Position numbers and translations under genes: made by a program | Notes under the pieces: generated by a model | What the model was told of the DNA's origin: nothing | Database searches by the model: none | What the model saw: only the letters and a program-made list of their open reading frames with translations | In this document: in pieces, positions 1 through 52,459 of the stretch | How positions within the stretch are numbered: position 1 is the first letter of the stretch | Layout of the letters: each line of letters opens with the position of its first letter | Virus record (IMG/VR): IMGVR_UViG_3300005841_000040 | Span: 1-52,459 of that record | DNA from: a virus | Direction: 5' to 3' (one strand) | DNA length: 52,459 nt

Positions 1-150
1 GCCGACAAGGGAGACGATCTCGTCGCAGCTGCCAACGCGATCACTGCGGGCGTGGCCATGTGTTCGGCTTGCGAGGCTCCAGCGGACGATCCGAAGGTGC
101 AAAGCTGCACGGCTCCGGAATGTCCTCATATTGGCCGGGAGGCAGCATGA
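1..150 (+). CDS. C-terminal part of a small Cys-containing protein, cut by the window edge
   Basis: Frame 1 is open from the first base to a TGA at 148-150. The readable end carries four cysteines in a CSAC ... CTAPEC arrangement, which could be a small zinc-binding knuckle. The start lies outside the window, so the family cannot be named. Codon composition resembles the early genes further right and no stop interrupts the frame. A leftward frame at 41-235 overlaps it; I prefer the rightward reading because of the cysteine pattern, but the margin is small. Confidence 0.45.
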   Translation, partial: ADKGDDLVAAANAITAGVAMCSACEAPADDPKVQSCTAPECPHIGREAA

Positions 151-212
151 AGTCTTCGTTTTCCGAAGCCGCCGCACGGGCGGCCGGGTCGCCGGCGCGG
201 CGGGGGGCCGTA

Positions 213-413
213 TCATCGACATTCCGCCGCGCCAATCGATTTATATCCGACGTGATAAGTCCTCGATTGCTTGCGCGCCGTCGAATCCGGCAAAGGCTGG
301 CGGAGATCGCGGAATATCGTGTCGATCCGCTCGTTGGTAAGCGCTTTCAGCCGCGCCCTTATCGCGCCTCGACTGGTCATCATCATAGGCAGATGGTTCA
401 TCATGTTCATCAT
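213..413 (-). CDS. Small leftward hypothetical protein
   Basis: The 66-residue product has a Met-rich start followed by a basic, probably helical segment (RGAIRARLKALTNERIDTIF). On the minus strand an AGGA ribosome-binding site sits about seven bases before the ATG at 413, which is the main reason to accept the gene. It would be read away from the early operon at 726, so the 414-725 gap could be a divergent control region. No family is recognised, and no helix-turn-helix can be claimed. Overlapping rightward frames here have weaker start signals. Confidence 0.4.
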   Translation of the reverse strand: MMNMMNHLPMMMTSRGAIRARLKALTNERIDTIFRDLRQPLPDSTARKQSRTYHVGYKSIGAAECR

Positions 414-725
414 GGTGTGTCCTGTAGTTCTGATCGTGTGGCGAGAGAGAGTGCATCAACTTTCTCATGCGGAATGAATACATGGAGTTCGTTTCGCTGT
501 CGCTGGGGGCAAGTGGTTAAACTGATTGGTAAATTGAGTCAGATTGGCACGCTGCGGCGCAATAATGCCGCCGCTCGGCCATGCTGAAGAGTTTCGCGGG
601 GGCATCATCCGCCTGACCGGCGGCCGGATCAACGCATCACATTGAGAGAATTCAGCGGCCCTTTGCCGCTTGGAATTTTGCGCCCGGCGCACGGGGCGGT
701 CGCGTGCGCGTGGAGGGAGTGAAGG
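414..725. promoter_or_regulatory. Intergenic control region before the early operon
   Basis: No convincing gene is seen here. The stretch at about 515-550 is AT-rich compared with its surroundings and holds CTGATT and AGTCAG elements that form an imperfect inverted repeat, with a TAAATT that could serve as a -10 hexamer. A strong GGAGGGAG ribosome-binding site closes the region just before the ATG at 726. Its position between a leftward small ORF and the rightward early genes fits a divergent promoter/operator, but no matching repressor gene is identified in the window. Confidence 0.3.
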
Positions 726-1148
726 ATGATGACAGACAAGAACGAATCCGGCCCGATCATCGACCAGCCGTCGCGGGCAGCTGATGGCGGATATGTTCCC
801 GGCGCCTGCAATACGTTGGCAGAATTCGTGCGCACTCTTGAGGACGGGCAGTTCGACGCTGACTGCTACGCCGCCATCCGTGACCTTGCGGCCAAGATGA
901 ACGAGCACGCTTGGCACAATGGCGGGAAGTCAAAGGGCAAGGTCACGATCACGTTGGATTTTGGGCAGGAGGGGCAGGTCTGCTCCATCAAGTCCGCATT
1001 CAAGATCACTGAGCCTGTTGATACCAGGCCGAAGTCCATCCTCTGGCAGACGGAGGATCACCGCTTCACCCGAGCCCAACCGGGCCAGCAGCAGCTCTTC
1101 GGTATCCGCGATGTCAGCGGCAGCGATCGCGGCTTCCGCGACGCCTGA
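726..1148 (+). CDS. Early hypothetical protein paired with DUF2303
   Basis: First gene of the rightward early operon, 140 residues, soluble, with no membrane segment. The start is chosen for the GGAGGGAG sequence about ten bases upstream; a second ATG one codon later is equally possible. The middle (GKVTITLDFGQEGQVCSIKS) reads as a beta-strand core. It lies 29 bases before the DUF2303 gene. Small proteins of this kind commonly sit next to DUF2303 genes in prophages, so a joint role is likely but its nature is unknown. Confidence 0.7.
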   Translation: MMTDKNESGPIIDQPSRAADGGYVPGACNTLAEFVRTLEDGQFDADCYAAIRDLAAKMNEHAWHNGGKSKGKVTITLDFGQEGQVCSIKSAFKITEPVDTRPKSILWQTEDHRFTRAQPGQQQLFGIRDVSGSDRGFRDA

Positions 1149-1177
1149 CCTCACCGATCAACCACAGGAGACAAGCA

Positions 1178-2104
1178 ATGGATGACGTTAACAAGGGGCC
1201 GATCGGCGAGGCCCGGGACTTCATCGAGACGTATTTCAAGCATGAATTGATCGAGGTGACTGAGCCTGGCACCGGAACGGCCGCGCTGTTCGAAGTCACT
1301 CCAAAAGAGGGCTACCGGGTTATCTCGGCGAATAGTTTCGATACTTATCGCGAGCGACCTATCCGGCGTAAGGGCACGGCACACCTTCTCTCGCTCGACA
1401 GTCTGATCGACCACAGCAATCGTTTCAGCGACAGCGACAGCGTTATTTTCGCGGATGATGACCGCAAGGCACCATCGATCACCACGGTGCTGGATTATCA
1501 CCGCGCCCAGGCAGACGGCGATCCGCGCTTTGGCGTTCACCGCAACCATTTCGCATTCCCGCTTTCGGACGAATGGCAGGCGTGGACGAAGTCCAACAGC
1601 GTCGTGATGAAGATGGCGCAATTCGCCGAGTTCCTCGAAGACAGGATCATCGACGTGCTGCATCTCATCCCAGGCGAGGATGACCTTTCGGAGGAGCTGA
1701 AGAAATTCATTTCAGCGGGTGGCGGGGAGGCGATCATAGCGACCCCGCAAAAGTTGTTCGAACTGGCGCGCGGCCTCAAGGTCAACGAGGAAGCGGTAGT
1801 CCAGGAGGCTGTGACGCTCGCGAGCGGCGAGGGCCAGGTCCGCTTCGAGGTTTCGCACCGAGATGGCGCTGGTGCACCGTTGAGGGTGCCAAGCCTGTTC
1901 CTGATTGCCATCCCAGTATTTCGGAACGACATGCTTTACCGGCTTGCGGCACGCCTCAGATATCGCAAGACGGCCGAGGGCATCGTTTTCTGGTACGATC
2001 TATGGCGGGCCGACCGCACATTTGATCACGCCTTCAAGGAAGCGTGCGAGCGGGTCCGGGTCGAGACTGAGCTGCCGCTCTTCTACGGTAAACCAGAAGC
2101 CTGA
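1178..2104 (+). CDS. DUF2303 family protein (YfdQ-like)
   Basis: The 308-residue protein matches DUF2303, the family of YfdQ from an E. coli cryptic prophage. Recognisable features are an N-terminal segment setting out residues to be displayed (LHRAQADGDPRFG-like), the central HRNHFAFPLSDEWQAW block, an acidic helical middle ending in a predicted coiled segment, and a C-terminal IPVFRNDMLYRLAARLRYRK strand-helix region. The biochemical role of DUF2303 is unknown; it is an early phage gene often found near replication and recombination functions. The start has a good CAGGAGA site. No frameshift or truncation is seen. Confidence 0.85.
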   Translation: MDDVNKGPIGEARDFIETYFKHELIEVTEPGTGTAALFEVTPKEGYRVISANSFDTYRERPIRRKGTAHLLSLDSLIDHSNRFSDSDSVIFADDDRKAPSITTVLDYHRAQADGDPRFGVHRNHFAFPLSDEWQAWTKSNSVVMKMAQFAEFLEDRIIDVLHLIPGEDDLSEELKKFISAGGGEAIIATPQKLFELARGLKVNEEAVVQEAVTLASGEGQVRFEVSHRDGAGAPLRVPSLFLIAIPVFRNDMLYRLAARLRYRKTAEGIVFWYDLWRADRTFDHAFKEACERVRVETELPLFYGKPEA

Positions 2105-2114
2105 GGCGAAGGCC

Positions 2115-2327
2115 ATGGCGACGCCTTCGCTCGGGCTGTTCCGGGTATCGGAGCATCAGCAGCAGCCGCGCGATAAGCGCGGCCGGTTCAAGCATGTCGA
2201 ATATAGCAGCACACGGCAGGCCATACTTCGGAAAGCGATCGAGATCCGCGAGGGATTGGGGCTTCCGCATGATGGCCGGCTGGTGCCGTTCAACATGTCG
2301 CCGGAAACACGGGATCCGATCGCATGA
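2115..2327 (+). CDS. Small basic hypothetical protein
   Basis: Seventy residues, from an ATG with GAGGCGAAGG just upstream. An in-frame open stretch extends back to 1905 inside the DUF2303 gene, but nothing there looks coding in this frame, so the shorter start is used. The product is rich in Arg, Lys and Gln (QQQPRDKRGRFKHVEY), as expected for a nucleic-acid-associated protein. Its last codons overlap the RusA gene by ATGA, indicating translational coupling to recombination functions. No family recognised. Confidence 0.65.
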   Translation: MATPSLGLFRVSEHQQQPRDKRGRFKHVEYSSTRQAILRKAIEIREGLGLPHDGRLVPFNMSPETRDPIA

Positions 2328-2809
2328 GGGCCGCGCTCGCCAAGCTGCTCATGCCGGAGCCGAAGAAGAAGCGGCAGATCCAGGAGCGTCCGGCGCCGAT
2401 GCCGATCGACGACGTCAAGGACCTGCCAGCCGGCAAGCGCGTCATTCTGCATTTCCCGCCCGTGCTGTGCAATCCGAACACGCATGTGCATGAGCGGCTG
2501 AAGGCGCGGTCCCGCAAGCAATATCGGATCGCCTGCGCCTATGATGCGCATGCGGCCGGCTTCAATTTCCGGCTGCCCGTGATCCGCGCCGCGACCGGCA
2601 AAGTCCATATGGAGGTGGCATTCTTCCGCCCGCCCGGCGTGGCGCTCGATCGCGACAATGTTATCGCCAGCTTCAAGGCCGGACAGGACGGGATCGCCGA
2701 CGCGCTCCATATCGACGATAGCCGGTTCGTCATCGACTATCAGTTCCGGCGCGAAGCCCGCTCGTGCGTCGTCGTCACGCTCCTCGAGAATAGCGAGGTG
2801 GGCGGATGA
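2324..2809 (+). CDS. rusA: RusA-like Holliday junction resolvase
   Basis: RusA family enzymes are small metal-dependent nucleases that cut Holliday junctions during phage recombination and before packaging. In this 161-residue protein the core begins around residue 40 (KRVILHFPPV), and the C-terminal half carries the family's acidic pattern: RDNVIASFKAGQDGIADALHIDD then RFVID, which supplies the aspartates that bind the catalytic metal and the lysine of the active site. The length is usual for the family (about 120-160). It overlaps genes on both sides by ATGA, so expression is tied to the early operon. Confidence 0.85.
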   Translation: MRAALAKLLMPEPKKKRQIQERPAPMPIDDVKDLPAGKRVILHFPPVLCNPNTHVHERLKARSRKQYRIACAYDAHAAGFNFRLPVIRAATGKVHMEVAFFRPPGVALDRDNVIASFKAGQDGIADALHIDDSRFVIDYQFRREARSCVVVTLLENSEVGG

Positions 2810-3102
2810 CGAAGCCTCTGACGCGTCCTCTCGACCGCCAGCGCTGGAGCCCTGAAGAGGACGCGCTGCTCGCCCGGTTGCGAGCCGAGAACGTCTCCTA
2901 CGCCGAGATCAGCAAAAAGCACCTGCCACACCGGAGCGTCCGATCGATCGAGCTCCGCGCCCTGACCGGCGTTCACGACAGCTTCGATTCGGAACGGGTC
3001 AATCGCGCTAAACTGATCGAAGCGAACCGGCAGTTCGTGAAAGCCATCAACAAGCTTCGGGAGAAGGTCGCCCGGCGTCAAGCGACGGGGGCGCGGGCAT
3101 GA
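2806..3102 (+). CDS. SANT/Myb-like DNA-binding protein
   Basis: The N-terminal half reads RWSPEEDALLARLRAENVSY followed by AEISKKHLPHRSVRSIELRA. The spaced tryptophan, EED acidic patch and RS-x-x-I-ELRA third helix fit a single Myb/SANT or GcrA-like helix-turn-helix. The C-terminal third is Arg/Lys-rich and probably a helix. At 98 residues it could be a small early regulator or a nucleoid-type protein. It is coupled to RusA upstream and to the next gene downstream by ATGA overlaps. Its target is unknown. Confidence 0.65.
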   Translation: MTKPLTRPLDRQRWSPEEDALLARLRAENVSYAEISKKHLPHRSVRSIELRALTGVHDSFDSERVNRAKLIEANRQFVKAINKLREKVARRQATGARA

Positions 3103-3482
3103 AGCACGCTGCTCCGTCGCTGGGTTGCCGCTGTCGCCACTGCAAGTCGGCGCGTCTTTGCCTATGGGACCGGCTGTCCGATCAAAAGCGTAAGTTGCTG
3201 AAGGCACTTAGCTTCGCGGTGCCGAGACATCAGTCCGATCTCCCCGGTCGAACGTCGACCCGGCAGGCTCTTCGTACACAAGGTCTCGTCCGGCTTCATT
3301 ACCTCATCTCCGAAGATGATCCGCGAAGGGCGGGCATGCCCTATTTCACGCTCAGCCAAGCCGGTGATGAGCTTGTGCGCGCCGGCACGGCCGACGACGC
3401 AAGAATGCAGCTTGCGGTGGTGAACGGGTTGAAATCGTCCGGCGCCATTCCTGCCGATTATCAGCCGAGGATGGCGCGATGA
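3099..3482 (+). CDS. Hypothetical protein with Cys cluster and winged-helix-like core
   Basis: A 127-residue protein. The N-terminus has CRCRHCKSARLC, four closely spaced cysteines able to bind zinc. Residues 30-95 (LKALSFAVPRHQSDLPGRTSTRQALRTQGLV ending in YFTLSQAGDELV, given here in parts) have the rhythm of a winged-helix domain: helix, turn, recognition-like helix, then a beta hairpin. I infer a possible DNA-binding role; no named family is certain. It overlaps its neighbours by ATGA at both ends, just before the helicase-methyltransferase. Confidence 0.55.
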   Translation: MKHAAPSLGCRCRHCKSARLCLWDRLSDQKRKLLKALSFAVPRHQSDLPGRTSTRQALRTQGLVRLHYLISEDDPRRAGMPYFTLSQAGDELVRAGTADDARMQLAVVNGLKSSGAIPADYQPRMAR

Positions 3483-6244
3483 ACGCGCTCACGCTCGAAC
3501 AGATCGGGTTCGCACAGCCCGACTACATGGACTTCCTCAAGGCCAAGATCGCAGCCGCGCCGACCTTCGGGTTCGAAGTCGATCGATCGATCCTGTCGGC
3601 ATGCCTGAAGCCGCACCAAGGTGATATCTCGGCATGGGCGGTGAAGGGCGGCCGGCGCGCGGTGTTCGCCAATTTCGGGCTCGGCAAGACGCTGATCCAG
3701 CTCGAAATCATGCGCCTGGTGCTGCAGCATGCTGGCGGCTTCGGCCTAATCGTCGCGCCGCTCAACGTGATCCTTGAAGGCACGTTCGCTGCGGACGGCG
3801 CCAAGATCGGCGTGGAGCCTGTCTTCATCAAATCGACTGCAGAGTTTTTCGAGAAAGGTGGCGCGGCAACTGGCAGCCAAGGCGCGGGTTCGTCCCCCCT
3901 GTCCACCAGCCGGCCGGAGCAAGCGGACGCTGACGCCGCACCAAACGCTCCGGCCGGCACCCCAAGATTGTTCATCACCAACTATGAGAGCGTCCGCGAC
4001 GGGAAGATCGACCTGTCGCTCTTCTCAGCCGCATCGCTCGATGAAGCCGATTGCCTGCGTGGCTTCGGTGGCACCAAGACCTTCCGCGAATTCATGCGGC
4101 TGTTCGATGGCATGCCGTACAAGTTCGTGGCTACGGCCACTCCGGCGCCTAACGAATATATCGAGCTACTCGCATACGCCGCGTTCCTCGAGGTGATGGA
4201 CGTCGGGCAGGCGAAGACGCGCTTCTTCCGGCGCAACAGCGAGAAGGCCGATCAGCTCACACTTCATCCGCATAAGGAAGCCGAGTTCTGGCATTGGGTG
4301 AACAGCTGGGCGGCGTTCGTGCAGAAGCCGTCCGATCTCGGCCACAGCGACGAAGGCTATGATCTGCCGCCAATCGAGGTGCGCTGGCACGAGGTGCCGA
4401 CGAACCATGGCGCGGCCGGTACCGACAAGGCAGGGCAGGGGCTGCTGCTGAAGGCCGAGGCGATCGGCGTGATCGAGGCCTCGCGCGAGAAGCGCGACAG
4501 CCTCGACGCTCGCATTGCGAAGATGCTGGAGCTGCGCGCCGATGATCCGGCTGCGCACCGGCTGCTGTGGCATGATCTCGAAGCCGAGCGGCTGGCGATC
4601 GAGGCTGCCATTCCTGGGGTCACCAGCGTGTGGGGATCGCAGGATCTCGAAGACCGTGCCGTCGCCTTCAAGGGCTTCTCCGACGGCAGCATAGCCGAAT
4701 TAGCCACCAAGCCTGTCATCGCGGGCGCCGGGTGCAATTTCCAGAAGCATTGCTCGTGGGCGATCTTCCTCGGCATCGGCTTCAAGTTCCGCGACTTCAT
4801 CCAGGCGATCCACCGGATACAGAGATTCCTGCAGCCGAACGTCGTCCGGATCGACCTGATCTACACCGAAGCGGAGCGGGCCGTCCGGCGCGAGCTTGAG
4901 CGCAAATGGCGCGATCACGACGCGATGACCGCCCGCATGAGCGAGATCATCCGCACCTATGGGCTTGGGCTGTCCGGTGCGGCCGGAACGCTCGAGCGGA
5001 CCATCACGGATGGCTCTGCGCCGCGCGTGGAAACGGGAAACGGCTGGCGCGTGGTCAATGACGATACGGTGCTCGAAACGAAGCGCATGGCAAGCGACAG
5101 CGTGGGACTGATCGTCACCTCGATCCCGTTCTCGACGCAGTATGAATATACGCCGAGCTACAATGATTTCGGCCATACGGACGACAACGCCCATTTCTTC
5201 GCACAGCTCGATTATCTGACGCCGGAGCTGCTGCGCGTGCTGAAGCCCGGCCGGACCGCGGCGATCCATGTGAAGGATCGCATCCGACCTGGCGGGATGG
5301 ACGGGCTCGGCTTCCAGACCGTCGATCCATTCCACGCGCAGTGCATCGACCATTACCGGGCCCACGGCTTCGCCTATCTCGGGATGATCACGGTCGCAAC
5401 CGATGTCGTCCGCGAGAACAATCAGACCTATCGGCTCGGCTGGACCGAGCAATGCAAGGATGGCTCGCGCCAGGGCGTCGGCATGCCGGAATATGTGCTG
5501 CTGTTTCGCAAGCCACAGACCGATCGCTCACGCGGCTACGCCGATGATCCGGTCATCAAGAGCAAGCCCGATCTCGCCTGGGAAGTGACCGACGATCCCG
5601 ATGGCGGCCAATGGGCAGACGGCCCCTGGGATGAGGATATCGCGGATCTGCGCTCGGCCAGCATCGTGCCTGGTACCGGCTATTCGCGCGCCCGGTGGCA
5701 GATCGATGCGGCCGGCTTCTGGCGCTCGAGCGGAGATCGGACGCTCTCGATCGAGGATTTCGCGGGGCTTCCGCATGACGCGATCTACCGGCTGTTCCGC
5801 GGGCACAATTGGGCGACGGTCTACGACTATGAGGCGCACGTCCGCATCTCGGAAGAGATGGAGGCGAAGCACGCGCTGCCAACCGATTTCGCCTTGTTGC
5901 CGGCAACAAGTTGGCACCCGGATATATGGACCGATGTCGCCCGGATGCGGACCCTCAACGGCGAGCAGGCTGCGAAGGGGCGCGAGATGCATTTGTGCCC
6001 CTTGCAGTTCGATATCGTCGACCGGCTGATCGTCCAGCGCTCCATGCCCGGCGAGCTGGTCTACGACCCGTTCGGCGGCCTGATGACCGTCCCGCTGCGC
6101 GCCGTGAAGCTCGGCCGCACCGGCGCGGCCGCCGAACTCAACCCCGGCTATTTCGACGATGGCGTCCGGCACCTGCGCGCGCACGACGCGGCGCAGGCGA
6201 CGCCAAGCCTTTTCGATCTTCTCGACATGGAGGAAGCGGCGTGA
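3479..6244 (+). CDS. SNF2-type helicase fused to a beta-class DNA methyltransferase
   Basis: A 921-residue fusion of an ATP-driven DNA translocase and a DNA amino-methyltransferase. The N-terminal half has Walker A at 66-71 (FGLGKT), DEAD at 188-191, TATPAPN at 219-225, and a motif VI-like QAIHRIQRF at 442-450. The C-terminal half has a motif IV variant TSIPF at 547-551 instead of the usual (D/N/S)PP(Y/F), then KPGRTAAIHVKDR, and motif I late at VYDPFGG (861-867) with the acidic E886. Motif IV before motif I marks the beta class (N6-adenine or N4-cytosine). No nuclease domain is visible. Residues about 125-160 are a low-complexity Gly/Ser/Ala/Pro insert in the helicase. A translocating self-methylation enzyme is the simplest reading; substrate specificity is unknown. 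Confidence 0.88.
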   Translation: MNALTLEQIGFAQPDYMDFLKAKIAAAPTFGFEVDRSILSACLKPHQGDISAWAVKGGRRAVFANFGLGKTLIQLEIMRLVLQHAGGFGLIVAPLNVILEGTFAADGAKIGVEPVFIKSTAEFFEKGGAATGSQGAGSSPLSTSRPEQADADAAPNAPAGTPRLFITNYESVRDGKIDLSLFSAASLDEADCLRGFGGTKTFREFMRLFDGMPYKFVATATPAPNEYIELLAYAAFLEVMDVGQAKTRFFRRNSEKADQLTLHPHKEAEFWHWVNSWAAFVQKPSDLGHSDEGYDLPPIEVRWHEVPTNHGAAGTDKAGQGLLLKAEAIGVIEASREKRDSLDARIAKMLELRADDPAAHRLLWHDLEAERLAIEAAIPGVTSVWGSQDLEDRAVAFKGFSDGSIAELATKPVIAGAGCNFQKHCSWAIFLGIGFKFRDFIQAIHRIQRFLQPNVVRIDLIYTEAERAVRRELERKWRDHDAMTARMSEIIRTYGLGLSGAAGTLERTITDGSAPRVETGNGWRVVNDDTVLETKRMASDSVGLIVTSIPFSTQYEYTPSYNDFGHTDDNAHFFAQLDYLTPELLRVLKPGRTAAIHVKDRIRPGGMDGLGFQTVDPFHAQCIDHYRAHGFAYLGMITVATDVVRENNQTYRLGWTEQCKDGSRQGVGMPEYVLLFRKPQTDRSRGYADDPVIKSKPDLAWEVTDDPDGGQWADGPWDEDIADLRSASIVPGTGYSRARWQIDAAGFWRSSGDRTLSIEDFAGLPHDAIYRLFRGHNWATVYDYEAHVRISEEMEAKHALPTDFALLPATSWHPDIWTDVARMRTLNGEQAAKGREMHLCPLQFDIVDRLIVQRSMPGELVYDPFGGLMTVPLRAVKLGRTGAAAELNPGYFDDGVRHLRAHDAAQATPSLFDLLDMEEAA

Positions 6245-6930
6245 ACGCTCTTGCACGGGTTAAGGATGAAGTTGCCGGCCACATGGATCAGATCCTCGCG
6301 CTCTGGAAGCCGGGCCGGAAGATAACCGTGATCGTCCGGTCGCCCGGCGTGCCAGATCAAGACTTCATGATGACCAATGACGAAATGCCGGAAGTGCGCG
6401 AACTTATCAGGCGTCGCGAGCTCGGCGAAGTGGATCTCGACTGCCATAAACTAGATAACCCGCGCCAGGTCTTCTTCTACGAGCAAGACTTCTATGTGCT
6501 GTCGAACTTCTCAGCATTCTCATTGGTTTGGGGCGGATATCGCTTCGATACTTCCGAGCATGCATATCATTGGGAGAAGTTCAGGCTCGACGACACGATA
6601 GGCGGACAAGAACGCGATATTCAGCGCCGCATTCGCATAGCTCCGTCGGCGCATGACGCGTTCAAGTTCGCTGAGCTCAATCGCGAATTTCGTCGCCCGG
6701 ATTGGGATCAGATCAAGGTCGACGTGATGCGCCACATTCTGTGGAGCAAGGTCGAACAGCATGAATATGTCCGTCGCAAGCTGCTGGCCACCGGCGACCG
6801 CCAACTTATCGAGGATAGCTGGCGCGACGATTTCTGGGGTTGGGGTCAGAACCGCGACGGTCAGAACATGCTCGGCAAGCTCTGGATGGAGATCCGCGAG
6901 GAGCTTCGCGGCAACGGGGCTGCGGCGTGA
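6241..6930 (+). CDS. NADAR domain protein (YbiA/RibA-like N-glycosidase family)
   Basis: GTG start overlapping the helicase-methyltransferase stop as GTGA; 229 residues. Residues 78-222 form a NADAR domain: FYVLSNFS (84-91), SEHAYHWEKF (105-114), and the C-terminal FWGWGQN-RDGQNMLGKLW block (198-214). NADAR proteins cleave N-glycosidic bonds; members include YbiA, which acts on riboflavin intermediates, and others reported to remove ADP-ribose from guanosine, reversing DarT-type toxins. The first 75 residues (including KITVIVRSPG) are an extension not seen in the shortest members. In an early phage operon beside DNA methyltransferases, removal of ADP-ribose from phage DNA is an attractive role, but this is inference. 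Confidence 0.88.
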   Translation: MNALARVKDEVAGHMDQILALWKPGRKITVIVRSPGVPDQDFMMTNDEMPEVRELIRRRELGEVDLDCHKLDNPRQVFFYEQDFYVLSNFSAFSLVWGGYRFDTSEHAYHWEKFRLDDTIGGQERDIQRRIRIAPSAHDAFKFAELNREFRRPDWDQIKVDVMRHILWSKVEQHEYVRRKLLATGDRQLIEDSWRDDFWGWGQNRDGQNMLGKLWMEIREELRGNGAAA

Positions 6931-7190
6931 TCGCGAAACGCTACCGCTTCGAGGCCATTGACGAGCGCGCGATCCGGCTGCGGCTGGTCTCGGGCGATCT
7001 GTTCAACACCTACAAGCAGGCTGGCGATGGCGGTTGGCTGGTCGCCCTCGGCCCGATCTCGGATTGCGCCCGCATCGCCGACGCGCCGGATGAGGCATCG
7101 GCCGATCAACTCGTGGATTTGCTGCGCCTGTGCTCGAAACAACCCCGTGTTCTCCGTCCACCTGAGGACGATCAGGAACCTCGGGGATGA
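6927..7190 (+). CDS. Small hypothetical early protein
   Basis: GTG start in a GTGA overlap with the NADAR gene, giving 87 residues; a longer in-frame start at 6840 would run inside NADAR and is rejected. The product is acidic, with a hydrophobic core reading RYRFEAIDERAIRLRLVSG and GGWLVALGPISDCARIADA, compatible with a small alpha/beta fold. It ends overlapping the ParB-like gene by ATGA. No family recognised; the coupling on both sides supports that it is real. Confidence 0.6.
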   Translation: MIAKRYRFEAIDERAIRLRLVSGDLFNTYKQAGDGGWLVALGPISDCARIADAPDEASADQLVDLLRLCSKQPRVLRPPEDDQEPRG

Positions 7191-8005
7191 GCCGCCCCGC
7201 CACCACGCGACTGAAGATCAACGCGCCGACCGGCACGCCGCCGACGCTGGAGTGGATCGTGCCCGGCGATCTCTCGATCGACGAAGGCTATCAGCGCTCG
7301 CTGGCGACTGAAAACGCGCAGGCGTTGATCCGGCGCATCGCGATGTTCTGGGACTGGAGCCTCTGCCAGCCAATCAACGTCGCCCGGCGCGAGAACGGCG
7401 CGCTCATGGTCGTGGATGGCCAGCACCGTCATGCCGCGGCCATGCTGCGTGGCGACATCAAGGCGCTCCCGTGCGTGATCGCCGACTATCCTGATCGCGC
7501 GGCCGAGGCGGCGGCCTTCGTTGCGCTGAACAAGGAACGGCGCCCGCTGAACTCAGTCGACGTCTGGCGCGCGCAGCTCGCGGCCGGCGATGATCTGGCA
7601 AGGCAGGTGGCCGACCTGATCGCATCGGCCGGGCTGGCAGTCGCGACGCACAGCAACTATGTCGCGTGGAAGCCGCGCACCCTCTATTGCGTGCCGGGCA
7701 TCATCAAGGCCTATCGCGCGCACGGCCGGCACGTAACTTCGGCGGCATTGGTGGCGCTGGCGGAAGCGTTCGACGGCAAGGTGCTGCGCTATGCCGGCCA
7801 ATTGCTGCGTGCGCTTGTCCGCTTCTACGCGATTTCGCTTCAAGATGATGGGTTCGATCCCGATGCCTTCCTCGAACGGCTGGCGCTGAACAGTCAGGAA
7901 CAGTGGATGCGCGCGGCAGCCGAACGCATGGCGCGGCAAGGCGGCACGCAGATGGCGGCGCTGACCGATTGCTTCATCCACGCAACTCAACAGCAAGCCG
8001 CATGA
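7187..8005 (+). CDS. ParB/sulfiredoxin-fold domain protein
   Basis: A 272-residue protein with a ParB-like nuclease fold at the N-terminus: LSIDEGYQRSL opens the domain and VVDGQHRHAAAML is the diagnostic motif (the GxHRxxA box that in true ParB binds CTP). The rest is helical and lacks the clear ParB helix-turn-helix/dimer arrangement, so chromosome partitioning is unlikely. Phage ParB-like proteins of this size occur with methyltransferases and may be nucleases or NTP-binding regulators. It is coupled by ATGA to the GP88-like gene. The molecular role cannot be told from sequence. Confidence 0.75.
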   Translation: MSRPATTRLKINAPTGTPPTLEWIVPGDLSIDEGYQRSLATENAQALIRRIAMFWDWSLCQPINVARRENGALMVVDGQHRHAAAMLRGDIKALPCVIADYPDRAAEAAAFVALNKERRPLNSVDVWRAQLAAGDDLARQVADLIASAGLAVATHSNYVAWKPRTLYCVPGIIKAYRAHGRHVTSAALVALAEAFDGKVLRYAGQLLRALVRFYAISLQDDGFDPDAFLERLALNSQEQWMRAAAERMARQGGTQMAALTDCFIHATQQQAA

Positions 8006-8799
8006 GGGGCCGTCCGCCAGGCACAGCCATCGGTGCTACGAAGAGGAAGTTGCCTCCCTATGGTGGCGTGCTGCGACGCTTCGCAACGTCGACACCGTCC
8101 GGAAACGGCATCACGCTCTCCGCAATCCATCCGGCTTATCGGCATGGCCGCACGCTGTTCCCGTCCCGCGTCTTCGATCCCGACGAGGTGCCGCGGGTGC
8201 TCAAGTCGGGTCTGCACAGCCGTAAGATCGGCAAGACGGTGATGAAGGGGCGTCTGAAGGGCGCGCCCATCTTCACGTTGACCCTCGAGGAGCGCGCGAC
8301 CTGTCCGCGCAGCTGTGAGGCGTGGGCGATCTGCTATGGCAACAACATGCAGGCGGCCGAGCGCATCACGCCCGGGCCCGCGCTTGAGCAATCCCTCTGG
8401 GGTGAGCTCGAGAATATGCAGGAAGATTATCCAGGCGGTTTCCTCGTCCGGCTCCACGTGCTCGGCGATTTCTATTCGGTCGATTATGTCGAGATGTGGG
8501 GCAGGGCGCTCGCCGCTTTCCCGGCGCTGCACATCTTCGGCTATACCGCCCGGCTTCCCGGCTCCCCCATCGGCGACGCGATCGACCGGCTGGCCGATGC
8601 CGATTGGGGCCGATTCGCGATCCGGTTTTCGGGGCGCGATGCACCGCTGAAATCGGCTGTTTTGGGCGATCATCGGGCCGATTCACACCCGGCCGGCGGC
8701 GCGATCATATGCCCGGCTCAGACCGAAAAGACAGACTGCTGCGCCACCTGCGCGCTCTGTTGGCAATCCGATCGATCCATCATGTTTCTGAGGCACTGA
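8002..8799 (+). CDS. GP88-like phage protein with conserved cysteines
   Basis: 265 residues from the ATGA-overlap start at 8002; the frame is open further upstream but inside the ParB-like gene. The sequence matches the GP88 type of phage protein: a first Cys group CPRSCEAWAICYGNNMQ, a central GDFYSVDYVEMWGRAL block, and a C-terminal Cys group CCATCALCWQS. The paired Cys groups suggest an iron-sulphur cluster or zinc site. Function is unknown in the family; the fold has been compared to radical-SAM-like barrels, but the CxxxCxxC motif is not cleanly present here. It sits directly before the C5 methyltransferase. Confidence 0.75.
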   Translation: MRGRPPGTAIGATKRKLPPYGGVLRRFATSTPSGNGITLSAIHPAYRHGRTLFPSRVFDPDEVPRVLKSGLHSRKIGKTVMKGRLKGAPIFTLTLEERATCPRSCEAWAICYGNNMQAAERITPGPALEQSLWGELENMQEDYPGGFLVRLHVLGDFYSVDYVEMWGRALAAFPALHIFGYTARLPGSPIGDAIDRLADADWGRFAIRFSGRDAPLKSAVLGDHRADSHPAGGAIICPAQTEKTDCCATCALCWQSDRSIMFLRH

Positions 8800-8800
8800 A

Positions 8801-10906
8801 ATGGCAACAAACAAGCGTCCCCGCCTGACCGCCGGCCGCCCGGATGGCGGCAATCACAAGCAACCCGTGCTCCGACTGGTCGAGCACTCGCCGAATGTCG
8901 AGCGTGACTATTCCGTCGGCATCATAGTGGACAATTTCGCCGGCGGTGGCGGTGCATCGACAGGCATCGAAGCCGCGGCGGGGCGCGATGTCGACGTGGC
9001 GATCAACCACGATGCCGAAGCGGTAGCGATGCATGCTGCGAACCATCCTCGCACCCGGCATCATTGCCAGAGCATTTGGAGCGTGGATCCGCTCGACGCG
9101 GTGACCATCGACGGCGTCCAGCAACCGGTCTGGCTCGCCTGGTTCTCGCCGGACTGCACTCATCATTCGAATGCCCGTGGCGGCAAACCGCGCGAGAAGG
9201 GCATCCGCGATCTCGCATGGGTGGTCATCCACTGGATCAAGCGTCTCGGGCCCAAGCTGCGCCCGGCCATCATCAAGGTCGAGAATGTCGAGGAGTTCCT
9301 GACATGGGGACCGCTCGACGAAGAGGGCAGGCGCATCCCCGAGCGCAATGGTGAGATCTTTCGCCAGTGGATCGGGGAGATGCGCAAGGCCGGATACAAG
9401 GTCGAATGGCGGGTCATCCGCGCCTGCGACGTCGGGACGCCGACGATCCGAAAGCGGCTGTGCCTGATCGCGCGCTGTGATGGCAAGCCGATCATGTGGC
9501 CGGTACCGACGCACGGGCCCGGTCGCGCGAAGCCATACCGTACCGCCGCTGAATGCATCGACTGGTCGATACCATGCCCGTCGATCTTTCTCACGGCCGA
9601 GGAAGGCCGCGCGATCGGCGTCAAGCGGCCGCTCGCCGAAGCGACCATGCGCCGCATTGCGCGTGGCGTCCAGCGCTACGTGATCGACGCCGCGCAGCCC
9701 TTCATCGTCAGCCTTACGCATCATGGCGCGGATCGCGTCGAATCGCTCGAGGATCCGATGATGACGGTCACCGGGGCGCACAGGGGAGAAAAGGCGCTCA
9801 TCGTGCCAACCATCGTCGGTTGTGGCGGCCGGGCAGGGCAATCGCGCCCGCGCAGCGGTGATGAGCCTTTCGCCACCACGACGGCGAAGGCGGATGCCTG
9901 TCTGGTCGCCACCGTGCTGTCATACGCGCAGCAGGGCGGCGCCAATCGTAGCGTCGAGGATCCGATGCACACGGTGACTGCCTCGCCAAAGGATCAGAAC
10001 ACGCTGATCGCGGCGCACATCACGAAATTTCACACGGGCTCTACCGGCCAGTCGCTGGACGATCCCCTTGCGACGGTTACGGCAAACAGCTTCGAGAAGC
10101 GTCCCGGCGGCGCGACGCCGCTCGGCATCGTGGCCGCGACAATGGTGCAGACAGGCTATGGGGAGCGCCAAGGCCAGGTACCGCGCTCGCTCGATATCAA
10201 GGAGCCGCTTGGCACGGTCGTGGCCGGTGGCGGCAAGCATGCGCTCGTTTCGGCCTTCATGCAGAAGTTCGCCAGCGGCAACGCACCGTCCGGTGCCGAT
10301 GAACCCGCCCAAACCGTCGAAACGCATGAAAAACATGCCCTTACCGTCGCTCATCTAGCGCAGTTCAACACCAACCCAGATGGCACCGTGAATGCCGGAC
10401 ATGATATTCGTGAGCCGCTGAGCACAATCTCGACAAAAGGGCCGCATCAAGCAGTCGTCGCGGCGCACCTGCTCAATCTCAAGGGCTCGGAGCGAAGGGA
10501 TGCCCCGGTCGATGCGCCCGGACCCGCGATCACGGCGGGCGGCTATCACGTCGCGGAGGTCCGAGCGTTCCTGCTCAAATATTACGGCACAGATCAAGAT
10601 GCGCGCCTGGAAGAGCCTCTCCACACAGTGACGTCCAAAGATCGCTTCGGCCTCGTGATCGTCCATGGCGAGGCGTATCAGATCGTCGATATCGGGATGC
10701 GCATGCTGACGCCGCGTGAACTGTTCGCGGCGCAGGGCTTCCCAGCCGATTATATCATCGATCCGCCCGGCCCGAACGGAAAGCCGCTCACCAAGACGGC
10801 GCAGATCCGCATGTGCGGCAACAGCGTGTGTCCGCCGCTGGCGGAAGCACTGGTGCGGGCGAATATCGGGCGCGGAGACGATCTCGAAGAGGCCAGCGCA
10901 GCATGA
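8801..10906 (+). CDS. C5-cytosine DNA methyltransferase with repeat-rich target domain
   Basis: A 701-residue DNA (cytosine-5) methyltransferase. Motif I is VDNFAGGGGAS (43-53), the catalytic cysteine lies in SPDCTHHS (C119), ENV is at 161-163, motif VIII is around IRKRLCLIA (216-224), and the C-terminal motifs IX/X read MLTPRELFAAQGFP and MCGNSVCPPLAEALV. Typical phage C5 enzymes have about 350-450 residues; the excess is a block of about nine imperfect repeats at residues 297-622 in the position of the target-recognition domain. The motif IV variant (SPDC rather than PPCQ) is known from phage enzymes. It probably methylates phage DNA to evade host restriction. Confidence 0.92.
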   Translation: MATNKRPRLTAGRPDGGNHKQPVLRLVEHSPNVERDYSVGIIVDNFAGGGGASTGIEAAAGRDVDVAINHDAEAVAMHAANHPRTRHHCQSIWSVDPLDAVTIDGVQQPVWLAWFSPDCTHHSNARGGKPREKGIRDLAWVVIHWIKRLGPKLRPAIIKVENVEEFLTWGPLDEEGRRIPERNGEIFRQWIGEMRKAGYKVEWRVIRACDVGTPTIRKRLCLIARCDGKPIMWPVPTHGPGRAKPYRTAAECIDWSIPCPSIFLTAEEGRAIGVKRPLAEATMRRIARGVQRYVIDAAQPFIVSLTHHGADRVESLEDPMMTVTGAHRGEKALIVPTIVGCGGRAGQSRPRSGDEPFATTTAKADACLVATVLSYAQQGGANRSVEDPMHTVTASPKDQNTLIAAHITKFHTGSTGQSLDDPLATVTANSFEKRPGGATPLGIVAATMVQTGYGERQGQVPRSLDIKEPLGTVVAGGGKHALVSAFMQKFASGNAPSGADEPAQTVETHEKHALTVAHLAQFNTNPDGTVNAGHDIREPLSTISTKGPHQAVVAAHLLNLKGSERRDAPVDAPGPAITAGGYHVAEVRAFLLKYYGTDQDARLEEPLHTVTSKDRFGLVIVHGEAYQIVDIGMRMLTPRELFAAQGFPADYIIDPPGPNGKPLTKTAQIRMCGNSVCPPLAEALVRANIGRGDDLEEASAA
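9689..10666 (+). repeat. About nine tandem protein repeats in the C5 methyltransferase
   Basis: Each unit of roughly 32-42 residues has a conserved core of the form (E/D)-(E/D)-P-hydrophobic-x-T-V-T followed by a small linker and a hydrophobic strand ending in (L/V)(V/I)AAH or similar. Clear copies include LEDPMMTVT, VEDPMHTVT, LDDPLATVT, IKEPLGTVV, IREPLSTIS and LEEPLHTVT. The repeats diverge enough at the DNA level that recent slippage is unlikely; they look like an old, selected array. Confidence 0.8.
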
Positions 10907-11244
10907 CCTTCCGCTGCTGGCAACTCGCCGTGAAATGCGAGCAGGCGACGCCTGAAGCGCAACACGAAATGCTCCACGAAGCATGGGAAGCGATCGGACC
11001 GTCAATGCGTCCGTCGCCGGATCGTGCCGGCAGGTTCGGGAACATGATGGATGCTGCGGCCTATGAAAGCGCAGCAATTGAATTGATGCCAGCGGGATGG
11101 CGCATCGATTTCCTTCGCCAAGATCTGCCAGAGAAGCCGACCGTGAAGGTCGATTTGACCTCCGGCCCGCACGAGGCGCGCGGCAAGGGGTCAACCGTCG
11201 CGCTCGCCATAGCAGCAGCATCGCTGCGCGCGTGGACGGTATGA
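10903..11244 (+). CDS. Small hypothetical early protein
   Basis: 113 residues from an ATGA overlap with the C5 methyltransferase. The N-terminal half is helical with cysteine and tryptophan (FRCWQLAVKCEQATPEAQHE), and the C-terminal half reads DLTSGPHEARGKGSTVALAI, a Gly-rich stretch. No family recognised. It overlaps the PAPS-reductase-like gene by ATGA at its end, so it belongs to the same translational unit. Confidence 0.6.
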   Translation: MTFRCWQLAVKCEQATPEAQHEMLHEAWEAIGPSMRPSPDRAGRFGNMMDAAAYESAAIELMPAGWRIDFLRQDLPEKPTVKVDLTSGPHEARGKGSTVALAIAAASLRAWTV

Positions 11245-12074
11245 GCGAGCTGCAATTCGAGCTGTTTCCAGTTCAGCGACCTTCAAAGGAAGAGATCATA
11301 GCCGCCGCTCTCGCCTACGAACCGGTTGCCAAATTTGCAATGTTCTCGGGCGGTGACGGAAGTCTGGCCACGACGCATTGGTGCATGAACAATGTGCCCG
11401 GTTGCGAGGTGCTTCACATCAACACGGGAATCGGCATCGAGGCGACTCGCACGTTCGTCCGCGACACTTGCGCTGCCCAAGGTTGGAAACTTACCGAGAT
11501 CCGAGCGAAAGAGGATTGCGGCCAGGATTACGATGAAATCGTATCCGAGCACGGCTTTCCCGGACCGGCCGGACATCAGTTCATGTATTCCCGCCTGAAA
11601 GAGCGAGCCGTTGAGAAGATCGTGCGCGATCGAAAGGTGAAGCGCTCGGATAAGGTGATGCTTCTCACCGGCATCTGCCACGACGATAGCATGCGCCGCT
11701 CCGGGTATGGCGGGCGCGAGGTGAACTTCAAAGGCGCGCAGATGTGGGTCAATCCCATGTATTGGGCCGGGCAGTCTTGGCTTCATCAGTATATTCGTGA
11801 GACCGGCGTCGCGCGCAACCCAGTGTCGGAGCAGCTCGGCATGTCCGGCGAATGCCTCTGCGGCGCCTTCGCAGAGAAGGGCGAATTGAGGATCGTCCGG
11901 ATGGTGTGTCCCGTAACTGCCGCGCGGATCGAAGCGTTGCAACATCGCATACAGAACCGTCATCCGTGGGGTTGGGAAGACAGGCCACCGTCCACTGACC
12001 GCGATACGCTGACGCCAGACTTCTTCAGCCCAATGTGCGTAAACTGCCTTAAATCACAGCGGGTGGCTGCATGA
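11241..12074 (+). CDS. PAPS reductase-like adenine nucleotide alpha-hydrolase
   Basis: 277 residues with the PP-loop signature SGGDGS at 36-41 (the ATP-pyrophosphatase motif of PAPS reductases, and relative of DndC and tRNA-thiolation enzymes). HINTGIGIEATRTFV follows as in the family. The C-terminal part carries GECLCGAF and CVNC, two close cysteine pairs that could hold an iron-sulphur cluster. Phage members are usually annotated as phosphoadenosine phosphosulfate reductases, but sulphate assimilation makes little sense here; a nucleotide or DNA/RNA modification role is more plausible. No DndA, DndB or DndD partner is seen nearby. Confidence 0.85.
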   Translation: MSELQFELFPVQRPSKEEIIAAALAYEPVAKFAMFSGGDGSLATTHWCMNNVPGCEVLHINTGIGIEATRTFVRDTCAAQGWKLTEIRAKEDCGQDYDEIVSEHGFPGPAGHQFMYSRLKERAVEKIVRDRKVKRSDKVMLLTGICHDDSMRRSGYGGREVNFKGAQMWVNPMYWAGQSWLHQYIRETGVARNPVSEQLGMSGECLCGAFAEKGELRIVRMVCPVTAARIEALQHRIQNRHPWGWEDRPPSTDRDTLTPDFFSPMCVNCLKSQRVAA

Positions 12075-12544
12075 GCTGCATCGGCACGATCATTCCGATG
12101 ACGCTGCGCGAGGCAAATGACTTTGTAGAGAAGCACCATCGCCATAGCGCCCGGACGTCGAATGACGGCGGCAAGTTCGCGATCGGGCTGCGCGTGAAGG
12201 GTGAGCTTGTGGGCGTGGCGATCGTTGGCCGCCCGGTGGCGCGCCTACTTCAACGCGATCCGCTCACCGCCGAATTGCTCCGTGTATGCGTGAGCCCATC
12301 AGCTCCGCGCACGGCCAACAGCATGCTGTATGGCCGCGCCTGCCGCGTCTGGCATGCCATGGGCGGCAGGAAGTTGGTATCTTACACGCTAAAGCGGGAA
12401 AGCGGTGCCAGTCTGCGGGGTGCTGGCTTCACAGCCGTCGCCGAGGTGAAAGCCGAGCCTTGGAGCAGGCCGTCACGGCACCGCACCGCGAAAGCGATCG
12501 AAAGCGAGCCGAAAATCCGTTGGGAACGGGAGCTGCCCGCGTGA
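12071..12544 (+). CDS. XF1762 family protein
   Basis: 157 residues matching the XF1762 phage family: IPMTLREANDFVEKHHRH at the start, then GKFAIGLRVKGELVGVAIVG, ELLRVCVSPSAPRTANSMLYG, and GGRKLVSYTLKRESGASLRG. The beta-strand/helix order and the conserved Arg-Gly segments resemble a degenerate GNAT acetyltransferase fold, but no biochemical activity is established. Overlaps by ATGA upstream and GTGA downstream. Confidence 0.8.
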   Translation: MSCIGTIIPMTLREANDFVEKHHRHSARTSNDGGKFAIGLRVKGELVGVAIVGRPVARLLQRDPLTAELLRVCVSPSAPRTANSMLYGRACRVWHAMGGRKLVSYTLKRESGASLRGAGFTAVAEVKAEPWSRPSRHRTAKAIESEPKIRWERELPA

Positions 12545-13602
12545 GCCAGGAAACCCAAGCCTGGGCGAAGGAAGTCCGCACCGGTGATCCCGTCAGCAAG
12601 GCGGTGCTGATCGAAATTGCCAATTGGGCGAAGCCTGACGGTTCGGTCGAATTCCTCAGTCTCGCCCGGTTGGCCGACGTGCTCGAAATCTCCAAGCGCA
12701 GCGTGCAGCGGCACCTTAACCGGCTCGAGTTCGATCTAGGCTTCATCCGCCGCAGCGCCCGGCATCGCGAGGACGGCGGGCAGGGTGCAAACAGCTTCGA
12801 ACTGCTCGGATATCAGCCGCCGCTCAGCGCATTTGACCCCCGTGACAAATTGTCACCCTCCCGTGACGCAGGCGTCGTCCCCCCGCGACAAAATGGCCAT
12901 CTCCCCCGTGACACTGCTGTCACCCGATTAGGAGACAAGAATATATTACCCCCTTCAGAGCCTGACGGCTCTGAGCCCCCCAAGGGGGACGAACTGCCGC
13001 TTGGCGACGAAAAAGGGGAAGAGGCAAAGCCGTCAGCGAAGCGTGAGCGCGCCCGTGGCGTCCGGATCGATCCGAACTGGAAAGCGCTCCCGAGCGATGA
13101 ACTTCCCGAGAGCATCCGGTCGTTCGTGCGCAACTGGGCGGCGGGTGAATATCTGCGGCAGGCGGAGAAGTTCTTCAATCATTGGACCGCTGCGTCCGGT
13201 CGGAATGCCGCCAAGCGAGACTGGGCCGCGACGTGGCGTAATTGGCTGATCGAGGCCGAAGAGCGCGGGCTCATCAAGCGCTCGGTCACGGGCTCCGGCG
13301 CGCCCAACCGTGCAGCCTCAGCCGAAAATCCGCTGGTGCCGGTGCCGCGTGATGGTGAAGACACCATCTCCGAGAAAATCCGCGCCCGGCTGGTCGCTCG
13401 GCTCGGCAAGCAGGCCTACACGATGTGGTTCGCGCCCTGTGCCGTGCTGGTGAGCGATTTCAAGGTCACGATGCGCTGTCCGTCTGCATTCCACGCCTCC
13501 TGGCTGCCGCAGCAGCACGAGGCGATGGTGATGCGGGCATGCCGCGACGTGCTCGGCGAGCGCTTCAGCGGCGTTCATTGGGTCGAATGGCGGCCGGGAT
13601 GA
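12541..13602 (+). CDS. Replication initiator: helix-turn-helix domain plus DnaA-N-like domain
   Basis: GTG start in a GTGA overlap with XF1762; 353 residues. Residues 1-85 are a winged-helix DNA-binding domain (LADVLEISKRSVQRHLNRLE). Residues 98-180 are a polar, low-complexity linker. The C-terminal part (from about residue 275) reads IRARLVARLGKQAYTMWFAP ... CPSAFHASWLPQQHEAMV, similar to the N-terminal domain of DnaA that recruits helicase. This architecture parallels lambda O: origin-binding domain, linker, helicase-recruiting domain. The origin candidate lies in the DNA coding the linker, as in lambda. No dedicated helicase loader is seen, so host DnaB recruitment through the DnaA-like domain is inferred. 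Confidence 0.8.
   Translation: MSQETQAWAKEVRTGDPVSKAVLIEIANWAKPDGSVEFLSLARLADVLEISKRSVQRHLNRLEFDLGFIRRSARHREDGGQGANSFELLGYQPPLSAFDPRDKLSPSRDAGVVPPRQNGHLPRDTAVTRLGDKNILPPSEPDGSEPPKGDELPLGDEKGEEAKPSAKRERARGVRIDPNWKALPSDELPESIRSFVRNWAAGEYLRQAEKFFNHWTAASGRNAAKRDWAATWRNWLIEAEERGLIKRSVTGSGAPNRAASAENPLVPVPRDGEDTISEKIRARLVARLGKQAYTMWFAPCAVLVSDFKVTMRCPSAFHASWLPQQHEAMVMRACRDVLGERFSGVHWVEWRPG
12838..12952. other. Candidate replication origin: four iterons plus AT-rich stretch
   Basis: Four units beginning CGTGAC or CGCGAC occur at 12841, 12862, 12884 and 12907, spaced 21, 22 and 23 bases, about two helical turns each. Three contain inverted repeats: GTGACAA-A-TTGTCAC (12842-12856), GACGC-AG-GCGTC (12865-12876) and GTGACA-CTGC-TGTCAC (12908-12923). 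An AT-rich tract (AAGAATATATTA) follows at about 12936-12948. The arrangement inside the initiator gene matches the lambda ori layout. Initiator binding is inferred. Confidence 0.65.
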
Positions 13603-13659
13603 CCGGCTGAGAACAGAGCGGCGGGAACTGAACTTTGTTGATTGGGGGGATCTGGGGAA

Positions 13660-14217
13660 ATGAGCAATTGGTGCATTCTGCGCATGTCGGCCGGGAGCAC
13701 GCTGAATGTGGCCAAAGGTCTGGCGGAAGCCGGATTTGAGGTTTGGACACCAATCGAACGGCAAGTGAAGCGCGTCCGCGCCTCCCGCACCCGCGTCGAG
13801 CATGACGTGCCGATGTTGCCCAGCTTCGTCTTCGCTCGTGATGATCGCCTGCTCGACCTGCTTGCGGCCTCGAAATCGCCAGCGCTGACCTATCAGCAAT
13901 GGGATGCGGAGCAGAAGCGCATGGTGACCAAGGGCGTGCCATTCTTTCGCGTTTTTCGCTATCTGGAAGGATACCCGCGTATCGCCGATCGGCATCTCGA
14001 TCCGTTGCGCCAGGCAGAGCAGCGGCGCAAGCCGCGCGAGAAGCGGAAGCGCCTGGCGATCGGAGCGGAGGTCAAATATCCCGACGCTGGATTTGATGGG
14101 CTGATCGGCAAGGTTGAGGCCATGCAGGGGCGCTATGCGCTGGTATGCTTTCCCGGGTTTCACATTCCAGTGAAGATCACGCCAGATTGCCTGATACCAG
14201 CGAGGCCAGCCGCTTGA
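13660..14217 (+). CDS. NusG-like transcription factor, probable late antiterminator
   Basis: About 185 residues. The N-terminus (NWCILRMSAGSTLNVAKGLA ... FEVWTPIERQVKR ... MLPSFVFARDD) has the NusG N-terminal domain pattern: a WxxLR strand, a helix, then the conserved basic loop and PSFVF strand. The C-terminus (RLAIGAEVKYPD ... LIGKVEAMQGRYALVCFPGF) resembles a KOW domain. NusG-family proteins bind RNA polymerase and alter pausing and termination; phage copies may act as antiterminators in place of lambda Q. It is the last gene before the DNA-packaging genes, where a late regulator is expected. The ATG at 13660 is chosen over a TTG at 13642. Confidence 0.75.
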   Translation: MSNWCILRMSAGSTLNVAKGLAEAGFEVWTPIERQVKRVRASRTRVEHDVPMLPSFVFARDDRLLDLLAASKSPALTYQQWDAEQKRMVTKGVPFFRVFRYLEGYPRIADRHLDPLRQAEQRRKPREKRKRLAIGAEVKYPDAGFDGLIGKVEAMQGRYALVCFPGFHIPVKITPDCLIPARPAA

Positions 14218-14416
14218 CGCGCCCGATTATTTTACTGTATCTCAGCGTGCAAATAAATCGGCTGCCAGGAGCAGCATAGTGAGCGCGCTGGCCCTCTGAG
14301 CCACCCTTGCACCGCCAACCGGCAATTGCTTCGGGTGGCAGTGCGAAAGCGTGGTGATCCCCAGAACCATCAAACATCCAGCTCAGACGCGAGCCTGCCT
14401 CATATGGGATCGGTCC
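14214..14416 (+). promoter_or_regulatory. Candidate late promoter and leader
   Basis: TTGACG at 14214-14219 is followed, after 17 bases, by GTATCT, a weak -10. The region is AT-rich for this genome and precedes the packaging and head genes with about 200 bases of non-coding leader, as expected for a late transcript on which an antiterminator acts. Promoter strength and start are not established; the -10 match is poor. Confidence 0.35.
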
Positions 14417-14740
14417 ATGCGGCTTCCTATTGCCAAGCCCGGCCTGGTAGCCATTGGCGGCCGCCGCGTTGCCACGCTGCCCAAGGAAGCGCTTCCGCTT
14501 TATCAAACGCCTGAGTACCGCATATGGCGCGAGACGGTCATTGCCCGCGCTGGGGGGCGATGCGAGGAGATAGTGGACGGCAAGCGGTGCTGGAAGGCAG
14601 CCCCGAGGCACCGGATGTTCGCGGACCACAAGGTTGAGGTGAGGGACGGGGGCGCCCTGTTCGACCCTGAGAACGGCCGCTGCCTATGCGGCGCCCATCA
14701 CACCGCGAAGACCGCGAAGGCGCGGGCCGAGCGCCGCTGA
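14417..14740 (+). CDS. HNH endonuclease, packaging-associated
   Basis: 107 residues from the ATG at 14417; an upstream in-frame ATG at 14351 adds residues without family resemblance. The core is the HNH fold: RCEE ... KRCW, then HRMFADHKVEVRDGG and CLCGAHHTAKTAKA, with the D-H pair and downstream His/Asn-type ligands and four zinc cysteines. HNH proteins beside terminase are required for cutting at cos in several siphophages. Its place directly before the terminase genes supports that role. Confidence 0.88.
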   Translation: MRLPIAKPGLVAIGGRRVATLPKEALPLYQTPEYRIWRETVIARAGGRCEEIVDGKRCWKAAPRHRMFADHKVEVRDGGALFDPENGRCLCGAHHTAKTAKARAERR

Positions 14741-14920
14741 GCCCCTCGGGCCGAGGCGACGGCGGATGGCGCCCTCCTTGGAGGGGTAGGGGGTTTGGCT
14801 TTGCCCTGATCGCGCGCCGTCAACCGCATTGGACCGCACGCAGAGATTTTTTTTCGACCTTAGGATTTTGGGCGATGCCTCTCAGAGGGCCATGGAAAAA
14901 TAATCGAGGGCGATAATCCT
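14741..14920. other. Non-coding gap between HNH and terminase, possible cos region
   Basis: No gene seen. It contains a short palindrome CCTCGGGCCGAGG (14744-14756), a T8 run near 14846-14857 and an AT-rich approach to the terminase start. HNH-terminase junctions are common sites for cos in this phage type, but no cohesive-end sequence can be identified by eye. Confidence 0.3.
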
Positions 14921-15526
14921 ATGGGTAAGCGCGGACGCCCGACCAAGGAGCCGACTGCCGAAGAGAAGGCGAAGGTCGCGGAATTGGTAGAGAAAAAGCT
15001 ACCTCAGGCCGACATCGCGCGCATTCTCGGGATGACCGTGCCGACCTTTCGGAAATATTTTCATGAGGAATTTTTTTCCGGTAAAAAAAATATGGTTCCG
15101 GCTTTGCCGAGCAGAGCCATCACAGACGCCCAACGCGAGAAGGTGAAACTGTATCTCGGATACGGTATGTCGCCTGAGGATATCGCTCTGGCGCTCGATT
15201 ACACCCGAGACGGGGAGTTCGAGAGTTTCTGTAGCGACTTCGCGATTGAGCTTCGGATCGGCAAGGCGGTGACGCGCGCCGAAACGATCGATCGGCTGGT
15301 TAATCAGAGCAAGGGCGGCCTGATCGGGGCCACTACGAAATTAGAGGCTCTGAGCAGACCCGTCGTGCCAAGCGACGGCGCGGCGCCCACCGGCGCTGCT
15401 TATGTCGGCAAGAAGGAGGCCGCCAAAGCAGACGCCGCAAGCGCGGTTGCAGGCACCAGCAAGTTCGCACCACGGTCCGCGCCGCGGCTGGCGACATCGG
15501 GCGGAAGACCGGTTGACGGTCCGTGA
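14921..15526 (+). CDS. terS: Terminase small subunit
   Basis: 201 residues. The N-terminal third is a helix-turn-helix (ADIARILGMTVPTFRKYF) preceded by KRGRPTKEPTAEEKAKVAEL, which binds the packaging start site. Residues 60-140 are helical and suit the oligomerisation core. The C-terminus is Ala/Pro-rich and disordered. Its stop overlaps the large-subunit GTG as GTGA, the usual coupling of the terminase pair. Confidence 0.85.
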   Translation: MGKRGRPTKEPTAEEKAKVAELVEKKLPQADIARILGMTVPTFRKYFHEEFFSGKKNMVPALPSRAITDAQREKVKLYLGYGMSPEDIALALDYTRDGEFESFCSDFAIELRIGKAVTRAETIDRLVNQSKGGLIGATTKLEALSRPVVPSDGAAPTGAAYVGKKEAAKADAASAVAGTSKFAPRSAPRLATSGGRPVDGP

Positions 15527-17307
15527 CGCTCAGTTGGTCGACGGCGTGTCCGGATTGGCGTGAGCGGATCATTGCCGGGCAGTCGCTTCTCCCTTGCCCG
15601 CCGCTGTTTCCCGCGGAAGCAGAGGATGCGCTGGAGGTGTTCCGCGATCTTCCCATCGTGGACGTCATGGGGAAGCCAAGCTTCGGCGATATCGGCCGCG
15701 ACTGGATCTTCGACCTGCCCAGCGCGATCTTCGGGGCGTATAACCCTGAAACGGGTCGCCGGGAGATCAACGAATTTTTCGAGTTGATCTCGAAGAAGAA
15801 TACGAAGTCGACCCGCGCCGCAGGCATTATGATCACGGAGCTGATCCGCAATCAGCGGCACTCGGCGGAATTCATTATCCTCGCGCCGACGATCGAAATT
15901 GCGAAAAACAGCGCCGATCCCGCCATGGATATGGTCGCCGAGCATCCTGAGCTGCGCCGTATCCTCAAACCGGTCGCGCATCAGCGGCTGATTAAGCACC
16001 TTGGCACTGGCGCCGAACTCAAAATCGTCGCGGCCGACACAGATACGGTTGGCGGAAAGAAGGCGACCGGCGTCCTGATCGACGAGCTGTGGATCTTCGG
16101 TAAGCGCGCGAATGCAAAGAACATGCTGCGCGAAGCTATGGGTGGTCTCGCGAGCAGGCCGGAAGGCTTCGTTATCGCGCTGACGACGCAGAGCGACGAA
16201 CCGCCAACCGGCGTATTTCTGGATTGGCTTCGCAAGTTTCGCGACGTTCGCGACGGCAAGCTGATCGCGCCTCGCTCGCTCGGGATTTTGTACGAGTTCC
16301 CTGATGAGATGATCAGGGCAGGGGAGCATCTAAAGCCAGAGAATTTCTACATCACCAATCCCAATCTTGGGGCATCGGTCGATGAGCAATTCATTCTGGA
16401 TCAATATGATAATGCGAGGCGGGAAGGCCAGCGGTCGCTGGTGGGATTCCTCGCCAAGCATCTGAACGTCGAACCTGGCATCGCTGCCCGTGCCGATAGT
16501 TGGGCGGGCTCGGAATTCTGGAAGCAGCGTGCCGACCCAACAATATCGATCGACGATATTCTTGAGCGCTGCGAGGTCGTTATCGTTGGCCTCGACGGCG
16601 GCGGCCTTGACGACCTTTACGGCATGACCGTGCTCGGCCGTGAAAGCTTAGAATTCGAAATCGATGCTGCGGACGCGCCCGAGGAGGTTCAAGATCCGGT
16701 CGCTGGCAAGAAGCTGATCAAACGCTGGCTGTCATGGAGCCATGCCTGGGCGCATCACATCGTGCTCGACCGCCGCAAGACGATCGAGAGCAAGCTGCTT
16801 GAACTTGAACAAGCAGGAGAGGTGACGATCCTCGGCGACGGCGAGATGGACGAAAGCCTGTTGCCCGCCGACATCGCGCAGATCCTGAAGATCATTGTGC
16901 GCATCAAGGATGCGGGACTGCTTTGCTGCGTGGCCGTCGACCCGGCAGGTCTTGGCGAACTCGTTGATGCGCTGGCCGAGGCCGGCATAACGGTCGACAA
17001 TCGCGAAACAGGACAAGATTATCTCATCGGCGCGCCGCAAGGCTACGCGATGATGAACGCGCTGAAGACGGCGGAGCGGAAATTGGCCAACGGCACGCTG
17101 CTCCATGCCGATCAAGCGCTGATGGATTGGTGCGTTGCTAACCTCAAGATCGAGGCAACCGCGACCGCCATCCGCGCCACGAAACAAAATGCAGGCGATG
17201 CGAAAATCGACCCGGCGATGGCTTTGTTCAATGCCGTGACGATCATGGCCACAAACCCTGATAGCTGCCGCTCGCCATATGAGGAGCGCGGTTTGCTGAT
17301 TGTGTAG
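15523..17307 (+). CDS. terL: Terminase large subunit (Terminase_1 type)
   Basis: 594 residues, GTG start in a GTGA overlap with the small subunit. It packages DNA with an ATPase and cuts it with an RNase H-like nuclease. The ATPase has a degenerate Walker A, KKNTKS (91-96), a Walker B GVLIDELW with D187-E188, and the coupling region AMGGLASRPEGFVIALTTQS. The nuclease begins at IVGLDGGGLDDLYG and ends with the acidic DPAMALFNAVTIMA. Length is usual for the HK97-like group. Confidence 0.93.
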   Translation: MTLSWSTACPDWRERIIAGQSLLPCPPLFPAEAEDALEVFRDLPIVDVMGKPSFGDIGRDWIFDLPSAIFGAYNPETGRREINEFFELISKKNTKSTRAAGIMITELIRNQRHSAEFIILAPTIEIAKNSADPAMDMVAEHPELRRILKPVAHQRLIKHLGTGAELKIVAADTDTVGGKKATGVLIDELWIFGKRANAKNMLREAMGGLASRPEGFVIALTTQSDEPPTGVFLDWLRKFRDVRDGKLIAPRSLGILYEFPDEMIRAGEHLKPENFYITNPNLGASVDEQFILDQYDNARREGQRSLVGFLAKHLNVEPGIAARADSWAGSEFWKQRADPTISIDDILERCEVVIVGLDGGGLDDLYGMTVLGRESLEFEIDAADAPEEVQDPVAGKKLIKRWLSWSHAWAHHIVLDRRKTIESKLLELEQAGEVTILGDGEMDESLLPADIAQILKIIVRIKDAGLLCCVAVDPAGLGELVDALAEAGITVDNRETGQDYLIGAPQGYAMMNALKTAERKLANGTLLHADQALMDWCVANLKIEATATAIRATKQNAGDAKIDPAMALFNAVTIMATNPDSCRSPYEERGLLIV

Positions 17308-17315
17308 AGGTTCCG

Positions 17316-17522
17316 ATGACCGAACAGGATCCGCAAACTGTTGATGACGATGATGAGGCCGTTCGCGGCTTTGCAGAGAATGTGGTGGATGCCGCCGCCC
17401 TTGCGGGAAGCGGGTTCATCACATTCGGCGCCTGGCTCATCTTCCATCCCGCTGGATTTATCGTCCTTGGAATGTTCCTGCTGGCTGGAGCGTGGCTTGC
17501 GGCTGGCAGGGCAGAAGACTGA
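17316..17522 (+). CDS. Small membrane protein between terminase and portal
   Basis: 68 residues from an ATG with AGAGG upstream. The N-terminus is very acidic (QTVDDDDEAVR), followed by a long hydrophobic region from about residue 27 to 63 that can form one or two membrane segments around a proline (AWLIFHPAGF). Its end overlaps the portal start (TGATG). Small membrane proteins occur at this point in related phages; their role is unknown. The hydrophobic composition is not an artefact of a shadow frame. Confidence 0.6.
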   Translation: MTEQDPQTVDDDDEAVRGFAENVVDAAALAGSGFITFGAWLIFHPAGFIVLGMFLLAGAWLAAGRAED

Positions 17523-18856
17523 TGGTCTTCAGCAGACTAGTCACGTCGAAGAGAGGCCGCGCTTCTGATCAAGAGAAGGCCGGTATGTCGATCGACGATT
17601 GGTGGGCCGAATATGGCCCCACGTCGACAAGTTCCGGCGGCATGGCCGTCACGCAAGTCACCGCGCTCCAAGTTGCGACGGTCCTGGCCTGCGTCTCTAT
17701 TCGAGCCGAAGACGTGGCCAAATTGCCCGCTCATGTCTATCGCAAGAAGGCGGACGGCACCAAGTATATCGTGGCTGACCATCCACTCGAGCGGCTATTG
17801 CAGAGGCCGAACAGCTATCAGAGCCGCTTCGAATTTATCGAGCAGATGATGGTCTCCTATCTGCTCCGCAGCAACGGCTATGCTGTAATCATTCGCAACG
17901 GCCGTGGGCAGCCGACTAGCCTAATCCCGGTCAATCCTGACCGGGTGTGGATCTTCGAGGCACCAGGAGGCGAGGTATTCTATCAGGTCGCGCGGCGTGG
18001 CCTGCATGAGACCGCGGTTCTCAGTAACGAACCGCTGATGATCCCTGCAGAGGATATCCTGCATCTGCGCTGGATCGCTCTGGATAGCTCCCTGCACGGC
18101 GCGTCGCGCATCGGGCTGGCTCGCGATGCGATCGGTCTTGCGCTGTCGCAACAGGAGCTTGCTGGGCGGCTGTCGTCAAATGCCACCAACCTGGGCGGTA
18201 TCCTGACGACGGACCAGAAGCTGAGTAAGGAAGCGGCGCAGCGGCTCGCTCAGGCGTGGAAAGAGCGGAAGCAAGGCCTGCGCAATGCCGGCGATACGGC
18301 TGTGCTCGAGGCGGGCCTCAAATGGCAACCGCTCGGCATGACGGCCAAGGATGCTGAGATGATCGCGGCCCGGCAATTGTCCGTGCAGGAGATCGCTCGG
18401 CTCTATCGCATGCCGATGCACAAGCTCGGCGTCGTCGATCGCGGCGCCGGCGCATCGCTGGATCAGCTGGACCAGGATTACATGAACAACGTCGTTTCTA
18501 GCGATCTGATGCGCTGGGAAACGAAGCTTGATCACGCGTTCGGGCTGTCCGAGGAAGGGGTCTTCGTTGAGTTCGATGTGTCGGGCTTCCTGCGCGCGGC
18601 GCTGCAGCTGCGGTACCAGGCATATCGCACGGGCATCGTCGGCATGTTCCTGACCCCGAACGAAGCGCGCCGTGCGGAAGGTCTACCGGACCATCCGGAA
18701 GGCGACACGCTCTACCAGCCGACAAATGTCGCACCGATCGGCTTCGAGCCGAAAGGGAATGAAACCGGGCCTGGCAGCGATGTGACCGGCCACGAAGCAC
18801 CCGGCGGTCGCGGCGATCCAGCCGCCGTCGAAGACGATAGCGCGCCCGAGGACTGA
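17522..18856 (+). CDS. Portal protein, HK97 family
   Basis: 444 residues from the ATG that overlaps the previous stop; an upstream TTG-type start at 17492 is disfavoured. It carries family landmarks: TSTSSGGMAVTQVTALQV, ACVSIRAEDVAKLPAHVY, DHPLERLLQRPN, LLRSNGYAVIIRNGRG, the long wing/stem helix region (LSKEAAQRLAQAWKER), and ARLYRMPMHKLG. The portal is the dodecameric channel through which DNA enters the head. The C-terminal 30 residues are Gly/Asp/Glu-rich. Confidence 0.93.
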   Translation: MVFSRLVTSKRGRASDQEKAGMSIDDWWAEYGPTSTSSGGMAVTQVTALQVATVLACVSIRAEDVAKLPAHVYRKKADGTKYIVADHPLERLLQRPNSYQSRFEFIEQMMVSYLLRSNGYAVIIRNGRGQPTSLIPVNPDRVWIFEAPGGEVFYQVARRGLHETAVLSNEPLMIPAEDILHLRWIALDSSLHGASRIGLARDAIGLALSQQELAGRLSSNATNLGGILTTDQKLSKEAAQRLAQAWKERKQGLRNAGDTAVLEAGLKWQPLGMTAKDAEMIAARQLSVQEIARLYRMPMHKLGVVDRGAGASLDQLDQDYMNNVVSSDLMRWETKLDHAFGLSEEGVFVEFDVSGFLRAALQLRYQAYRTGIVGMFLTPNEARRAEGLPDHPEGDTLYQPTNVAPIGFEPKGNETGPGSDVTGHEAPGGRGDPAAVEDDSAPED

Positions 18857-18871
18857 GCGAGGATCTAAAGC

Positions 18872-19927
18872 ATGGCAAAAGCATTTCCAGGCTCCGGCCC
18901 TGAGGTTTGGTCGCTTTATGAGCGGGCCGGCAAATGGCTGCTCGCGACGATCTGCGAACGCAAGGCCTCGCGCGAGTGGTGCGACCGCAAGGGCATCGCG
19001 ATCACCAAGGCGCAATCTGAGGGCATGGGCAGCAGTGGCGGCTTCCTCGTGCCGACCGAACTGGAGAACGCCATCCTCGATCTGCGCGATACCTTCGGAG
19101 CATTTAGGCGCCGCGCCTGCGTGTGGCCAATGGGTTCGGACAGTTCATTGTTTCCGCGCCGCACGGGGACCGCGGCGGCCTATTTCATCGCTGAAGGGGC
19201 AGCGGCCTCGTCAACGTCGACGAATATGGACGGCGTTGCCCTCACCGCGAAGAAGCTCGGTGCCATGGTCACTCTTTCGAGCGAACTCAATGAGGATGCG
19301 ATCGTCGACATGGTCGACTATGTGGCGACGGAAGTCGCGTGGGCACTGGCTGCAAAAGAGGACGATTGCGCATTCAACGGCGACGGCACGAGCACCTATG
19401 GCGGAATGACCGGCCTGGGTAAGCTCGTGCTCGATGGCAATCATGCCAAGGCGAAAGTCACGGCCGCTGGCGGCCATAACACCTATGGCCTTCTCGACAG
19501 TTCTGACCTCGGCAATATGATAGCCGGGATCAAGGCATCGGCCATGCCCCGCGCTGCGTGGTATGTCAGTTCGGTCGGCTTCGCCCTCACCTTTGCGCGC
19601 ATCGCTGCGGCAACCGGCGGATTGCTTACCCCAGGCATGGTCGATGGCATCCCGACCCAATTCTATAATGGGTTTCCGGTCATCCTCACGCAGAAACTTC
19701 CACAGGTCGCGACGACGCTTTCGGGGCAGATGATGATGGCGTTTGGCGACATGTACGGCGCGGCCGTCATGGGTCAGCGCCGTGGCCTCACCATCGCGCG
19801 CAGCGATCATCGCTATCTGGAAAATGACCAGATGGCGGTGCTTGTGACTGAGCGCTTCGATGCCGTGATCCATGATGCTGGCGACAATAATAATCTCGGC
19901 AGCATTGCCGCGCTGGTCGCGCCGTAA
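18872..19927 (+). CDS. HK97-fold capsid protein, delta-less paralogue
   Basis: 351 residues. From residue 20 on it matches the second capsid protein of this window at about half of positions over 160 residues by eye: shared landmarks are TKAQ, GGFLVP, LTAKKLGA, KEDD and FNGDGTS, RRGLTIARSDHRY and the TERFD end. It lacks the roughly 90-residue N-terminal delta/scaffold region of its paralogue and of typical HK97 major capsids. The start has AGGA upstream and no earlier in-frame coding stretch. It lies before the protease, where no capsid gene is expected. It may form a minor vertex or decorate the shell, or be a remnant of recombination. The conserved core argues against decay. Confidence 0.85.
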   Translation: MAKAFPGSGPEVWSLYERAGKWLLATICERKASREWCDRKGIAITKAQSEGMGSSGGFLVPTELENAILDLRDTFGAFRRRACVWPMGSDSSLFPRRTGTAAAYFIAEGAAASSTSTNMDGVALTAKKLGAMVTLSSELNEDAIVDMVDYVATEVAWALAAKEDDCAFNGDGTSTYGGMTGLGKLVLDGNHAKAKVTAAGGHNTYGLLDSSDLGNMIAGIKASAMPRAAWYVSSVGFALTFARIAAATGGLLTPGMVDGIPTQFYNGFPVILTQKLPQVATTLSGQMMMAFGDMYGAAVMGQRRGLTIARSDHRYLENDQMAVLVTERFDAVIHDAGDNNNLGSIAALVAP

Positions 19928-19938
19928 GGAGCCCTTTC

Positions 19939-21096
19939 ATGCCAATGAAGCTTTTGAGCGCCGACGATTTTCGTGATGCGGCCAAAGATGGCGGCCATCC
20001 CGATGGAACCGTCTTTCGTTTCGCGACAGTTGAACCGGAAACCGTTGACGGTGCCGAGCGCACCAAGCGCTTCATCTTCAGCGATGCGACGGTTGATCAT
20101 GCTGGCGACAGCATCGATCCAAAGGGCTGGGACCTCAGTGTCTTCAGGCGCAACCCAGTCGCGCTTTTCAGCCACATGTCGTGGGAACCGCCGATCGGCC
20201 GCGCTTCGAACGTCAAGGTCGAGAGTGGTAAACTCGTGGGCGATATCGAGTTTGCGAGCGCGGACATCTACCCCTTCGCAGACACGATCTATAATCTCGT
20301 CGCAGCTGGCTATCTGAAGGCTGTGAGCGTCGGGTTCAAGCCGAAAGAATGGACGTTCACCAACGATAAGGATCGGCCCTACGGAATCGACTTTAAGAAG
20401 CAGACGCTTCTCGAAATCAGTGTCTGTGCCGTGCCTTGTAACCCTAACGCGCTCGGCGAGGCTCGCAGCGCCGGGATCGACACTGCGCCGCTGATGGAAT
20501 GGGCCGAGAAGGTGCTCGACAGTGGGGATACGGTGTTTCTGCCGCGTAAGGAGCTGGAAGGCCTGCGCGCTCAGGCTTCCGAGCACCCCGCACCGCGCTA
20601 CTACGTCCATAGCAGCAAAACGCTCCACCCGGATGCGGCGAAGCATATCCGCGAGGCGGTCCAGCGCTGGCAGGACGATCCAAACGAGGTGTTGGTCCTC
20701 GAAAGCGGCTTCGAACTGCGCACCATCGGCGGCGCTGCCCATCAGCAGGAAAGCGAAGTCGAGGCACTGGATGATGCAGTCGTGGGTCCCCTTCTGCTGA
20801 AGATCGACGCCGCCGACTTGCGCGCCGAAATCGCCGAAGTGATCAAGGCCGGCCGCCGCGTCTCGGCCGCCACCAAGGCGAAATTGCAAGAGGCGATGGA
20901 CCATCATGAAGCCACCGCCAAGTGCATCAAGGATTTGATGGACGGCGATGGTACCGATGATGAGCAGGATCCGAATGATCCCACGGAGCAGCCGATCGGC
21001 ACGGTCGTGACAGAATCTGACGATAACCTCTCGCCCGAGGAGCTGCGCCTGAAGGAAGTTCGCGCGCTCCGCGAAACGCTTCCAACCAACGACTGA
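19939..21096 (+). CDS. Prohead protease with scaffold-like tail
   Basis: 385 residues, with AAGGAG before the start. The first 200 residues form an HK97-type (U35) prohead protease: TVDHAGDSIDPKGWDL, the His-bearing FSHMSWEPPIGRA and Ser-bearing LKAVSVGFKPKEW, then LLEISVCAVPCNP. The remaining 185 residues are acidic and helical, ending in DGDGTDDEQDPNDP-type low complexity, which suits a scaffold that the protease removes from itself. It stands between the two capsid paralogues rather than before a single one. Confidence 0.88.
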   Translation: MPMKLLSADDFRDAAKDGGHPDGTVFRFATVEPETVDGAERTKRFIFSDATVDHAGDSIDPKGWDLSVFRRNPVALFSHMSWEPPIGRASNVKVESGKLVGDIEFASADIYPFADTIYNLVAAGYLKAVSVGFKPKEWTFTNDKDRPYGIDFKKQTLLEISVCAVPCNPNALGEARSAGIDTAPLMEWAEKVLDSGDTVFLPRKELEGLRAQASEHPAPRYYVHSSKTLHPDAAKHIREAVQRWQDDPNEVLVLESGFELRTIGGAAHQQESEVEALDDAVVGPLLLKIDAADLRAEIAEVIKAGRRVSAATKAKLQEAMDHHEATAKCIKDLMDGDGTDDEQDPNDPTEQPIGTVVTESDDNLSPEELRLKEVRALRETLPTND

Positions 21097-21197
21097 TTTT
21101 ACGACTTCGCCGCTTGGCGAATGCCCACCCCGGCCTTGGGCAAGCCGCTTAGCGCACGCCGCGATGGCGTCCGCATTCCCGCAGATGGAGCCCTATT

Positions 21198-22514
21198 ATG
21201 GCTAAAAAGCATGAGCTGCGCCAAGCGCTGAGCAAGGCCGCAGATGAATTGGAAGCGATGGCTGGCAAGTCCGAAGCCGAAGGTTTCAAGCAGGACGTTT
21301 ATGACGCCCTGAAGGAGAAGATCGCCGATCTGCAGACGCAGCTGAAGCGCGTAGAAGAAGCCGAGCAGGTGGCGGCGAGCCTCGCGACGCCAGTCCCCGG
21401 CCAGGATCGCATGACGCCGTCGGCGCCGGCCAGCGCGCACAAGCTCTTCGGCTCGCTGAAGCACTTCAAGGATCGCGAGATCGCGGGCCAGACCGTCCGC
21501 GCGGTCGACCAGGCCTATGCCGCCGGCATGTGGTTCAAGGCGACGATCTTCGGCAACGCCGAGGCGATCGAATGGTGCAAATCGCGCGGCGTTCCCGTCA
21601 CCAAGGCGCAGGGCGAAGGCGTCGACAGCGCTGGCGGCTTCCTCGTGCCGGAAGAGCTGCTCTCCAACATCATCGTGCTTCGCGAGCAGTTCGGCGTCTT
21701 CCGTCAGGAATGCCAGGTCATTCCGATGGGAAGCGACACGCTGAACTGGCCGCGCCGCGTAGGCGGTCTCACCGCTTACTTTACCGGCGAGAACACCGCG
21801 GTCGCGGAATCTCAGGCCTCCTGGGATAACGTCAACCTGACCGCGAAGAAGCTCGGCGCGCTGACCCGCATGTCGAACGAAATCGCCGAGGACGCCGTGG
21901 TCTCGATCGCGGACTGGCTCGTTGGCGAAATCGCTTATGCCTTCGCGCTGAAAGAGGACGATGCCGGCTTCAACGGAGATGGCACCTCGAACTTCGGTGG
22001 CATCCGCGGCGTGACGCAGATCTTCGTCGATGGTTCGCACTCCGCTGGGCAGTATACGACTTCGAGTGCAACGCTCACGTCGCTCACCGTCGCGGACTTT
22101 ACCGGCGTGATGGGCAAGCTGCCGCAATATGCTCTGCCAGGCGCCAAGTGGTACATGAGCCAGCAGATGTTCTACAGTGCAGCCGGCACCGTTCTGGCGA
22201 AGGCGGGTGGCAATACGATCGCCACGCTCGCGACTGATCCGATGAACCCGCGTCTGCTCGGCTTCCCGGTGAAGATCGCGCAAAAACTCCCGATCGCCGC
22301 GCCGGGTTCTGGCAAGGTGCAGTTCCTCTTCGGCGACCTTTCCAAGTCATCGGCCTTGGGCGAACGCCGTGGTGTGACGATCCGCCGGTCGGATCATCGC
22401 TACTTCGAGAACGACCAGATCGGCCTTCTCGGCACGGAGCGGTTTGACATCAACAACCACGATCTCGGCGACACCACGAACGCCGGCCCGCTGGTTGCGG
22501 CTGTCTCGCCGTAA
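21198..22514 (+). CDS. Major capsid protein with delta domain
   Basis: 438 residues. The first 65 are a helical, Lys/Glu-rich delta domain (LRQALSKAADELEAMAGKSE ... LKEKIADLQTQLKRVEEAEQ), then a linker TPVPGQDRMTPSAPASAH near which protease would cut. The HK97 fold follows: AGGFLVPEELLSNIIVLREQ, PRRVGGLTAYF, LTAKKLGALTRMS, KEDDAGFNGDGTS, and the C-terminal RRGVTIRRSDHRYFENDQ. This is the form expected of the shell-forming protein. The upstream 100 bases contain only the TGGAG ribosome site of note. Confidence 0.95.
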   Translation: MAKKHELRQALSKAADELEAMAGKSEAEGFKQDVYDALKEKIADLQTQLKRVEEAEQVAASLATPVPGQDRMTPSAPASAHKLFGSLKHFKDREIAGQTVRAVDQAYAAGMWFKATIFGNAEAIEWCKSRGVPVTKAQGEGVDSAGGFLVPEELLSNIIVLREQFGVFRQECQVIPMGSDTLNWPRRVGGLTAYFTGENTAVAESQASWDNVNLTAKKLGALTRMSNEIAEDAVVSIADWLVGEIAYAFALKEDDAGFNGDGTSNFGGIRGVTQIFVDGSHSAGQYTTSSATLTSLTVADFTGVMGKLPQYALPGAKWYMSQQMFYSAAGTVLAKAGGNTIATLATDPMNPRLLGFPVKIAQKLPIAAPGSGKVQFLFGDLSKSSALGERRGVTIRRSDHRYFENDQIGLLGTERFDINNHDLGDTTNAGPLVAAVSP

Positions 22515-22563
22515 TCGCCACCGATCAAAACCCCCGCAATTTCAGATCCACAGGAGAAGCACA

Positions 22564-22998
22564 ATGACTCCTCAATTGAAGACCATCGTCGCGGTGAACG
22601 CCGTCTCGAAGACCAACGGCGCCACCGCATCTGGCATCATCGACACGCTTGGTTTCGACTGGGCGACGATCGATATCATCGCCACCACGGCCGACGTCGT
22701 GTCGAACAAGCCGACCGTCTGCAAACTGCAGGAGGCGGACGATACGAACGCCACCAGCTTCGCCGACATCACCGCGTTCGCGACCCCGACGATCCCGAAT
22801 GCGAACACGGCGGCTACTGCGGTGCTGCAGAACAACTATAAGTTCAACGTCGATTGCCGCGCCCGCAAGCGGTATCTGCAGCCGGTCTACAGCCCCCAGA
22901 CCACGCAGACCGTCACCATCGTCGCCAACCTCGGACGTGGCGAGCAGGCTCCGGTCTCGGCGGCGAAAGCCAACGCCATGACCTTGGTGGAGGGTTAA
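22564..22998 (+). CDS. Head protein, candidate capsid decoration protein
   Basis: 144 residues from the ATG at 22564, with AGGAG ideally spaced. The product is rich in Thr, Ala, Val and Asn, with alternating beta pattern (VAVNAVSKTNGATASGII, DWATIDIIATTADVV, TVTIVANLGRGEQ), typical of a small all-beta virion protein. It directly follows the major capsid gene, where decoration or stabilising proteins are usually encoded. No named family is recognised, so the function is from position and composition only. The start upstream at 22444 lies in the capsid gene and is rejected. Confidence 0.65.
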   Translation: MTPQLKTIVAVNAVSKTNGATASGIIDTLGFDWATIDIIATTADVVSNKPTVCKLQEADDTNATSFADITAFATPTIPNANTAATAVLQNNYKFNVDCRARKRYLQPVYSPQTTQTVTIVANLGRGEQAPVSAAKANAMTLVEG

Positions 22999-23002
22999 GA
23001 CG

Positions 23003-23173
23003 ATGGCCGCCAAGAATGACATCGCCAGCCTCCAGAAGGCGCGGGATGAGGCCTACGAGGCCTATGCGCAGGCCGCTGCCAAGCTCGACGAGGCGGAAGC
23101 CGCTGCTGCGGTCGAAACCGCTCCGGCTGAAGAAGAGGCAGCTGCGCCCGCACCGGAAACCGGCTCCGAATAA
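23003..23173 (+). CDS. Short Ala/Glu-rich head-region protein
   Basis: A 56-residue frame starting five bases after the previous stop (TAAGACGATG). The product begins MAAKNDIASLQKARDEAYEA, an amphipathic helix, and ends in an Ala/Glu/Pro-rich acidic tail. It is too short for most ORF callers. Composition fits the head genes around it, and small helical proteins of this kind are common after capsid genes. No family recognised. Confidence 0.55.
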   Translation: MAAKNDIASLQKARDEAYEAYAQAAAKLDEAEAAAAVETAPAEEEAAAPAPETGSE

Positions 23174-23179
23174 CAAGCT

Positions 23180-23249
23180 CCGGGCCGACACCCGGAAAGT
23201 AAGTCAGCGCGCTGATAGGCGGGGGCCGAGTGTCGGCTCGGTCTCCGCC
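23180..23249 (+). terminator. Two hairpins in a head-gene gap, possible terminator or processing site
   Basis: A first hairpin pairs CCGGG (23180-23184) with CCCGG (23191-23195). A second, stronger one pairs 23218-23230 with 23237-23249 over 13 positions, two of them G-U, around a TGTCGG loop. No run of T follows, so a classical intrinsic terminator is not shown. The gap runs to 23334 and is otherwise unremarkable. Confidence 0.4.
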
Positions 23250-23334
23250 AACCCCCTTCAAACTCGAGCTCATGAGGCTTAGCCGCGCGCCTCTGAGGAT
23301 GATCAAGCGCGGCCGATTTCGGAGATAGAACCCG

Positions 23335-23496
23335 ATGGAAGACGACATGAAAGCAAAGGTCGAGGCGCTGATCACCAGGGCGTCCGAAGCAAGTGATTCG
23401 AGCGATGCAATGCGCCTGTCGCAGGCTGCTTGTAATGCCGCGAACGCGTTGTGCTCACTGCGCCACGCTACGCGGATAAACGAAAACAAAGATTGA
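23335..23496 (+). CDS. Short helical head-region protein
   Basis: A 53-residue frame with GGAG about ten bases upstream. The product is one long helix pattern: KAKVEALITRASEASDSSDA then MRLSQAACNAANALCSL. The DSxDAMRxSQAAxNAA motif recurs in short proteins of alphaproteobacterial phages and is the main reason to accept it. It lies between capsid and connector genes. Function unknown. Confidence 0.5.
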   Translation: MEDDMKAKVEALITRASEASDSSDAMRLSQAACNAANALCSLRHATRINENKD

Positions 23497-23565
23497 TGAT
23501 GTGCACGGCGGTCTTTGTTGGCCGCCGTGCGCTCTGCACTCCCTCCCGACAGAGGAACTACCGAC

Positions 23566-23802
23566 ATGACTGACGAAGAACACGCGGGGCGCATCCGCGC
23601 GGCGGAAAAGGCCCTTGCCGAGGCAATCGTCTCGACCTGCAATACGCTAAAAGCCCGGAAAGATGACCTATCGGCGGCGATCGATGCAGCTCGCAGCGCA
23701 GGCCTAAATGTGCGCGCGCATTTTAATCCTATCTGTCCGTGGATCCCCGAGATGGAGCAAGAGATCCAGCCGATCGCCGTTCAACGGGTGATTTCGTTAT
23801 GA
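23566..23802 (+). CDS. Small hypothetical protein before the sugar cassette
   Basis: 78 residues from the ATG at 23566, with AGAGGAAC upstream. The N-terminal two-thirds are helical (HAGRIRAAEKALAEAIVSTC), then a Pro-rich stretch NPICPWIPEMEQE. It overlaps the next gene by ATGA, so it is translated with the sugar-nucleotide enzyme. No family recognised. Confidence 0.55.
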   Translation: MTDEEHAGRIRAAEKALAEAIVSTCNTLKARKDDLSAAIDAARSAGLNVRAHFNPICPWIPEMEQEIQPIAVQRVISL

Positions 23803-25103
23803 CCCGCGCCTTCGTGACCGGCATTACCGGGCAGGACGGCAGCTATTTAGCCGAACTGCTTTTGACGAAAGGCTACGAGGTCCACGGCATGGTACGCCGG
23901 GTGTCGCAGCCCACGTTCGGGAACCTTGCCGCGATCCGCGACCAGATTGTTCTGCACACCGGCGACATGACGGACGGTCCTAGCCTATTCCGCATCCTGC
24001 AGGATCTGGGCCCCGACGAAATCTATAATCTCGCGGCCATGTCTCAGGTGCGAGATTCCTATGATCACCCCGAGGTGACGCAGGATATTAATGCGGGCGG
24101 CCTGCTGCGGATCCTGGAAAGCTGTCGCACGCTCAAGCTCGACGCGAGGATCTATCAGGCCTGCTCAAGCGAGATGTTCGGCCGGGTTCGCGAAACGCCG
24201 CAGACCGAGGCGACGCCCTTCTATCCGCGTTCGCCTTACGGCGCCTCGAAGGTTTCCGCCTTCCACATGGCCAAGGTCTGGCGCGAGGCGTATGGCGCGC
24301 GCGTCTCCTGTGGCATCCTGTTCAACCATGAAAGCCCGCGCCGCGGTGAAGCGTTCCTCAGCCGCAAGGTGTGCAAGGCCGTCGCTGAAATAGCGACCGG
24401 ACAGCGCGACCGTCTGGTCCTCGGCAATCTCTCGGCGAAGCGCGATTGGGGCTATGCTCCCGAATATGTCGAATGGATCTGGCGCATCCTGCAACATCCG
24501 GAACCGGATGATTTCGTGATCGCCACCGGCGAAACCCATTCGGTGGAGGAGTTCGTCGCCGCTGCGTTCGCGCATGCGGGCATCGTCAACTGGCAGGATT
24601 ATGTTGATTACGATCGGGACCTGACGCGCCCGGCCGAGGTCGACCTGCTGAAGGGCGATGCAAGCAAGAGCGCCCGGATCCTGGGCTTCGAGCCGAAGGT
24701 GAAATTCCCCGATCTCGTGAAGATCATGGTCGACGCCGAGATGGCCAAGCTTTCGACGAAGCACAGCGACGAGCGGCGCGATCTCCAATCCTTTCCGGAA
24801 GCAAAGGTCATCACGCTGAAAAAGGACGCCACGATCGGCGGCCATTATCACAAGCTGAAGGACGAGCATTTTATCCTGTCTGAAGGGGCGGGGTATCTGC
24901 GCACCGGCGCTGGGTTGGAACAGTGGCAGGAGCCGATGCAGATCGGCAAGATCTACACGGTGAAGGCTGGCACGCCGCATTGGTTTGACCTGACCTCCGG
25001 TAGCGTGCTTGTCGGGCTCAACAGCAGGCCCTTCGATCCGTCGGATGATTATCGCATTTCTAGCGATGGATATCGCCGCCACGTCGAGCCGGTCGCGGCC
25101 TGA
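23799..25103 (+). CDS. GDP-mannose 4,6-dehydratase-like SDR fused to a cupin
   Basis: 434 residues in two parts. Residues 1-330 are an extended short-chain dehydrogenase of the GDP-mannose dehydratase type: GITGQDG (8-14) binds NADP, the active site shows CSSE (122-125) and the YGASK pair Y147/K151, and ARIYQACSSEMFG and RDWGYAPEYVEW are family landmarks. Residues 335-434 are a cupin with HYHKLKDE and TPHWFDL metal/substrate motifs, like sugar ketoisomerases or epimerases. The likely product is a modified 6-deoxy-hexose nucleotide made in two steps by one polypeptide. Its substrate is inferred from family only. It sits amid head genes and is coupled to the next gene. Confidence 0.85.
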   Translation: MTRAFVTGITGQDGSYLAELLLTKGYEVHGMVRRVSQPTFGNLAAIRDQIVLHTGDMTDGPSLFRILQDLGPDEIYNLAAMSQVRDSYDHPEVTQDINAGGLLRILESCRTLKLDARIYQACSSEMFGRVRETPQTEATPFYPRSPYGASKVSAFHMAKVWREAYGARVSCGILFNHESPRRGEAFLSRKVCKAVAEIATGQRDRLVLGNLSAKRDWGYAPEYVEWIWRILQHPEPDDFVIATGETHSVEEFVAAAFAHAGIVNWQDYVDYDRDLTRPAEVDLLKGDASKSARILGFEPKVKFPDLVKIMVDAEMAKLSTKHSDERRDLQSFPEAKVITLKKDATIGGHYHKLKDEHFILSEGAGYLRTGAGLEQWQEPMQIGKIYTVKAGTPHWFDLTSGSVLVGLNSRPFDPSDDYRISSDGYRRHVEPVAA

Positions 25104-26272
25104 TGCGTTGCCTCGATTTGGGCGCCGGCGATATGTCGCCGCCCGGCTTCATCCCGATGGGCAACGCCCACGGCTCGGCTGTGTATCCGCTCGCTGGCGT
25201 TGCCGATGGCAGCATAGATTGCGTTCGCGCGTCGCACGTGCTCGAGCATTTCGCGTCGGGCGAGATCGCCGACGTTCTCGCGGAGTGGGTGCGAGTACTT
25301 AAACCCGGCGGCGAGCTGCGCATCGCGGTGCCGGATTTCGCGAAGATCGCGGAAGGCTATCTCGCAGGCGCGCGCATGCCGACGGAGGCCTTCATCATGG
25401 GCGGACAGTCCGCGCCTGATGATTTCCATAAGTCTCTGTTCGACGAAGCTCATCTGAAGACGGCGCTCGCCAAGGCCGGCTTGATGCTCATCCGCCGATG
25501 GGAGTCTGAGCTTCAGGACTGCGCCTCGCTGCCGATCTCGCTAAATCTGGCCGGCACGAAGCCGCACCAGGCCGAGATTGGCGTGTCGGCGGTCATGTCG
25601 GTGCCGCGGCTGGGCTTCATGGACAACATGTTTGCTGCGATCGAAGCCCTGCCATCGCTCGGCGTCAAGCTTCGGCGCCACACCGGGGCCTATTGGGGCC
25701 AGTGTGTGGAACGCGTGATGGAGGAAGCGCTGCGCGAGGACGCGCCGGATGCGATCCTGACGCTCGATTATGACTCGGTGTTCACCAAACGCGATGTCTC
25801 GATGCTCATGCAGCTTATGTGCTGCCATCCCGAGGCTGATGCCATCGCCGCCGTGCAGGCGGGGAGGGGAACGGCGAGCGGCCGGCTGTTCACGATCAGG
25901 GGCGACGATGGCGCGAGCCTATCGCAGGTGCCGGCGGAGACATTCGCGGGCGATCTGGCCAAGATCACCACAGCGCATTTCGGACTGACGCTGATCCGCG
26001 CGAACAAGCTGGCGGAGCTTGGCAAGCCATGGTTCGCCGATATCCCGGCACCGGACGGTTCATGGAATGAAGGCCGCACGGACGCCGATATCGCGTTCTG
26101 GCGGAAGTGGGAAAAGGCAGGAAACAGCCTCTACCTCGCCAATCGCGTGCCGATCGGACACCTCGAAATGACGGTGCTCTGGCCGGCTCCGCTCGGGCCT
26201 GAGACCGCACCCATGACGCAGCCTGTCGGCGAGTGGCGGGAGCATGGCCGCCCGTCGGAAGCATGGCGATAG
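25103..26272 (+). CDS. SAM methyltransferase fused to a glycosyltransferase-like domain
   Basis: 389 residues, overlapping the previous stop as TGATG. Residues 1-140 form a class I methyltransferase: LDLGAGD motif I, ASHVLEHF, and VRVLKPGGELRIAVPDF. Residues 150-370 look like a GT-A glycosyltransferase: GVSAVMSVPRLGFMDNM, LTLDYDSVF with a DxD-type D-Y-D, and a substrate-side TTAHFGLTLIRANKL. The pair of activities suits transfer of a sugar and O-methylation of it. Following the sugar-nucleotide enzyme, this suggests glycosylation of a virion or cell-surface target. The acceptor is unknown. Confidence 0.8.
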   Translation: MRCLDLGAGDMSPPGFIPMGNAHGSAVYPLAGVADGSIDCVRASHVLEHFASGEIADVLAEWVRVLKPGGELRIAVPDFAKIAEGYLAGARMPTEAFIMGGQSAPDDFHKSLFDEAHLKTALAKAGLMLIRRWESELQDCASLPISLNLAGTKPHQAEIGVSAVMSVPRLGFMDNMFAAIEALPSLGVKLRRHTGAYWGQCVERVMEEALREDAPDAILTLDYDSVFTKRDVSMLMQLMCCHPEADAIAAVQAGRGTASGRLFTIRGDDGASLSQVPAETFAGDLAKITTAHFGLTLIRANKLAELGKPWFADIPAPDGSWNEGRTDADIAFWRKWEKAGNSLYLANRVPIGHLEMTVLWPAPLGPETAPMTQPVGEWREHGRPSEAWR

Positions 26273-26311
26273 TCCCGACGCTTCGAACATCTGCGAGGGT
26301 TGAGCGAAATT

Positions 26312-27202
26312 ATGGGTTTTTCCGCCATCACCACGGTGATCTCTCCTGCTGCGAATTATGACCTGACGGACCTTGCGTCCGCCAAGGTCGAGCTGAGCAT
26401 CACCTCGACAACGGACGATACTTGGCTAGCGAAGGCGGTCAGCCAGGTGTCACGTGCCATTTCAACTGAGACGCAGCGCGTGCTCATTCCCGAGGTTATC
26501 CAAGATCTCTTCCGGATCGATCGGCACCTCGCTCATCGTGGCTCGTCGCGGCAAGCATTGGAAGTGCAGCTTTCGCGCTGGCCGGTCATCAAGATCGTGT
26601 CGTTGGTTAAGACGCTATCGACCGGCCTTCCGCAAACGCTGGTCGAAGGTACTGATTTCAGCGTCGATTCCGAGAAAGGAACTTTGACGCGGCTCGATCC
26701 GGTAAGCGGCGCCGCCCTATCTTGGGAAGCCGACCCGCTTACGGTCATATACATGGCCGGATACGGCACGCTCGCAGCCGAAACGCATTCGGTGCCTGTA
26801 TCGCCATATCAGGTCACCGTTTCACAAAGCGCGGCGTTCTCCTGCGACCAGTCCGTCAAATATTCGAGCGGAACGGCGCTCACGCGCGTCAGTGGCTCCC
26901 CGGCGGTCGGACAGTACAGCGTTGCGGCCGGCGTCTACACCTTCGCGGCGGCTGACACTGGCCAGTCTCTGACCTTTTCCTATGGTGTGAAGAGCATTCC
27001 TGATGATCTGGCGGAGATTTGCCTTCGCCTGGTGACGGCGCGCTACATGAGCAAGGATCGCGATCCGGCGCTCGTACAGCAGGAGACGCCTGGCGTTGGG
27101 ATGCGGCGCTGGTGGTTCGGCGGCGCACCGGGTCAGACGGGGCCGTTCGCGCCAGATATCTCCGCGGCGCTCGAGCGCTATTGCATGCCGGTTGTCGACT
27201 GA
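26312..27202 (+). CDS. Head-tail connector protein with Ig-like insert
   Basis: About 296 residues; the ATG at 26312 is preferred over a TTG at 26300, though GAGGG is rather far. The N-terminal half (LTDLASAKVELSITSTTDDTW, WLAKAVSQVSRAI, then LSRWPVIKIVS) is typical of phage gp6-like head-tail connectors. In the second half, 26803-26994 codes an inserted beta-rich module (QYSVAAGVYTFAAADTG) that recurs in two other proteins here. The family's end returns with IPDDLAEICLRLVTARY. It forms the ring beneath the portal. Confidence 0.8.
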   Translation: MGFSAITTVISPAANYDLTDLASAKVELSITSTTDDTWLAKAVSQVSRAISTETQRVLIPEVIQDLFRIDRHLAHRGSSRQALEVQLSRWPVIKIVSLVKTLSTGLPQTLVEGTDFSVDSEKGTLTRLDPVSGAALSWEADPLTVIYMAGYGTLAAETHSVPVSPYQVTVSQSAAFSCDQSVKYSSGTALTRVSGSPAVGQYSVAAGVYTFAAADTGQSLTFSYGVKSIPDDLAEICLRLVTARYMSKDRDPALVQQETPGVGMRRWWFGGAPGQTGPFAPDISAALERYCMPVVD

Positions 27203-27705
27203 TGGACAATATTCGCATCAACATCACTGGCGATCGGCAGGCCGGGCTCAAATTCGAGGAGTTTCCCGACGATCTCTACGAGGATCTGCACCGGGAAATC
27301 GATGCGCTGACGCACGAGTTGCTCGGATTGGTTCAAGCGGCAACGCCGTCCCATACCGGCAGATTGCGCAGCCAGGAGCGCGCGCGGATCTTCACGGACA
27401 AAAACCGTATCACCGGCTACATTGACGTGGCCGGTGAGAAGGGATCGCAGGATTTCGCGAAGGCTGGCGCGATCGAATATGGCGCCCATCGCAAGACGAA
27501 AGTTTCAGAGCACTCGATGAAGCTCGATCACGCGTGGGGGCAGATGCTCAACGCGCCGATCACGGTCATTGTGGCAGCTTATGAGCGCACGCCGAACATC
27601 GCCGCGCATGCCTTCGAGCGGGGCCCGCTGGCGGTTATGCAGCCGCAGATCCTCGGCCGGCTGAATGATGCGGTTAGCCAGGCTGTCGCGAAGGCCAACG
27701 AATGA
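27202..27705 (+). CDS. HK97 gp10-like tail completion protein
   Basis: 167 residues starting in a TGATG overlap. It carries the gp10-like pattern: a helical N-terminus (LYEDLHREIDALTHELLG), PSHTGRLRSQERA, then YGAHRKTKVSEHS, and HAFERGPLAVMQPQI at the end. Proteins of this family sit between head connector and tail tube. The gene overlaps the next by ATGA. An in-frame start at 27019 lies inside the connector gene and is rejected. Confidence 0.8.
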   Translation: MDNIRINITGDRQAGLKFEEFPDDLYEDLHREIDALTHELLGLVQAATPSHTGRLRSQERARIFTDKNRITGYIDVAGEKGSQDFAKAGAIEYGAHRKTKVSEHSMKLDHAWGQMLNAPITVIVAAYERTPNIAAHAFERGPLAVMQPQILGRLNDAVSQAVAKANE

Positions 27706-28127
27706 ACGTGGACATCGAAACCGTCATGGAAGCGCTGCTGACGCACGTCACCGGTGCGGTTCCGGACTTCATCACCTCCGGCCGGCGCGTGAAGCATTGG
27801 ACCGAGGTGTCCGATCAGCCCGCGTTCTTCCTGCGCCGCACCGGCATGATGGACAGTTTCAACGGCTCCATGCCGATCGTCACGATGGACTGCGAGGCTT
27901 GGATTTACTGCAATGCGGGCAAGAGCCCGGATGTCGCGCCGGACGAACAGCTGACCCTCCTCGAGACGAAGCTCCGCGATAGTTTGGCGCCAAATGACCA
28001 GATGAGATTCACGCTGAACGGTCTCGTTTACTGGTGCCGGATCGAAGGCAAGAGCGACATTTCCCCGGGCGATCAGGGGCCTCAGGCCATCGCCAGAATT
28101 CCCATTCGCATCACCCTGCCATTTTGA
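27702..28127 (+). CDS. Tail terminator-like protein
   Basis: 141 residues. The position (after gp10-like, before the tail tube) and the pattern of a short helix-rich start (ETVMEALLTHVTGAVPDF) followed by beta strands (FFLRRTGMMDSFNGSMPIVT, YWCRIEGKSDISPGDQ, ARIPIRITLPF) match the lambda gpU/tail-terminator group that caps the tail tube. Sequence similarity is weak, so the call relies on synteny. Confidence 0.7.
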   Translation: MNVDIETVMEALLTHVTGAVPDFITSGRRVKHWTEVSDQPAFFLRRTGMMDSFNGSMPIVTMDCEAWIYCNAGKSPDVAPDEQLTLLETKLRDSLAPNDQMRFTLNGLVYWCRIEGKSDISPGDQGPQAIARIPIRITLPF

Positions 28128-28137
28128 GGAGAAAATC

Positions 28138-28389
28138 ATGCGCTTCGCTGCTCCAGATCACGTTTCTGGGATCAACCTTTCGATCGGCCCGGTCGTCGTC
28201 GTCGACGGCTTCGTCGAGGTGCCCGACGATCTCAGCCAGGGTGACCTCGGCGGCCTGGCGATGAACGGCTTCACGCCGGCTCCGGTTGATGCTCCGGCGC
28301 CCGCCAAGGCAGCGAAGGTTGACCAGTCGTCGACAGGCGCATCGCCAAAAACCGAAACGGCGGCGGGGGGCGCCGCGACGGAAGCCTGA
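28138..28389 (+). CDS. Small hypothetical tail-region protein
   Basis: 83 residues, with GAGGAG upstream. The first half is beta-rich (INLSIGPVVVVDGFVEVPDD), the second half is Ala/Pro/Lys/Thr-rich and disordered. Similar short proteins before the tail-tube gene are common in siphophages and are unassigned. A longer function cannot be inferred. Confidence 0.6.
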   Translation: MRFAAPDHVSGINLSIGPVVVVDGFVEVPDDLSQGDLGGLAMNGFTPAPVDAPAPAKAAKVDQSSTGASPKTETAAGGAATEA

Positions 28390-28449
28390 TCCCGCCCCAT
28401 TCCCAACGCCCGTCGCGAGACGCGCAGTCCCACAGAAGGAACTTGAACA

Positions 28450-29214
28450 ATGCCCTCAAACGATACCTTTTCGTTCGGCGCTGGCGTGCTCTGGGCGACC
28501 CAGTTGACCGATTATACCGGAGCAGCCGTCGCGCTGCCGACGCCGCTGCTGTTGGGCACCCTGCAGGATGTCAGCATCGACATCAGTTACGACAGCAAGC
28601 CGCTGCACGGGCAGAACGCGTTCGCGGTCGCCAATGCGCGCGGCAAGGGCAAGGTCTCCGGCAAGGCCAAGTTCGCGCGCCTGGATGGTCTGCTGTTCCA
28701 GTCGGTTATCAGCGGCATGCCGATCACTTCAGGTATCGCCAGCGTCGTGTACGACACCACCGGCGCAGCAATTCCGTCGACGCCATTTACCATCACTCCG
28801 ACGGTCCCAGGCTCGGGCACCTTCGGCCGAGTCCTGGCCGTACGTGACGGCATCGGCAATGAGTACACGCAGGTGGCGAGCGGTCCGACGGCCGGGCAGT
28901 ATTCGTTGTCGGGGGGCGTTTTCACCTTTGCGGCAGCTGATACTGGAAAGACTGTCTATATCGACTTTGCTTACACCGCGACGTCGACCTCGGCGAAGAA
29001 GGCACTGGTTACCAACCAGCCCATGGGTTACGCACCGACCTTCCGTGCCGACTTCCTGAACCCTCGCTCCGGCATGTCGCTGGTTTTGTTCGCCTGCATG
29101 GCCAATAAGTTCGCCTATGCGACCAAGATCGATGACTGGGCGATCAATGAACTCGATTTCGAGGCCTTCGCCGATAGCAATCAGCAGGTCTATCAGTTCG
29201 GAACGATCGCATAA
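28450..29214 (+). CDS. Major tail protein with C-terminal Ig-like module
   Basis: 254 residues. The N-terminal part (LLLGTLQDVSIDISYDSKPL and KVSGKAKFARLDGLLFQS) fits the tail-tube fold of HK97-like siphophages. In the second half, 28782-28980 codes the Ig-like module shared with the connector and the tail-tip protein (GQYSLSGGVFTFAAADTG). The C-terminus (TFRADFLNPRSG ... WAINELDFEAFADS) returns to tube-like strands. This is the only tube-sized gene before the chaperone, which supports the call. Confidence 0.8.
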   Translation: MPSNDTFSFGAGVLWATQLTDYTGAAVALPTPLLLGTLQDVSIDISYDSKPLHGQNAFAVANARGKGKVSGKAKFARLDGLLFQSVISGMPITSGIASVVYDTTGAAIPSTPFTITPTVPGSGTFGRVLAVRDGIGNEYTQVASGPTAGQYSLSGGVFTFAAADTGKTVYIDFAYTATSTSAKKALVTNQPMGYAPTFRADFLNPRSGMSLVLFACMANKFAYATKIDDWAINELDFEAFADSNQQVYQFGTIA

Positions 29215-29555
29215 TGGTCACGCTGACCCTTGCGGGGCGGTCTTTCGAGATCGCCCCTTATGACATCGATGACATGCTGGTAGCCGCGCCCCATGTTGAC
29301 GCGTTGAAGGGGCGAAAGAGGCCTGAAACGATCACCGAATCTCTGGAAGAAATTAAGCAGATTGCCGCAGTCGTGACTGTCGGATTGAAGAAGATTGATC
29401 CCGAGATCACCATCACGTCGGTCATAAAGATGGCGTTGCCTGACGGGGTGGAAACGCTCTCTCTGGCGATGCAGGAGATCCTCAACGAGTTCGGCCTCAA
29501 ACCTGCGGGGGAAGCGAAGGCTCCTGCCAAGCGGCGCAAGGCAGCGGGAGCTTAG
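29214..29555 (+). CDS. Tail assembly chaperone, short form
   Basis: 113 residues starting at the tail-tube stop (TAATG). Helical, with the order expected for lambda gpG-like chaperones: an N-terminal FEIAPYDIDDMLVAAP, a central helical block, and a basic end (APAKRRKAAGA). The protein would bind tape measure before tube assembly. A second frame continues past the stop in the -1 frame without interruption and is described separately. Confidence 0.78.
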   Translation: MVTLTLAGRSFEIAPYDIDDMLVAAPHVDALKGRKRPETITESLEEIKQIAAVVTVGLKKIDPEITITSVIKMALPDGVETLSLAMQEILNEFGLKPAGEAKAPAKRRKAAGA

Positions 29556-29899
29556 AGCAGCAACTTATCGACATCGTTTGCGGCCTAGTCGCCGCAGGCG
29601 TCGAGGGAGGATGCTGGGATCGCGTCACGAAATGGAACCTGAAACGGGCCCGGGCAATGTACTCTTACTGGGCGCGCAACGGGCCGCCGCCATATCTCGC
29701 GCTGCAGGCCCTCGGCCGCGCGGTTGGCGTTGATTGGAAGCTGGAGACTGAAGAGCCGGAAATTTTGTCAACACGTTCCATGACTGATCCTGCTCAGCCC
29801 GTTCCTACCATAGCAGAGGTTGCCGCCGCCGCTCCAAAGCCCGGCGCTGATCTCACGGAAACCAGCGCCGCGATCCTGCGGCAGATGGGAATCAGCTAG
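29510..29899 (+). CDS. Tail chaperone extension in the -1 frame (probable programmed frameshift)
   Basis: The frame that is one base back from the chaperone frame is open from about 29505 through the short-form stop to TAG at 29897-29899. It reads LEQQLIDIVCGLVAAGVEGG, then CWDRVTKWNLKRARAMYSYW, clearly coding, with no usable start until an ATG at 29657 in the middle of this conserved stretch. A G5 run followed by AA at 29507-29513 (GCG GGG GAA in the chaperone frame) is the best slip site visible, though not a perfect X XXY YYZ heptamer. Lambda G-GT gives the precedent. The extended protein would number about 227 residues. Confidence 0.65.
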   Translation, partial: GSEGSCQAAQGSGSLEQQLIDIVCGLVAAGVEGGCWDRVTKWNLKRARAMYSYWARNGPPPYLALQALGRAVGVDWKLETEEPEILSTRSMTDPAQPVPTIAEVAAAAPKPGADLTETSAAILRQMGIS

Positions 29900-30222
29900 C
29901 CATATTTGGCGTAGAACGTCGCATCATTGGACGTGAACAGCAGGATCGCGTCGATCAGCGACAGCAGAAACGGAATTAAGGTCCAGCAAAAGACCAGATA
30001 AAGGACGCCCGCGCCGGTGCGGCCGAGATAAAACTTATGCATGCCGATTGCACCGAAGAACAGCGCAAGCACTGCCGCCACGGTCCGGTTGCGTGACGTG
30101 CTGGCCACCGCTCCAGGTTGAGGCGCTCCACAATCCGGACATTGCTGCGCTGACTGATGCAACGCCTTTCCGCATCCGGGACAATACTTCGTGAGCGCCG
30201 GGTCGATATTCGCGGTCGCCAT
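29896..30222 (-). CDS. Zinc-ribbon TM2 membrane protein, leftward accessory gene
   Basis: 108 residues. The N-terminus has CPGCGK ... CPDCGAP, a zinc ribbon, then two membrane segments in the TM2 arrangement: TVAAVLALFFGAIGMHKFYL and GAGVLYLVFCWTLIPFLLSL with the family's GxxGxHxFYLG signature, and a short DAILLFT tail. TM2 proteins are small inner-membrane proteins of mostly unknown role. Reading against the tail operon, with its own ribosome site (GAGGATCTGAGA), it looks like a lysogen-expressed moron, possibly for superinfection exclusion. Its stop shares CTAG with the chaperone extension. Confidence 0.85.
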   Translation of the reverse strand: MATANIDPALTKYCPGCGKALHQSAQQCPDCGAPQPGAVASTSRNRTVAAVLALFFGAIGMHKFYLGRTGAGVLYLVFCWTLIPFLLSLIDAILLFTSNDATFYAKYG

Positions 30223-30249
30223 TCTCAGATCCTCGCTTTGGCAACTCCG

Positions 30250-30277
30250 ACATTACCGAGGCGCCGCTCATTCGCAA
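30250..30277 (-). promoter_or_regulatory. Candidate promoter of the TM2 gene
   Basis: On the minus strand TTGCGA (30272-30277) and TAATGT (30250-30255) are spaced by 16 bases, upstream of the TM2 start. The -35 matches 4 of 6 and the -10 3 of 6 consensus bases. A promoter is expected here because the gene faces away from the late operon. Confidence 0.35.
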
Positions 30278-30327
30278 CTATGATGATCGGACTTTCGTGA
30301 GCGACTGTCCCGAATTTGGAGGTGATG

Positions 30328-33237
30328 ATGGCCAATAATATTGCGGTCTCTATCACCGCCGATGTGGTCGATCTTCAGGCGAAGCGGGCAATCATGTCCG
30401 CGGAACTGAAGGCCGCGACCAAGGACCTAAACGCGTTTGCGAAAGAGGCGGCCAGCACCGGCGGGACCGATCAGCTCCGCGCCGGCATGCTCGCGAGCGC
30501 CGAAGCCGCCGAGAAGGCGCGCGCCAAAATCGCGCTCGTCACCCAAGAGATCAAGGAACTAAATCACGTCCCCGAACCGCCGAGGCATGGTTTTGAAGCG
30601 CTTACTGCCACTGTTAGTCAGACGGGAATTCACCTCAAAGAAACCGTTGGCCAGTTCGGTGAATTTCGCGCCGCACTTGCTGAGGTCGCGGAAGTCCTCA
30701 TAGTCGCCTTCGCGGTCGAAAGGATCGCCGAGTGGGCCGAGCACATGGGCGAGGCCGCCGAGAAGACTAAGCACATGGCCGAGACCTTCGGGATGACGGT
30801 CCCTGAGGTTCAAGGTCTGTCAGCAGTCGCCAAAGAAACTGGCATGGACGTGGATGCACTCGCCAAAGGCATGGGCATCCTCGATAAAAACACCGTCACT
30901 GCAGGCGAAGGCAATGGTAAGATCGCGGCGGCGCTGAAAGCGGTTGGCATCGCGGCCAATGACGGGCGGTCGCAGATGGAGCGGATGCTCGTCATCGCCG
31001 ACCGGTTCAAGGACATGGACGACGGGCCAAAGAAGGTCGCGCTCGCCATGGAACTCTTCGGCAAATCCGGCAAGGAACTGATCCCGGTCCTAAATATGGG
31101 CGCGGAAGGCCTGCAAGAGATGGACCGCGTCACCCAGGAATATGGTGCCGGTGCCCTGTTTGCGAGCGCCGCCAATAAGGAGCTGCGCGACTGGCTCGAT
31201 CAGGTGAATGCGCGAGGCATGGCGCTCGCTGATGCCACCGACACGACCAAGGTTGCGATGCAAGGCCTCGGAAACGTCATGACCGATGCCTTCGCGCCGA
31301 TCCTGACCTCGCTCACCGATGGCCTGAATTCCATGATCAAGGCCTTCATCGACAGCTACCGCGAAGGGGGCATTGTCGCCGTGGTCATGGGCACCATCAC
31401 CACTGCGCTTGAGGCAGTGTGGGAAGTCGTGAAGGCGCTCGGCCAAATCTTCTACGAAGTGTTCAGCGCGATCGTGGAATTGGTCGGCGACGTCGTGGCG
31501 GACATCATGGATGCCTTCGGGATCAAGACGCCGCAGGCCATGCATGCTGCCGAAGTCGCCTGGAATGTCTTCAAGGATGCCGTCGTCATCGCGAAGGATA
31601 TCATCCTCGTTGCTATCGACGCCATCATCGGCATCGTCGAGCAGCTTGTCGGCAATCTGGTCACGTTCGGTAAGGTCGCGTGGGACGCTTTCTCCCTGAA
31701 CTGGGGAGCGATCGAGGGCGACTGGGCCGCGGGCATGTCACGCGTTGAAAAGCAAATCGAAGCGTCGTCTGCCCGGATCAAAGGCCACGTTGCCGAGATG
31801 CATGCAGCGCTCACCGCAGCTGCGCACGGAGAGGCGCTTCCGGGCAAGCCCGCGGAAACGCACGAGCCGAAGGGCGTGAAGGATTTCGACCCCGATCTAG
31901 CCGGCGCGGGCAAGAAAGGACCGAAAACCACCATCGCCCAGAAGCTCGAAGAGGAGCTGGAAGCGAAGAAGACCGCTTGGGCGATGGAGCAGGACGCTCA
32001 GGGCACCTATCAGCAATATTCGCTGCAGTCCGAGGCTGATTTCTGGCAACAGGCACTCAAGCGGACCGATCTCAGTGCCAAGGACAAGCTGGAGATCGAG
32101 CGGAAGTATCTCGCCGCGCGGCAGGCGCTGATCAAGGAAAAGCAGCAGCAGGAGACCGATGACGCCAAGCAGAGCGAGGCTCTCGCGATCGAGGCGGCCA
32201 AGACGCAAAATGACCTCGCCCGGCTCGGCATCCAGGCCAAGCTTAATGCGATAGAGGAAGCGCGGCGGCTCGGTACGATTTCGGCCAACGAGGCGGTCCA
32301 GCAGCATCGGGACCTGAACGCGCAGCTATATCAGCTCGACGTCGATCTCGAGAACAAGGAACGTGCGATCAAGCTCAAGGGCTTGCAGGACCAACGCGCG
32401 ATCCTCGGTCAGAACTCTGAATATTATCGCAAGATTGACCAGCAGATCGAGCTGCTCGAAAAGCAGCACCAAGATAAGATCACCGTGCTCAACGCGCAGG
32501 GTAATCAGAAGCGGCTTCAGGATGATCGAAAGGTTTACGAGCAGACGCATAAGTTGCAGCTCGATGCCATCCACAGCCTTAGCCAGTCCTGGAGCAGCAC
32601 GCTGGGGCAGATGCTGACCCTGCAGACATCGTTCGCAAACGGCGTGAAATCGATGTGGCAGGGGCTGGTGGGAGTGATCGGCGACGCGCTCGGCCACATG
32701 ATCGAGAAGTGGCTCGAAAAGCAGCTCACAGCGCTTATTCTAGGCCGTACGCAGCAGGCGGTGACCGGGGTCGCACAGGTGACCTCAAATGCCGCAGTGG
32801 CGGCCTCAGGGGCCTATGCGGCGACCGCTGTGATCCCGATCATCGGGCCAGCGCTGGCACCCGCTGCTGCTGCTACGGCGCTTGCCGGTGCCATGTCGTT
32901 CGCGCCGCTCGCATCGGCCGAGGGCGGTGACTGGCAAGTGCGTGGCGGCCTCTATAATTTGCACCCGGATGAAATGGTGCTGCCTGCACATCTCGCCCGG
33001 CCGATGCGGTCCATGATCGAAGGCGGCGCGAACGACAATACGTCCTCAACCTCTTTCGGGCGGAGTGCTGCAGCGTCAGGTTCGCGCGGCGGCGATGTCC
33101 ACAACCATAACTACAATATCAAGGCCCTGGACGGTCACAGCGTCAAACGCGTCCTGATGAACAATCTGGGCCATTTCGCCACAGCATCGAAGGAAGCACG
33201 CCGCCAAGGCCACTTCGCGGGGATGCGGCGGGCCTAA
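30328..33237 (+). CDS. Tape measure protein
   Basis: 969 residues from the ATG with TGGAGGTG properly spaced. The N-terminus is helical with ADVVDLQAKRAIMSAELKAA. The middle has long hydrophobic segments (VVMGTITTALEAVWEVVKAL and KDIILVAIDAIIGIVEQLV) typical of tape measures that cross the membrane at infection. Residues about 540-760 are coiled coil (EEELEAKKTAWAMEQDA, LNAQLYQLDVDLENKERAIK). The C-terminus is Gly/Ala-rich with HNHNYNIKALDG. At 969 residues and about 1.5 A per residue, tail length would be about 145 nm; this is a rule-of-thumb estimate. Confidence 0.9.
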   Translation: MANNIAVSITADVVDLQAKRAIMSAELKAATKDLNAFAKEAASTGGTDQLRAGMLASAEAAEKARAKIALVTQEIKELNHVPEPPRHGFEALTATVSQTGIHLKETVGQFGEFRAALAEVAEVLIVAFAVERIAEWAEHMGEAAEKTKHMAETFGMTVPEVQGLSAVAKETGMDVDALAKGMGILDKNTVTAGEGNGKIAAALKAVGIAANDGRSQMERMLVIADRFKDMDDGPKKVALAMELFGKSGKELIPVLNMGAEGLQEMDRVTQEYGAGALFASAANKELRDWLDQVNARGMALADATDTTKVAMQGLGNVMTDAFAPILTSLTDGLNSMIKAFIDSYREGGIVAVVMGTITTALEAVWEVVKALGQIFYEVFSAIVELVGDVVADIMDAFGIKTPQAMHAAEVAWNVFKDAVVIAKDIILVAIDAIIGIVEQLVGNLVTFGKVAWDAFSLNWGAIEGDWAAGMSRVEKQIEASSARIKGHVAEMHAALTAAAHGEALPGKPAETHEPKGVKDFDPDLAGAGKKGPKTTIAQKLEEELEAKKTAWAMEQDAQGTYQQYSLQSEADFWQQALKRTDLSAKDKLEIERKYLAARQALIKEKQQQETDDAKQSEALAIEAAKTQNDLARLGIQAKLNAIEEARRLGTISANEAVQQHRDLNAQLYQLDVDLENKERAIKLKGLQDQRAILGQNSEYYRKIDQQIELLEKQHQDKITVLNAQGNQKRLQDDRKVYEQTHKLQLDAIHSLSQSWSSTLGQMLTLQTSFANGVKSMWQGLVGVIGDALGHMIEKWLEKQLTALILGRTQQAVTGVAQVTSNAAVAASGAYAATAVIPIIGPALAPAAAATALAGAMSFAPLASAEGGDWQVRGGLYNLHPDEMVLPAHLARPMRSMIEGGANDNTSSTSFGRSAAASGSRGGDVHNHNYNIKALDGHSVKRVLMNNLGHFATASKEARRQGHFAGMRRA

Positions 33238-34331
33238 TGCTGCGAGCGGTAAGGGGATGGGACTGGATTCCTCAGGGGTTGTCCGGCAGCGAAAACGCAC
33301 GGTTGTTGGCTGCTGACAGGTTTTACAGTTCGGCCAGCAACGGCTACTTTGGGAACTTCAACTCGGTCGGTCGATTTGGCTTTGGTGGTTGCCTCAACTG
33401 GGCCCTTGCGCCGGGAAATCTCGATGCCAACCAGATCGTAGGGCTCACGGGCTCAAGCCGCGCGACCAACACAATGGGTTGCGCGGTTTTCGTGGATCAA
33501 GCGAATAATGCCTATGATTGGGTAACATTCTTCGATGCTGTAACCGGCGCTCCCCAGTTGAGCTTCTATTTCGCTGAATATGGAGTGATCAAAGTCTATC
33601 GGGGATATCCCTACAGCGGGACGCTGCTCGTCGCATCGCAGCCGGGTTCTTTTCAGGAAGACGAATGGTTCTACTTCGAGGCGAAGGCGACTATCGATGC
33701 AACGGCTGGCGCAGTCGAATGCCGGGTGAACACAGCTACCGTCATCAGCCTGGTCGCGGCAAACACCATGGCGACCTTGAATGCCTTCGCGGACTCGTAC
33801 GGCTTCGGCGTAGCGCGCGGGCCAACCTTCGGAAATGCAGCCTTCGTCAAATTCGACGACTTCTACTTCAACGACGATACCGGCTCCTACAACAACGGTT
33901 TTCTGGGCAATTGCCGCGTGATGACCCAGAAGGTCGCTGGCAATAGCACGCCGCAAGATTTCACCATCGGCGGGTCGTCTCCGGCAGCGACGGCATGGCA
34001 GTCTCTCCTGAATGCCAATCTCGACGACACCAAATACCTTTTCGACAACACTGCCGGCCATAAATCGCTGTTCACGATCGAGGCCATCATCAACGCCCCA
34101 ATGGTGTTCGGCATTCAGATTTCCGGCGCCTATCGCCAGGATGACGCAACCCAGCGCACGGCGCGCAACGTGATTAAATCGGGCTCGACGACGGCCGAAG
34201 GCGGCGATCAGCTGACCAACCAGACCTACACGATGTATAAGGATATTTGGGAGATCAATCCGGCGACCAGCGTTGGGTTTACCGGTGCGGAACTCAATGC
34301 GTTGCTGATCGGGCCTAAAGAGCAGGCCTAA
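33237..34331 (+). CDS. Structural tail protein with lectin-like beta fold
   Basis: 364 residues, beginning in a TAATG overlap with the tape measure. The first 210 residues are beta-rich with aromatic repeats (FGNFNSVGRFGFGGCLNW, WFYFEAKATIDATAGAVECR, AFVKFDDFYFND), the pattern of concanavalin-like jelly-roll modules. The remainder reads NLDDTKYLFDNTAGHKSLFT and TMYKDIWEINPATSV. It may be a distal-tail or side-fibre protein binding surface sugar. Similar proteins occur at this place in other GTA-like-tail phages. Confidence 0.65.
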   Translation: MLRAVRGWDWIPQGLSGSENARLLAADRFYSSASNGYFGNFNSVGRFGFGGCLNWALAPGNLDANQIVGLTGSSRATNTMGCAVFVDQANNAYDWVTFFDAVTGAPQLSFYFAEYGVIKVYRGYPYSGTLLVASQPGSFQEDEWFYFEAKATIDATAGAVECRVNTATVISLVAANTMATLNAFADSYGFGVARGPTFGNAAFVKFDDFYFNDDTGSYNNGFLGNCRVMTQKVAGNSTPQDFTIGGSSPAATAWQSLLNANLDDTKYLFDNTAGHKSLFTIEAIINAPMVFGIQISGAYRQDDATQRTARNVIKSGSTTAEGGDQLTNQTYTMYKDIWEINPATSVGFTGAELNALLIGPKEQA

Positions 34332-35434
34332 TGAGCGAGCTTCGTGTAACCGAGATTATCTCGGAATCGTTGTCGGCCGGCTATTCCAATGTTCTCGCGC
34401 CAGTCGTCCTGAACGAGCCGCTCATCGGCGGCTACAGCACCGTGCGTGCCTCGCTCGCGATCAATGAACCTCTCATCGGCGGCTACAGCAAGATCCGAGC
34501 GTCGCTGCTGATCGTCGAGTCCCTTTTCCCCGTTCCCCCAGAGGAAATCATGGTCACAGCCATCCTGCCCGGCTTCGGCAACTCGCTGGCCGATCCGAGC
34601 ATTCCGGAAGCCGCCAACCCGGCAACGGGCGCGACGCCGGGCCTCGCCTTCTCGGTCCACATGAAGCCGCGCTTCAACACGCGGGTTTCGACCTCGGTCA
34701 ATTTCAAGTCGATCCGCACGCCGCTCGCTCCGAACCCGAGCTGGGAATTTGAACTGCCCTATGAGTTCCTGTCGGATCGCGATCAGGCAAACTCATCACT
34801 GCGCACGCTGATGGGCTTCTACTGCGCCCGGATGGGTAGCGCGAACCCGTTTCTCGTGAAGGTCCCGGAATTCTATCTCTCCACCGATGCGACGATCGGC
34901 ACCGCCGATGGCGGCCGGCTGCAATGGGACTTCCTGCGCTGGGTCGGGAGCGAATTTTCGGAGCCGGTCGGGCAGGTCGACATCGCGAACACCATTCACG
35001 TCTATCTGACGCTCAACGAGACCGTCAGCGTGCCGGGATCTGGCCCCTATACCGTCACCGTGGCGCACGCCGCCGCCTTCGTGGAGGACAAGGGTGTAAG
35101 CATCGGCGGAACTCCGCTGACGAAGGTCGCATCCTCGCCGGCGGCCATGCAATATTCGGTCGCGGCGGGCGTCTACACATTCAACTCGGCGCAGCATGGC
35201 GCTTCGGCCGTTATCGACTATCGCTATCTAGTCGACCCGAGCGCCTATTCCGTCACGCTTCCGAACAAGATCGTCTTTGGAACCGCGCCCACGCCGGCAG
35301 GCGCCCGGATCAGCTGGGACGGGCAATATTTCTTCACGTGCTATTTCGACGAAGACATGGCGGACTTCGAGAAGTTCGCGGACAAGCTCTGGACGCTCCA
35401 GCAGTTGACCTTTCACAGCGAACTGCTTGCATGA
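34331..35434 (+). CDS. DUF2460 tail-tip protein with repeat-bearing N-terminal extension
   Basis: 367 residues if translated from the TAATG at 34331. From residue 74 on it is a DUF2460-like protein (FNTRVSTSVNFKSIRTPLAP, WEFELPYEFLSDRDQANS, GFYCARMGSANPFLVK) as in GTA tail modules; it builds the tail tip hub or distal tail. The first 70 residues contain near-identical repeats NEPLIGGYSTVRASL and NEPLIGGYSKIRASL, part of a V-x-E-x-L pattern usual in separate short phage proteins. An ATG at 34550 has AGAGGA correctly placed, so two forms are possible. An Ig-like module (35044-35231) is inserted in the middle. Confidence 0.8.
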   Translation: MSELRVTEIISESLSAGYSNVLAPVVLNEPLIGGYSTVRASLAINEPLIGGYSKIRASLLIVESLFPVPPEEIMVTAILPGFGNSLADPSIPEAANPATGATPGLAFSVHMKPRFNTRVSTSVNFKSIRTPLAPNPSWEFELPYEFLSDRDQANSSLRTLMGFYCARMGSANPFLVKVPEFYLSTDATIGTADGGRLQWDFLRWVGSEFSEPVGQVDIANTIHVYLTLNETVSVPGSGPYTVTVAHAAAFVEDKGVSIGGTPLTKVASSPAAMQYSVAAGVYTFNSAQHGASAVIDYRYLVDPSAYSVTLPNKIVFGTAPTPAGARISWDGQYFFTCYFDEDMADFEKFADKLWTLQQLTFHSELLA

Positions 35435-36342
35435 GGCCGATCACCGCGCAGCCGGGGCACGTCGAAGCCGATGTGGTGGACGCGCTGGCGTCAAAGAACT
35501 TCGTCTATACCGATTGCTTCACGATCACGCCGCTGATCGGAAGCCCGCTCTATTACACGAACGCCGCCCGCGACGTGACCGTCGTGCCGCTGGGCGGCCT
35601 GATCCGGCAGACCTATCTTGGCGGTTCCGTACTCGTGCAGGGGCTCCGGTCGCACATCAAGATCGGGATCGAGGTCGACGAGCAGCAGCTCGTGCTCGAT
35701 TATACCAACGAGCTCGACTTTCAGGCGCGGCTTCCCTGGCCGAAAGCATTGCTGCTCGGATATCTGGATGGGGCATCGATCCGGCGGGACCGCTTCATCG
35801 CCGGTGCGTGGGGCGATGATCTCTCCTATCCCTGGCTTGGCGGCATGCCGATGTTCGACGGCATAGTCGCGGGGCTCACGCAGGTCGGGCGGCAGTCGGC
35901 GACCCTCAGCGTCAAATCCGCCATCAATGTGCTCGACACCGAGATGCCGCGCGATCTCTACCGGCCGCGCTGCAAGAATGTGTGGGGCGATCTCAATTGC
36001 GGTGTCGATCAAAGCGCGTTCGCATCGATCGTCACCATTAGCTCTGGATCGCCCACCACGACCTTCCTGCCGTGGACGGGAGCCGATGCAAATTATGTCG
36101 AGGGGAAGGTCCACATCGACAATGGCGATTCGGTGACTCGGGTGCGCAAGATCCAGCGCGCCGACACGACAGGCCTGTGGTTGGTATACCCGCTCGATTT
36201 TACGCCGACGATCGGAACGACCTTCACGGCGTTCCCCGGCTGCCCGGGCACGATGACGCGCTGCCAGGATTTTCACGGCTCATCATGGCTCACCCGGTTC
36301 AAGGGGTTTCCCTACATCCCCGTGGTAGAGTCGAGCTTCTAG
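35431..36342 (+). CDS. DUF2163 tail-tip protein
   Basis: 303 residues, overlapping by ATGA. It matches the DUF2163 / phage-tip architecture: FVYTDCFTITPLIGSPLYYT, VQGLRSHIKIGIEVDEQQLV, GMPMFDGIVAGLTQVGRQSA, and the conserved RPRCKNVWGDLNCGVD and CPGTMTRCQDF cysteine blocks. In rcGTA this is the gp13-type hub piece that binds the iron-sulphur or metal cluster of the tip; here four cysteines (in CKN, NCG, CPG, RCQ) could play that part. Between DUF2460 and the NlpC/P60-like peptidase, the order is standard. Confidence 0.85.
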   Translation: MRPITAQPGHVEADVVDALASKNFVYTDCFTITPLIGSPLYYTNAARDVTVVPLGGLIRQTYLGGSVLVQGLRSHIKIGIEVDEQQLVLDYTNELDFQARLPWPKALLLGYLDGASIRRDRFIAGAWGDDLSYPWLGGMPMFDGIVAGLTQVGRQSATLSVKSAINVLDTEMPRDLYRPRCKNVWGDLNCGVDQSAFASIVTISSGSPTTTFLPWTGADANYVEGKVHIDNGDSVTRVRKIQRADTTGLWLVYPLDFTPTIGTTFTAFPGCPGTMTRCQDFHGSSWLTRFKGFPYIPVVESSF

Positions 36343-36828
36343 ATGTCTGATATCGTGCAAGAATGCGCCGAGCGCGCCTCGGCGGTCGCGGAGGCGCGGA
36401 CATGGGTCGGCACGCCCTATTGCCATGCTGCACGGGTGAAGGGCGCCGCAGTCGATTGCGCGCAGATCCTGGCGGGGGTGTTCGCCGGCGCCGGTCTCAT
36501 TCCTGACGTCACCATCGCGCCCTATCCGCCAGATTGGCACCTGCACCGCGGTGAAGAACGCTATCTCGCGCACCTCGAATTGATGTTCGGCCGCGTCGAT
36601 GATGATGAACGACCGCTCTGCGAACGCGGTGCCGATTTCCGCGCCGAGTCCGGCGACATTCTCATGTGGCGCTGGGGCAGGACCTTCTCGCACAGCGCGA
36701 TCGTCACCGAATGGCCGAATGTCATTCATGCCTTCGCGAGCGAGAGGTTCGTCGTCGAGTGCGATGTTCAGGGAACGCCGATGAGAACGCACCCTATGCG
36801 CGTCTATTCCTACTGGAGCGGCAAATGA
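36343..36828 (+). CDS. NlpC/P60-like cell-wall peptidase of the tail tip
   Basis: 161 residues starting directly after the DUF2163 stop. AEARTWVGTPYCHAARVKGA, then the catalytic Cys of VDCAQILAGVF and the His of TFSHSAIVTE define a C40-type peptidase like GTA gp14 and lambda gpK. It would cleave peptidoglycan during DNA entry. The length is typical. It overlaps the next gene by ATGA. Confidence 0.85.
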   Translation: MSDIVQECAERASAVAEARTWVGTPYCHAARVKGAAVDCAQILAGVFAGAGLIPDVTIAPYPPDWHLHRGEERYLAHLELMFGRVDDDERPLCERGADFRAESGDILMWRWGRTFSHSAIVTEWPNVIHAFASERFVVECDVQGTPMRTHPMRVYSYWSGK

Positions 36829-37163
36829 GCTTTTGCCCCAGCTGTGGCTTCAATCTGGATCGCGACGAAGTTCTCCAGCTCGACGGCTTCGTGCTCGATC
36901 CGCGCGGGATGATTGCTTTCCAAGGATCGCCGGTCCTTATGACGCATCACGAGGCGATGGCCATGCACACCGTAGCATCCGCAAACGGGCGACCGGTGAA
37001 AACAGAGACAATCTCGCAGCGGATATCTGACGGAGAAGACCCTCACTGCGCCTCGGTATTCATCCATCGTGCTCGCCGCCGTCTGCTCGCCGCGGGCGTC
37101 CCTAATCCTATCCAGACGGCTTTTCGTCGCGGATATCGTTGGAGCGTGAAGTGGGTTTCCTAG
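36825..37163 (+). CDS. Zinc-ribbon winged-helix (OmpR-type) DNA-binding protein
   Basis: 112 residues from the ATGA-overlap start. It begins MSFCPSCGFNLDRDEVLQLD, a single CxxC with further possible ligands later, then a winged helix of the transcriptional-regulator C-terminal type: [66 protein letters not shown]. The last block is the wing/GRGYR signature of OmpR/PhoB DNA-binding domains. No receiver domain is present. A DNA-binding regulator inside the tail-tip genes is unusual; it may act on the phage's own late promoters or on host genes. Confidence 0.78.
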   Translation: MSFCPSCGFNLDRDEVLQLDGFVLDPRGMIAFQGSPVLMTHHEAMAMHTVASANGRPVKTETISQRISDGEDPHCASVFIHRARRRLLAAGVPNPIQTAFRRGYRWSVKWVS

Positions 37164-39661
37164 GTCTTGGCGGCCACAAGACCAAGCCTGAATATACCGG
37201 CCTCGCCACACAGACTTCGACCTCAAACATTGCGATCGCCATCGTCCTCGGCGAGAACAGGGGCTCGCCCAACATCATCTGGCAGGGCGATTTTCAAGCC
37301 CACAAGCATAGTGCCGGCGGGAAGGGAGGCGGCGGGAAGGGTGGATCGACCTACACCTATTCGGGCAGCTTCATTCAGGCGCTCGGCTGGGGCCCGATCC
37401 ACGGAATAGGCATGGTCTATAAGGACAAGGAGCTAACCACGCTCGCGAAGTTGGGGTTCACCCTCTTCACCGGTACGACGCCGCAATCGCCTTGGGGCTA
37501 TCTCACGACCGCTCATCCGAGCGAGGCGCTCGGCTATGCCGGCATCGCGTACCTGGCGGTTGCGAACTACGATCTCGGCAGTTCCAATGCGCTGTCGCAG
37601 CACAGCTACGAGATTCAGGGGCAGCTCTGGAACACCGCGTCTTGGACGGGCGGCAACGACGCGGACATCGGTCTCGGCATTCAAGCCTATATTTCCGATC
37701 CGACCTGGGGCGTTGGCTTCGACACGTCGTTTCTGAACACGAACAGCCTGCTTTCGACGCCCGCTGCCACAACGACCGGCGACAATGCGTTCCAGACTTA
37801 TTGCCAGGCGATGGGATGGGGGTTCTCGCCGATATTGGTCGACCAGGTGGCGGCCTCCGACACCATCAAGCGCTGGTGCGACCTGTTCAATGCTGCCCCC
37901 ATCTGGACGGGCTATAATCTCAAGTTCCTGCCTTATTGCACGGAGACGATCACTGCCAACGGGGTGACCTATCTGCCAAGCTTTCCGGTGGCCTACGTCA
38001 TCACCGACGATGATTTCCTCGGTGACGCGAGCGCGGATCCGATCAGTTTCGATCGGGCAGATCCTGCCGATTGCAAGAACCAGTTTCAGATCACGATCTC
38101 GAACAAGGCGAACCAGTATAACGACCTCCCCGTCATGTGGGAGGATCTGGCGCTGATCGACCAATATGGCGTCAAGCCCGATAGCGGCTTCGAGGCCAAG
38201 GAGATTACCTCGGAGACGATGGCGCAGCAGATGGTTGCGCTCTATGGCCAGCGCAGCACCTATGTCCGCAATCGCTTCGCGCTGAACCTTGGCGTCAATT
38301 TCATGCGCCTCGAGCCCGGCGATATCATCCAGGCGGTCGACCCGGTGCTCGGCACGCTGACGCTCATGGTCGATGAAATCACCGAGCAGGACGACGACAG
38401 CTTCGACATCGTCGCGTTCGAATGGAACGACAGCGTCACGCTGGCACCGACCATCCCGACGCAATCGGTCGGCGGTACCAACGTCGACACCGGAGTCGCG
38501 GCAAGCGCGGTCAACACGCCGATCCTGTTCGAACCGCCGTCGACACTCGCAGGCACGCCGCAGGTCTGGGCGGCCGTCTCCGGCGGCAATGGCACCACGG
38601 CCGACCCGCTGTGGGGCGGCTGCAATGTGTGGATCTCGACGGACAATGCGACCTACACGCAGATCGGCACGATCAATGAGCCGGCGCGGATGGGCGTCAC
38701 GACTGCTACGCTCGCCGCCTATGGGGGCAGCAATCCCGATGCGGGCCACACGCTATCGGCCAACTTGGCGGAAAGCGCCGGTGCCCTCATCAGCGCGAGT
38801 TCAGCGGCCGACGCCGCGGCCGGCGCGAACCTCTGCTATGTCGGCGGCGAATTCCTGTCACCGCAGACGGTCACGCCGACCAGCACATATGCGTTCAACT
38901 GCACCAATCTTTATCGCGCGCTCTATGGTTCGACAGCCGGGACGCACGCTTCGGGAACGCCGATCGCCCGGCTGGACGGCAACATCTTCAAGTACGATTT
39001 GCCCGCAGCCTATATCGGCGTCACACTCTACCTGAAGTTCCAGAGCTTCAACGTCTACGGCCTCGGTGTGCAGGATCTTTCAACCTGCACGGCTTACACG
39101 ATCACCACGACCGGCGCGGGCTTCGGGACCGGCACCGCCGGCGCGCCGGCGACGCCGACTGGGCTCAGCGCGACCGCAGGTTATGCACAGGTGGCACTCA
39201 GCTGGACGGCAAATGCCGCGAACGACAATGTCACCGCCTATGAGGTTTGGCGCGCGAACGGGACGGGAGCATCGTTCGGCTCGGCGAGCAAGATCGCGAC
39301 CGTCGCGGGGCTTGCATATACCGACACCGGGCTCGCGGCGACGACCGGCTACACATATTTCCTGAAGGCGGTAAACGTGGTCGGTGCGTCTAGCGCCACG
39401 AGCGGCGTGAATGCGACGACGAACAGCGTCGGCTTCGGCTCCTCGAATTGGGCGTTAAACGAACTTCCGTCTGGAACGATCAACGGCAGCAACACGTCAT
39501 TTTCGATCGCCCACACGCCAACGTCGGGCATCCAGCTCTACCTAAACGGCTCCCTGCAGCAGCCAGGCTCCGGCAAGGATTACACGCTGACGGGAACGAC
39601 GATCACCATGGCGGTTGCGCCCCCTAGCGGCGACATCCTGCTCGCTTCGTACCAATATTGA
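37151..39661 (+). CDS. Tail tip/receptor-binding protein with FN3 domain
   Basis: 836 residues from the GTG at 37151, with GGAG six bases before; a TTG at 37139 is the alternative. The N-terminal 450 residues have tip-protein character ([70 protein letters not shown]). A Fibronectin III domain spans about residues 672-760 ([20 protein letters not shown]). The C-terminal 80 residues form a small beta domain ([19 protein letters not shown]). This is the lambda gpJ/GTA gp15 position; it probably contacts the host receptor. Confidence 0.85.
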
Positions 39662-39671
39662 GAGGTCTCCG

Positions 39672-40661
39672 ATGAAGGCTTTGCGTTTCCTACTTCCGCT
39701 GCTGGCGCTCGCCGCCGGGCCGCTTTTAGCTCAAAGCAAGCTCAATCTCGGCACGCAGGTGAAGGGGACGCTCCCGGTCGCCAACGGGGGCACCGGCGCA
39801 ACCAGCCTGACCGCGCACGGCGTCGTGCTCGGCAACGGAACGTCGGCGGCAAACGTCTCCTCGGCGGGGACCAGCGGTCAACCCTTTCTGTCCGGTGGCG
39901 CGAGCGCGGATGGTGCCTATGGGGCACTTAATCTCTCCACCTCGGCTGTCACGGGCAATCTCAGTACCTCGCACTTGAACAGCGGCTCCAGCGCCTCGTC
40001 ATCGACCTTCTGGCGGGGCGACGGGACGTGGGCGACGCCGCCGAGCAGCGGCGGTGGCGGCGGCAGCACCTATACCGTGCCATCGCTGGCATCATTCACA
40101 TGGGTGAACCAGAGCACGTCAACGGCGCTTCAGTTGACCAGCAGCGGCCCGATTTTGATGACGACGCCCAGCACCACCTTGAACTGGCGTTTGTTGAAGA
40201 TCTCCATTCCTTCGACGCCCTATAGGGTGCGTGCGTTATTGCGAGGCGTAGCCACCAGCGAAGCATCGACCACTGCCTGGACGAAAGGGCTGTTCTTTTA
40301 CGACGGGACCAAGCTCGCCGGCATTGAGGCTTGCATCGGCTGTAATGGAACGGGCGGACAGCTGTTACGGGCCGAGAAGATTAATAGCGTGACCAGTGAC
40401 AATAGTACTGTGACCAGCAGCGCATCTTGGGGTGCCGGCACGGCGCGCAATGAGCTATTCTGGGCTCAGATACGCGATGATGGAACGACGTTGTATTTCG
40501 ATATGAGCCTGGACGGGGACAACTGGGTCAATCTGACAAGTTTCACGCGGGCATCGTTCATCACGCCGACCGATATCGGCTGGGGTGGCGCGTCGAACAA
40601 TAACGGCATTTACGTAAGCCTGCTGGCTTGGACGGTCGATTCCAACGCCAACCTGAACTAG
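39672..40661 (+). CDS. Tail fibre-like protein with a signal peptide
   Basis: 329 residues from the ATG at 39672, with AGAGGTCTCC upstream. It starts with [20 protein letters not shown], a cleavable Sec signal, then the fibre-type linker [17 protein letters not shown] and [12 protein letters not shown], and a C-terminal beta domain ([40 protein letters not shown]). GGTGAT and DGTW motifs are typical of phage tail fibres. A signal peptide on a fibre is odd: the protein might be made in the periplasm. Its stop shares CTAG with the acyltransferase. Confidence 0.75.
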
Positions 40662-41740
40662 ACGCCAGCGGTCGCGGCCTCAGGCTTCAAGATTGTCTCG
40701 CTTGCTTGCGATGGGCGTCTAGACTTTATCCATCCGGTAAGAGCGGCTCTGACGGGCTCATCGATATAGCGGAGCATGAGATAAGAAATTGTGGCGACCG
40801 CCAACAGCGTGCCTGCAACGCAAGACGCGTCGCCATATCCTCGCGATCTCACAAACATCACGACGGCGATCATCACCGGGTAATGGACGCAATAGATCGG
40901 ATACGACATGCGCCCGAGAATGGCGCAAGCCTTCTCCATAAACTTCGGCACCTCATAGGACGCTCCGAGCCATACGATCATCGGCCCGATCGAAAGTGCG
41001 AAAATAAGGTCGCGCCCCGCGCGCCATTTGCCGGGATCATGCCAGAAACAGAAGATCAAGATCGGCCAGCCGAGCAGCGCCAGGAACCCTTTACCAGGTG
41101 CCGGCGTGCTGCATGATCTCGCAATCAATTGGCCTATGATGAAGGCATAGAGCGTCCGGAAGGCTCCGAAGTAACCGAAGTGCCAAGCCGGTCCCAGGTT
41201 CAACGTCCCGGCGATCACCGTGCCGATGGCGACGAACAATGCCGATGCGATAGCCGCTACAAATAGGATCTTGTCGCGGCTCCGGAAGAGCACGAGACAG
41301 AACACCAGGCTCGCGCCGATCTCGAACAGAAGTGACCAGGAGGGGGCGTTGAGCGGAAACAGATCGCGTCCGGAAGGAAGTGCCGGGAGCATCAAGATGG
41401 CCATACCGGAGGCATCAGCCAGTTGGCCGGATGACAGAACATGAGGAATCCACGGCGGAAGTAAGATCATCGTCTGCACCAAGCCGAGAATCGCTCCGAT
41501 AAGGTACATCGGGTAGAGACGGATAAGACGCGTCTGCAGGAATTTGATAGTGCCGAGACCCGCTCTAAGGCTTTCCTCGTACGATCTGGTCAAGACGAAA
41601 CCGCTGAGACCAAAGAAGAAATCTACGGCCAAATATCCAGAATTGACTGCGTTGATGTCGAAGCTTCGCAGATGGAAGAGAACGACAGCGATCGCTCCCA
41701 GGCCGCGTAAGCCGTCTAGACCATGATTTCTGTCGTTCAT
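40658..41740 (-). CDS. Acyltransferase 3 family protein, likely O-antigen or exopolysaccharide O-acylase
   Basis: 360 residues, read leftward. It begins [20 protein letters not shown], with the conserved R and H of the acyltransferase-3 family (OafA, OatA, Shigella phage Oac), continues [20 protein letters not shown] and [19 protein letters not shown], and has about ten membrane segments. It would transfer acetyl or another acyl group to a surface glycan. Phage members change the host's receptor and block superinfection. The gene is set against the operon and lacks an obvious ribosome site, so its promoter should lie in the 113-base gap to its right. Confidence 0.9.
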
Positions 41741-41853
41741 GTTGTTGATGACTTACCCATAACTCCCTCAGTGACAAGGGCGCTGTAAGCTTAACGCGCC
41801 CCAAAACAGAACACAGTCCCAGCATCTGTTTGAACAGCCAAGGACCCAAAAAG

Positions 41854-42414
41854 ATGACCCTTCAATACGGCACGACGCTGCGCAACGCCCGGCAGGATCA
41901 GAATGAAACCACGATCGGCACCGCCCCCGTCATCCAGTTCCGCACCGGTGCGCCGCCAGCCAATTGCGGATCGGCCGATAGCGGCACGCTCATCGGTTCG
42001 ATGACGCTTCCTTCCGACTGGATGGCCAATGCGTCCGGCGGTAGCAAATCCAAATCCGGTACATGGTCGATGACCACCTCCGCCGCCGGTCGCATCGCTC
42101 ACGCGCGGCTCAAGGACAGCGGCCTGACCACCTGTCATATGCAATGGATCGTCGCCATGCCGTGGCAGGCTAGCTATGCCTATTCGACCGGCGACTATGT
42201 CACCAATGATAGCGGCAAGCTCTATAAGGCAACCGCTGGCGGCACGTCGGCCAGTTCAGGCGGTCCGACCGGTACTGGAGCCAGTATCACGGACAATGGT
42301 GTCACCTGGGCCTATCAGCAGGCCGCCGCGGACATGACGATCGACAATGCCGTCGTCGTGTCTGGACAGACGGTCAACGTCAGCACCTTCCAAACCACTG
42401 ACGGTAATCCATAG
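41854..42414 (+). CDS. Structural tail protein with carbohydrate-binding-like module
   Basis: 186 residues from the ATG at 41854, with AAGGA about ten bases upstream. The N-terminal half (TLQYGTTLRNARQDQNETTI, IQFRTGAPPANCGSADSGTL) is a phage structural signature. A module WQASYAYSTGDYVTNDSGKL then YKATAGGTSASSGGPTGTG resembles the short chitin-/carbohydrate-binding modules of phage fibres, with a conserved W-A-Y end (NGVTWAYQQ). Probably part of the baseplate or fibre. Confidence 0.7.
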   Translation: MTLQYGTTLRNARQDQNETTIGTAPVIQFRTGAPPANCGSADSGTLIGSMTLPSDWMANASGGSKSKSGTWSMTTSAAGRIAHARLKDSGLTTCHMQWIVAMPWQASYAYSTGDYVTNDSGKLYKATAGGTSASSGGPTGTGASITDNGVTWAYQQAAADMTIDNAVVVSGQTVNVSTFQTTDGNP

Positions 42415-42431
42415 GCGCCCGGGAGACGTAG

Positions 42432-42911
42432 ATGGCTGATATCAAGCAAAAATTCGGTACGAACAATCAGGCGCTGACGATCACGCTGGCGTCACTAGCC
42501 AGTGCCGCGATGCGCGAATGCACGGCCGTCGACAATACGACCGACCTGTTCATGGACGTGAAGGTAGCCGTTAAGGTGAAAACAGGCGCGAGCGGCGTCT
42601 CGTCGACGGGCTCGATCAATATCTATGCCTATGCGTCGGTGGACGGCGGCACGTCCTACACCTCGAGCGCGACCGGATCGGACGCCGTCTATTCGGGCAG
42701 ACAATCGAACCTGATTTATCTCGGCTCGCTCGACGCGGTGAACAATGCCGTCACCTATTCGAGCACGTTCAGCCTGTCGCGGATTTTCGGCTATGGCGGC
42801 ATTCCGGCGAAGTGGGGCATCATCATCGAAAATCTGAGCGGCGCCGCGCTTGATGCCACTGGCGGAAACCACAGCGTCACCTATCAGGGCGTGCTGGCAC
42901 AGGCCGTCTGA
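42432..42911 (+). CDS. Hypothetical structural protein of the fibre region
   Basis: 159 residues, beta-rich with Ser/Thr/Ala (FMDVKVAVKVKTGASGVSST, YAYASVDGGTSYTSSATGSD, AVTYSSTFSLSRIFGYGG). No membrane segment or signal. The composition fits small virion proteins in this cluster. Family unknown. Confidence 0.65.
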   Translation: MADIKQKFGTNNQALTITLASLASAAMRECTAVDNTTDLFMDVKVAVKVKTGASGVSSTGSINIYAYASVDGGTSYTSSATGSDAVYSGRQSNLIYLGSLDAVNNAVTYSSTFSLSRIFGYGGIPAKWGIIIENLSGAALDATGGNHSVTYQGVLAQAV

Positions 42912-42914
42912 CCG

Positions 42915-44171
42915 ATGGCGCGGGGGTTTTCCACCACGCTTGGTGTCGGCACGACGGATGTTGTGACGACGGGAACGTGTCCGGCCGCGAACATTCGAAC
43001 ATACTCAATCTGGTACAATGGGCGTGTCCTCACGGGATCCCCGCGCCTCTGGTACGACGCCAACCAGATGCTGCAGTTCAACGTGTCACCGTTTCAACTG
43101 CTCTTCACGCGAGGATTTTCCACCACCAGCGGGGTTTGGCTCATCACGGGCGGATCGCAGGCGACGACTGGCGTCTGGAATCATTTCGTCATCAGCTTCG
43201 ACAACAGCAGCACCGCAGATCCGGTGGCGTGGATCAATGGCCAGTCCGCAACTGTCGCGGTGAGCACTGCGCCGGTGGGTACGCCAAACGCGATTGCGAC
43301 CAGCCACGTTATTGGCAATCGCACGGCGCAGGATCGCGTGTTCGATGGCCTGCTCGGTGACTTCGCGCTCTGGAATGGAGTGGCACTCACTCAGGCGCAA
43401 GTGCTCGCTCTGTACAAGGGCGCCCGGCCGGACAAGATCGCGCGCGGGGCGCTGGCTGAATGGATCGACCTGCAGAGCGGGCGGCCGGTGTCGCGCGCCG
43501 GCAGGACGCCACCCAGCCTTGTCGGGACTAAGATCAGGCCGGACAGTTCGCGCTATATTTGGCCCATAGAGTCGAACGCGCCGTTCGGCGGCTTCCTATT
43601 GCCCGTCACGGCCACCTTCAACGTGACGGAGTTAACTGACGGCATTTCCGCCAGTGCCTCCGCCACGGTGGCGGCAAGCAGTGCTGTGACTGAGGCTGCT
43701 GACGGACTAAGCGCCGCCGCGGCCGCCGCCATAGCGGCAGCAGCATCGCTCACGGAAAGTCCTGATACCATCGTGGCCTCGGCGTCCGCTCAAATCGCCG
43801 CCGCATTGGCTTTGATCGAGGCACCGGACAGCGTCACGGCGAGCGCGACAGTCGCGATATCGGCACTGCTGAATATGGCCGAAAGTCCGGACGCGGTTGC
43901 CGGATCGGCGAGCGCTGCAATCGTGGCAAACGCCGCTATGAGCGAAGCGCTCGATATCATCGCCGCCGCCGCGGCATCCGGCGTCACGGCATCGGCAGCT
44001 TTGGTTGAAGCGGCGGACACGCTCATCGGTGCCATTCGGGACCTCGCAGATCTGATCATTCCCGCCGGCCACCTTGTCAAGCCAGCAGCCCGCGTCCGCC
44101 TGGTCACCCCTGAAGCTCGTGGCCGCGTCGTGAAGCCCGGTGCCCGTATCCGCTATGTGAGGCCGAAATGA
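42915..44171 (+). CDS. LamG/lectin-like fibre protein with 21-residue repeats
   Basis: 418 residues. Residues 1-165 are a LamG-like jelly roll (ANIRTYSIWYNGRVLTGSPR, GVWNHFVISFDNSSTADPVA, RVFDGLLGDFALWNGVALTQ). Residues about 237-375 are a run of six complete 21-residue repeats plus a partial one. The C-terminus (VKPAARVRLVTPEARGRVVK) is a basic repeat that recurs in phage fibre adaptors. It probably forms the fibre shaft and head of a carbohydrate-binding fibre. Confidence 0.8.
   Translation: MARGFSTTLGVGTTDVVTTGTCPAANIRTYSIWYNGRVLTGSPRLWYDANQMLQFNVSPFQLLFTRGFSTTSGVWLITGGSQATTGVWNHFVISFDNSSTADPVAWINGQSATVAVSTAPVGTPNAIATSHVIGNRTAQDRVFDGLLGDFALWNGVALTQAQVLALYKGARPDKIARGALAEWIDLQSGRPVSRAGRTPPSLVGTKIRPDSSRYIWPIESNAPFGGFLLPVTATFNVTELTDGISASASATVAASSAVTEAADGLSAAAAAAIAAAASLTESPDTIVASASAQIAAALALIEAPDSVTASATVAISALLNMAESPDAVAGSASAAIVANAAMSEALDIIAAAAASGVTASAALVEAADTLIGAIRDLADLIIPAGHLVKPAARVRLVTPEARGRVVKPGARIRYVRPK
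43623..44037 (+). repeat. Six and a half tandem 21-residue repeats
   Basis: The units begin VTELTDGISASASATVAASS, VTEAADGLSAAAAAAIAAAA, LTESPDTIVASASAQIAAAL, LIEAPDSVTASATVAISALL, MAESPDAVAGSASAAIVANA and MSEALDIIAAAAASGVTASA (first twenty residues of each). Each keeps hydrophobic-x-E-x-x-D and an Ala-rich second half, with an exact 63-base period. Divergent DNA shows the array is old. Confidence 0.85.
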
Positions 44172-44452
44172 TCTATAAGTGGGATTACAAATATTCTGAG
44201 GAAGGCGACTTCTTCTATCATGATTGGGTGGACATGCTGGGCGGCGACACGATGCTCGGCGAGCCGACGCCCACCGCGCTCGATTGCCCCGGCCTCACAT
44301 TTGGCTCGGTCGTCACCACCGGAACGATTACCAAGATCTTCATCAGCGGCGGCACGCCGACCCCGCTCGCGAGGGTCAAGTTAAGTGTGAACACTGCTGC
44401 CGGACGGCTGCCGCTCGTCTCTGTCATCGGCCTGCCGGTCCTGCCGGCCTGA
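44168..44452 (+). CDS. Phage fibre-tail adaptor-like protein
   Basis: 94 residues from an ATGA overlap. It starts MIYKWDYKYSEEGDFFYHDW, then LDCPGLTFGSVVTTGTITKI and RVKLSVNTAAGRLPLVSVIG, the pattern of the short phage fibre-tail adaptor family, which join fibre to baseplate. It follows the fibre genes directly. Confidence 0.7.
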   Translation: MIYKWDYKYSEEGDFFYHDWVDMLGGDTMLGEPTPTALDCPGLTFGSVVTTGTITKIFISGGTPTPLARVKLSVNTAAGRLPLVSVIGLPVLPA

Positions 44453-44494
44453 CCGAAAATAAAATTCACCAAGTTCTAAAAGGGGATAGACTTG

Positions 44495-44905
44495 ATGAGC
44501 GTGCCATCCCAAGGTCGCAGCATAGACGAAATGAGCAAGTGGCTGGGCAAGATCGAAGGTGTCGTCGAGGGACTGGAGAAATACGTCCATGAGTTTCGCC
44601 ACGATGAGCGCAACCGACGGCAGGCGGACCAGACATTCCAGGATAAGGTTATCGCCCGGCTTGACAAGATGCGGGACGATATCGAGGAAATGCGAGCGAA
44701 GGATGCCGCGGCGCTCGCGGCTGTCCGCCTCGCCGACCGTGAAGAATTCGAAGGCCTCCGCTCCGACGTCGAGGAACTTAAGCGGGCAAATGACAAGCGC
44801 GAGGGCGTTTGGGGCGCGCTCGACTGGCTGATCAATAGCCCACTTATCGGATGGCTGGCAGCTGCCGCCGCAATCTTCTGGGGCATGCTGAAAACCAAGC
44901 ACTGA
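44495..44905 (+). CDS. Coiled-coil protein with C-terminal membrane anchor, lysis-associated
   Basis: 136 residues from the ATG at 44495, AGGGG nine bases before. Residues 10-100 are a coiled coil (IDEMSKWLGKIEGVVEGLEK, DDIEEMRAKDAAALAAVRLA) and the end is one membrane segment (SPLIGWLAAAAAIFWGML). This is the XhlA/DUF1515-like plan: a membrane-anchored coiled coil next to endolysin. It may help holin action. Confidence 0.65.
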   Translation: MSVPSQGRSIDEMSKWLGKIEGVVEGLEKYVHEFRHDERNRRQADQTFQDKVIARLDKMRDDIEEMRAKDAAALAAVRLADREEFEGLRSDVEELKRANDKREGVWGALDWLINSPLIGWLAAAAAIFWGMLKTKH

Positions 44906-44948
44906 ATCCCGCGCCACATCGGCGCCAACTTCAACAGGGAAAATCGAA

Positions 44949-45413
44949 ATGCAACCATCAGCGGACATTGTCGCCGCCGCGCAGGCGTGCGAGCGCAAAT
45001 GGAAGATCCCGGCGTCTGTGAGCCTTGCCCAATGGGCGCTCGAGAGCGGCTGGGGCAAGCACGATCTGGGGTGTTTCAACTATTTCGGAATGAAGTCGCC
45101 ATGCGGTGCCGACGGCATTCCGCTGACGCCATTCGTGATGATGCGGACCCGCGAGCAGGATCGCTTCGGCCACGATTATTACATCCAGGCGCCGTTTCGA
45201 AAGTTCGCCTCGGCCGAGGAGGCGTTCGACGAGCACGGCAAGCTGCTCGCGACGAAGCACGCCTATGCCGCGGCCTTCGCCAAGCTCCCCGACGTTGAGG
45301 CATTCATCGACACCATGGCGCCGGTCTACGCGACCGACAAGGGCTACGCGAAGGCGCTGCGCGCGGTGATCCACGGATCGAACCTGCATCAATATGACGG
45401 GGGACACGGATGA
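44949..45413 (+). CDS. Glucosaminidase-type endolysin
   Basis: 154 residues. ACERKWKIPASVSLAQWALE with the catalytic Glu (E32), SGWGKHDLGCFNYFGMKSP, and ALRAVIHGSNLHQ match the glucosaminidase (GH73/FlgJ-like) fold that hydrolyses the sugar backbone of peptidoglycan. No signal peptide is seen, so holin-dependent release is expected. It overlaps the holin gene by ATGA. Confidence 0.85.
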   Translation: MQPSADIVAAAQACERKWKIPASVSLAQWALESGWGKHDLGCFNYFGMKSPCGADGIPLTPFVMMRTREQDRFGHDYYIQAPFRKFASAEEAFDEHGKLLATKHAYAAAFAKLPDVEAFIDTMAPVYATDKGYAKALRAVIHGSNLHQYDGGHG

Positions 45414-45679
45414 ACTGGAATATTCTTCGCAACGTCGCGGGCGAGTTCGAACTCGGCCGCGTGTACCTCGGCCTCGGCGGCATCCTGGCCATGGTCTCGC
45501 CGATCGGGTTCGAGGGCTGGGACATGTGGAAGAACGGCGCACACTTCGACGTGACGGCCTGGTGCGTCGCCTATCCCGGCGGCTTGGCTGCGCTCGCCGC
45601 GCTCGGTCTCTTCTCGATCGGGCGCAAGGAAAAGGACATCGCGCAGGCGCGGGTCACGACGCAGGGGGCGAACCCATGA
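45410..45679 (+). CDS. Holin-like membrane protein
   Basis: 89 residues with two membrane segments: around residues 17-37 (VYLGLGGILAMVSPIGF) and 52-70 (CVAYPGGLAALAALGLFS), then a charged end. Placement directly after the endolysin, in ATGA overlap, supports a class II-type holin. Confidence 0.65.
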   Translation: MNWNILRNVAGEFELGRVYLGLGGILAMVSPIGFEGWDMWKNGAHFDVTAWCVAYPGGLAALAALGLFSIGRKEKDIAQARVTTQGANP

Positions 45680-45906
45680 GCAGCCCGTTCGGCCGCAAAC
45701 TGAGCGCAGCCGAAGCAGAGGCTTACCTCGGCGGCGATGCGATGAATCTGGTGCGACAGCAGCTCATGCTGGTGATGCTCGATCGTCTTGGTGGGGAGCT
45801 GACCATTCCAGTTTCTGAGGTCGATGCAACAGGCCGCTTCACGATGACAATGAATGTCGATCAAGCCGCCAAAACCTTCACGTTGAAGCTCGGGAGAACG
45901 CAATGA
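45676..45906 (+). CDS. Small hypothetical protein in lysis cluster
   Basis: 76 residues from the ATGA-overlap start at 45676. The first half is helical (LSAAEAEAYLGGDAMNLVRQ), the second half a beta hairpin (GRFTMTMNVDQAAKTFTLKL). No family recognised; proteins like this occur in phage lysis regions. Confidence 0.55.
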   Translation: MSSPFGRKLSAAEAEAYLGGDAMNLVRQQLMLVMLDRLGGELTIPVSEVDATGRFTMTMNVDQAAKTFTLKLGRTQ

Positions 45907-46454
45907 CCATCTGCGTGACATTCCTTGATCGCGAGGAATATCGCCAGCGCAGCGATGCCCGCATCGAAGCCCACCGTGCGTGGTGCGCCGCGCATCCTGA
46001 GATCGATATATCGAAGGGCTGGCCGCCGGAGCTGCGGGCCATGAATGAGAGCTTCATTGGGCCTGGCATGATGTGGGAATGTCCGTGGTTTTTCGATCCT
46101 CACGACCCTGACCACCAGGAAAGGCGCGAGTATTATCTTTCGCAACCTGACAGTTTTTTCGAGCCAGCCAATAACAGCAGTCGGGGTGTCTTGTCGCTCT
46201 ACTATTGGCGGCAATGGTCGCACATCCGGCCGCCATACAATGTGCTGTGCCCGAACGGCGATAGTTGGATGCCTGATCAGGTGTCGAGCAACGGCATCGG
46301 CTGGCAGGTGACCGGCGAGCCGCCATTGATCACGGCGGCGCCCAGCATACAAACTGGCCGCTACCACGGATTTCTTCAAAATGGTCGGTTCACGCCGGAC
46401 TGTGAGCGACCGCACGCGCCAAACGGCGTGCGCCATGACGGATCGCCGGCATGA
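45903..46454 (+). CDS. Hypothetical protein linked to DUF6527
   Basis: 183 residues in ATGA overlap with both neighbours. Trp/Pro/His-rich (GPGMMWECPWFFDPHDPDHQ, LSLYYWRQWSHIRPPYNVLC, PNGDSWMPDQVSSNGIGWQV). The conserved-looking W and H/D residues suggest a compact enzyme or binding domain. It stands beside DUF6527 and may work with it. No family recognised. Confidence 0.6.
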   Translation: MTICVTFLDREEYRQRSDARIEAHRAWCAAHPEIDISKGWPPELRAMNESFIGPGMMWECPWFFDPHDPDHQERREYYLSQPDSFFEPANNSSRGVLSLYYWRQWSHIRPPYNVLCPNGDSWMPDQVSSNGIGWQVTGEPPLITAAPSIQTGRYHGFLQNGRFTPDCERPHAPNGVRHDGSPA

Positions 46455-46774
46455 CCGATTGGCAGCCTCTTTCGCCGATCCTGCGCAAAGACGGGATCAA
46501 CGATGATCTCCTCTATTTCATGTGCCCTGGCTGCGGTACGGAGCACGTGATCCGCTATGGGGGCCACGACACATGGTCATGGAACGGGAATGTGCTCAAG
46601 CCCACGTTCCTGCCATCGGTCAAGGTCACCTATAACGGCCCTGATGCGGACACGGGGGGCAGGCCGGCCGCCATCTGTCATTCGTTCGTGACCGACGGCC
46701 GAATTCAGTTTCTCGCCGACAGCACCCATGCGCTCGCCGGCCAGACCGTCGATCTTCCGGAATTTCCGGCATGA
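46451..46774 (+). CDS. DUF6527 family protein
   Basis: 107 residues. It shows the family's CPGCGTEHVIRYGG zinc-type motif, TWSWNGNVLKPTFLPSVKV, and the C-terminal CHSFVTDGRIQFLADSTHAL then AGQTVDLPEF. DUF6527 proteins are common in phage late clusters; function unknown. ATGA overlaps on both sides. Confidence 0.78.
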   Translation: MTDWQPLSPILRKDGINDDLLYFMCPGCGTEHVIRYGGHDTWSWNGNVLKPTFLPSVKVTYNGPDADTGGRPAAICHSFVTDGRIQFLADSTHALAGQTVDLPEFPA

Positions 46775-47346
46775 TCCCCGGTGCGATCATCACCTTCGCG
46801 CTCGACGCGCTCAAGTTCGTCGGCCGTAACTGGAAATGGTTTGGCCTGGCCGCGCTGTTGATGCTCGTGAAATGTGAGCATGACGGCAAGCTCCACTGGA
46901 AGGCCAAGGCGGCCCAACGGGAAGCTGAACTCAAGACCTTCGCTGACCGTGTGGACGCGGCGACCGCGAAGTTCCGCGCCGCCGGGCTGGAGCGCCTCGT
47001 GCACGTCCAGCAAGCCCAGATCGACACATTGCAAAAGGACCGGGACGATGCGCTCTCTCTTGCTGCTCAGCGCCTTGCTGAGTTTAACCGCGTGCGGCAA
47101 AACACTGCCGACGCCAGTGGCGGACGGCTTGAGCCCGTGTCCGCCATTCCCGAAGCGGCCGGCGGATTTGTCGCCGATTCCGCCCATCCGGGATTTTATT
47201 CGATACTTGCCTCAGACGCCATCACGCTGATGCAGAACTGCCAGGGCTGGGCCGACGCCTATGACAGCCTGGCGCACGCGTGGGACCATCAGGCGGCGAT
47301 CACGGTCGACCTGCCGCCCGCCAAGCCAATTTCTCCGAACCCGTAA
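46771..47346 (+). CDS. Inner-membrane spanin (Rz-like)
   Basis: 191 residues. It begins with a membrane anchor, ITFALDALKFVGRNWKWFGL then AALLMLVKCEHDG, followed by a periplasmic coiled coil (KAKAAQREAELKTFADRVDA, IDTLQKDRDDALSLAAQRLA). The C-terminus is soluble. A lipoprotein frame sits inside it, as with lambda Rz/Rz1, so the pair would bridge the envelope at lysis. Confidence 0.78.
   Translation: MIPGAIITFALDALKFVGRNWKWFGLAALLMLVKCEHDGKLHWKAKAAQREAELKTFADRVDAATAKFRAAGLERLVHVQQAQIDTLQKDRDDALSLAAQRLAEFNRVRQNTADASGGRLEPVSAIPEAAGGFVADSAHPGFYSILASDAITLMQNCQGWADAYDSLAHAWDHQAAITVDLPPAKPISPNP
47048..47230 (+). CDS. Nested outer-membrane spanin lipoprotein (Rz1-like)
   Basis: 60 residues, read in the +1 frame inside the Rz-like gene. 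MRSLLLLSALLSLTAC has a lipoprotein signal with lipobox LTAC, giving Cys16 as the modified residue; the mature part is Pro-rich (PTPVADGLSPCPPFPKRPAD), as in Rz1. The internal ATG is the only plausible start. Confidence 0.75.
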   Translation: MRSLLLLSALLSLTACGKTLPTPVADGLSPCPPFPKRPADLSPIPPIRDFIRYLPQTPSR

Positions 47347-47358
47347 AAGGAACCTTAC

Positions 47359-48615
47359 ATGCGCAGACTGTTCACGGGGCTGCTCAGCCTCGCGCTATCG
47401 CTTGTCTTCATGACGATGGCCATTCCCGCACACGCCACGCTCGCAGACGCGCAGTGGGTATGCACGCACCAGAGCACGCATACCGCGGCACAGATCGCCT
47501 GGGCCGAGACTCTGGTGCCGGGCTGTGTCGTCACGCCGACGCCTGCTCCGGCTCCCACGCCAGTACCGCCAGCGCCACCCGGGGGCATGAAGGTCACGAG
47601 TTCGACCGGGCTGCTGACCGGGCTGATGAACGCGAAGGGCGGCGAGACCTTCTTGCTCGCGCCCGGCGGCTACAGCCTCAAGCTGTCGGGCAAGAGCTTC
47701 GCCACGCCCGTCACGATCACCTCGGCCGATCCGGCCAACCGCGTGCAGATCAATTATATGAAGCTGGCCAGCGTCGCCGGCATCACTTTCCGGAAGATTG
47801 ATTTCGCGCGCGGCGCGGTGCCGGCTGGGACGGATGTCAACTCGCAGACGATCGCGATGGGCGTTGGATCGAGCAACCTCAGCTTCGACCAGGTCTATGT
47901 CCACGGCTCACTTGACGGCAATGCCCGCAACGACGCGGTCGGTATGATCTTCAACGGCGGCAGCAATATCGCCGTCACCAACAGCCGCTTCCAGCAGCTC
48001 GGCCGTGCTGCGCAGTTTTTCGGCATTAGCGCCGTGACGGTGGCGAAGAACGACGTGCGCGAGATCCGCTCGGACGGCTTCGATTTTTCCGCCGTCTCCA
48101 ATGCGCTGATCGACGGGAATTTCTTCACCAACTTTCAGCGCGTCGCAACCGATCACCCCGACGCCGTCCAATTTCAGACGGCGGGCAGCAGCCGATCGTC
48201 TGCTGATATCGTGATCCGCAACAATGTGCTGCTACCAGGCAGCGGTAACGGCACGCAGGGCATCTTCATGCGCGATGAAGTGGGCACGCTACCTTACAAA
48301 CGCGTGACGATCGCCAATAATCTGCTGGTCGGGAACGGCATGGAAAACGGGATCACAATTAGCAATGGTGCCGATATCACCATCACCGGCAACAGCGTGC
48401 TGTCGCCGATCGATGGCGATGTGTTCTGGATCAGGCTCGGGCCGATCGCTGGCAAGAAGCTGGTCAGCGGCAACATCGCCATGCGCGGCGGCCAGAAGAC
48501 GCCAACGGACCTTTTCAACGCGGCCCAGCTCTCGCAGCTCACGCTGGTCAACGTCGCGAAGATCTCGGCCGCAGCGCTAGTGGTTCCCGCCTGGGGTTAT
48601 CAGCCGGTACAGTGA
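47359..48615 (+). CDS. Secreted right-handed beta-helix protein
   Basis: 418 residues. A Sec signal (MRRLFTGLLSLALSLVFMTM, ending AHA) is followed by a short domain with two Cys, a Pro/Thr linker (PTPAPAPTPVPPAP), and a long parallel beta-helix: repeats such as ITFRKIDFA, FDQVYVHGS, IAVTNSRFQQ, VTVAKNDVRE, NALIDGNFFT and ADITITGNSV. This is the fold of pectate lyases and many polysaccharide lyases/tailspikes. A glycan-degrading or surface role is likely, but no catalytic residues can be placed. It ends the late operon. Confidence 0.78.
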   Translation: MRRLFTGLLSLALSLVFMTMAIPAHATLADAQWVCTHQSTHTAAQIAWAETLVPGCVVTPTPAPAPTPVPPAPPGGMKVTSSTGLLTGLMNAKGGETFLLAPGGYSLKLSGKSFATPVTITSADPANRVQINYMKLASVAGITFRKIDFARGAVPAGTDVNSQTIAMGVGSSNLSFDQVYVHGSLDGNARNDAVGMIFNGGSNIAVTNSRFQQLGRAAQFFGISAVTVAKNDVREIRSDGFDFSAVSNALIDGNFFTNFQRVATDHPDAVQFQTAGSSRSSADIVIRNNVLLPGSGNGTQGIFMRDEVGTLPYKRVTIANNLLVGNGMENGITISNGADITITGNSVLSPIDGDVFWIRLGPIAGKKLVSGNIAMRGGQKTPTDLFNAAQLSQLTLVNVAKISAAALVVPAWGYQPVQ

Positions 48616-48670
48616 AGTCAGGGGCGAACGAAAACGCGGTGCCGGTGCTGTTCGCTGTCGGCTAGTACCC

Positions 48671-49135
48671 TTATGCAGAGACGCTTTTCTTGCGCCGCCC
48701 GGAAATCGAACCGTCAACCTTCCATTTCTTACGATAATGTGCGGCGCCGGTGCCTGCCACGGCCAACCGTGCCCGCGCAGCTTCAGCCAGAAAACCTGAG
48801 CGATTCCCTGTTATCCGGTCGATCGCGGCGAGCAAACCTTCGTCGAGCGTGATATTTACACGGATTGCACGGCCGGGACGCTCGGCGCGGACGAGTATGC
48901 GAGCAATCTCATCCACCTCGGGATCATGCTCGATGGCATCCAGCTCCGAAGGAGCTGCGATCTGATCGCCATGCTCCACTGACACGAGCAAATGGCCATC
49001 AAGGGCCTGTTCAGCATTGCGTGCAGCTTCCTGTAGGGTTGCGCCAGCAGAGGTGCAGCCCGGAAGATCGGGGAAGAATACGCTGTAACCGTCGGCGGCA
49101 CGCTCGACGATCGCAGGATAGAACACGGTGGCCAT
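48671..49135 (-). CDS. hicB: HicB antitoxin
   Basis: 154 residues. The N-terminal partial RNase-H-like fold reads FYPAIVERAADGYSVFFPDL then PGCTSAGATLQEAARNAEQA, typical of HicB. The C-terminus, RVNITLDEGLLAAIDRITGN then RSGFLAEAARARLAV, is a ribbon-helix-helix that binds the operator. It lies 35 bases after hicA, and would mask HicA's active site. Confidence 0.9.
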   Translation of the reverse strand: MATVFYPAIVERAADGYSVFFPDLPGCTSAGATLQEAARNAEQALDGHLLVSVEHGDQIAAPSELDAIEHDPEVDEIARILVRAERPGRAIRVNITLDEGLLAAIDRITGNRSGFLAEAARARLAVAGTGAAHYRKKWKVDGSISGRRKKSVSA

Positions 49136-49170
49136 TACTAGCTCCTTAGTCGTTACATTGGGGCGGGCTC

Positions 49171-49359
49171 TTATCTGAGCCTCACCCCGCTTTGTTTCTC
49201 GATACTTTTCAGGGTCCCTATCGCCATGTCCGCCTTTGGATGCGGGACGGTGACGGTGCCGGGCTTCGTGGGGTGGCGATATTGCTTATGGCTGCCGGAT
49301 TGACGAACCTCGAACCATCCGTCTTTTTCGATCTTTTTGATGACTTCGCTGCTACGCAT
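49171..49359 (-). CDS. hicA: HicA mRNA interferase toxin
   Basis: 62 residues from the ATG at 49359 (an upstream ATG at 49392 would start inside the operator). MRSSEVIKKIEKDGWFEVRQ then SGSHKQYRHPTKPGTVTVPH contains the GSHxxYRHP catalytic-His motif of HicA, whose dsRNA-binding-like fold cleaves mRNA. It precedes hicB, with which it forms a type II pair. Confidence 0.9.
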   Translation of the reverse strand: MRSSEVIKKIEKDGWFEVRQSGSHKQYRHPTKPGTVTVPHPKADMAIGTLKSIEKQSGVRLR

Positions 49360-49375
49360 TCCATTCGCTCCCTCT

Positions 49376-49446
49376 GTGTGTATGATATACACACTTTATG
49401 CCGATGGTGCAAGGAAAAAAGTACACACTACATACACATTTATGTG
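49376..49446 (-). promoter_or_regulatory. hicAB promoter with operator palindromes
   Basis: On the minus strand TTGCAC (49407-49412) and TATATC (49384-49389) are 17 bases apart. The -10 lies inside a perfect palindrome GTGTGTATGATATACACAC (49376-49394; 8-base arms, GAT centre). A second inverted repeat CACAT-TT-ATGTG lies at 49435-49446 and TACACA half-sites lie between. HicB's ribbon-helix-helix would repress here. Confidence 0.7.
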
Positions 49447-49483
49447 AACACCACTCGCGGGCTGATCAGGCCAAGCGGGGGTG

Positions 49484-49521
49484 CCGGGTTGCCGCCCGGA
49501 CACCGACGGCTGAAGACCGTC
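49484..49521. other. Two short hairpins upstream of the adenine methyltransferase
   Basis: CCGGG (49484-49488) pairs CCCGG (49495-49499), and GACGG (49505-49509) pairs CCGTC (49517-49521). They lie in the 146-base gap between the hicA promoter and the methyltransferase; no poly-T follows. Nothing else is seen in the gap. Confidence 0.35.
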
Positions 49522-49592
49522 ACTAGCGGCCGGCCGTGCCGCATCGCCCCGCACCCGTGCACCGGGCGCGGCCTTCTGGAACGTAAACAATC

Positions 49593-50435
49593 ATGGAGTC
49601 GAGAAATCTGTTTGACGAGCTGGTGCGCCCGGTCGCGCCGGCAGCGGGTTATATTGGTGGCAAGCGGCGACTGGCGCGCGCCATCACGCGCGCGATCGAT
49701 CGCTGTCCGCACGATCTCTACGCGGAAGTGTTCGTGGGCATGGGCGGTATCTTTCTTCGCCGCGGCCGCAAGCCACGCGTGGAAGTGATCAACGACTGGT
49801 CCGAGGACGTTTCCACCTTCTTCCGCATCCTCCAGCGGCATTATGTCGCGTTCCTGGACATGCTGCGGTTTCAGCTGACGACGCGCGCCGGTTTCGAGCG
49901 CCTCCTTCGCGTCGATCCCTCCACCCAAACCGATTTGGAGCGCGCCGCGCGCTTCCTCTATCTCCAGCGCCTCGCCTTCGGCGGCAAGGTGGCCGGCCGC
50001 AACTTCGGCGTCGATCCCGGATCGCCCGGCTCATTCGACGTCACCAAATTGGGGCCGCTCCTCGAGGCGATCCACGAGCGGCTCGCGGCCGTGACAATCG
50101 AGCGCTTGCCTTGGTCTGACTTCCTGTCCCGCTATGATCGCGACGAAGCGTTGTTCTATCTCGATCCGCCCTATTGGGGCAGCGAGGGTGATTATGGCGC
50201 TGATCTGTTCGATCGGACGCAGTTCAAGGCTATGGCCGAGCAGCTGGGCACGATTGCCGGCAGATTCCTGCTGAGCATCAATGATGTTCCCGAGATCCGC
50301 GCGATCTTCGCGGGCTTCTCGATGATAGAGCGGGGTTTGCTCTATACCATCGGTGGCGGCGGTAATGAGGTCGATGCCAAGGAACTGGTGATCAGCAACC
50401 TCGATCAGGCGCGCCTGGAGCAAATCTTCGCCTAG
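49593..50435 (+). CDS. Dam-like (D12 class) N6-adenine DNA methyltransferase
   Basis: 280 residues. YIGGKRRLARA (20-30), motif I AEVFVGMGGIFL (44-55) and motif IV DPPYWG (191-196) show the alpha-class Dam/DpnM arrangement with motif I first. RNDWSEDVSTFFR-like helices and GFSMIERGLLYT complete it. It would methylate adenine, possibly in GATC-like sites, to protect phage DNA or regulate transcription. It stands alone, between a leftward toxin locus and a leftward operon, and its stop shares CTAG with the next gene. Confidence 0.92.
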   Translation: MESRNLFDELVRPVAPAAGYIGGKRRLARAITRAIDRCPHDLYAEVFVGMGGIFLRRGRKPRVEVINDWSEDVSTFFRILQRHYVAFLDMLRFQLTTRAGFERLLRVDPSTQTDLERAARFLYLQRLAFGGKVAGRNFGVDPGSPGSFDVTKLGPLLEAIHERLAAVTIERLPWSDFLSRYDRDEALFYLDPPYWGSEGDYGADLFDRTQFKAMAEQLGTIAGRFLLSINDVPEIRAIFAGFSMIERGLLYTIGGGGNEVDAKELVISNLDQARLEQIFA

Positions 50436-50899
50436 AGGATCCTCTTCCCGATCAGGCGCACCAGATCGCGAAGATCGAAAGCGCCCTCGATCGAGACGCG
50501 TGATAGCTCGTCGGCGGCCACGGACAGGCCGCGCGCACGGAGATGAGCGATCGCGGCGCGGCAAACATCGTCCAGTTTCTCACGCTTCATATCGATCGAC
50601 ATCCAGCGTTCCTCTTGCGCCCACGTGCTGAGGGGGTTGACCCATGTGCCGGTCGACCATCCGAAGACGTTCCAGCCGTCACATCCCGGCGTGAGGCGGC
50701 AGCGCGTGCGTTTGTCGAGCAGCCGGTAATCTCGGCCGAGCTTGGCCGTGAGGGCCGGAACGTCGAGAGTTTTGAACTGGCGACATTTTCGGCAACGCAC
50801 CTGGATGTAGAATTCCGGGCGCTCGGCCATCATGTCGGCCATCGATCCGAGCGTCATCACCCATGAGGGCGTGATCCCTTCGTTCTTTCGCACACCCAT
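50432..50899 (-). CDS. Zinc-binding hypothetical protein
   Basis: 155 residues if begun at 50899; ATG at 50857 or 50842 are alternatives and none has a good ribosome site. A zinc module reads IQVRCRKCRQFKTLDVPALT with CRLTPGCDGWNVFGW later, four cysteines in CxxC pairs. The C-terminal half is helical (DDVCRAAIAHLRARGLSVAA). Small phage proteins with this CxxC ... C(x)nC pattern are common in leftward early clusters; role unknown. Confidence 0.65.
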   Translation of the reverse strand: MGVRKNEGITPSWVMTLGSMADMMAERPEFYIQVRCRKCRQFKTLDVPALTAKLGRDYRLLDKRTRCRLTPGCDGWNVFGWSTGTWVNPLSTWAQEERWMSIDMKREKLDDVCRAAIAHLRARGLSVAADELSRVSIEGAFDLRDLVRLIGKRIL

Positions 50900-50919
50900 G
50901 CGAACAGAAAGAGAACATC

Positions 50920-50936
50920 GACTCGCATCGAGTCAA
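50920..50936 (-). promoter_or_regulatory. Inverted repeat with -35-like element
   Basis: GACTCG-CAT-CGAGTC (50920-50934) is a perfect palindrome. On the minus strand it overlaps TTGACT (50931-50936), a good -35. No clear -10 is found at the right distance. The place, in the gap before the 50432-50899 gene, suits an operator. Confidence 0.35.
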
Positions 50937-50972
50937 TCGTCCGGGCCCCTGTCAGGCTGCAGTTGAGGCAGA

Positions 50973-51410
50973 TTAGGCGCCCTCCGTCGGCGCGCGCCAG
51001 CGAAACAATTGCGCAAAATTCATGGGATCGCGAGCCACGAAGAAGGCCGCAATGGGCTTGCGATCGCGGTAAAGGACCGTGGCATGCTCGCTTGCTTCGA
51101 CTAAGAGCGACATCGGGTTGGTATGCATCTCGACGGCGCAGATAGCATCGAACCATGCTCGCCCGACGTTGCCAGCGGCGTCAGGCGAGCCGGATGCGTC
51201 GATCGAACGATAGGGCTGTCGCCAGTCGGAGAAGATGAGCGCCACCCTGCGGTCAATCTCGGTTACGGCTTCATATGCTTTCACGGTTGCACGCATAGCG
51301 TCTTGGGCGATTTTCAGCGCGCGAGCTGGGTCGCGCTCGATCTCTCTCTCGCTCAGCGGAGATAAGGCGGCTCTTCCGACGCGCCGAAGCCCGGCTTTGG
51401 TCGGCTTCAC
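50973..51410 (-). CDS. Hypothetical protein of the leftward operon
   Basis: 145 residues from the GTG at 51410, in a GTGA overlap with the gene before it; a longer frame to 51455 runs inside that gene. It starts VKPTKAGLRRVGRAAL, then SEREIERDPARALKIAQDAM, a long helix, and a beta end (ATVLYRDRKPIAAFFVARDP). No family recognised. Confidence 0.55.
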   Translation of the reverse strand: MKPTKAGLRRVGRAALSPLSEREIERDPARALKIAQDAMRATVKAYEAVTEIDRRVALIFSDWRQPYRSIDASGSPDAAGNVGRAWFDAICAVEMHTNPMSLLVEASEHATVLYRDRKPIAAFFVARDPMNFAQLFRWRAPTEGA

Positions 51411-51778
51411 GATCTCATCCCCTCGAACATGCGTAGCTGCCAGGTCTCGCCCCACTTCTCCTTGGCGTCGGCGCCGCGGCAGGCCTCACAATCGCAGCGA
51501 TTCGCGTCGAGCGGATTGGCGGGGTCCCAGACGGCCCAAGCGTTGCGTCGATCGGCGCGGCTGTGGCGCACGGGCATGAAGTTCCGGCCAGCGACATAAC
51601 ACTTCGCCGATTTATCGTAATCGACGTGCGGGTTTGCCTGCAGATAGGCCTGAATGTCTCCGGAAGCGACAGGGGCCGAGACCTGAAAATAGGTGATGAT
51701 CTCCGCGCGGTTCACCCGGCGATGGCGGACGAGCCGATCCTCGATGAAGTCGAGACGGCGATCGGCAAACCAGTTCAT
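51407..51778 (-). CDS. Winged-helix (DeoR/WYL-type N-terminus) DNA-binding protein
   Basis: 123 residues. The N-terminal 60 residues (LDFIEDRLVRHRRVNRAEII then TYFQVSAPVASGDIQAYLQA) match the HTH of DeoR-like and WYL-type repressors. The rest has CDCEACR, a Cys triplet for metal, but no WYL domain. It may be an early regulator of the leftward operon. Confidence 0.65.
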   Translation of the reverse strand: MNWFADRRLDFIEDRLVRHRRVNRAEIITYFQVSAPVASGDIQAYLQANPHVDYDKSAKCYVAGRNFMPVRHSRADRRNAWAVWDPANPLDANRCDCEACRGADAKEKWGETWQLRMFEGMRS

Positions 51779-51894
51779 GCCAGCCAGCCTCGGACGATCA
51801 CGAGCAAAAGCGGCCCGGCCATAAGCAGTCCGCGAATCTCATTCGCCACGATAAGCCACAGCAGCCATCGGCGGGATCGAGCGCTCGTCCTCAT
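51775..51894 (-). CDS. 39-residue single-pass membrane protein
   Basis: A 39-residue frame (MRTSARSRRWLLWLIVANEI then RGLLMAGPLLLVIVRGWLA) fitting the space between two genes and overlapping each by four bases (ATGA at both ends). The first residues are basic, followed by one or two hydrophobic segments. The double coupling is the reason to accept it as a gene. Unknown role. Confidence 0.6.
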   Translation of the reverse strand: MRTSARSRRWLLWLIVANEIRGLLMAGPLLLVIVRGWLA

Positions 51895-52190
51895 TTCGCC
51901 GGCACCCATTTCATGATGCCGCGCGGCGTCACGATCTTCACGCGCCTTTCATCGGACGTTCGCGCGATGATCGGACATTGGATCGTGACGGTTGGCAGCG
52001 GCGCTGCCCAGATCTCGGTCTGCTCGAATTTGAGCTCGACCGGATAGCTGTCGAAGTGCTTTCGGGTCGGATGTTCCTCGGCCATTACGCGCAGCTGCTC
52101 GGCCGTCCAGGGCGATCCCTCGACCGGCGTTCCTTCCCAAATGTTGAACTTGGATGGAGTGATTCTCCGGACCGGCAGAAACGCTCTCAT
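51891..52190 (-). CDS. Hypothetical protein, first of leftward operon
   Basis: 99 residues (MRAFLPVRRITPSKFNIWEG, EEHPTRKHFDSYPVELKFEQ, RVKIVTPRGIMKWVPAK). The composition is mixed with no membrane segment. Its ATG is next to the att region, with a GC-rich, poor ribosome site. It ends in ATGA overlap with the 39-residue gene. Confidence 0.55.
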   Translation of the reverse strand: MRAFLPVRRITPSKFNIWEGTPVEGSPWTAEQLRVMAEEHPTRKHFDSYPVELKFEQTEIWAAPLPTVTIQCPIIARTSDERRVKIVTPRGIMKWVPAK

Positions 52191-52225
52191 GACGCCCGGC
52201 CGGGCAGGAGCGGGGACGAAAAGCG

Positions 52226-52459
52226 TGCGGTAAAGTTGCGGTAAAAAGCCCGCAAATATATGGTTTGTTCTCTCGCCGTTCCGGCGCGCGTTCTAACGAA
52301 ATCGACGCTTTTCTGCGCTTTTGAACTGCCAGCCTTGTATTGACATCGCAGGGGTCGCAAGTTCAATCCTTGCCGCGCCCACCATTTAACATCATGATTT
52401 CCTTGCACGTTTTGCTCCCATGATGCTGCGGACATTGCTGCCCTCTGCGGTAAAGCTGC
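52226..52459. other. Phage attachment site with arm-type repeats (attP-like)
   Basis: The core is a tRNA 3' part (52340-52384). Left of it, TGCGGTAAAG (52226-52235) and TGCGGTAAAA (52237-52246) form a tandem pair 11 bases apart. Right of it TGCGGTAAAG (52446-52455) is followed at the same 11-base step by TGC, where the window ends. Paired arm sites on both sides are the mark of attP rather than attL/attR. No integrase is inside the window. Confidence 0.7.
52340..52384 (+). tRNA. 3' fragment of tRNA-Val (GAC), att core
   Basis: TTGACAT is an anticodon loop (GAC), CGCAG the 3' anticodon stem, GGGTC the variable loop, GCAAG-TTCAATC-CTTGC the T arm, then CGCGCCC, A and CCA. The 5' side (TTGTA) does not pair with CGCAG, so the tRNA is truncated at its anticodon loop. 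This is the identity block used for integration into the 3' end of a host tRNA gene. Confidence 0.88.

Follow-up and report, generated by a model that had tools for sequence, protein, structure and literature searches.

How does a gene for an apparent transcription regulator come to stand between two tail genes of a phage, and what might its product do there? The question is raised by IMG/VR virus record IMGVR_UViG_3300005841_000040, analysed over its full 52,459 bases (the window), for which the original prediction had placed an OmpR-type DNA-binding protein, composed of a zinc ribbon and a winged helix and having no receiver domain, between a peptidase gene and a tail-tip gene. The gene lies exactly there: an open reading frame at 36825–37163 on the forward strand runs from ATG to TAG, encodes 112 residues and overlaps both of its neighbours. 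We suggest, with a probability of about 0.72, that the product is a receiver-less OmpR/PhoB-type phage transcription factor with a CPxCG knuckle, encoded by a one-gene cassette in the tail operon, translated late by coupling and binding a direct-repeat operator. Its DNA binding, late timing and regulatory role are what we infer from the observations that follow.

The gene and its tail-operon setting

The genes upstream of the regulator encode a DUF2460 protein, a baseplate-hub-like protein (PF09931/PF09356) and an NlpC/P60-type tail peptidase. The peptidase gene (36343–36828, forward strand), in a gene-transfer-agent gp14-like position, had no Pfam match, and its phage homologues are annotated as NlpC/P60, endopeptidase or C40. 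Downstream, in a gp15-like position, follows the gene of a tail-tip protein (37151–39661, forward strand; Phage-tail_3 and Rcc01698_C), whose counterparts in Brevundimonas phages are annotated as tip attachment proteins. We take this order to be gp12-gp13-gp14-gp15 of the gene transfer agents, with one additional gene between gp14 and gp15. The junctions are tight on both sides: the regulator ATG overlaps the peptidase stop codon as ATGA and is preceded at a distance of 6 nt by a GGAG resembling a ribosome-binding site (36815–36818, forward strand) within the peptidase gene, while the GTG start of the tip gene, at 37151, lies in the 3′ end of the regulator gene, giving an overlap of 13 nt, and has its own GGAG-N6 before it.

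The frame is a real gene under purifying selection and not a chance open reading frame, because a homologue 82% identical to it occupies the same place in another phage and the differences between the two fall mostly at third codon positions (16, 11 and 38 at positions one, two and three, or 38 of 65 at the third), with dN at 0.130 against dS at 0.633, a dN/dS of about 0.2 (0.21). The predicted pI of the window protein is 9.1. On a larger scale, genome G004 aligns with the window in stretches that are mostly 77–98% identical, and a search of plasmids returned no near match to window positions 30000–42000.

Ten of the phage records compared contain the peptidase gene as well as the tip gene, several of them being near-copies of one another (Acinetobacter prophages), and in all ten the space between the two is −1 to 7 bases once unaligned ends are allowed for; in the annotation of Polewnik the two genes overlap by one base. 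Since all ten of these phages lack the regulator gene between the same two neighbours, it is, on this comparison of gene order, a one-gene cassette inserted between them. Copies in related P2-like prophages likewise differ in place, G356 having its copy between TMP and gpU, where G146 has none.

Other genes of the window also stand among or beside the structural genes. Sugar-nucleotide genes lie amid them in the GDP-mannose 4,6-dehydratase region, where the dehydratase and a methyltransferase-like gene (23799–25103 and 25103–26272, forward strand) are found between the head and tail genes. A TM2-domain membrane protein is encoded on the opposite strand just 5′ of the tape-measure gene (29896–30108), and directly after the tail genes, again on the opposite strand, comes a membrane acyltransferase (Acyl_transf_3; 40658–41740) that may modify host surface polysaccharide. 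The right part of the phage carries a pair of genes for a HicB-like antitoxin and a HicA toxin (48671–49135 and 49171–49392, reverse strand; Pfam 84.8 and 81.4 bits). Genes for C-5 cytosine and D12-type adenine DNA methylases are located at 8801–10906 and 49593–50435 (forward strand). A PADLOC search for a defence function of the regulator gave no match.

A solitary winged helix behind a single knuckle

The Pfam model Trans_reg_C matches the window protein with an E-value of 1.2e-4 and 22.5 bits, under its cut-off of 26.2; the same model matches 26 of 28 family members at E≤0.01, and its cut-off was exceeded by all five homologues scanned singly. AlphaFold2, run with a 23-row family alignment, returned a model with a pLDDT of 89.3 and a pTM of 0.83, in which residues 15–109 (36867–37151, forward strand) form a four-strand platform (17–19, 22–25, 29–32, 35–37), three helices (41–52, 60–67, 74–89) and a C-terminal wing hairpin (96–99, 103–106), that is, the OmpR/PhoB winged-helix architecture. 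Structural comparison by VIA-align paired the model with the DNA-binding domain of SaeR (Z 13.3, 1.9 Å over 93 aligned residues) and with DNA-bound PhoB (Z 11.8), and the top Foldseek match was DNA-bound CosR (E 1.2e-5). The best PHROG matches, phrog_31800 (transcriptional regulator; E 1e-5) and phrog_731 (unknown; E 4.2e-5), are profiles of 152 and 227 positions that were matched over the winged-helix region only.

The winged helix foreseen by the original prediction is thus borne out by the profile and the model, and so is the lack of a receiver. The whole protein has 112 residues, only about 14 of which precede the winged helix, so that a two-component response regulator can be rejected, and we are confident that the modelled protein is an OmpR/PhoB fold without a receiver domain. 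It shares the fold of residues 15–109, the helix arginines and the wing with OmpR/PhoB effector domains (SaeR, PhoB, CpxR, VanR; PF00486), from which it differs in having an N-terminal CPxCG knuckle instead of the receiver.

Residues expected to contact DNA are well kept. The predicted recognition helix (residues 74–89; 37044–37091, forward strand) has a net charge of +4, and in the 28-member alignment R82 is found in 23 members and R84 in 26; both align to arginines of the PhoB recognition helix. In the predicted wing hairpin (residues 96–106; 37110–37142, forward strand) G103 is invariant (28/28), position 104, a tyrosine in the window protein, is aromatic in 27 members and W106 is present in 26, so that the wing residues to which the original prediction had tied DNA binding are indeed conserved in homologues. 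Because these positions are kept while position 81 and the tip residue 100 vary, the alignment suggests a conserved residue frame with changing specificity. The predicted fold, together with this conservation, gives good support to DNA binding in the manner of OmpR/PhoB-type regulators.

The N-terminal part of the original prediction fared less well. Residues 4–8 (36834–36848, forward strand) form a CPSCG knuckle, and a CxxCG lies near the N terminus in 28 of 28 members, a constancy that is partly by construction, most members having been found by patterns requiring CPxCG; the five profile-found members in the alignment (L029–L033) also have it, and the profile itself contains CxxCG. A zinc ribbon requires two ligand pairs, or knuckles, in one chain. 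As a second CxxC occurs in none of the 28, the name of zinc ribbon is not earned and was rejected, the single knuckle being what stands of that claim. No other alignment column has Cys or His in more than 15 of 28 members, and it may be that two chains share one zinc site.

Outside the family, a close likeness is to the so-called CtrA of Roseobacter phages RDJL Phi 1 and 2, also a small solitary OmpR-type domain in phages of alphaproteobacteria; the best BFVD match of the window protein is the RDJL Phi 2 protein, at 31% identity. The RDJL protein differs in having no CPxCG, in lying near an exonuclease gene rather than tail genes and in carrying an additional C-terminal part. In Polewnik, a winged-helix-like protein without the knuckle adjoins a helicase gene. 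CtrA-type boxes (TTAA-N7-TTAA) were absent from the window when up to one mismatch was allowed, against 1.86 expected, and a CtrA-like regulator acting at phage CtrA boxes was rejected. The CtrA sites described in alphaproteobacterial phages concern the CtrA of the host (PMC9437464).

A family of constant build and shifting place

To collect family members, viral contigs were searched by protein and by DNA pattern, bacterial contigs were scanned once, and genomes were searched with profiles. These searches gave 28 distinct members and a 29th, L161, which was found after the alignment and is outside all counts. Proteins without CxxCG were excluded (L010, L011, L012, L026–L028 and the RDJL protein, L007); of these, L010, L011, L012 and L028 look like response regulators of the usual kind, and L026 and L027 are duplicates of L010 and L011. 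Three of 20 pattern matches (L039, L044, L047) were set aside as chance. Profile searches around a Sphingopyxis genome matched at least 6 of 397 genomes of its family, at least 1 of 385 of its class, which was the Sphingopyxis genome itself, and at least 8 of 398 of its phylum, all of these being lower bounds, with the top 10–12 candidates scored for most genomes. Among the phylum matches the Sphingopyxis genome and L161 hold members, and in the other six the open frames measure at least 230, as is usual for response regulators. Our search of open PMC text found no paper on a CPxCG winged-helix family. Other helix-turn-helix Pfam families match one or two of the 28. Two relatives have HTH-like C-terminal extensions (L063, 813–1322, reverse strand; L048, 3478–4140, forward strand), and another ends in a GRPRK tail, presumably AT-hook-like (L052, 48–482, forward strand).

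Judged from our own gene calls and from the genes around each copy, late regions (head, tail or lysis) contain 13 of the 28 members and early regions 14, the place of the remaining one being unclear. Among late copies placed by family matches, one lies between a portal-like gene and the major head protein gene (L003), two between TerL and the head-tail connector (L062, L058), one before TerL (L041) and one before the tape-measure gene (L048). Two more come after the tape-measure gene (L031, L033), with P2 gpU following in L031, and one after a tail protein read as gpI (L032); the window copy and L002 both precede the tip gene, as placed by Pfam. For L063, L004 and L008 the late assignment comes from the neighbourhood alone, and L008 lies on the strand opposite to the surrounding head genes. 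Four early copies (L037, L051, L059, L094) lie about 0.4 to 3.2 kb from a CI/Cro-type repressor, each of the four repressors scanned matching HTH_3. Other early relatives directly precede DNA methylase genes (L017, 2459–4053; L042, 12941–13970; L029, 1492–3188), and a functional pairing of regulator and methylase is possible.

The tree of the 28 members is weakly resolved, with 3 of 25 inner branches starred. The early/late label requires seven changes on it, against a mean of 9.3 when shuffled, and 52–53 of 500 shuffles gave a number as low; the starred branches force only one change. Because moves cannot be counted on so weak a tree, the case for independent moves is made here from the differing gene neighbours. 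With relatives in different places in many phages, the gene has the look of a mobile module of gene control and not of a part of the tail.

Possible roles of the window copy

An OmpR-type domain on its own is well known for one use, that of binding DNA near promoters and there touching or blocking RNA polymerase. We suggest that the window regulator is translated from the tail message through start/stop coupling, as the overlaps and the Shine-Dalgarno-like sites indicate, and would be expected to appear late, since the overlaps imply translation together with the tail genes. Helix 74–89 and the wing would then bind a direct-repeat operator in a phage or host promoter, which the bound protein would repress or activate. 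Phosphorylation of its own aspartate would be impossible as a switch; with the receiver absent, timing must come from expression, and the timing and amount of synthesis would set its action. Relatives near CI/Cro would act early. A scan for such an operator, as tandem 8-mers at a spacing of 10–12 nt, covered 21 gaps between genes of the window and gave none that stood out against shuffles: the best p was 0.055, uncorrected, and nothing went beyond the shuffles when 21 tests were allowed for. The protein may, as the original prediction proposed, time late expression; the scan turned up no target site for it.

The nearness of several family members to CI/Cro-like genes points to a different role, that of a regulator of lysis-lysogeny or superinfection comparable to P22 immI, late by position but expressed from its own message, for example in a lysogen. 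We consider this unlikely for the window copy, however, as the tight ATGA and 13-nt overlaps and the lack of a promoter-like site close upstream favour co-expression with the tail genes. No sigma-70 consensus was found on the forward strand close upstream, an absence that is weakly informative in a GC-rich phage with a probable alphaproteobacterial host and that fits a gene expressed as part of the tail message. The proteins of P22 immI have folds unrelated to the OmpR-type winged helix, and immI differs from the window cassette in comprising several genes. It resembles the window gene in that regulatory genes (mnt, arc, ant) are lodged between structural genes of a late operon, namely genes 16 and 9 (PMC8022706). 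To that extent there is precedent for a regulator gene placed within a late operon, and the claim that regulators rarely sit in such a place needs qualifying, both on this account (PMC8022706) and because 13 of the 28 members are late, at several gene pairs.

Small size, a cysteine knuckle and a tail-operon position in three P2-like prophages bring to mind P2 Ogr and P4 Delta, small cysteine-containing regulators of tail-operon phages, and the window protein could in that manner turn on late promoters. Ogr/Delta proteins have a four-cysteine zinc site. They form a separate family (PF04606), however, which the window protein did not match at E≤0.1, and an Ogr/Delta identity was rejected. Moreover, the P2-like prophage G356, in which the regulator copy lies in the order TMP-gene-gpU, also has, about 3.3 kb downstream of that copy, a genuine Ogr/Delta gene (PF04606, 54.6 bits); since G356 carries both, the regulator is no replacement for Ogr there. 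G146, in which TMP runs directly into gpU (ATGA) and the regulator copy follows a gpI-like gene, also has Ogr elsewhere, as does G398. A late activator of the Ogr kind is thus rather improbable.

A further reading makes the protein a DNA-binding component of the virion, minor or ejected, that would be produced alongside the tail and travel together with the genome. Only its position among tail genes favours this idea of packaging or injection, raised by the original prediction, which found no support. It is very improbable given that 14 of the 28 members lie in early regions, that the genes flanking late copies are unrelated from one site to another (TerL/portal, portal/capsid and TMP/gpU, with a further copy after a gpI-like gene) and that none occupies the peptidase/tip site in the ten phages compared.

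The preferred reading, a receiver-less transcription factor made with the tail proteins, leaves room for a doubtful extension that we offer tentatively: the family would consist of regulators that phages plug in either behind an early repressor or into a late operon, so setting when one and the same kind of switch acts, and dimerisation of the OmpR-type domain would be switched by a zinc or redox site, formed jointly by two CPxCG knuckles, in place of a phosphorylated receiver. The CPxCG regulators keep a constant architecture while shifting place, early or late, among phages unrelated to one another, including some in Sphingomonadaceae. The family therefore makes it testable whether a regulator's role follows from where its gene stands in the phage genome, and it poses the question of whether one cysteine knuckle by itself could do the work of a receiver domain.

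Follow-up and report, generated by a model that had tools for sequence, protein, structure and literature searches.

A probable attP region with paired arm repeats, cut just inside the integrase gene at the end of a sphingomonad phage contig

The right end of the 52,459-bp virus record analyzed here (the whole stretch, hereafter the window), which encodes terminase, portal, prohead protease and tail genes, almost certainly holds, in full, the attP region of a tailed temperate phage of sphingomonads that was not integrated; the contig breaks off a short way into the integrase gene (int). From left to right, two copies of TGCGGTAAA (52226 and 52237) are followed after 94 bp by TTGACAT at 52340, which opens a partial tRNA-Val(GAC) ending in CCA at 52383, then by a third copy of TGCGGTAAA at 52446 and a partial copy at 52457 (Table 1). 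Exact TGCGGTAAA occurs only these three times in the 52,459 bp, always on the + strand, against 0.19 copies expected; none of 100 shuffles held three or more copies, and a scan of the whole window found TGCGGTAAA to be the sole exact 9-mer repeated with an 11-base step. The last three bases, TGC (52457-52459), open the second right-hand copy, the step again being 11. A reading made earlier from the letters alone (the sequence-only reading) had described this layout of a left pair and, on the right, one copy plus the start of another at the same step; the counts, and the related contig described below, agree with it.

Table 1. Features predicted at the right end of the window
Feature	Position	Strand	Basis
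P-arm pair (2x TGCGGTAAA, step 11; predicted integrase arm-binding sites)	52226..52245	+	repeat counts; present in relatives
Predicted core sites C / C' (CCTTGTA / CGCAGGG) around 7-bp overlap	52333..52353	+	inferred from position and symmetry; host identity begins at loop
TTGACAT, tRNA-Val(GAC) anticodon loop; predicted 7-bp strand-exchange overlap	52340..52346	+	attB/attP identity begins here in host loci
Common core, tRNA-Val(GAC) 3' part from anticodon loop to CCA	52340..52383	+	host matches; intact tRNA beside int in integrated relatives
P'-arm pair, TGCGGTAAA plus first 3 bases of second copy; inside int CDS	52446..52459	+	completed in L128 164-183
Integrase gene 3' end, ...SFTAEGSNVRSIMGAKRARKS, stop TGA; remainder past window	52392..52459	-	aligns with C-terminus of P0001 from L128
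IHF-like site AATCATGATGTTA, weak	52387..52399	-	8/9 consensus positions

The right flank can be followed in IMG/VR contig L128, which is 98.3% identical to window positions 52283-52459 (177 bp) and continues beyond the window edge. There it completes the second right-hand copy, as TGCGGTAAAACTGCGGTAAG, inside the 3' end of a minus-strand tyrosine-recombinase gene of 394 aa (P0001); the third and fourth repeats that the sequence-only reading had proposed looking for are thus both present. After int, L128 carries ThyX-like and DUF3310-like genes, named from their sequence rather than by a family search, and other phage genes. The last 66 bases of the window, translated on the minus strand, give SFTAEGSNVRSIMGAKRARKS and a stop, and the L128 counterpart is SFTAEDSNVRSIMGAKHARKS and a stop. 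The continuation in L128 and the integrase C-terminus within the window therefore identify the right flank as phage DNA that already contains part of the integrase gene. The integrase had been placed just beyond the right edge: L128 confirms that it is at the edge, but it is not only beyond it, its C-terminus being already in the window. The body of the protein is known from this close relative, and L128 and the window are separate assemblies. The contig end could instead be the attR of an integrated prophage, with host chromosome to the right of CCA and a right-hand repeat arisen by chance; the left side does resemble the attR of relatives, and CCATTTAA is also found after tRNA-Val in a few hosts. 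However, the right flank leads, at 98% identity to L128, into int and phage genes, and it encodes both the integrase C-terminus and a step-11 pair at the expected distance. The refuting case named beforehand, in which host genes and no integrase lie to the right of 52459, is likewise contradicted by L128. Given L128 and the C-terminus of int, we reject the attR reading, which has next to no probability left and stands refuted unless L128 is a chimera. Contigs L123, L124 and L126 were also set aside, as they have the 19-mer in common by pattern only and no tRNA core was recognized adjoining it.

The core of the predicted attP matches the 3' part of a host tRNA gene. The 29-mer TCGCAGGGGTCGCAAGTTCAATCCTTGCC has exact matches in at least 120 stretches of bacterial genomes, and nearly all of the matches listed are from Sphingomonadales. 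In almost all host matches, identity to the window reaches six bases to the left of TCGCAGGGGTCGCAAGTTCAATCCTTGCC, to TTGACAT and no further, which bears out the earlier placement of the start of the tRNA part at the anticodon loop (52340-52346); on the other side, identity to sphingomonad tRNA-Val(GAC) covers the CCA, and in the best hosts it goes a few bases past it. The search of host genomes for a tRNA-Val(GAC) with this 3' end, likewise proposed beforehand, has its listed matches almost wholly in Sphingomonadales. The acceptor end of the window core is GCGCCCACCA, a minority allele among the matched hosts; because this allele goes with a 5' GGGCGC, it points to a Sphingomonas carrying that tRNA allele as the likely host. 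ARAGORN found no complete tRNA within the window, as expected because the window holds the tRNA 3' part alone. Rfam returned only chance matches for the attachment region, folding of the core as RNA gave an ordinary stability (z -0.57), and blastn of the attachment region against deposited phages gave zero matches. Comparison with hosts and integrated relatives shows that the core is identical to the host attB and that the tRNA is restored upon integration. Phages with tRNA-dependent lysogeny combine a short core, by which the tRNA is not restored, with a phage-encoded tRNA (PMC10865867); here the core reaches CCA and the window contains no tRNA gene.

We then compared the two-sided arrangement in the window with integrated elements. 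The pattern YGCGGTAANNNYGCGGTAA was searched in 299 Sphingomonadaceae genomes and gave 10 matches in 6 genomes against 4 for the reversed pattern, each of these alone in its genome. All ten matches lie at tRNA junctions (tRNA-Val, -Gly, -Ala): five are attL, with an intact tRNA followed by the pair, and five are attR, with the pair followed by a 3' half tRNA. No match among the ten is two-sided. Ten more integrated elements at tRNA-Val, which between them use several arm sequences, likewise have single-sided attachment sets with the pair on the phage side, whereas two-sided pairs were found in viral contigs L130, L131, L137, L139 and L141 and in the isolated phage Mae-JY04. Arm sites are thus distributed as in the lambda system, on both sides in attP and on one side each in attL and attR. 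The expectation of the sequence-only reading that integrated prophage ends bear arm sites on one side only held at all junctions examined. With pairs on both sides in the window and one per junction in integrated relatives, the window end is therefore an attP on unintegrated DNA, and the proposal of a non-integrated source holds as well; this DNA may have been that of a virion, an excised circle or a replicating form. The only real alternative, in our judgment highly improbable, is a tandem double lysogen with an attP at the junction between its two prophages. In lambda-type biology an attP-like middle junction can arise when attP recombines with attL or attR, and this would in principle yield what is seen here; against this, such lysogens are rare, and the closest full relative (G001, below) is closed or terminally redundant. 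In many sphingomonad genomes (L013, L023, L037, L056, L058, L059, L087, L089, L091 and L101), a half tRNA-Val has a step-11 pair of varying sequence before it, and we read these places as attR sites of related prophages that belong to different arm classes. An attL-like junction at a tRNA-Gly with a TGCGGTAA pair (L157 1501), with no integrase in the stretch fetched, is probably a decayed prophage remnant.

The integrase itself was examined through P0001. Neither P0001 nor the sibling integrase of L125 matched Pfam PF00589 (Phage_integrase) at the gathering score, and the L125 protein matched the PHROG_1 integrase profile weakly (0.0012); the PF00589 miss is a limit of profile sensitivity and not a defining trait. 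Residues R220, K255, R308, H333 and Y342 are invariant across 15 aligned homologues and supply the catalytic set R, K, (H/K)xxR, H/W and Y, although box II in these homologues opens with K or another residue in place of H. An AlphaFold2 model of P0001 (pLDDT 78, pTM 0.58), in which domain packing is uncertain and residues 334-345, near the catalytic tyrosine, fall below pLDDT 50, begins with an N-terminal domain of sheet plus helix, after which come helical and catalytic parts. The best Foldseek matches to this model were lambda Int structures 1z1b and 1z1g (E about 6e-4, probability 1.0), so that model and search together place P0001 in the tyrosine-recombinase fold. At the N-terminus, strands at 11-42 and a helix at 48-63 are predicted, and the arm-binding domains 3ju0 and 3rmp were matched weakly. 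As modeled, the integrase is a divergent tyrosine recombinase of the lambda type. Viral contigs yielded 13 homologues, and the loci read have arm pairs at the int 3' end; among deposited proteins, the relatives from phages Mae-JY04 and RXM carry the annotation tyrosine-type recombinase.

The spacing of the sites is conserved on the left. The distance from the end of the second P repeat to the crossover loop is 93-97 bp in relatives, and exactly the window's 94 bp in homologues L130, L131, L137 and L139; the distance from P' to the loop varies from 77 to 112 bp. In 12 of 12 viral homologue loci, the P' copies found sit inside int, upstream of its stop codon. Other step-11 arm sequences occur in relatives (TCCGGTG, TTCGGCGC, TTGGGTGA or TCGGGTGA, and TGGACCGC in RXM). 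On an integrase tree of 41 rows, built from the whole protein with its N-terminal domain included, and with arm classes assigned by eye from the listed repeats and rows lacking a clear pair left unlabeled, three changes, as few as are possible, account for the four main arm classes and six for the tRNA targets; on these terms the tree therefore speaks for congruence with the integrase lineage, not for a code. The residue at position 21 varies with arm class (R, D or L), a correspondence confounded with descent. It is an even call whether these integrases form a large alphaproteobacterial radiation in which the four arm sites shift with clade and the tRNA target shifts separately (arm classes GCGGTA, CCGGTG, TCGGCG, GGGTGA and TGGACCGC; tRNA targets Val, Gly, Ala, Pro, Thr and Arg), with N-terminal residues, position 21 among them, as a candidate arm-recognition code. 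Our searches of an open-access library turned up no account covering the whole of this integrase family together with its arm classes. The pairs might alternatively serve as operators or as sites for an excisionase (RDF), and not as arm sites of the integrase; Apl of phage 186 provides a precedent for RDF sites that are direct repeats one helical turn apart (PMC7498355). We consider this improbable, as the pairs flank the core on both sides at a fixed distance, track the integrase clade with the minimum number of changes, and have their P' member inside int in viral homologues.

Taking the pairs as integrase arm sites, we propose that the integrase probably uses its N-terminal domain to bind the arm pairs (TGCGGTAA, step 11) to the left and right and its other domains to bind the core, and that strands would be exchanged in the anticodon loop of the host tRNA-Val(GAC), with a presumed overlap of 7 bp. 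Integration would restore the host tRNA at attL, and bending could be provided by IHF or an RDF. A scan for IHF sites gave a single 8/9 site (0.08 expected in 310 bp), which is weak evidence. Lambda Int and its attP, the best fold match, are alike in having two DNA specificities (arm and core), arms on both sides and int beside attP; they differ in that identity is about 11% and the target of the window phage is a tRNA anticodon loop. In mycobacteriophages of cluster K (CrimD, Pixie), attP has two pairs of about 11-bp arm sites around a tmRNA/tRNA core that adjoins a tyrosine integrase, and the arm consensus differs between related integrases (PMC3203893). In CrimD, however, the pairs are mutually inverted and attP is 5' of int, whereas in the window all four repeats are direct and P' lies inside the int 3' end. 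Citromicrobium phage vB_CbaS-RXM (OL963731) was published as integrating at tRNA-Val-GAC (PMC12486242); it resembles the window phage in its homologous integrase (31% identity), a core from the loop TTGACAT to CCA and step-11 pairs (TGGACCGC) on both sides, beside int, but has another arm sequence, a 104-kb genome and a distant integrase. Because the paired arms of cluster K and the integration of RXM at tRNA-Val-GAC are already described, the attachment site is known in kind. Microcystis phage Mae-JY04 (PP395637) has an integrase 46.5% identical and TGCGGTAA-type pairs to either side of a tRNA 3' core, but a different tRNA core and a cyanobacterium as its named host; its integrase and arm pairs (L197) fall in a mainly sphingomonad family despite that host.

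These results indicate that the end of a metagenomic contig can, without the integrase, reveal an intact attP and with it that the DNA was unintegrated and which host group is likely. In the genomes searched, the arm-pair pattern occurs only at tRNA attachment junctions, and it can therefore serve as a marker for prophages whose integrase is missed by Pfam. The family also supplies natural pairs in which one specificity is altered and the other kept, which suits domain-swap tests of arm-site recognition.

The nearest relative, G001 (IMGVR_UViG_3300009177_000007; 62,661 bp), matches window positions 1-8000 at 98%, and relative to it about 9 kb is missing between the two ends of the window. Its termini are identical over 123 bp (L143 1-123 and L144 12540-12662), which marks the contig as an apparent closed circle or terminally redundant molecule. 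G001 (L122 9787-10271) keeps the left arm pair in the same place, and it has the core as far as TTGACATCGCAG, where the anticodon stem ends; beyond this it switches to a different integrase (404 aa, with a PF00589 match) with its own repeats GGTTAGACAA, and then to L128-like genes. By this comparison, G001 appears to be an int-attP module swap in which the old arm pair was left as an orphan. A 92-bp query for the host target of the replacement integrase gave only chance-level matches. The left part of the phage genome also carries two large methylase genes, at window positions 3479-6244 and 8801-10906, the first of N6/N4 type (921 aa) and the second of C5-cytosine type (701 aa).
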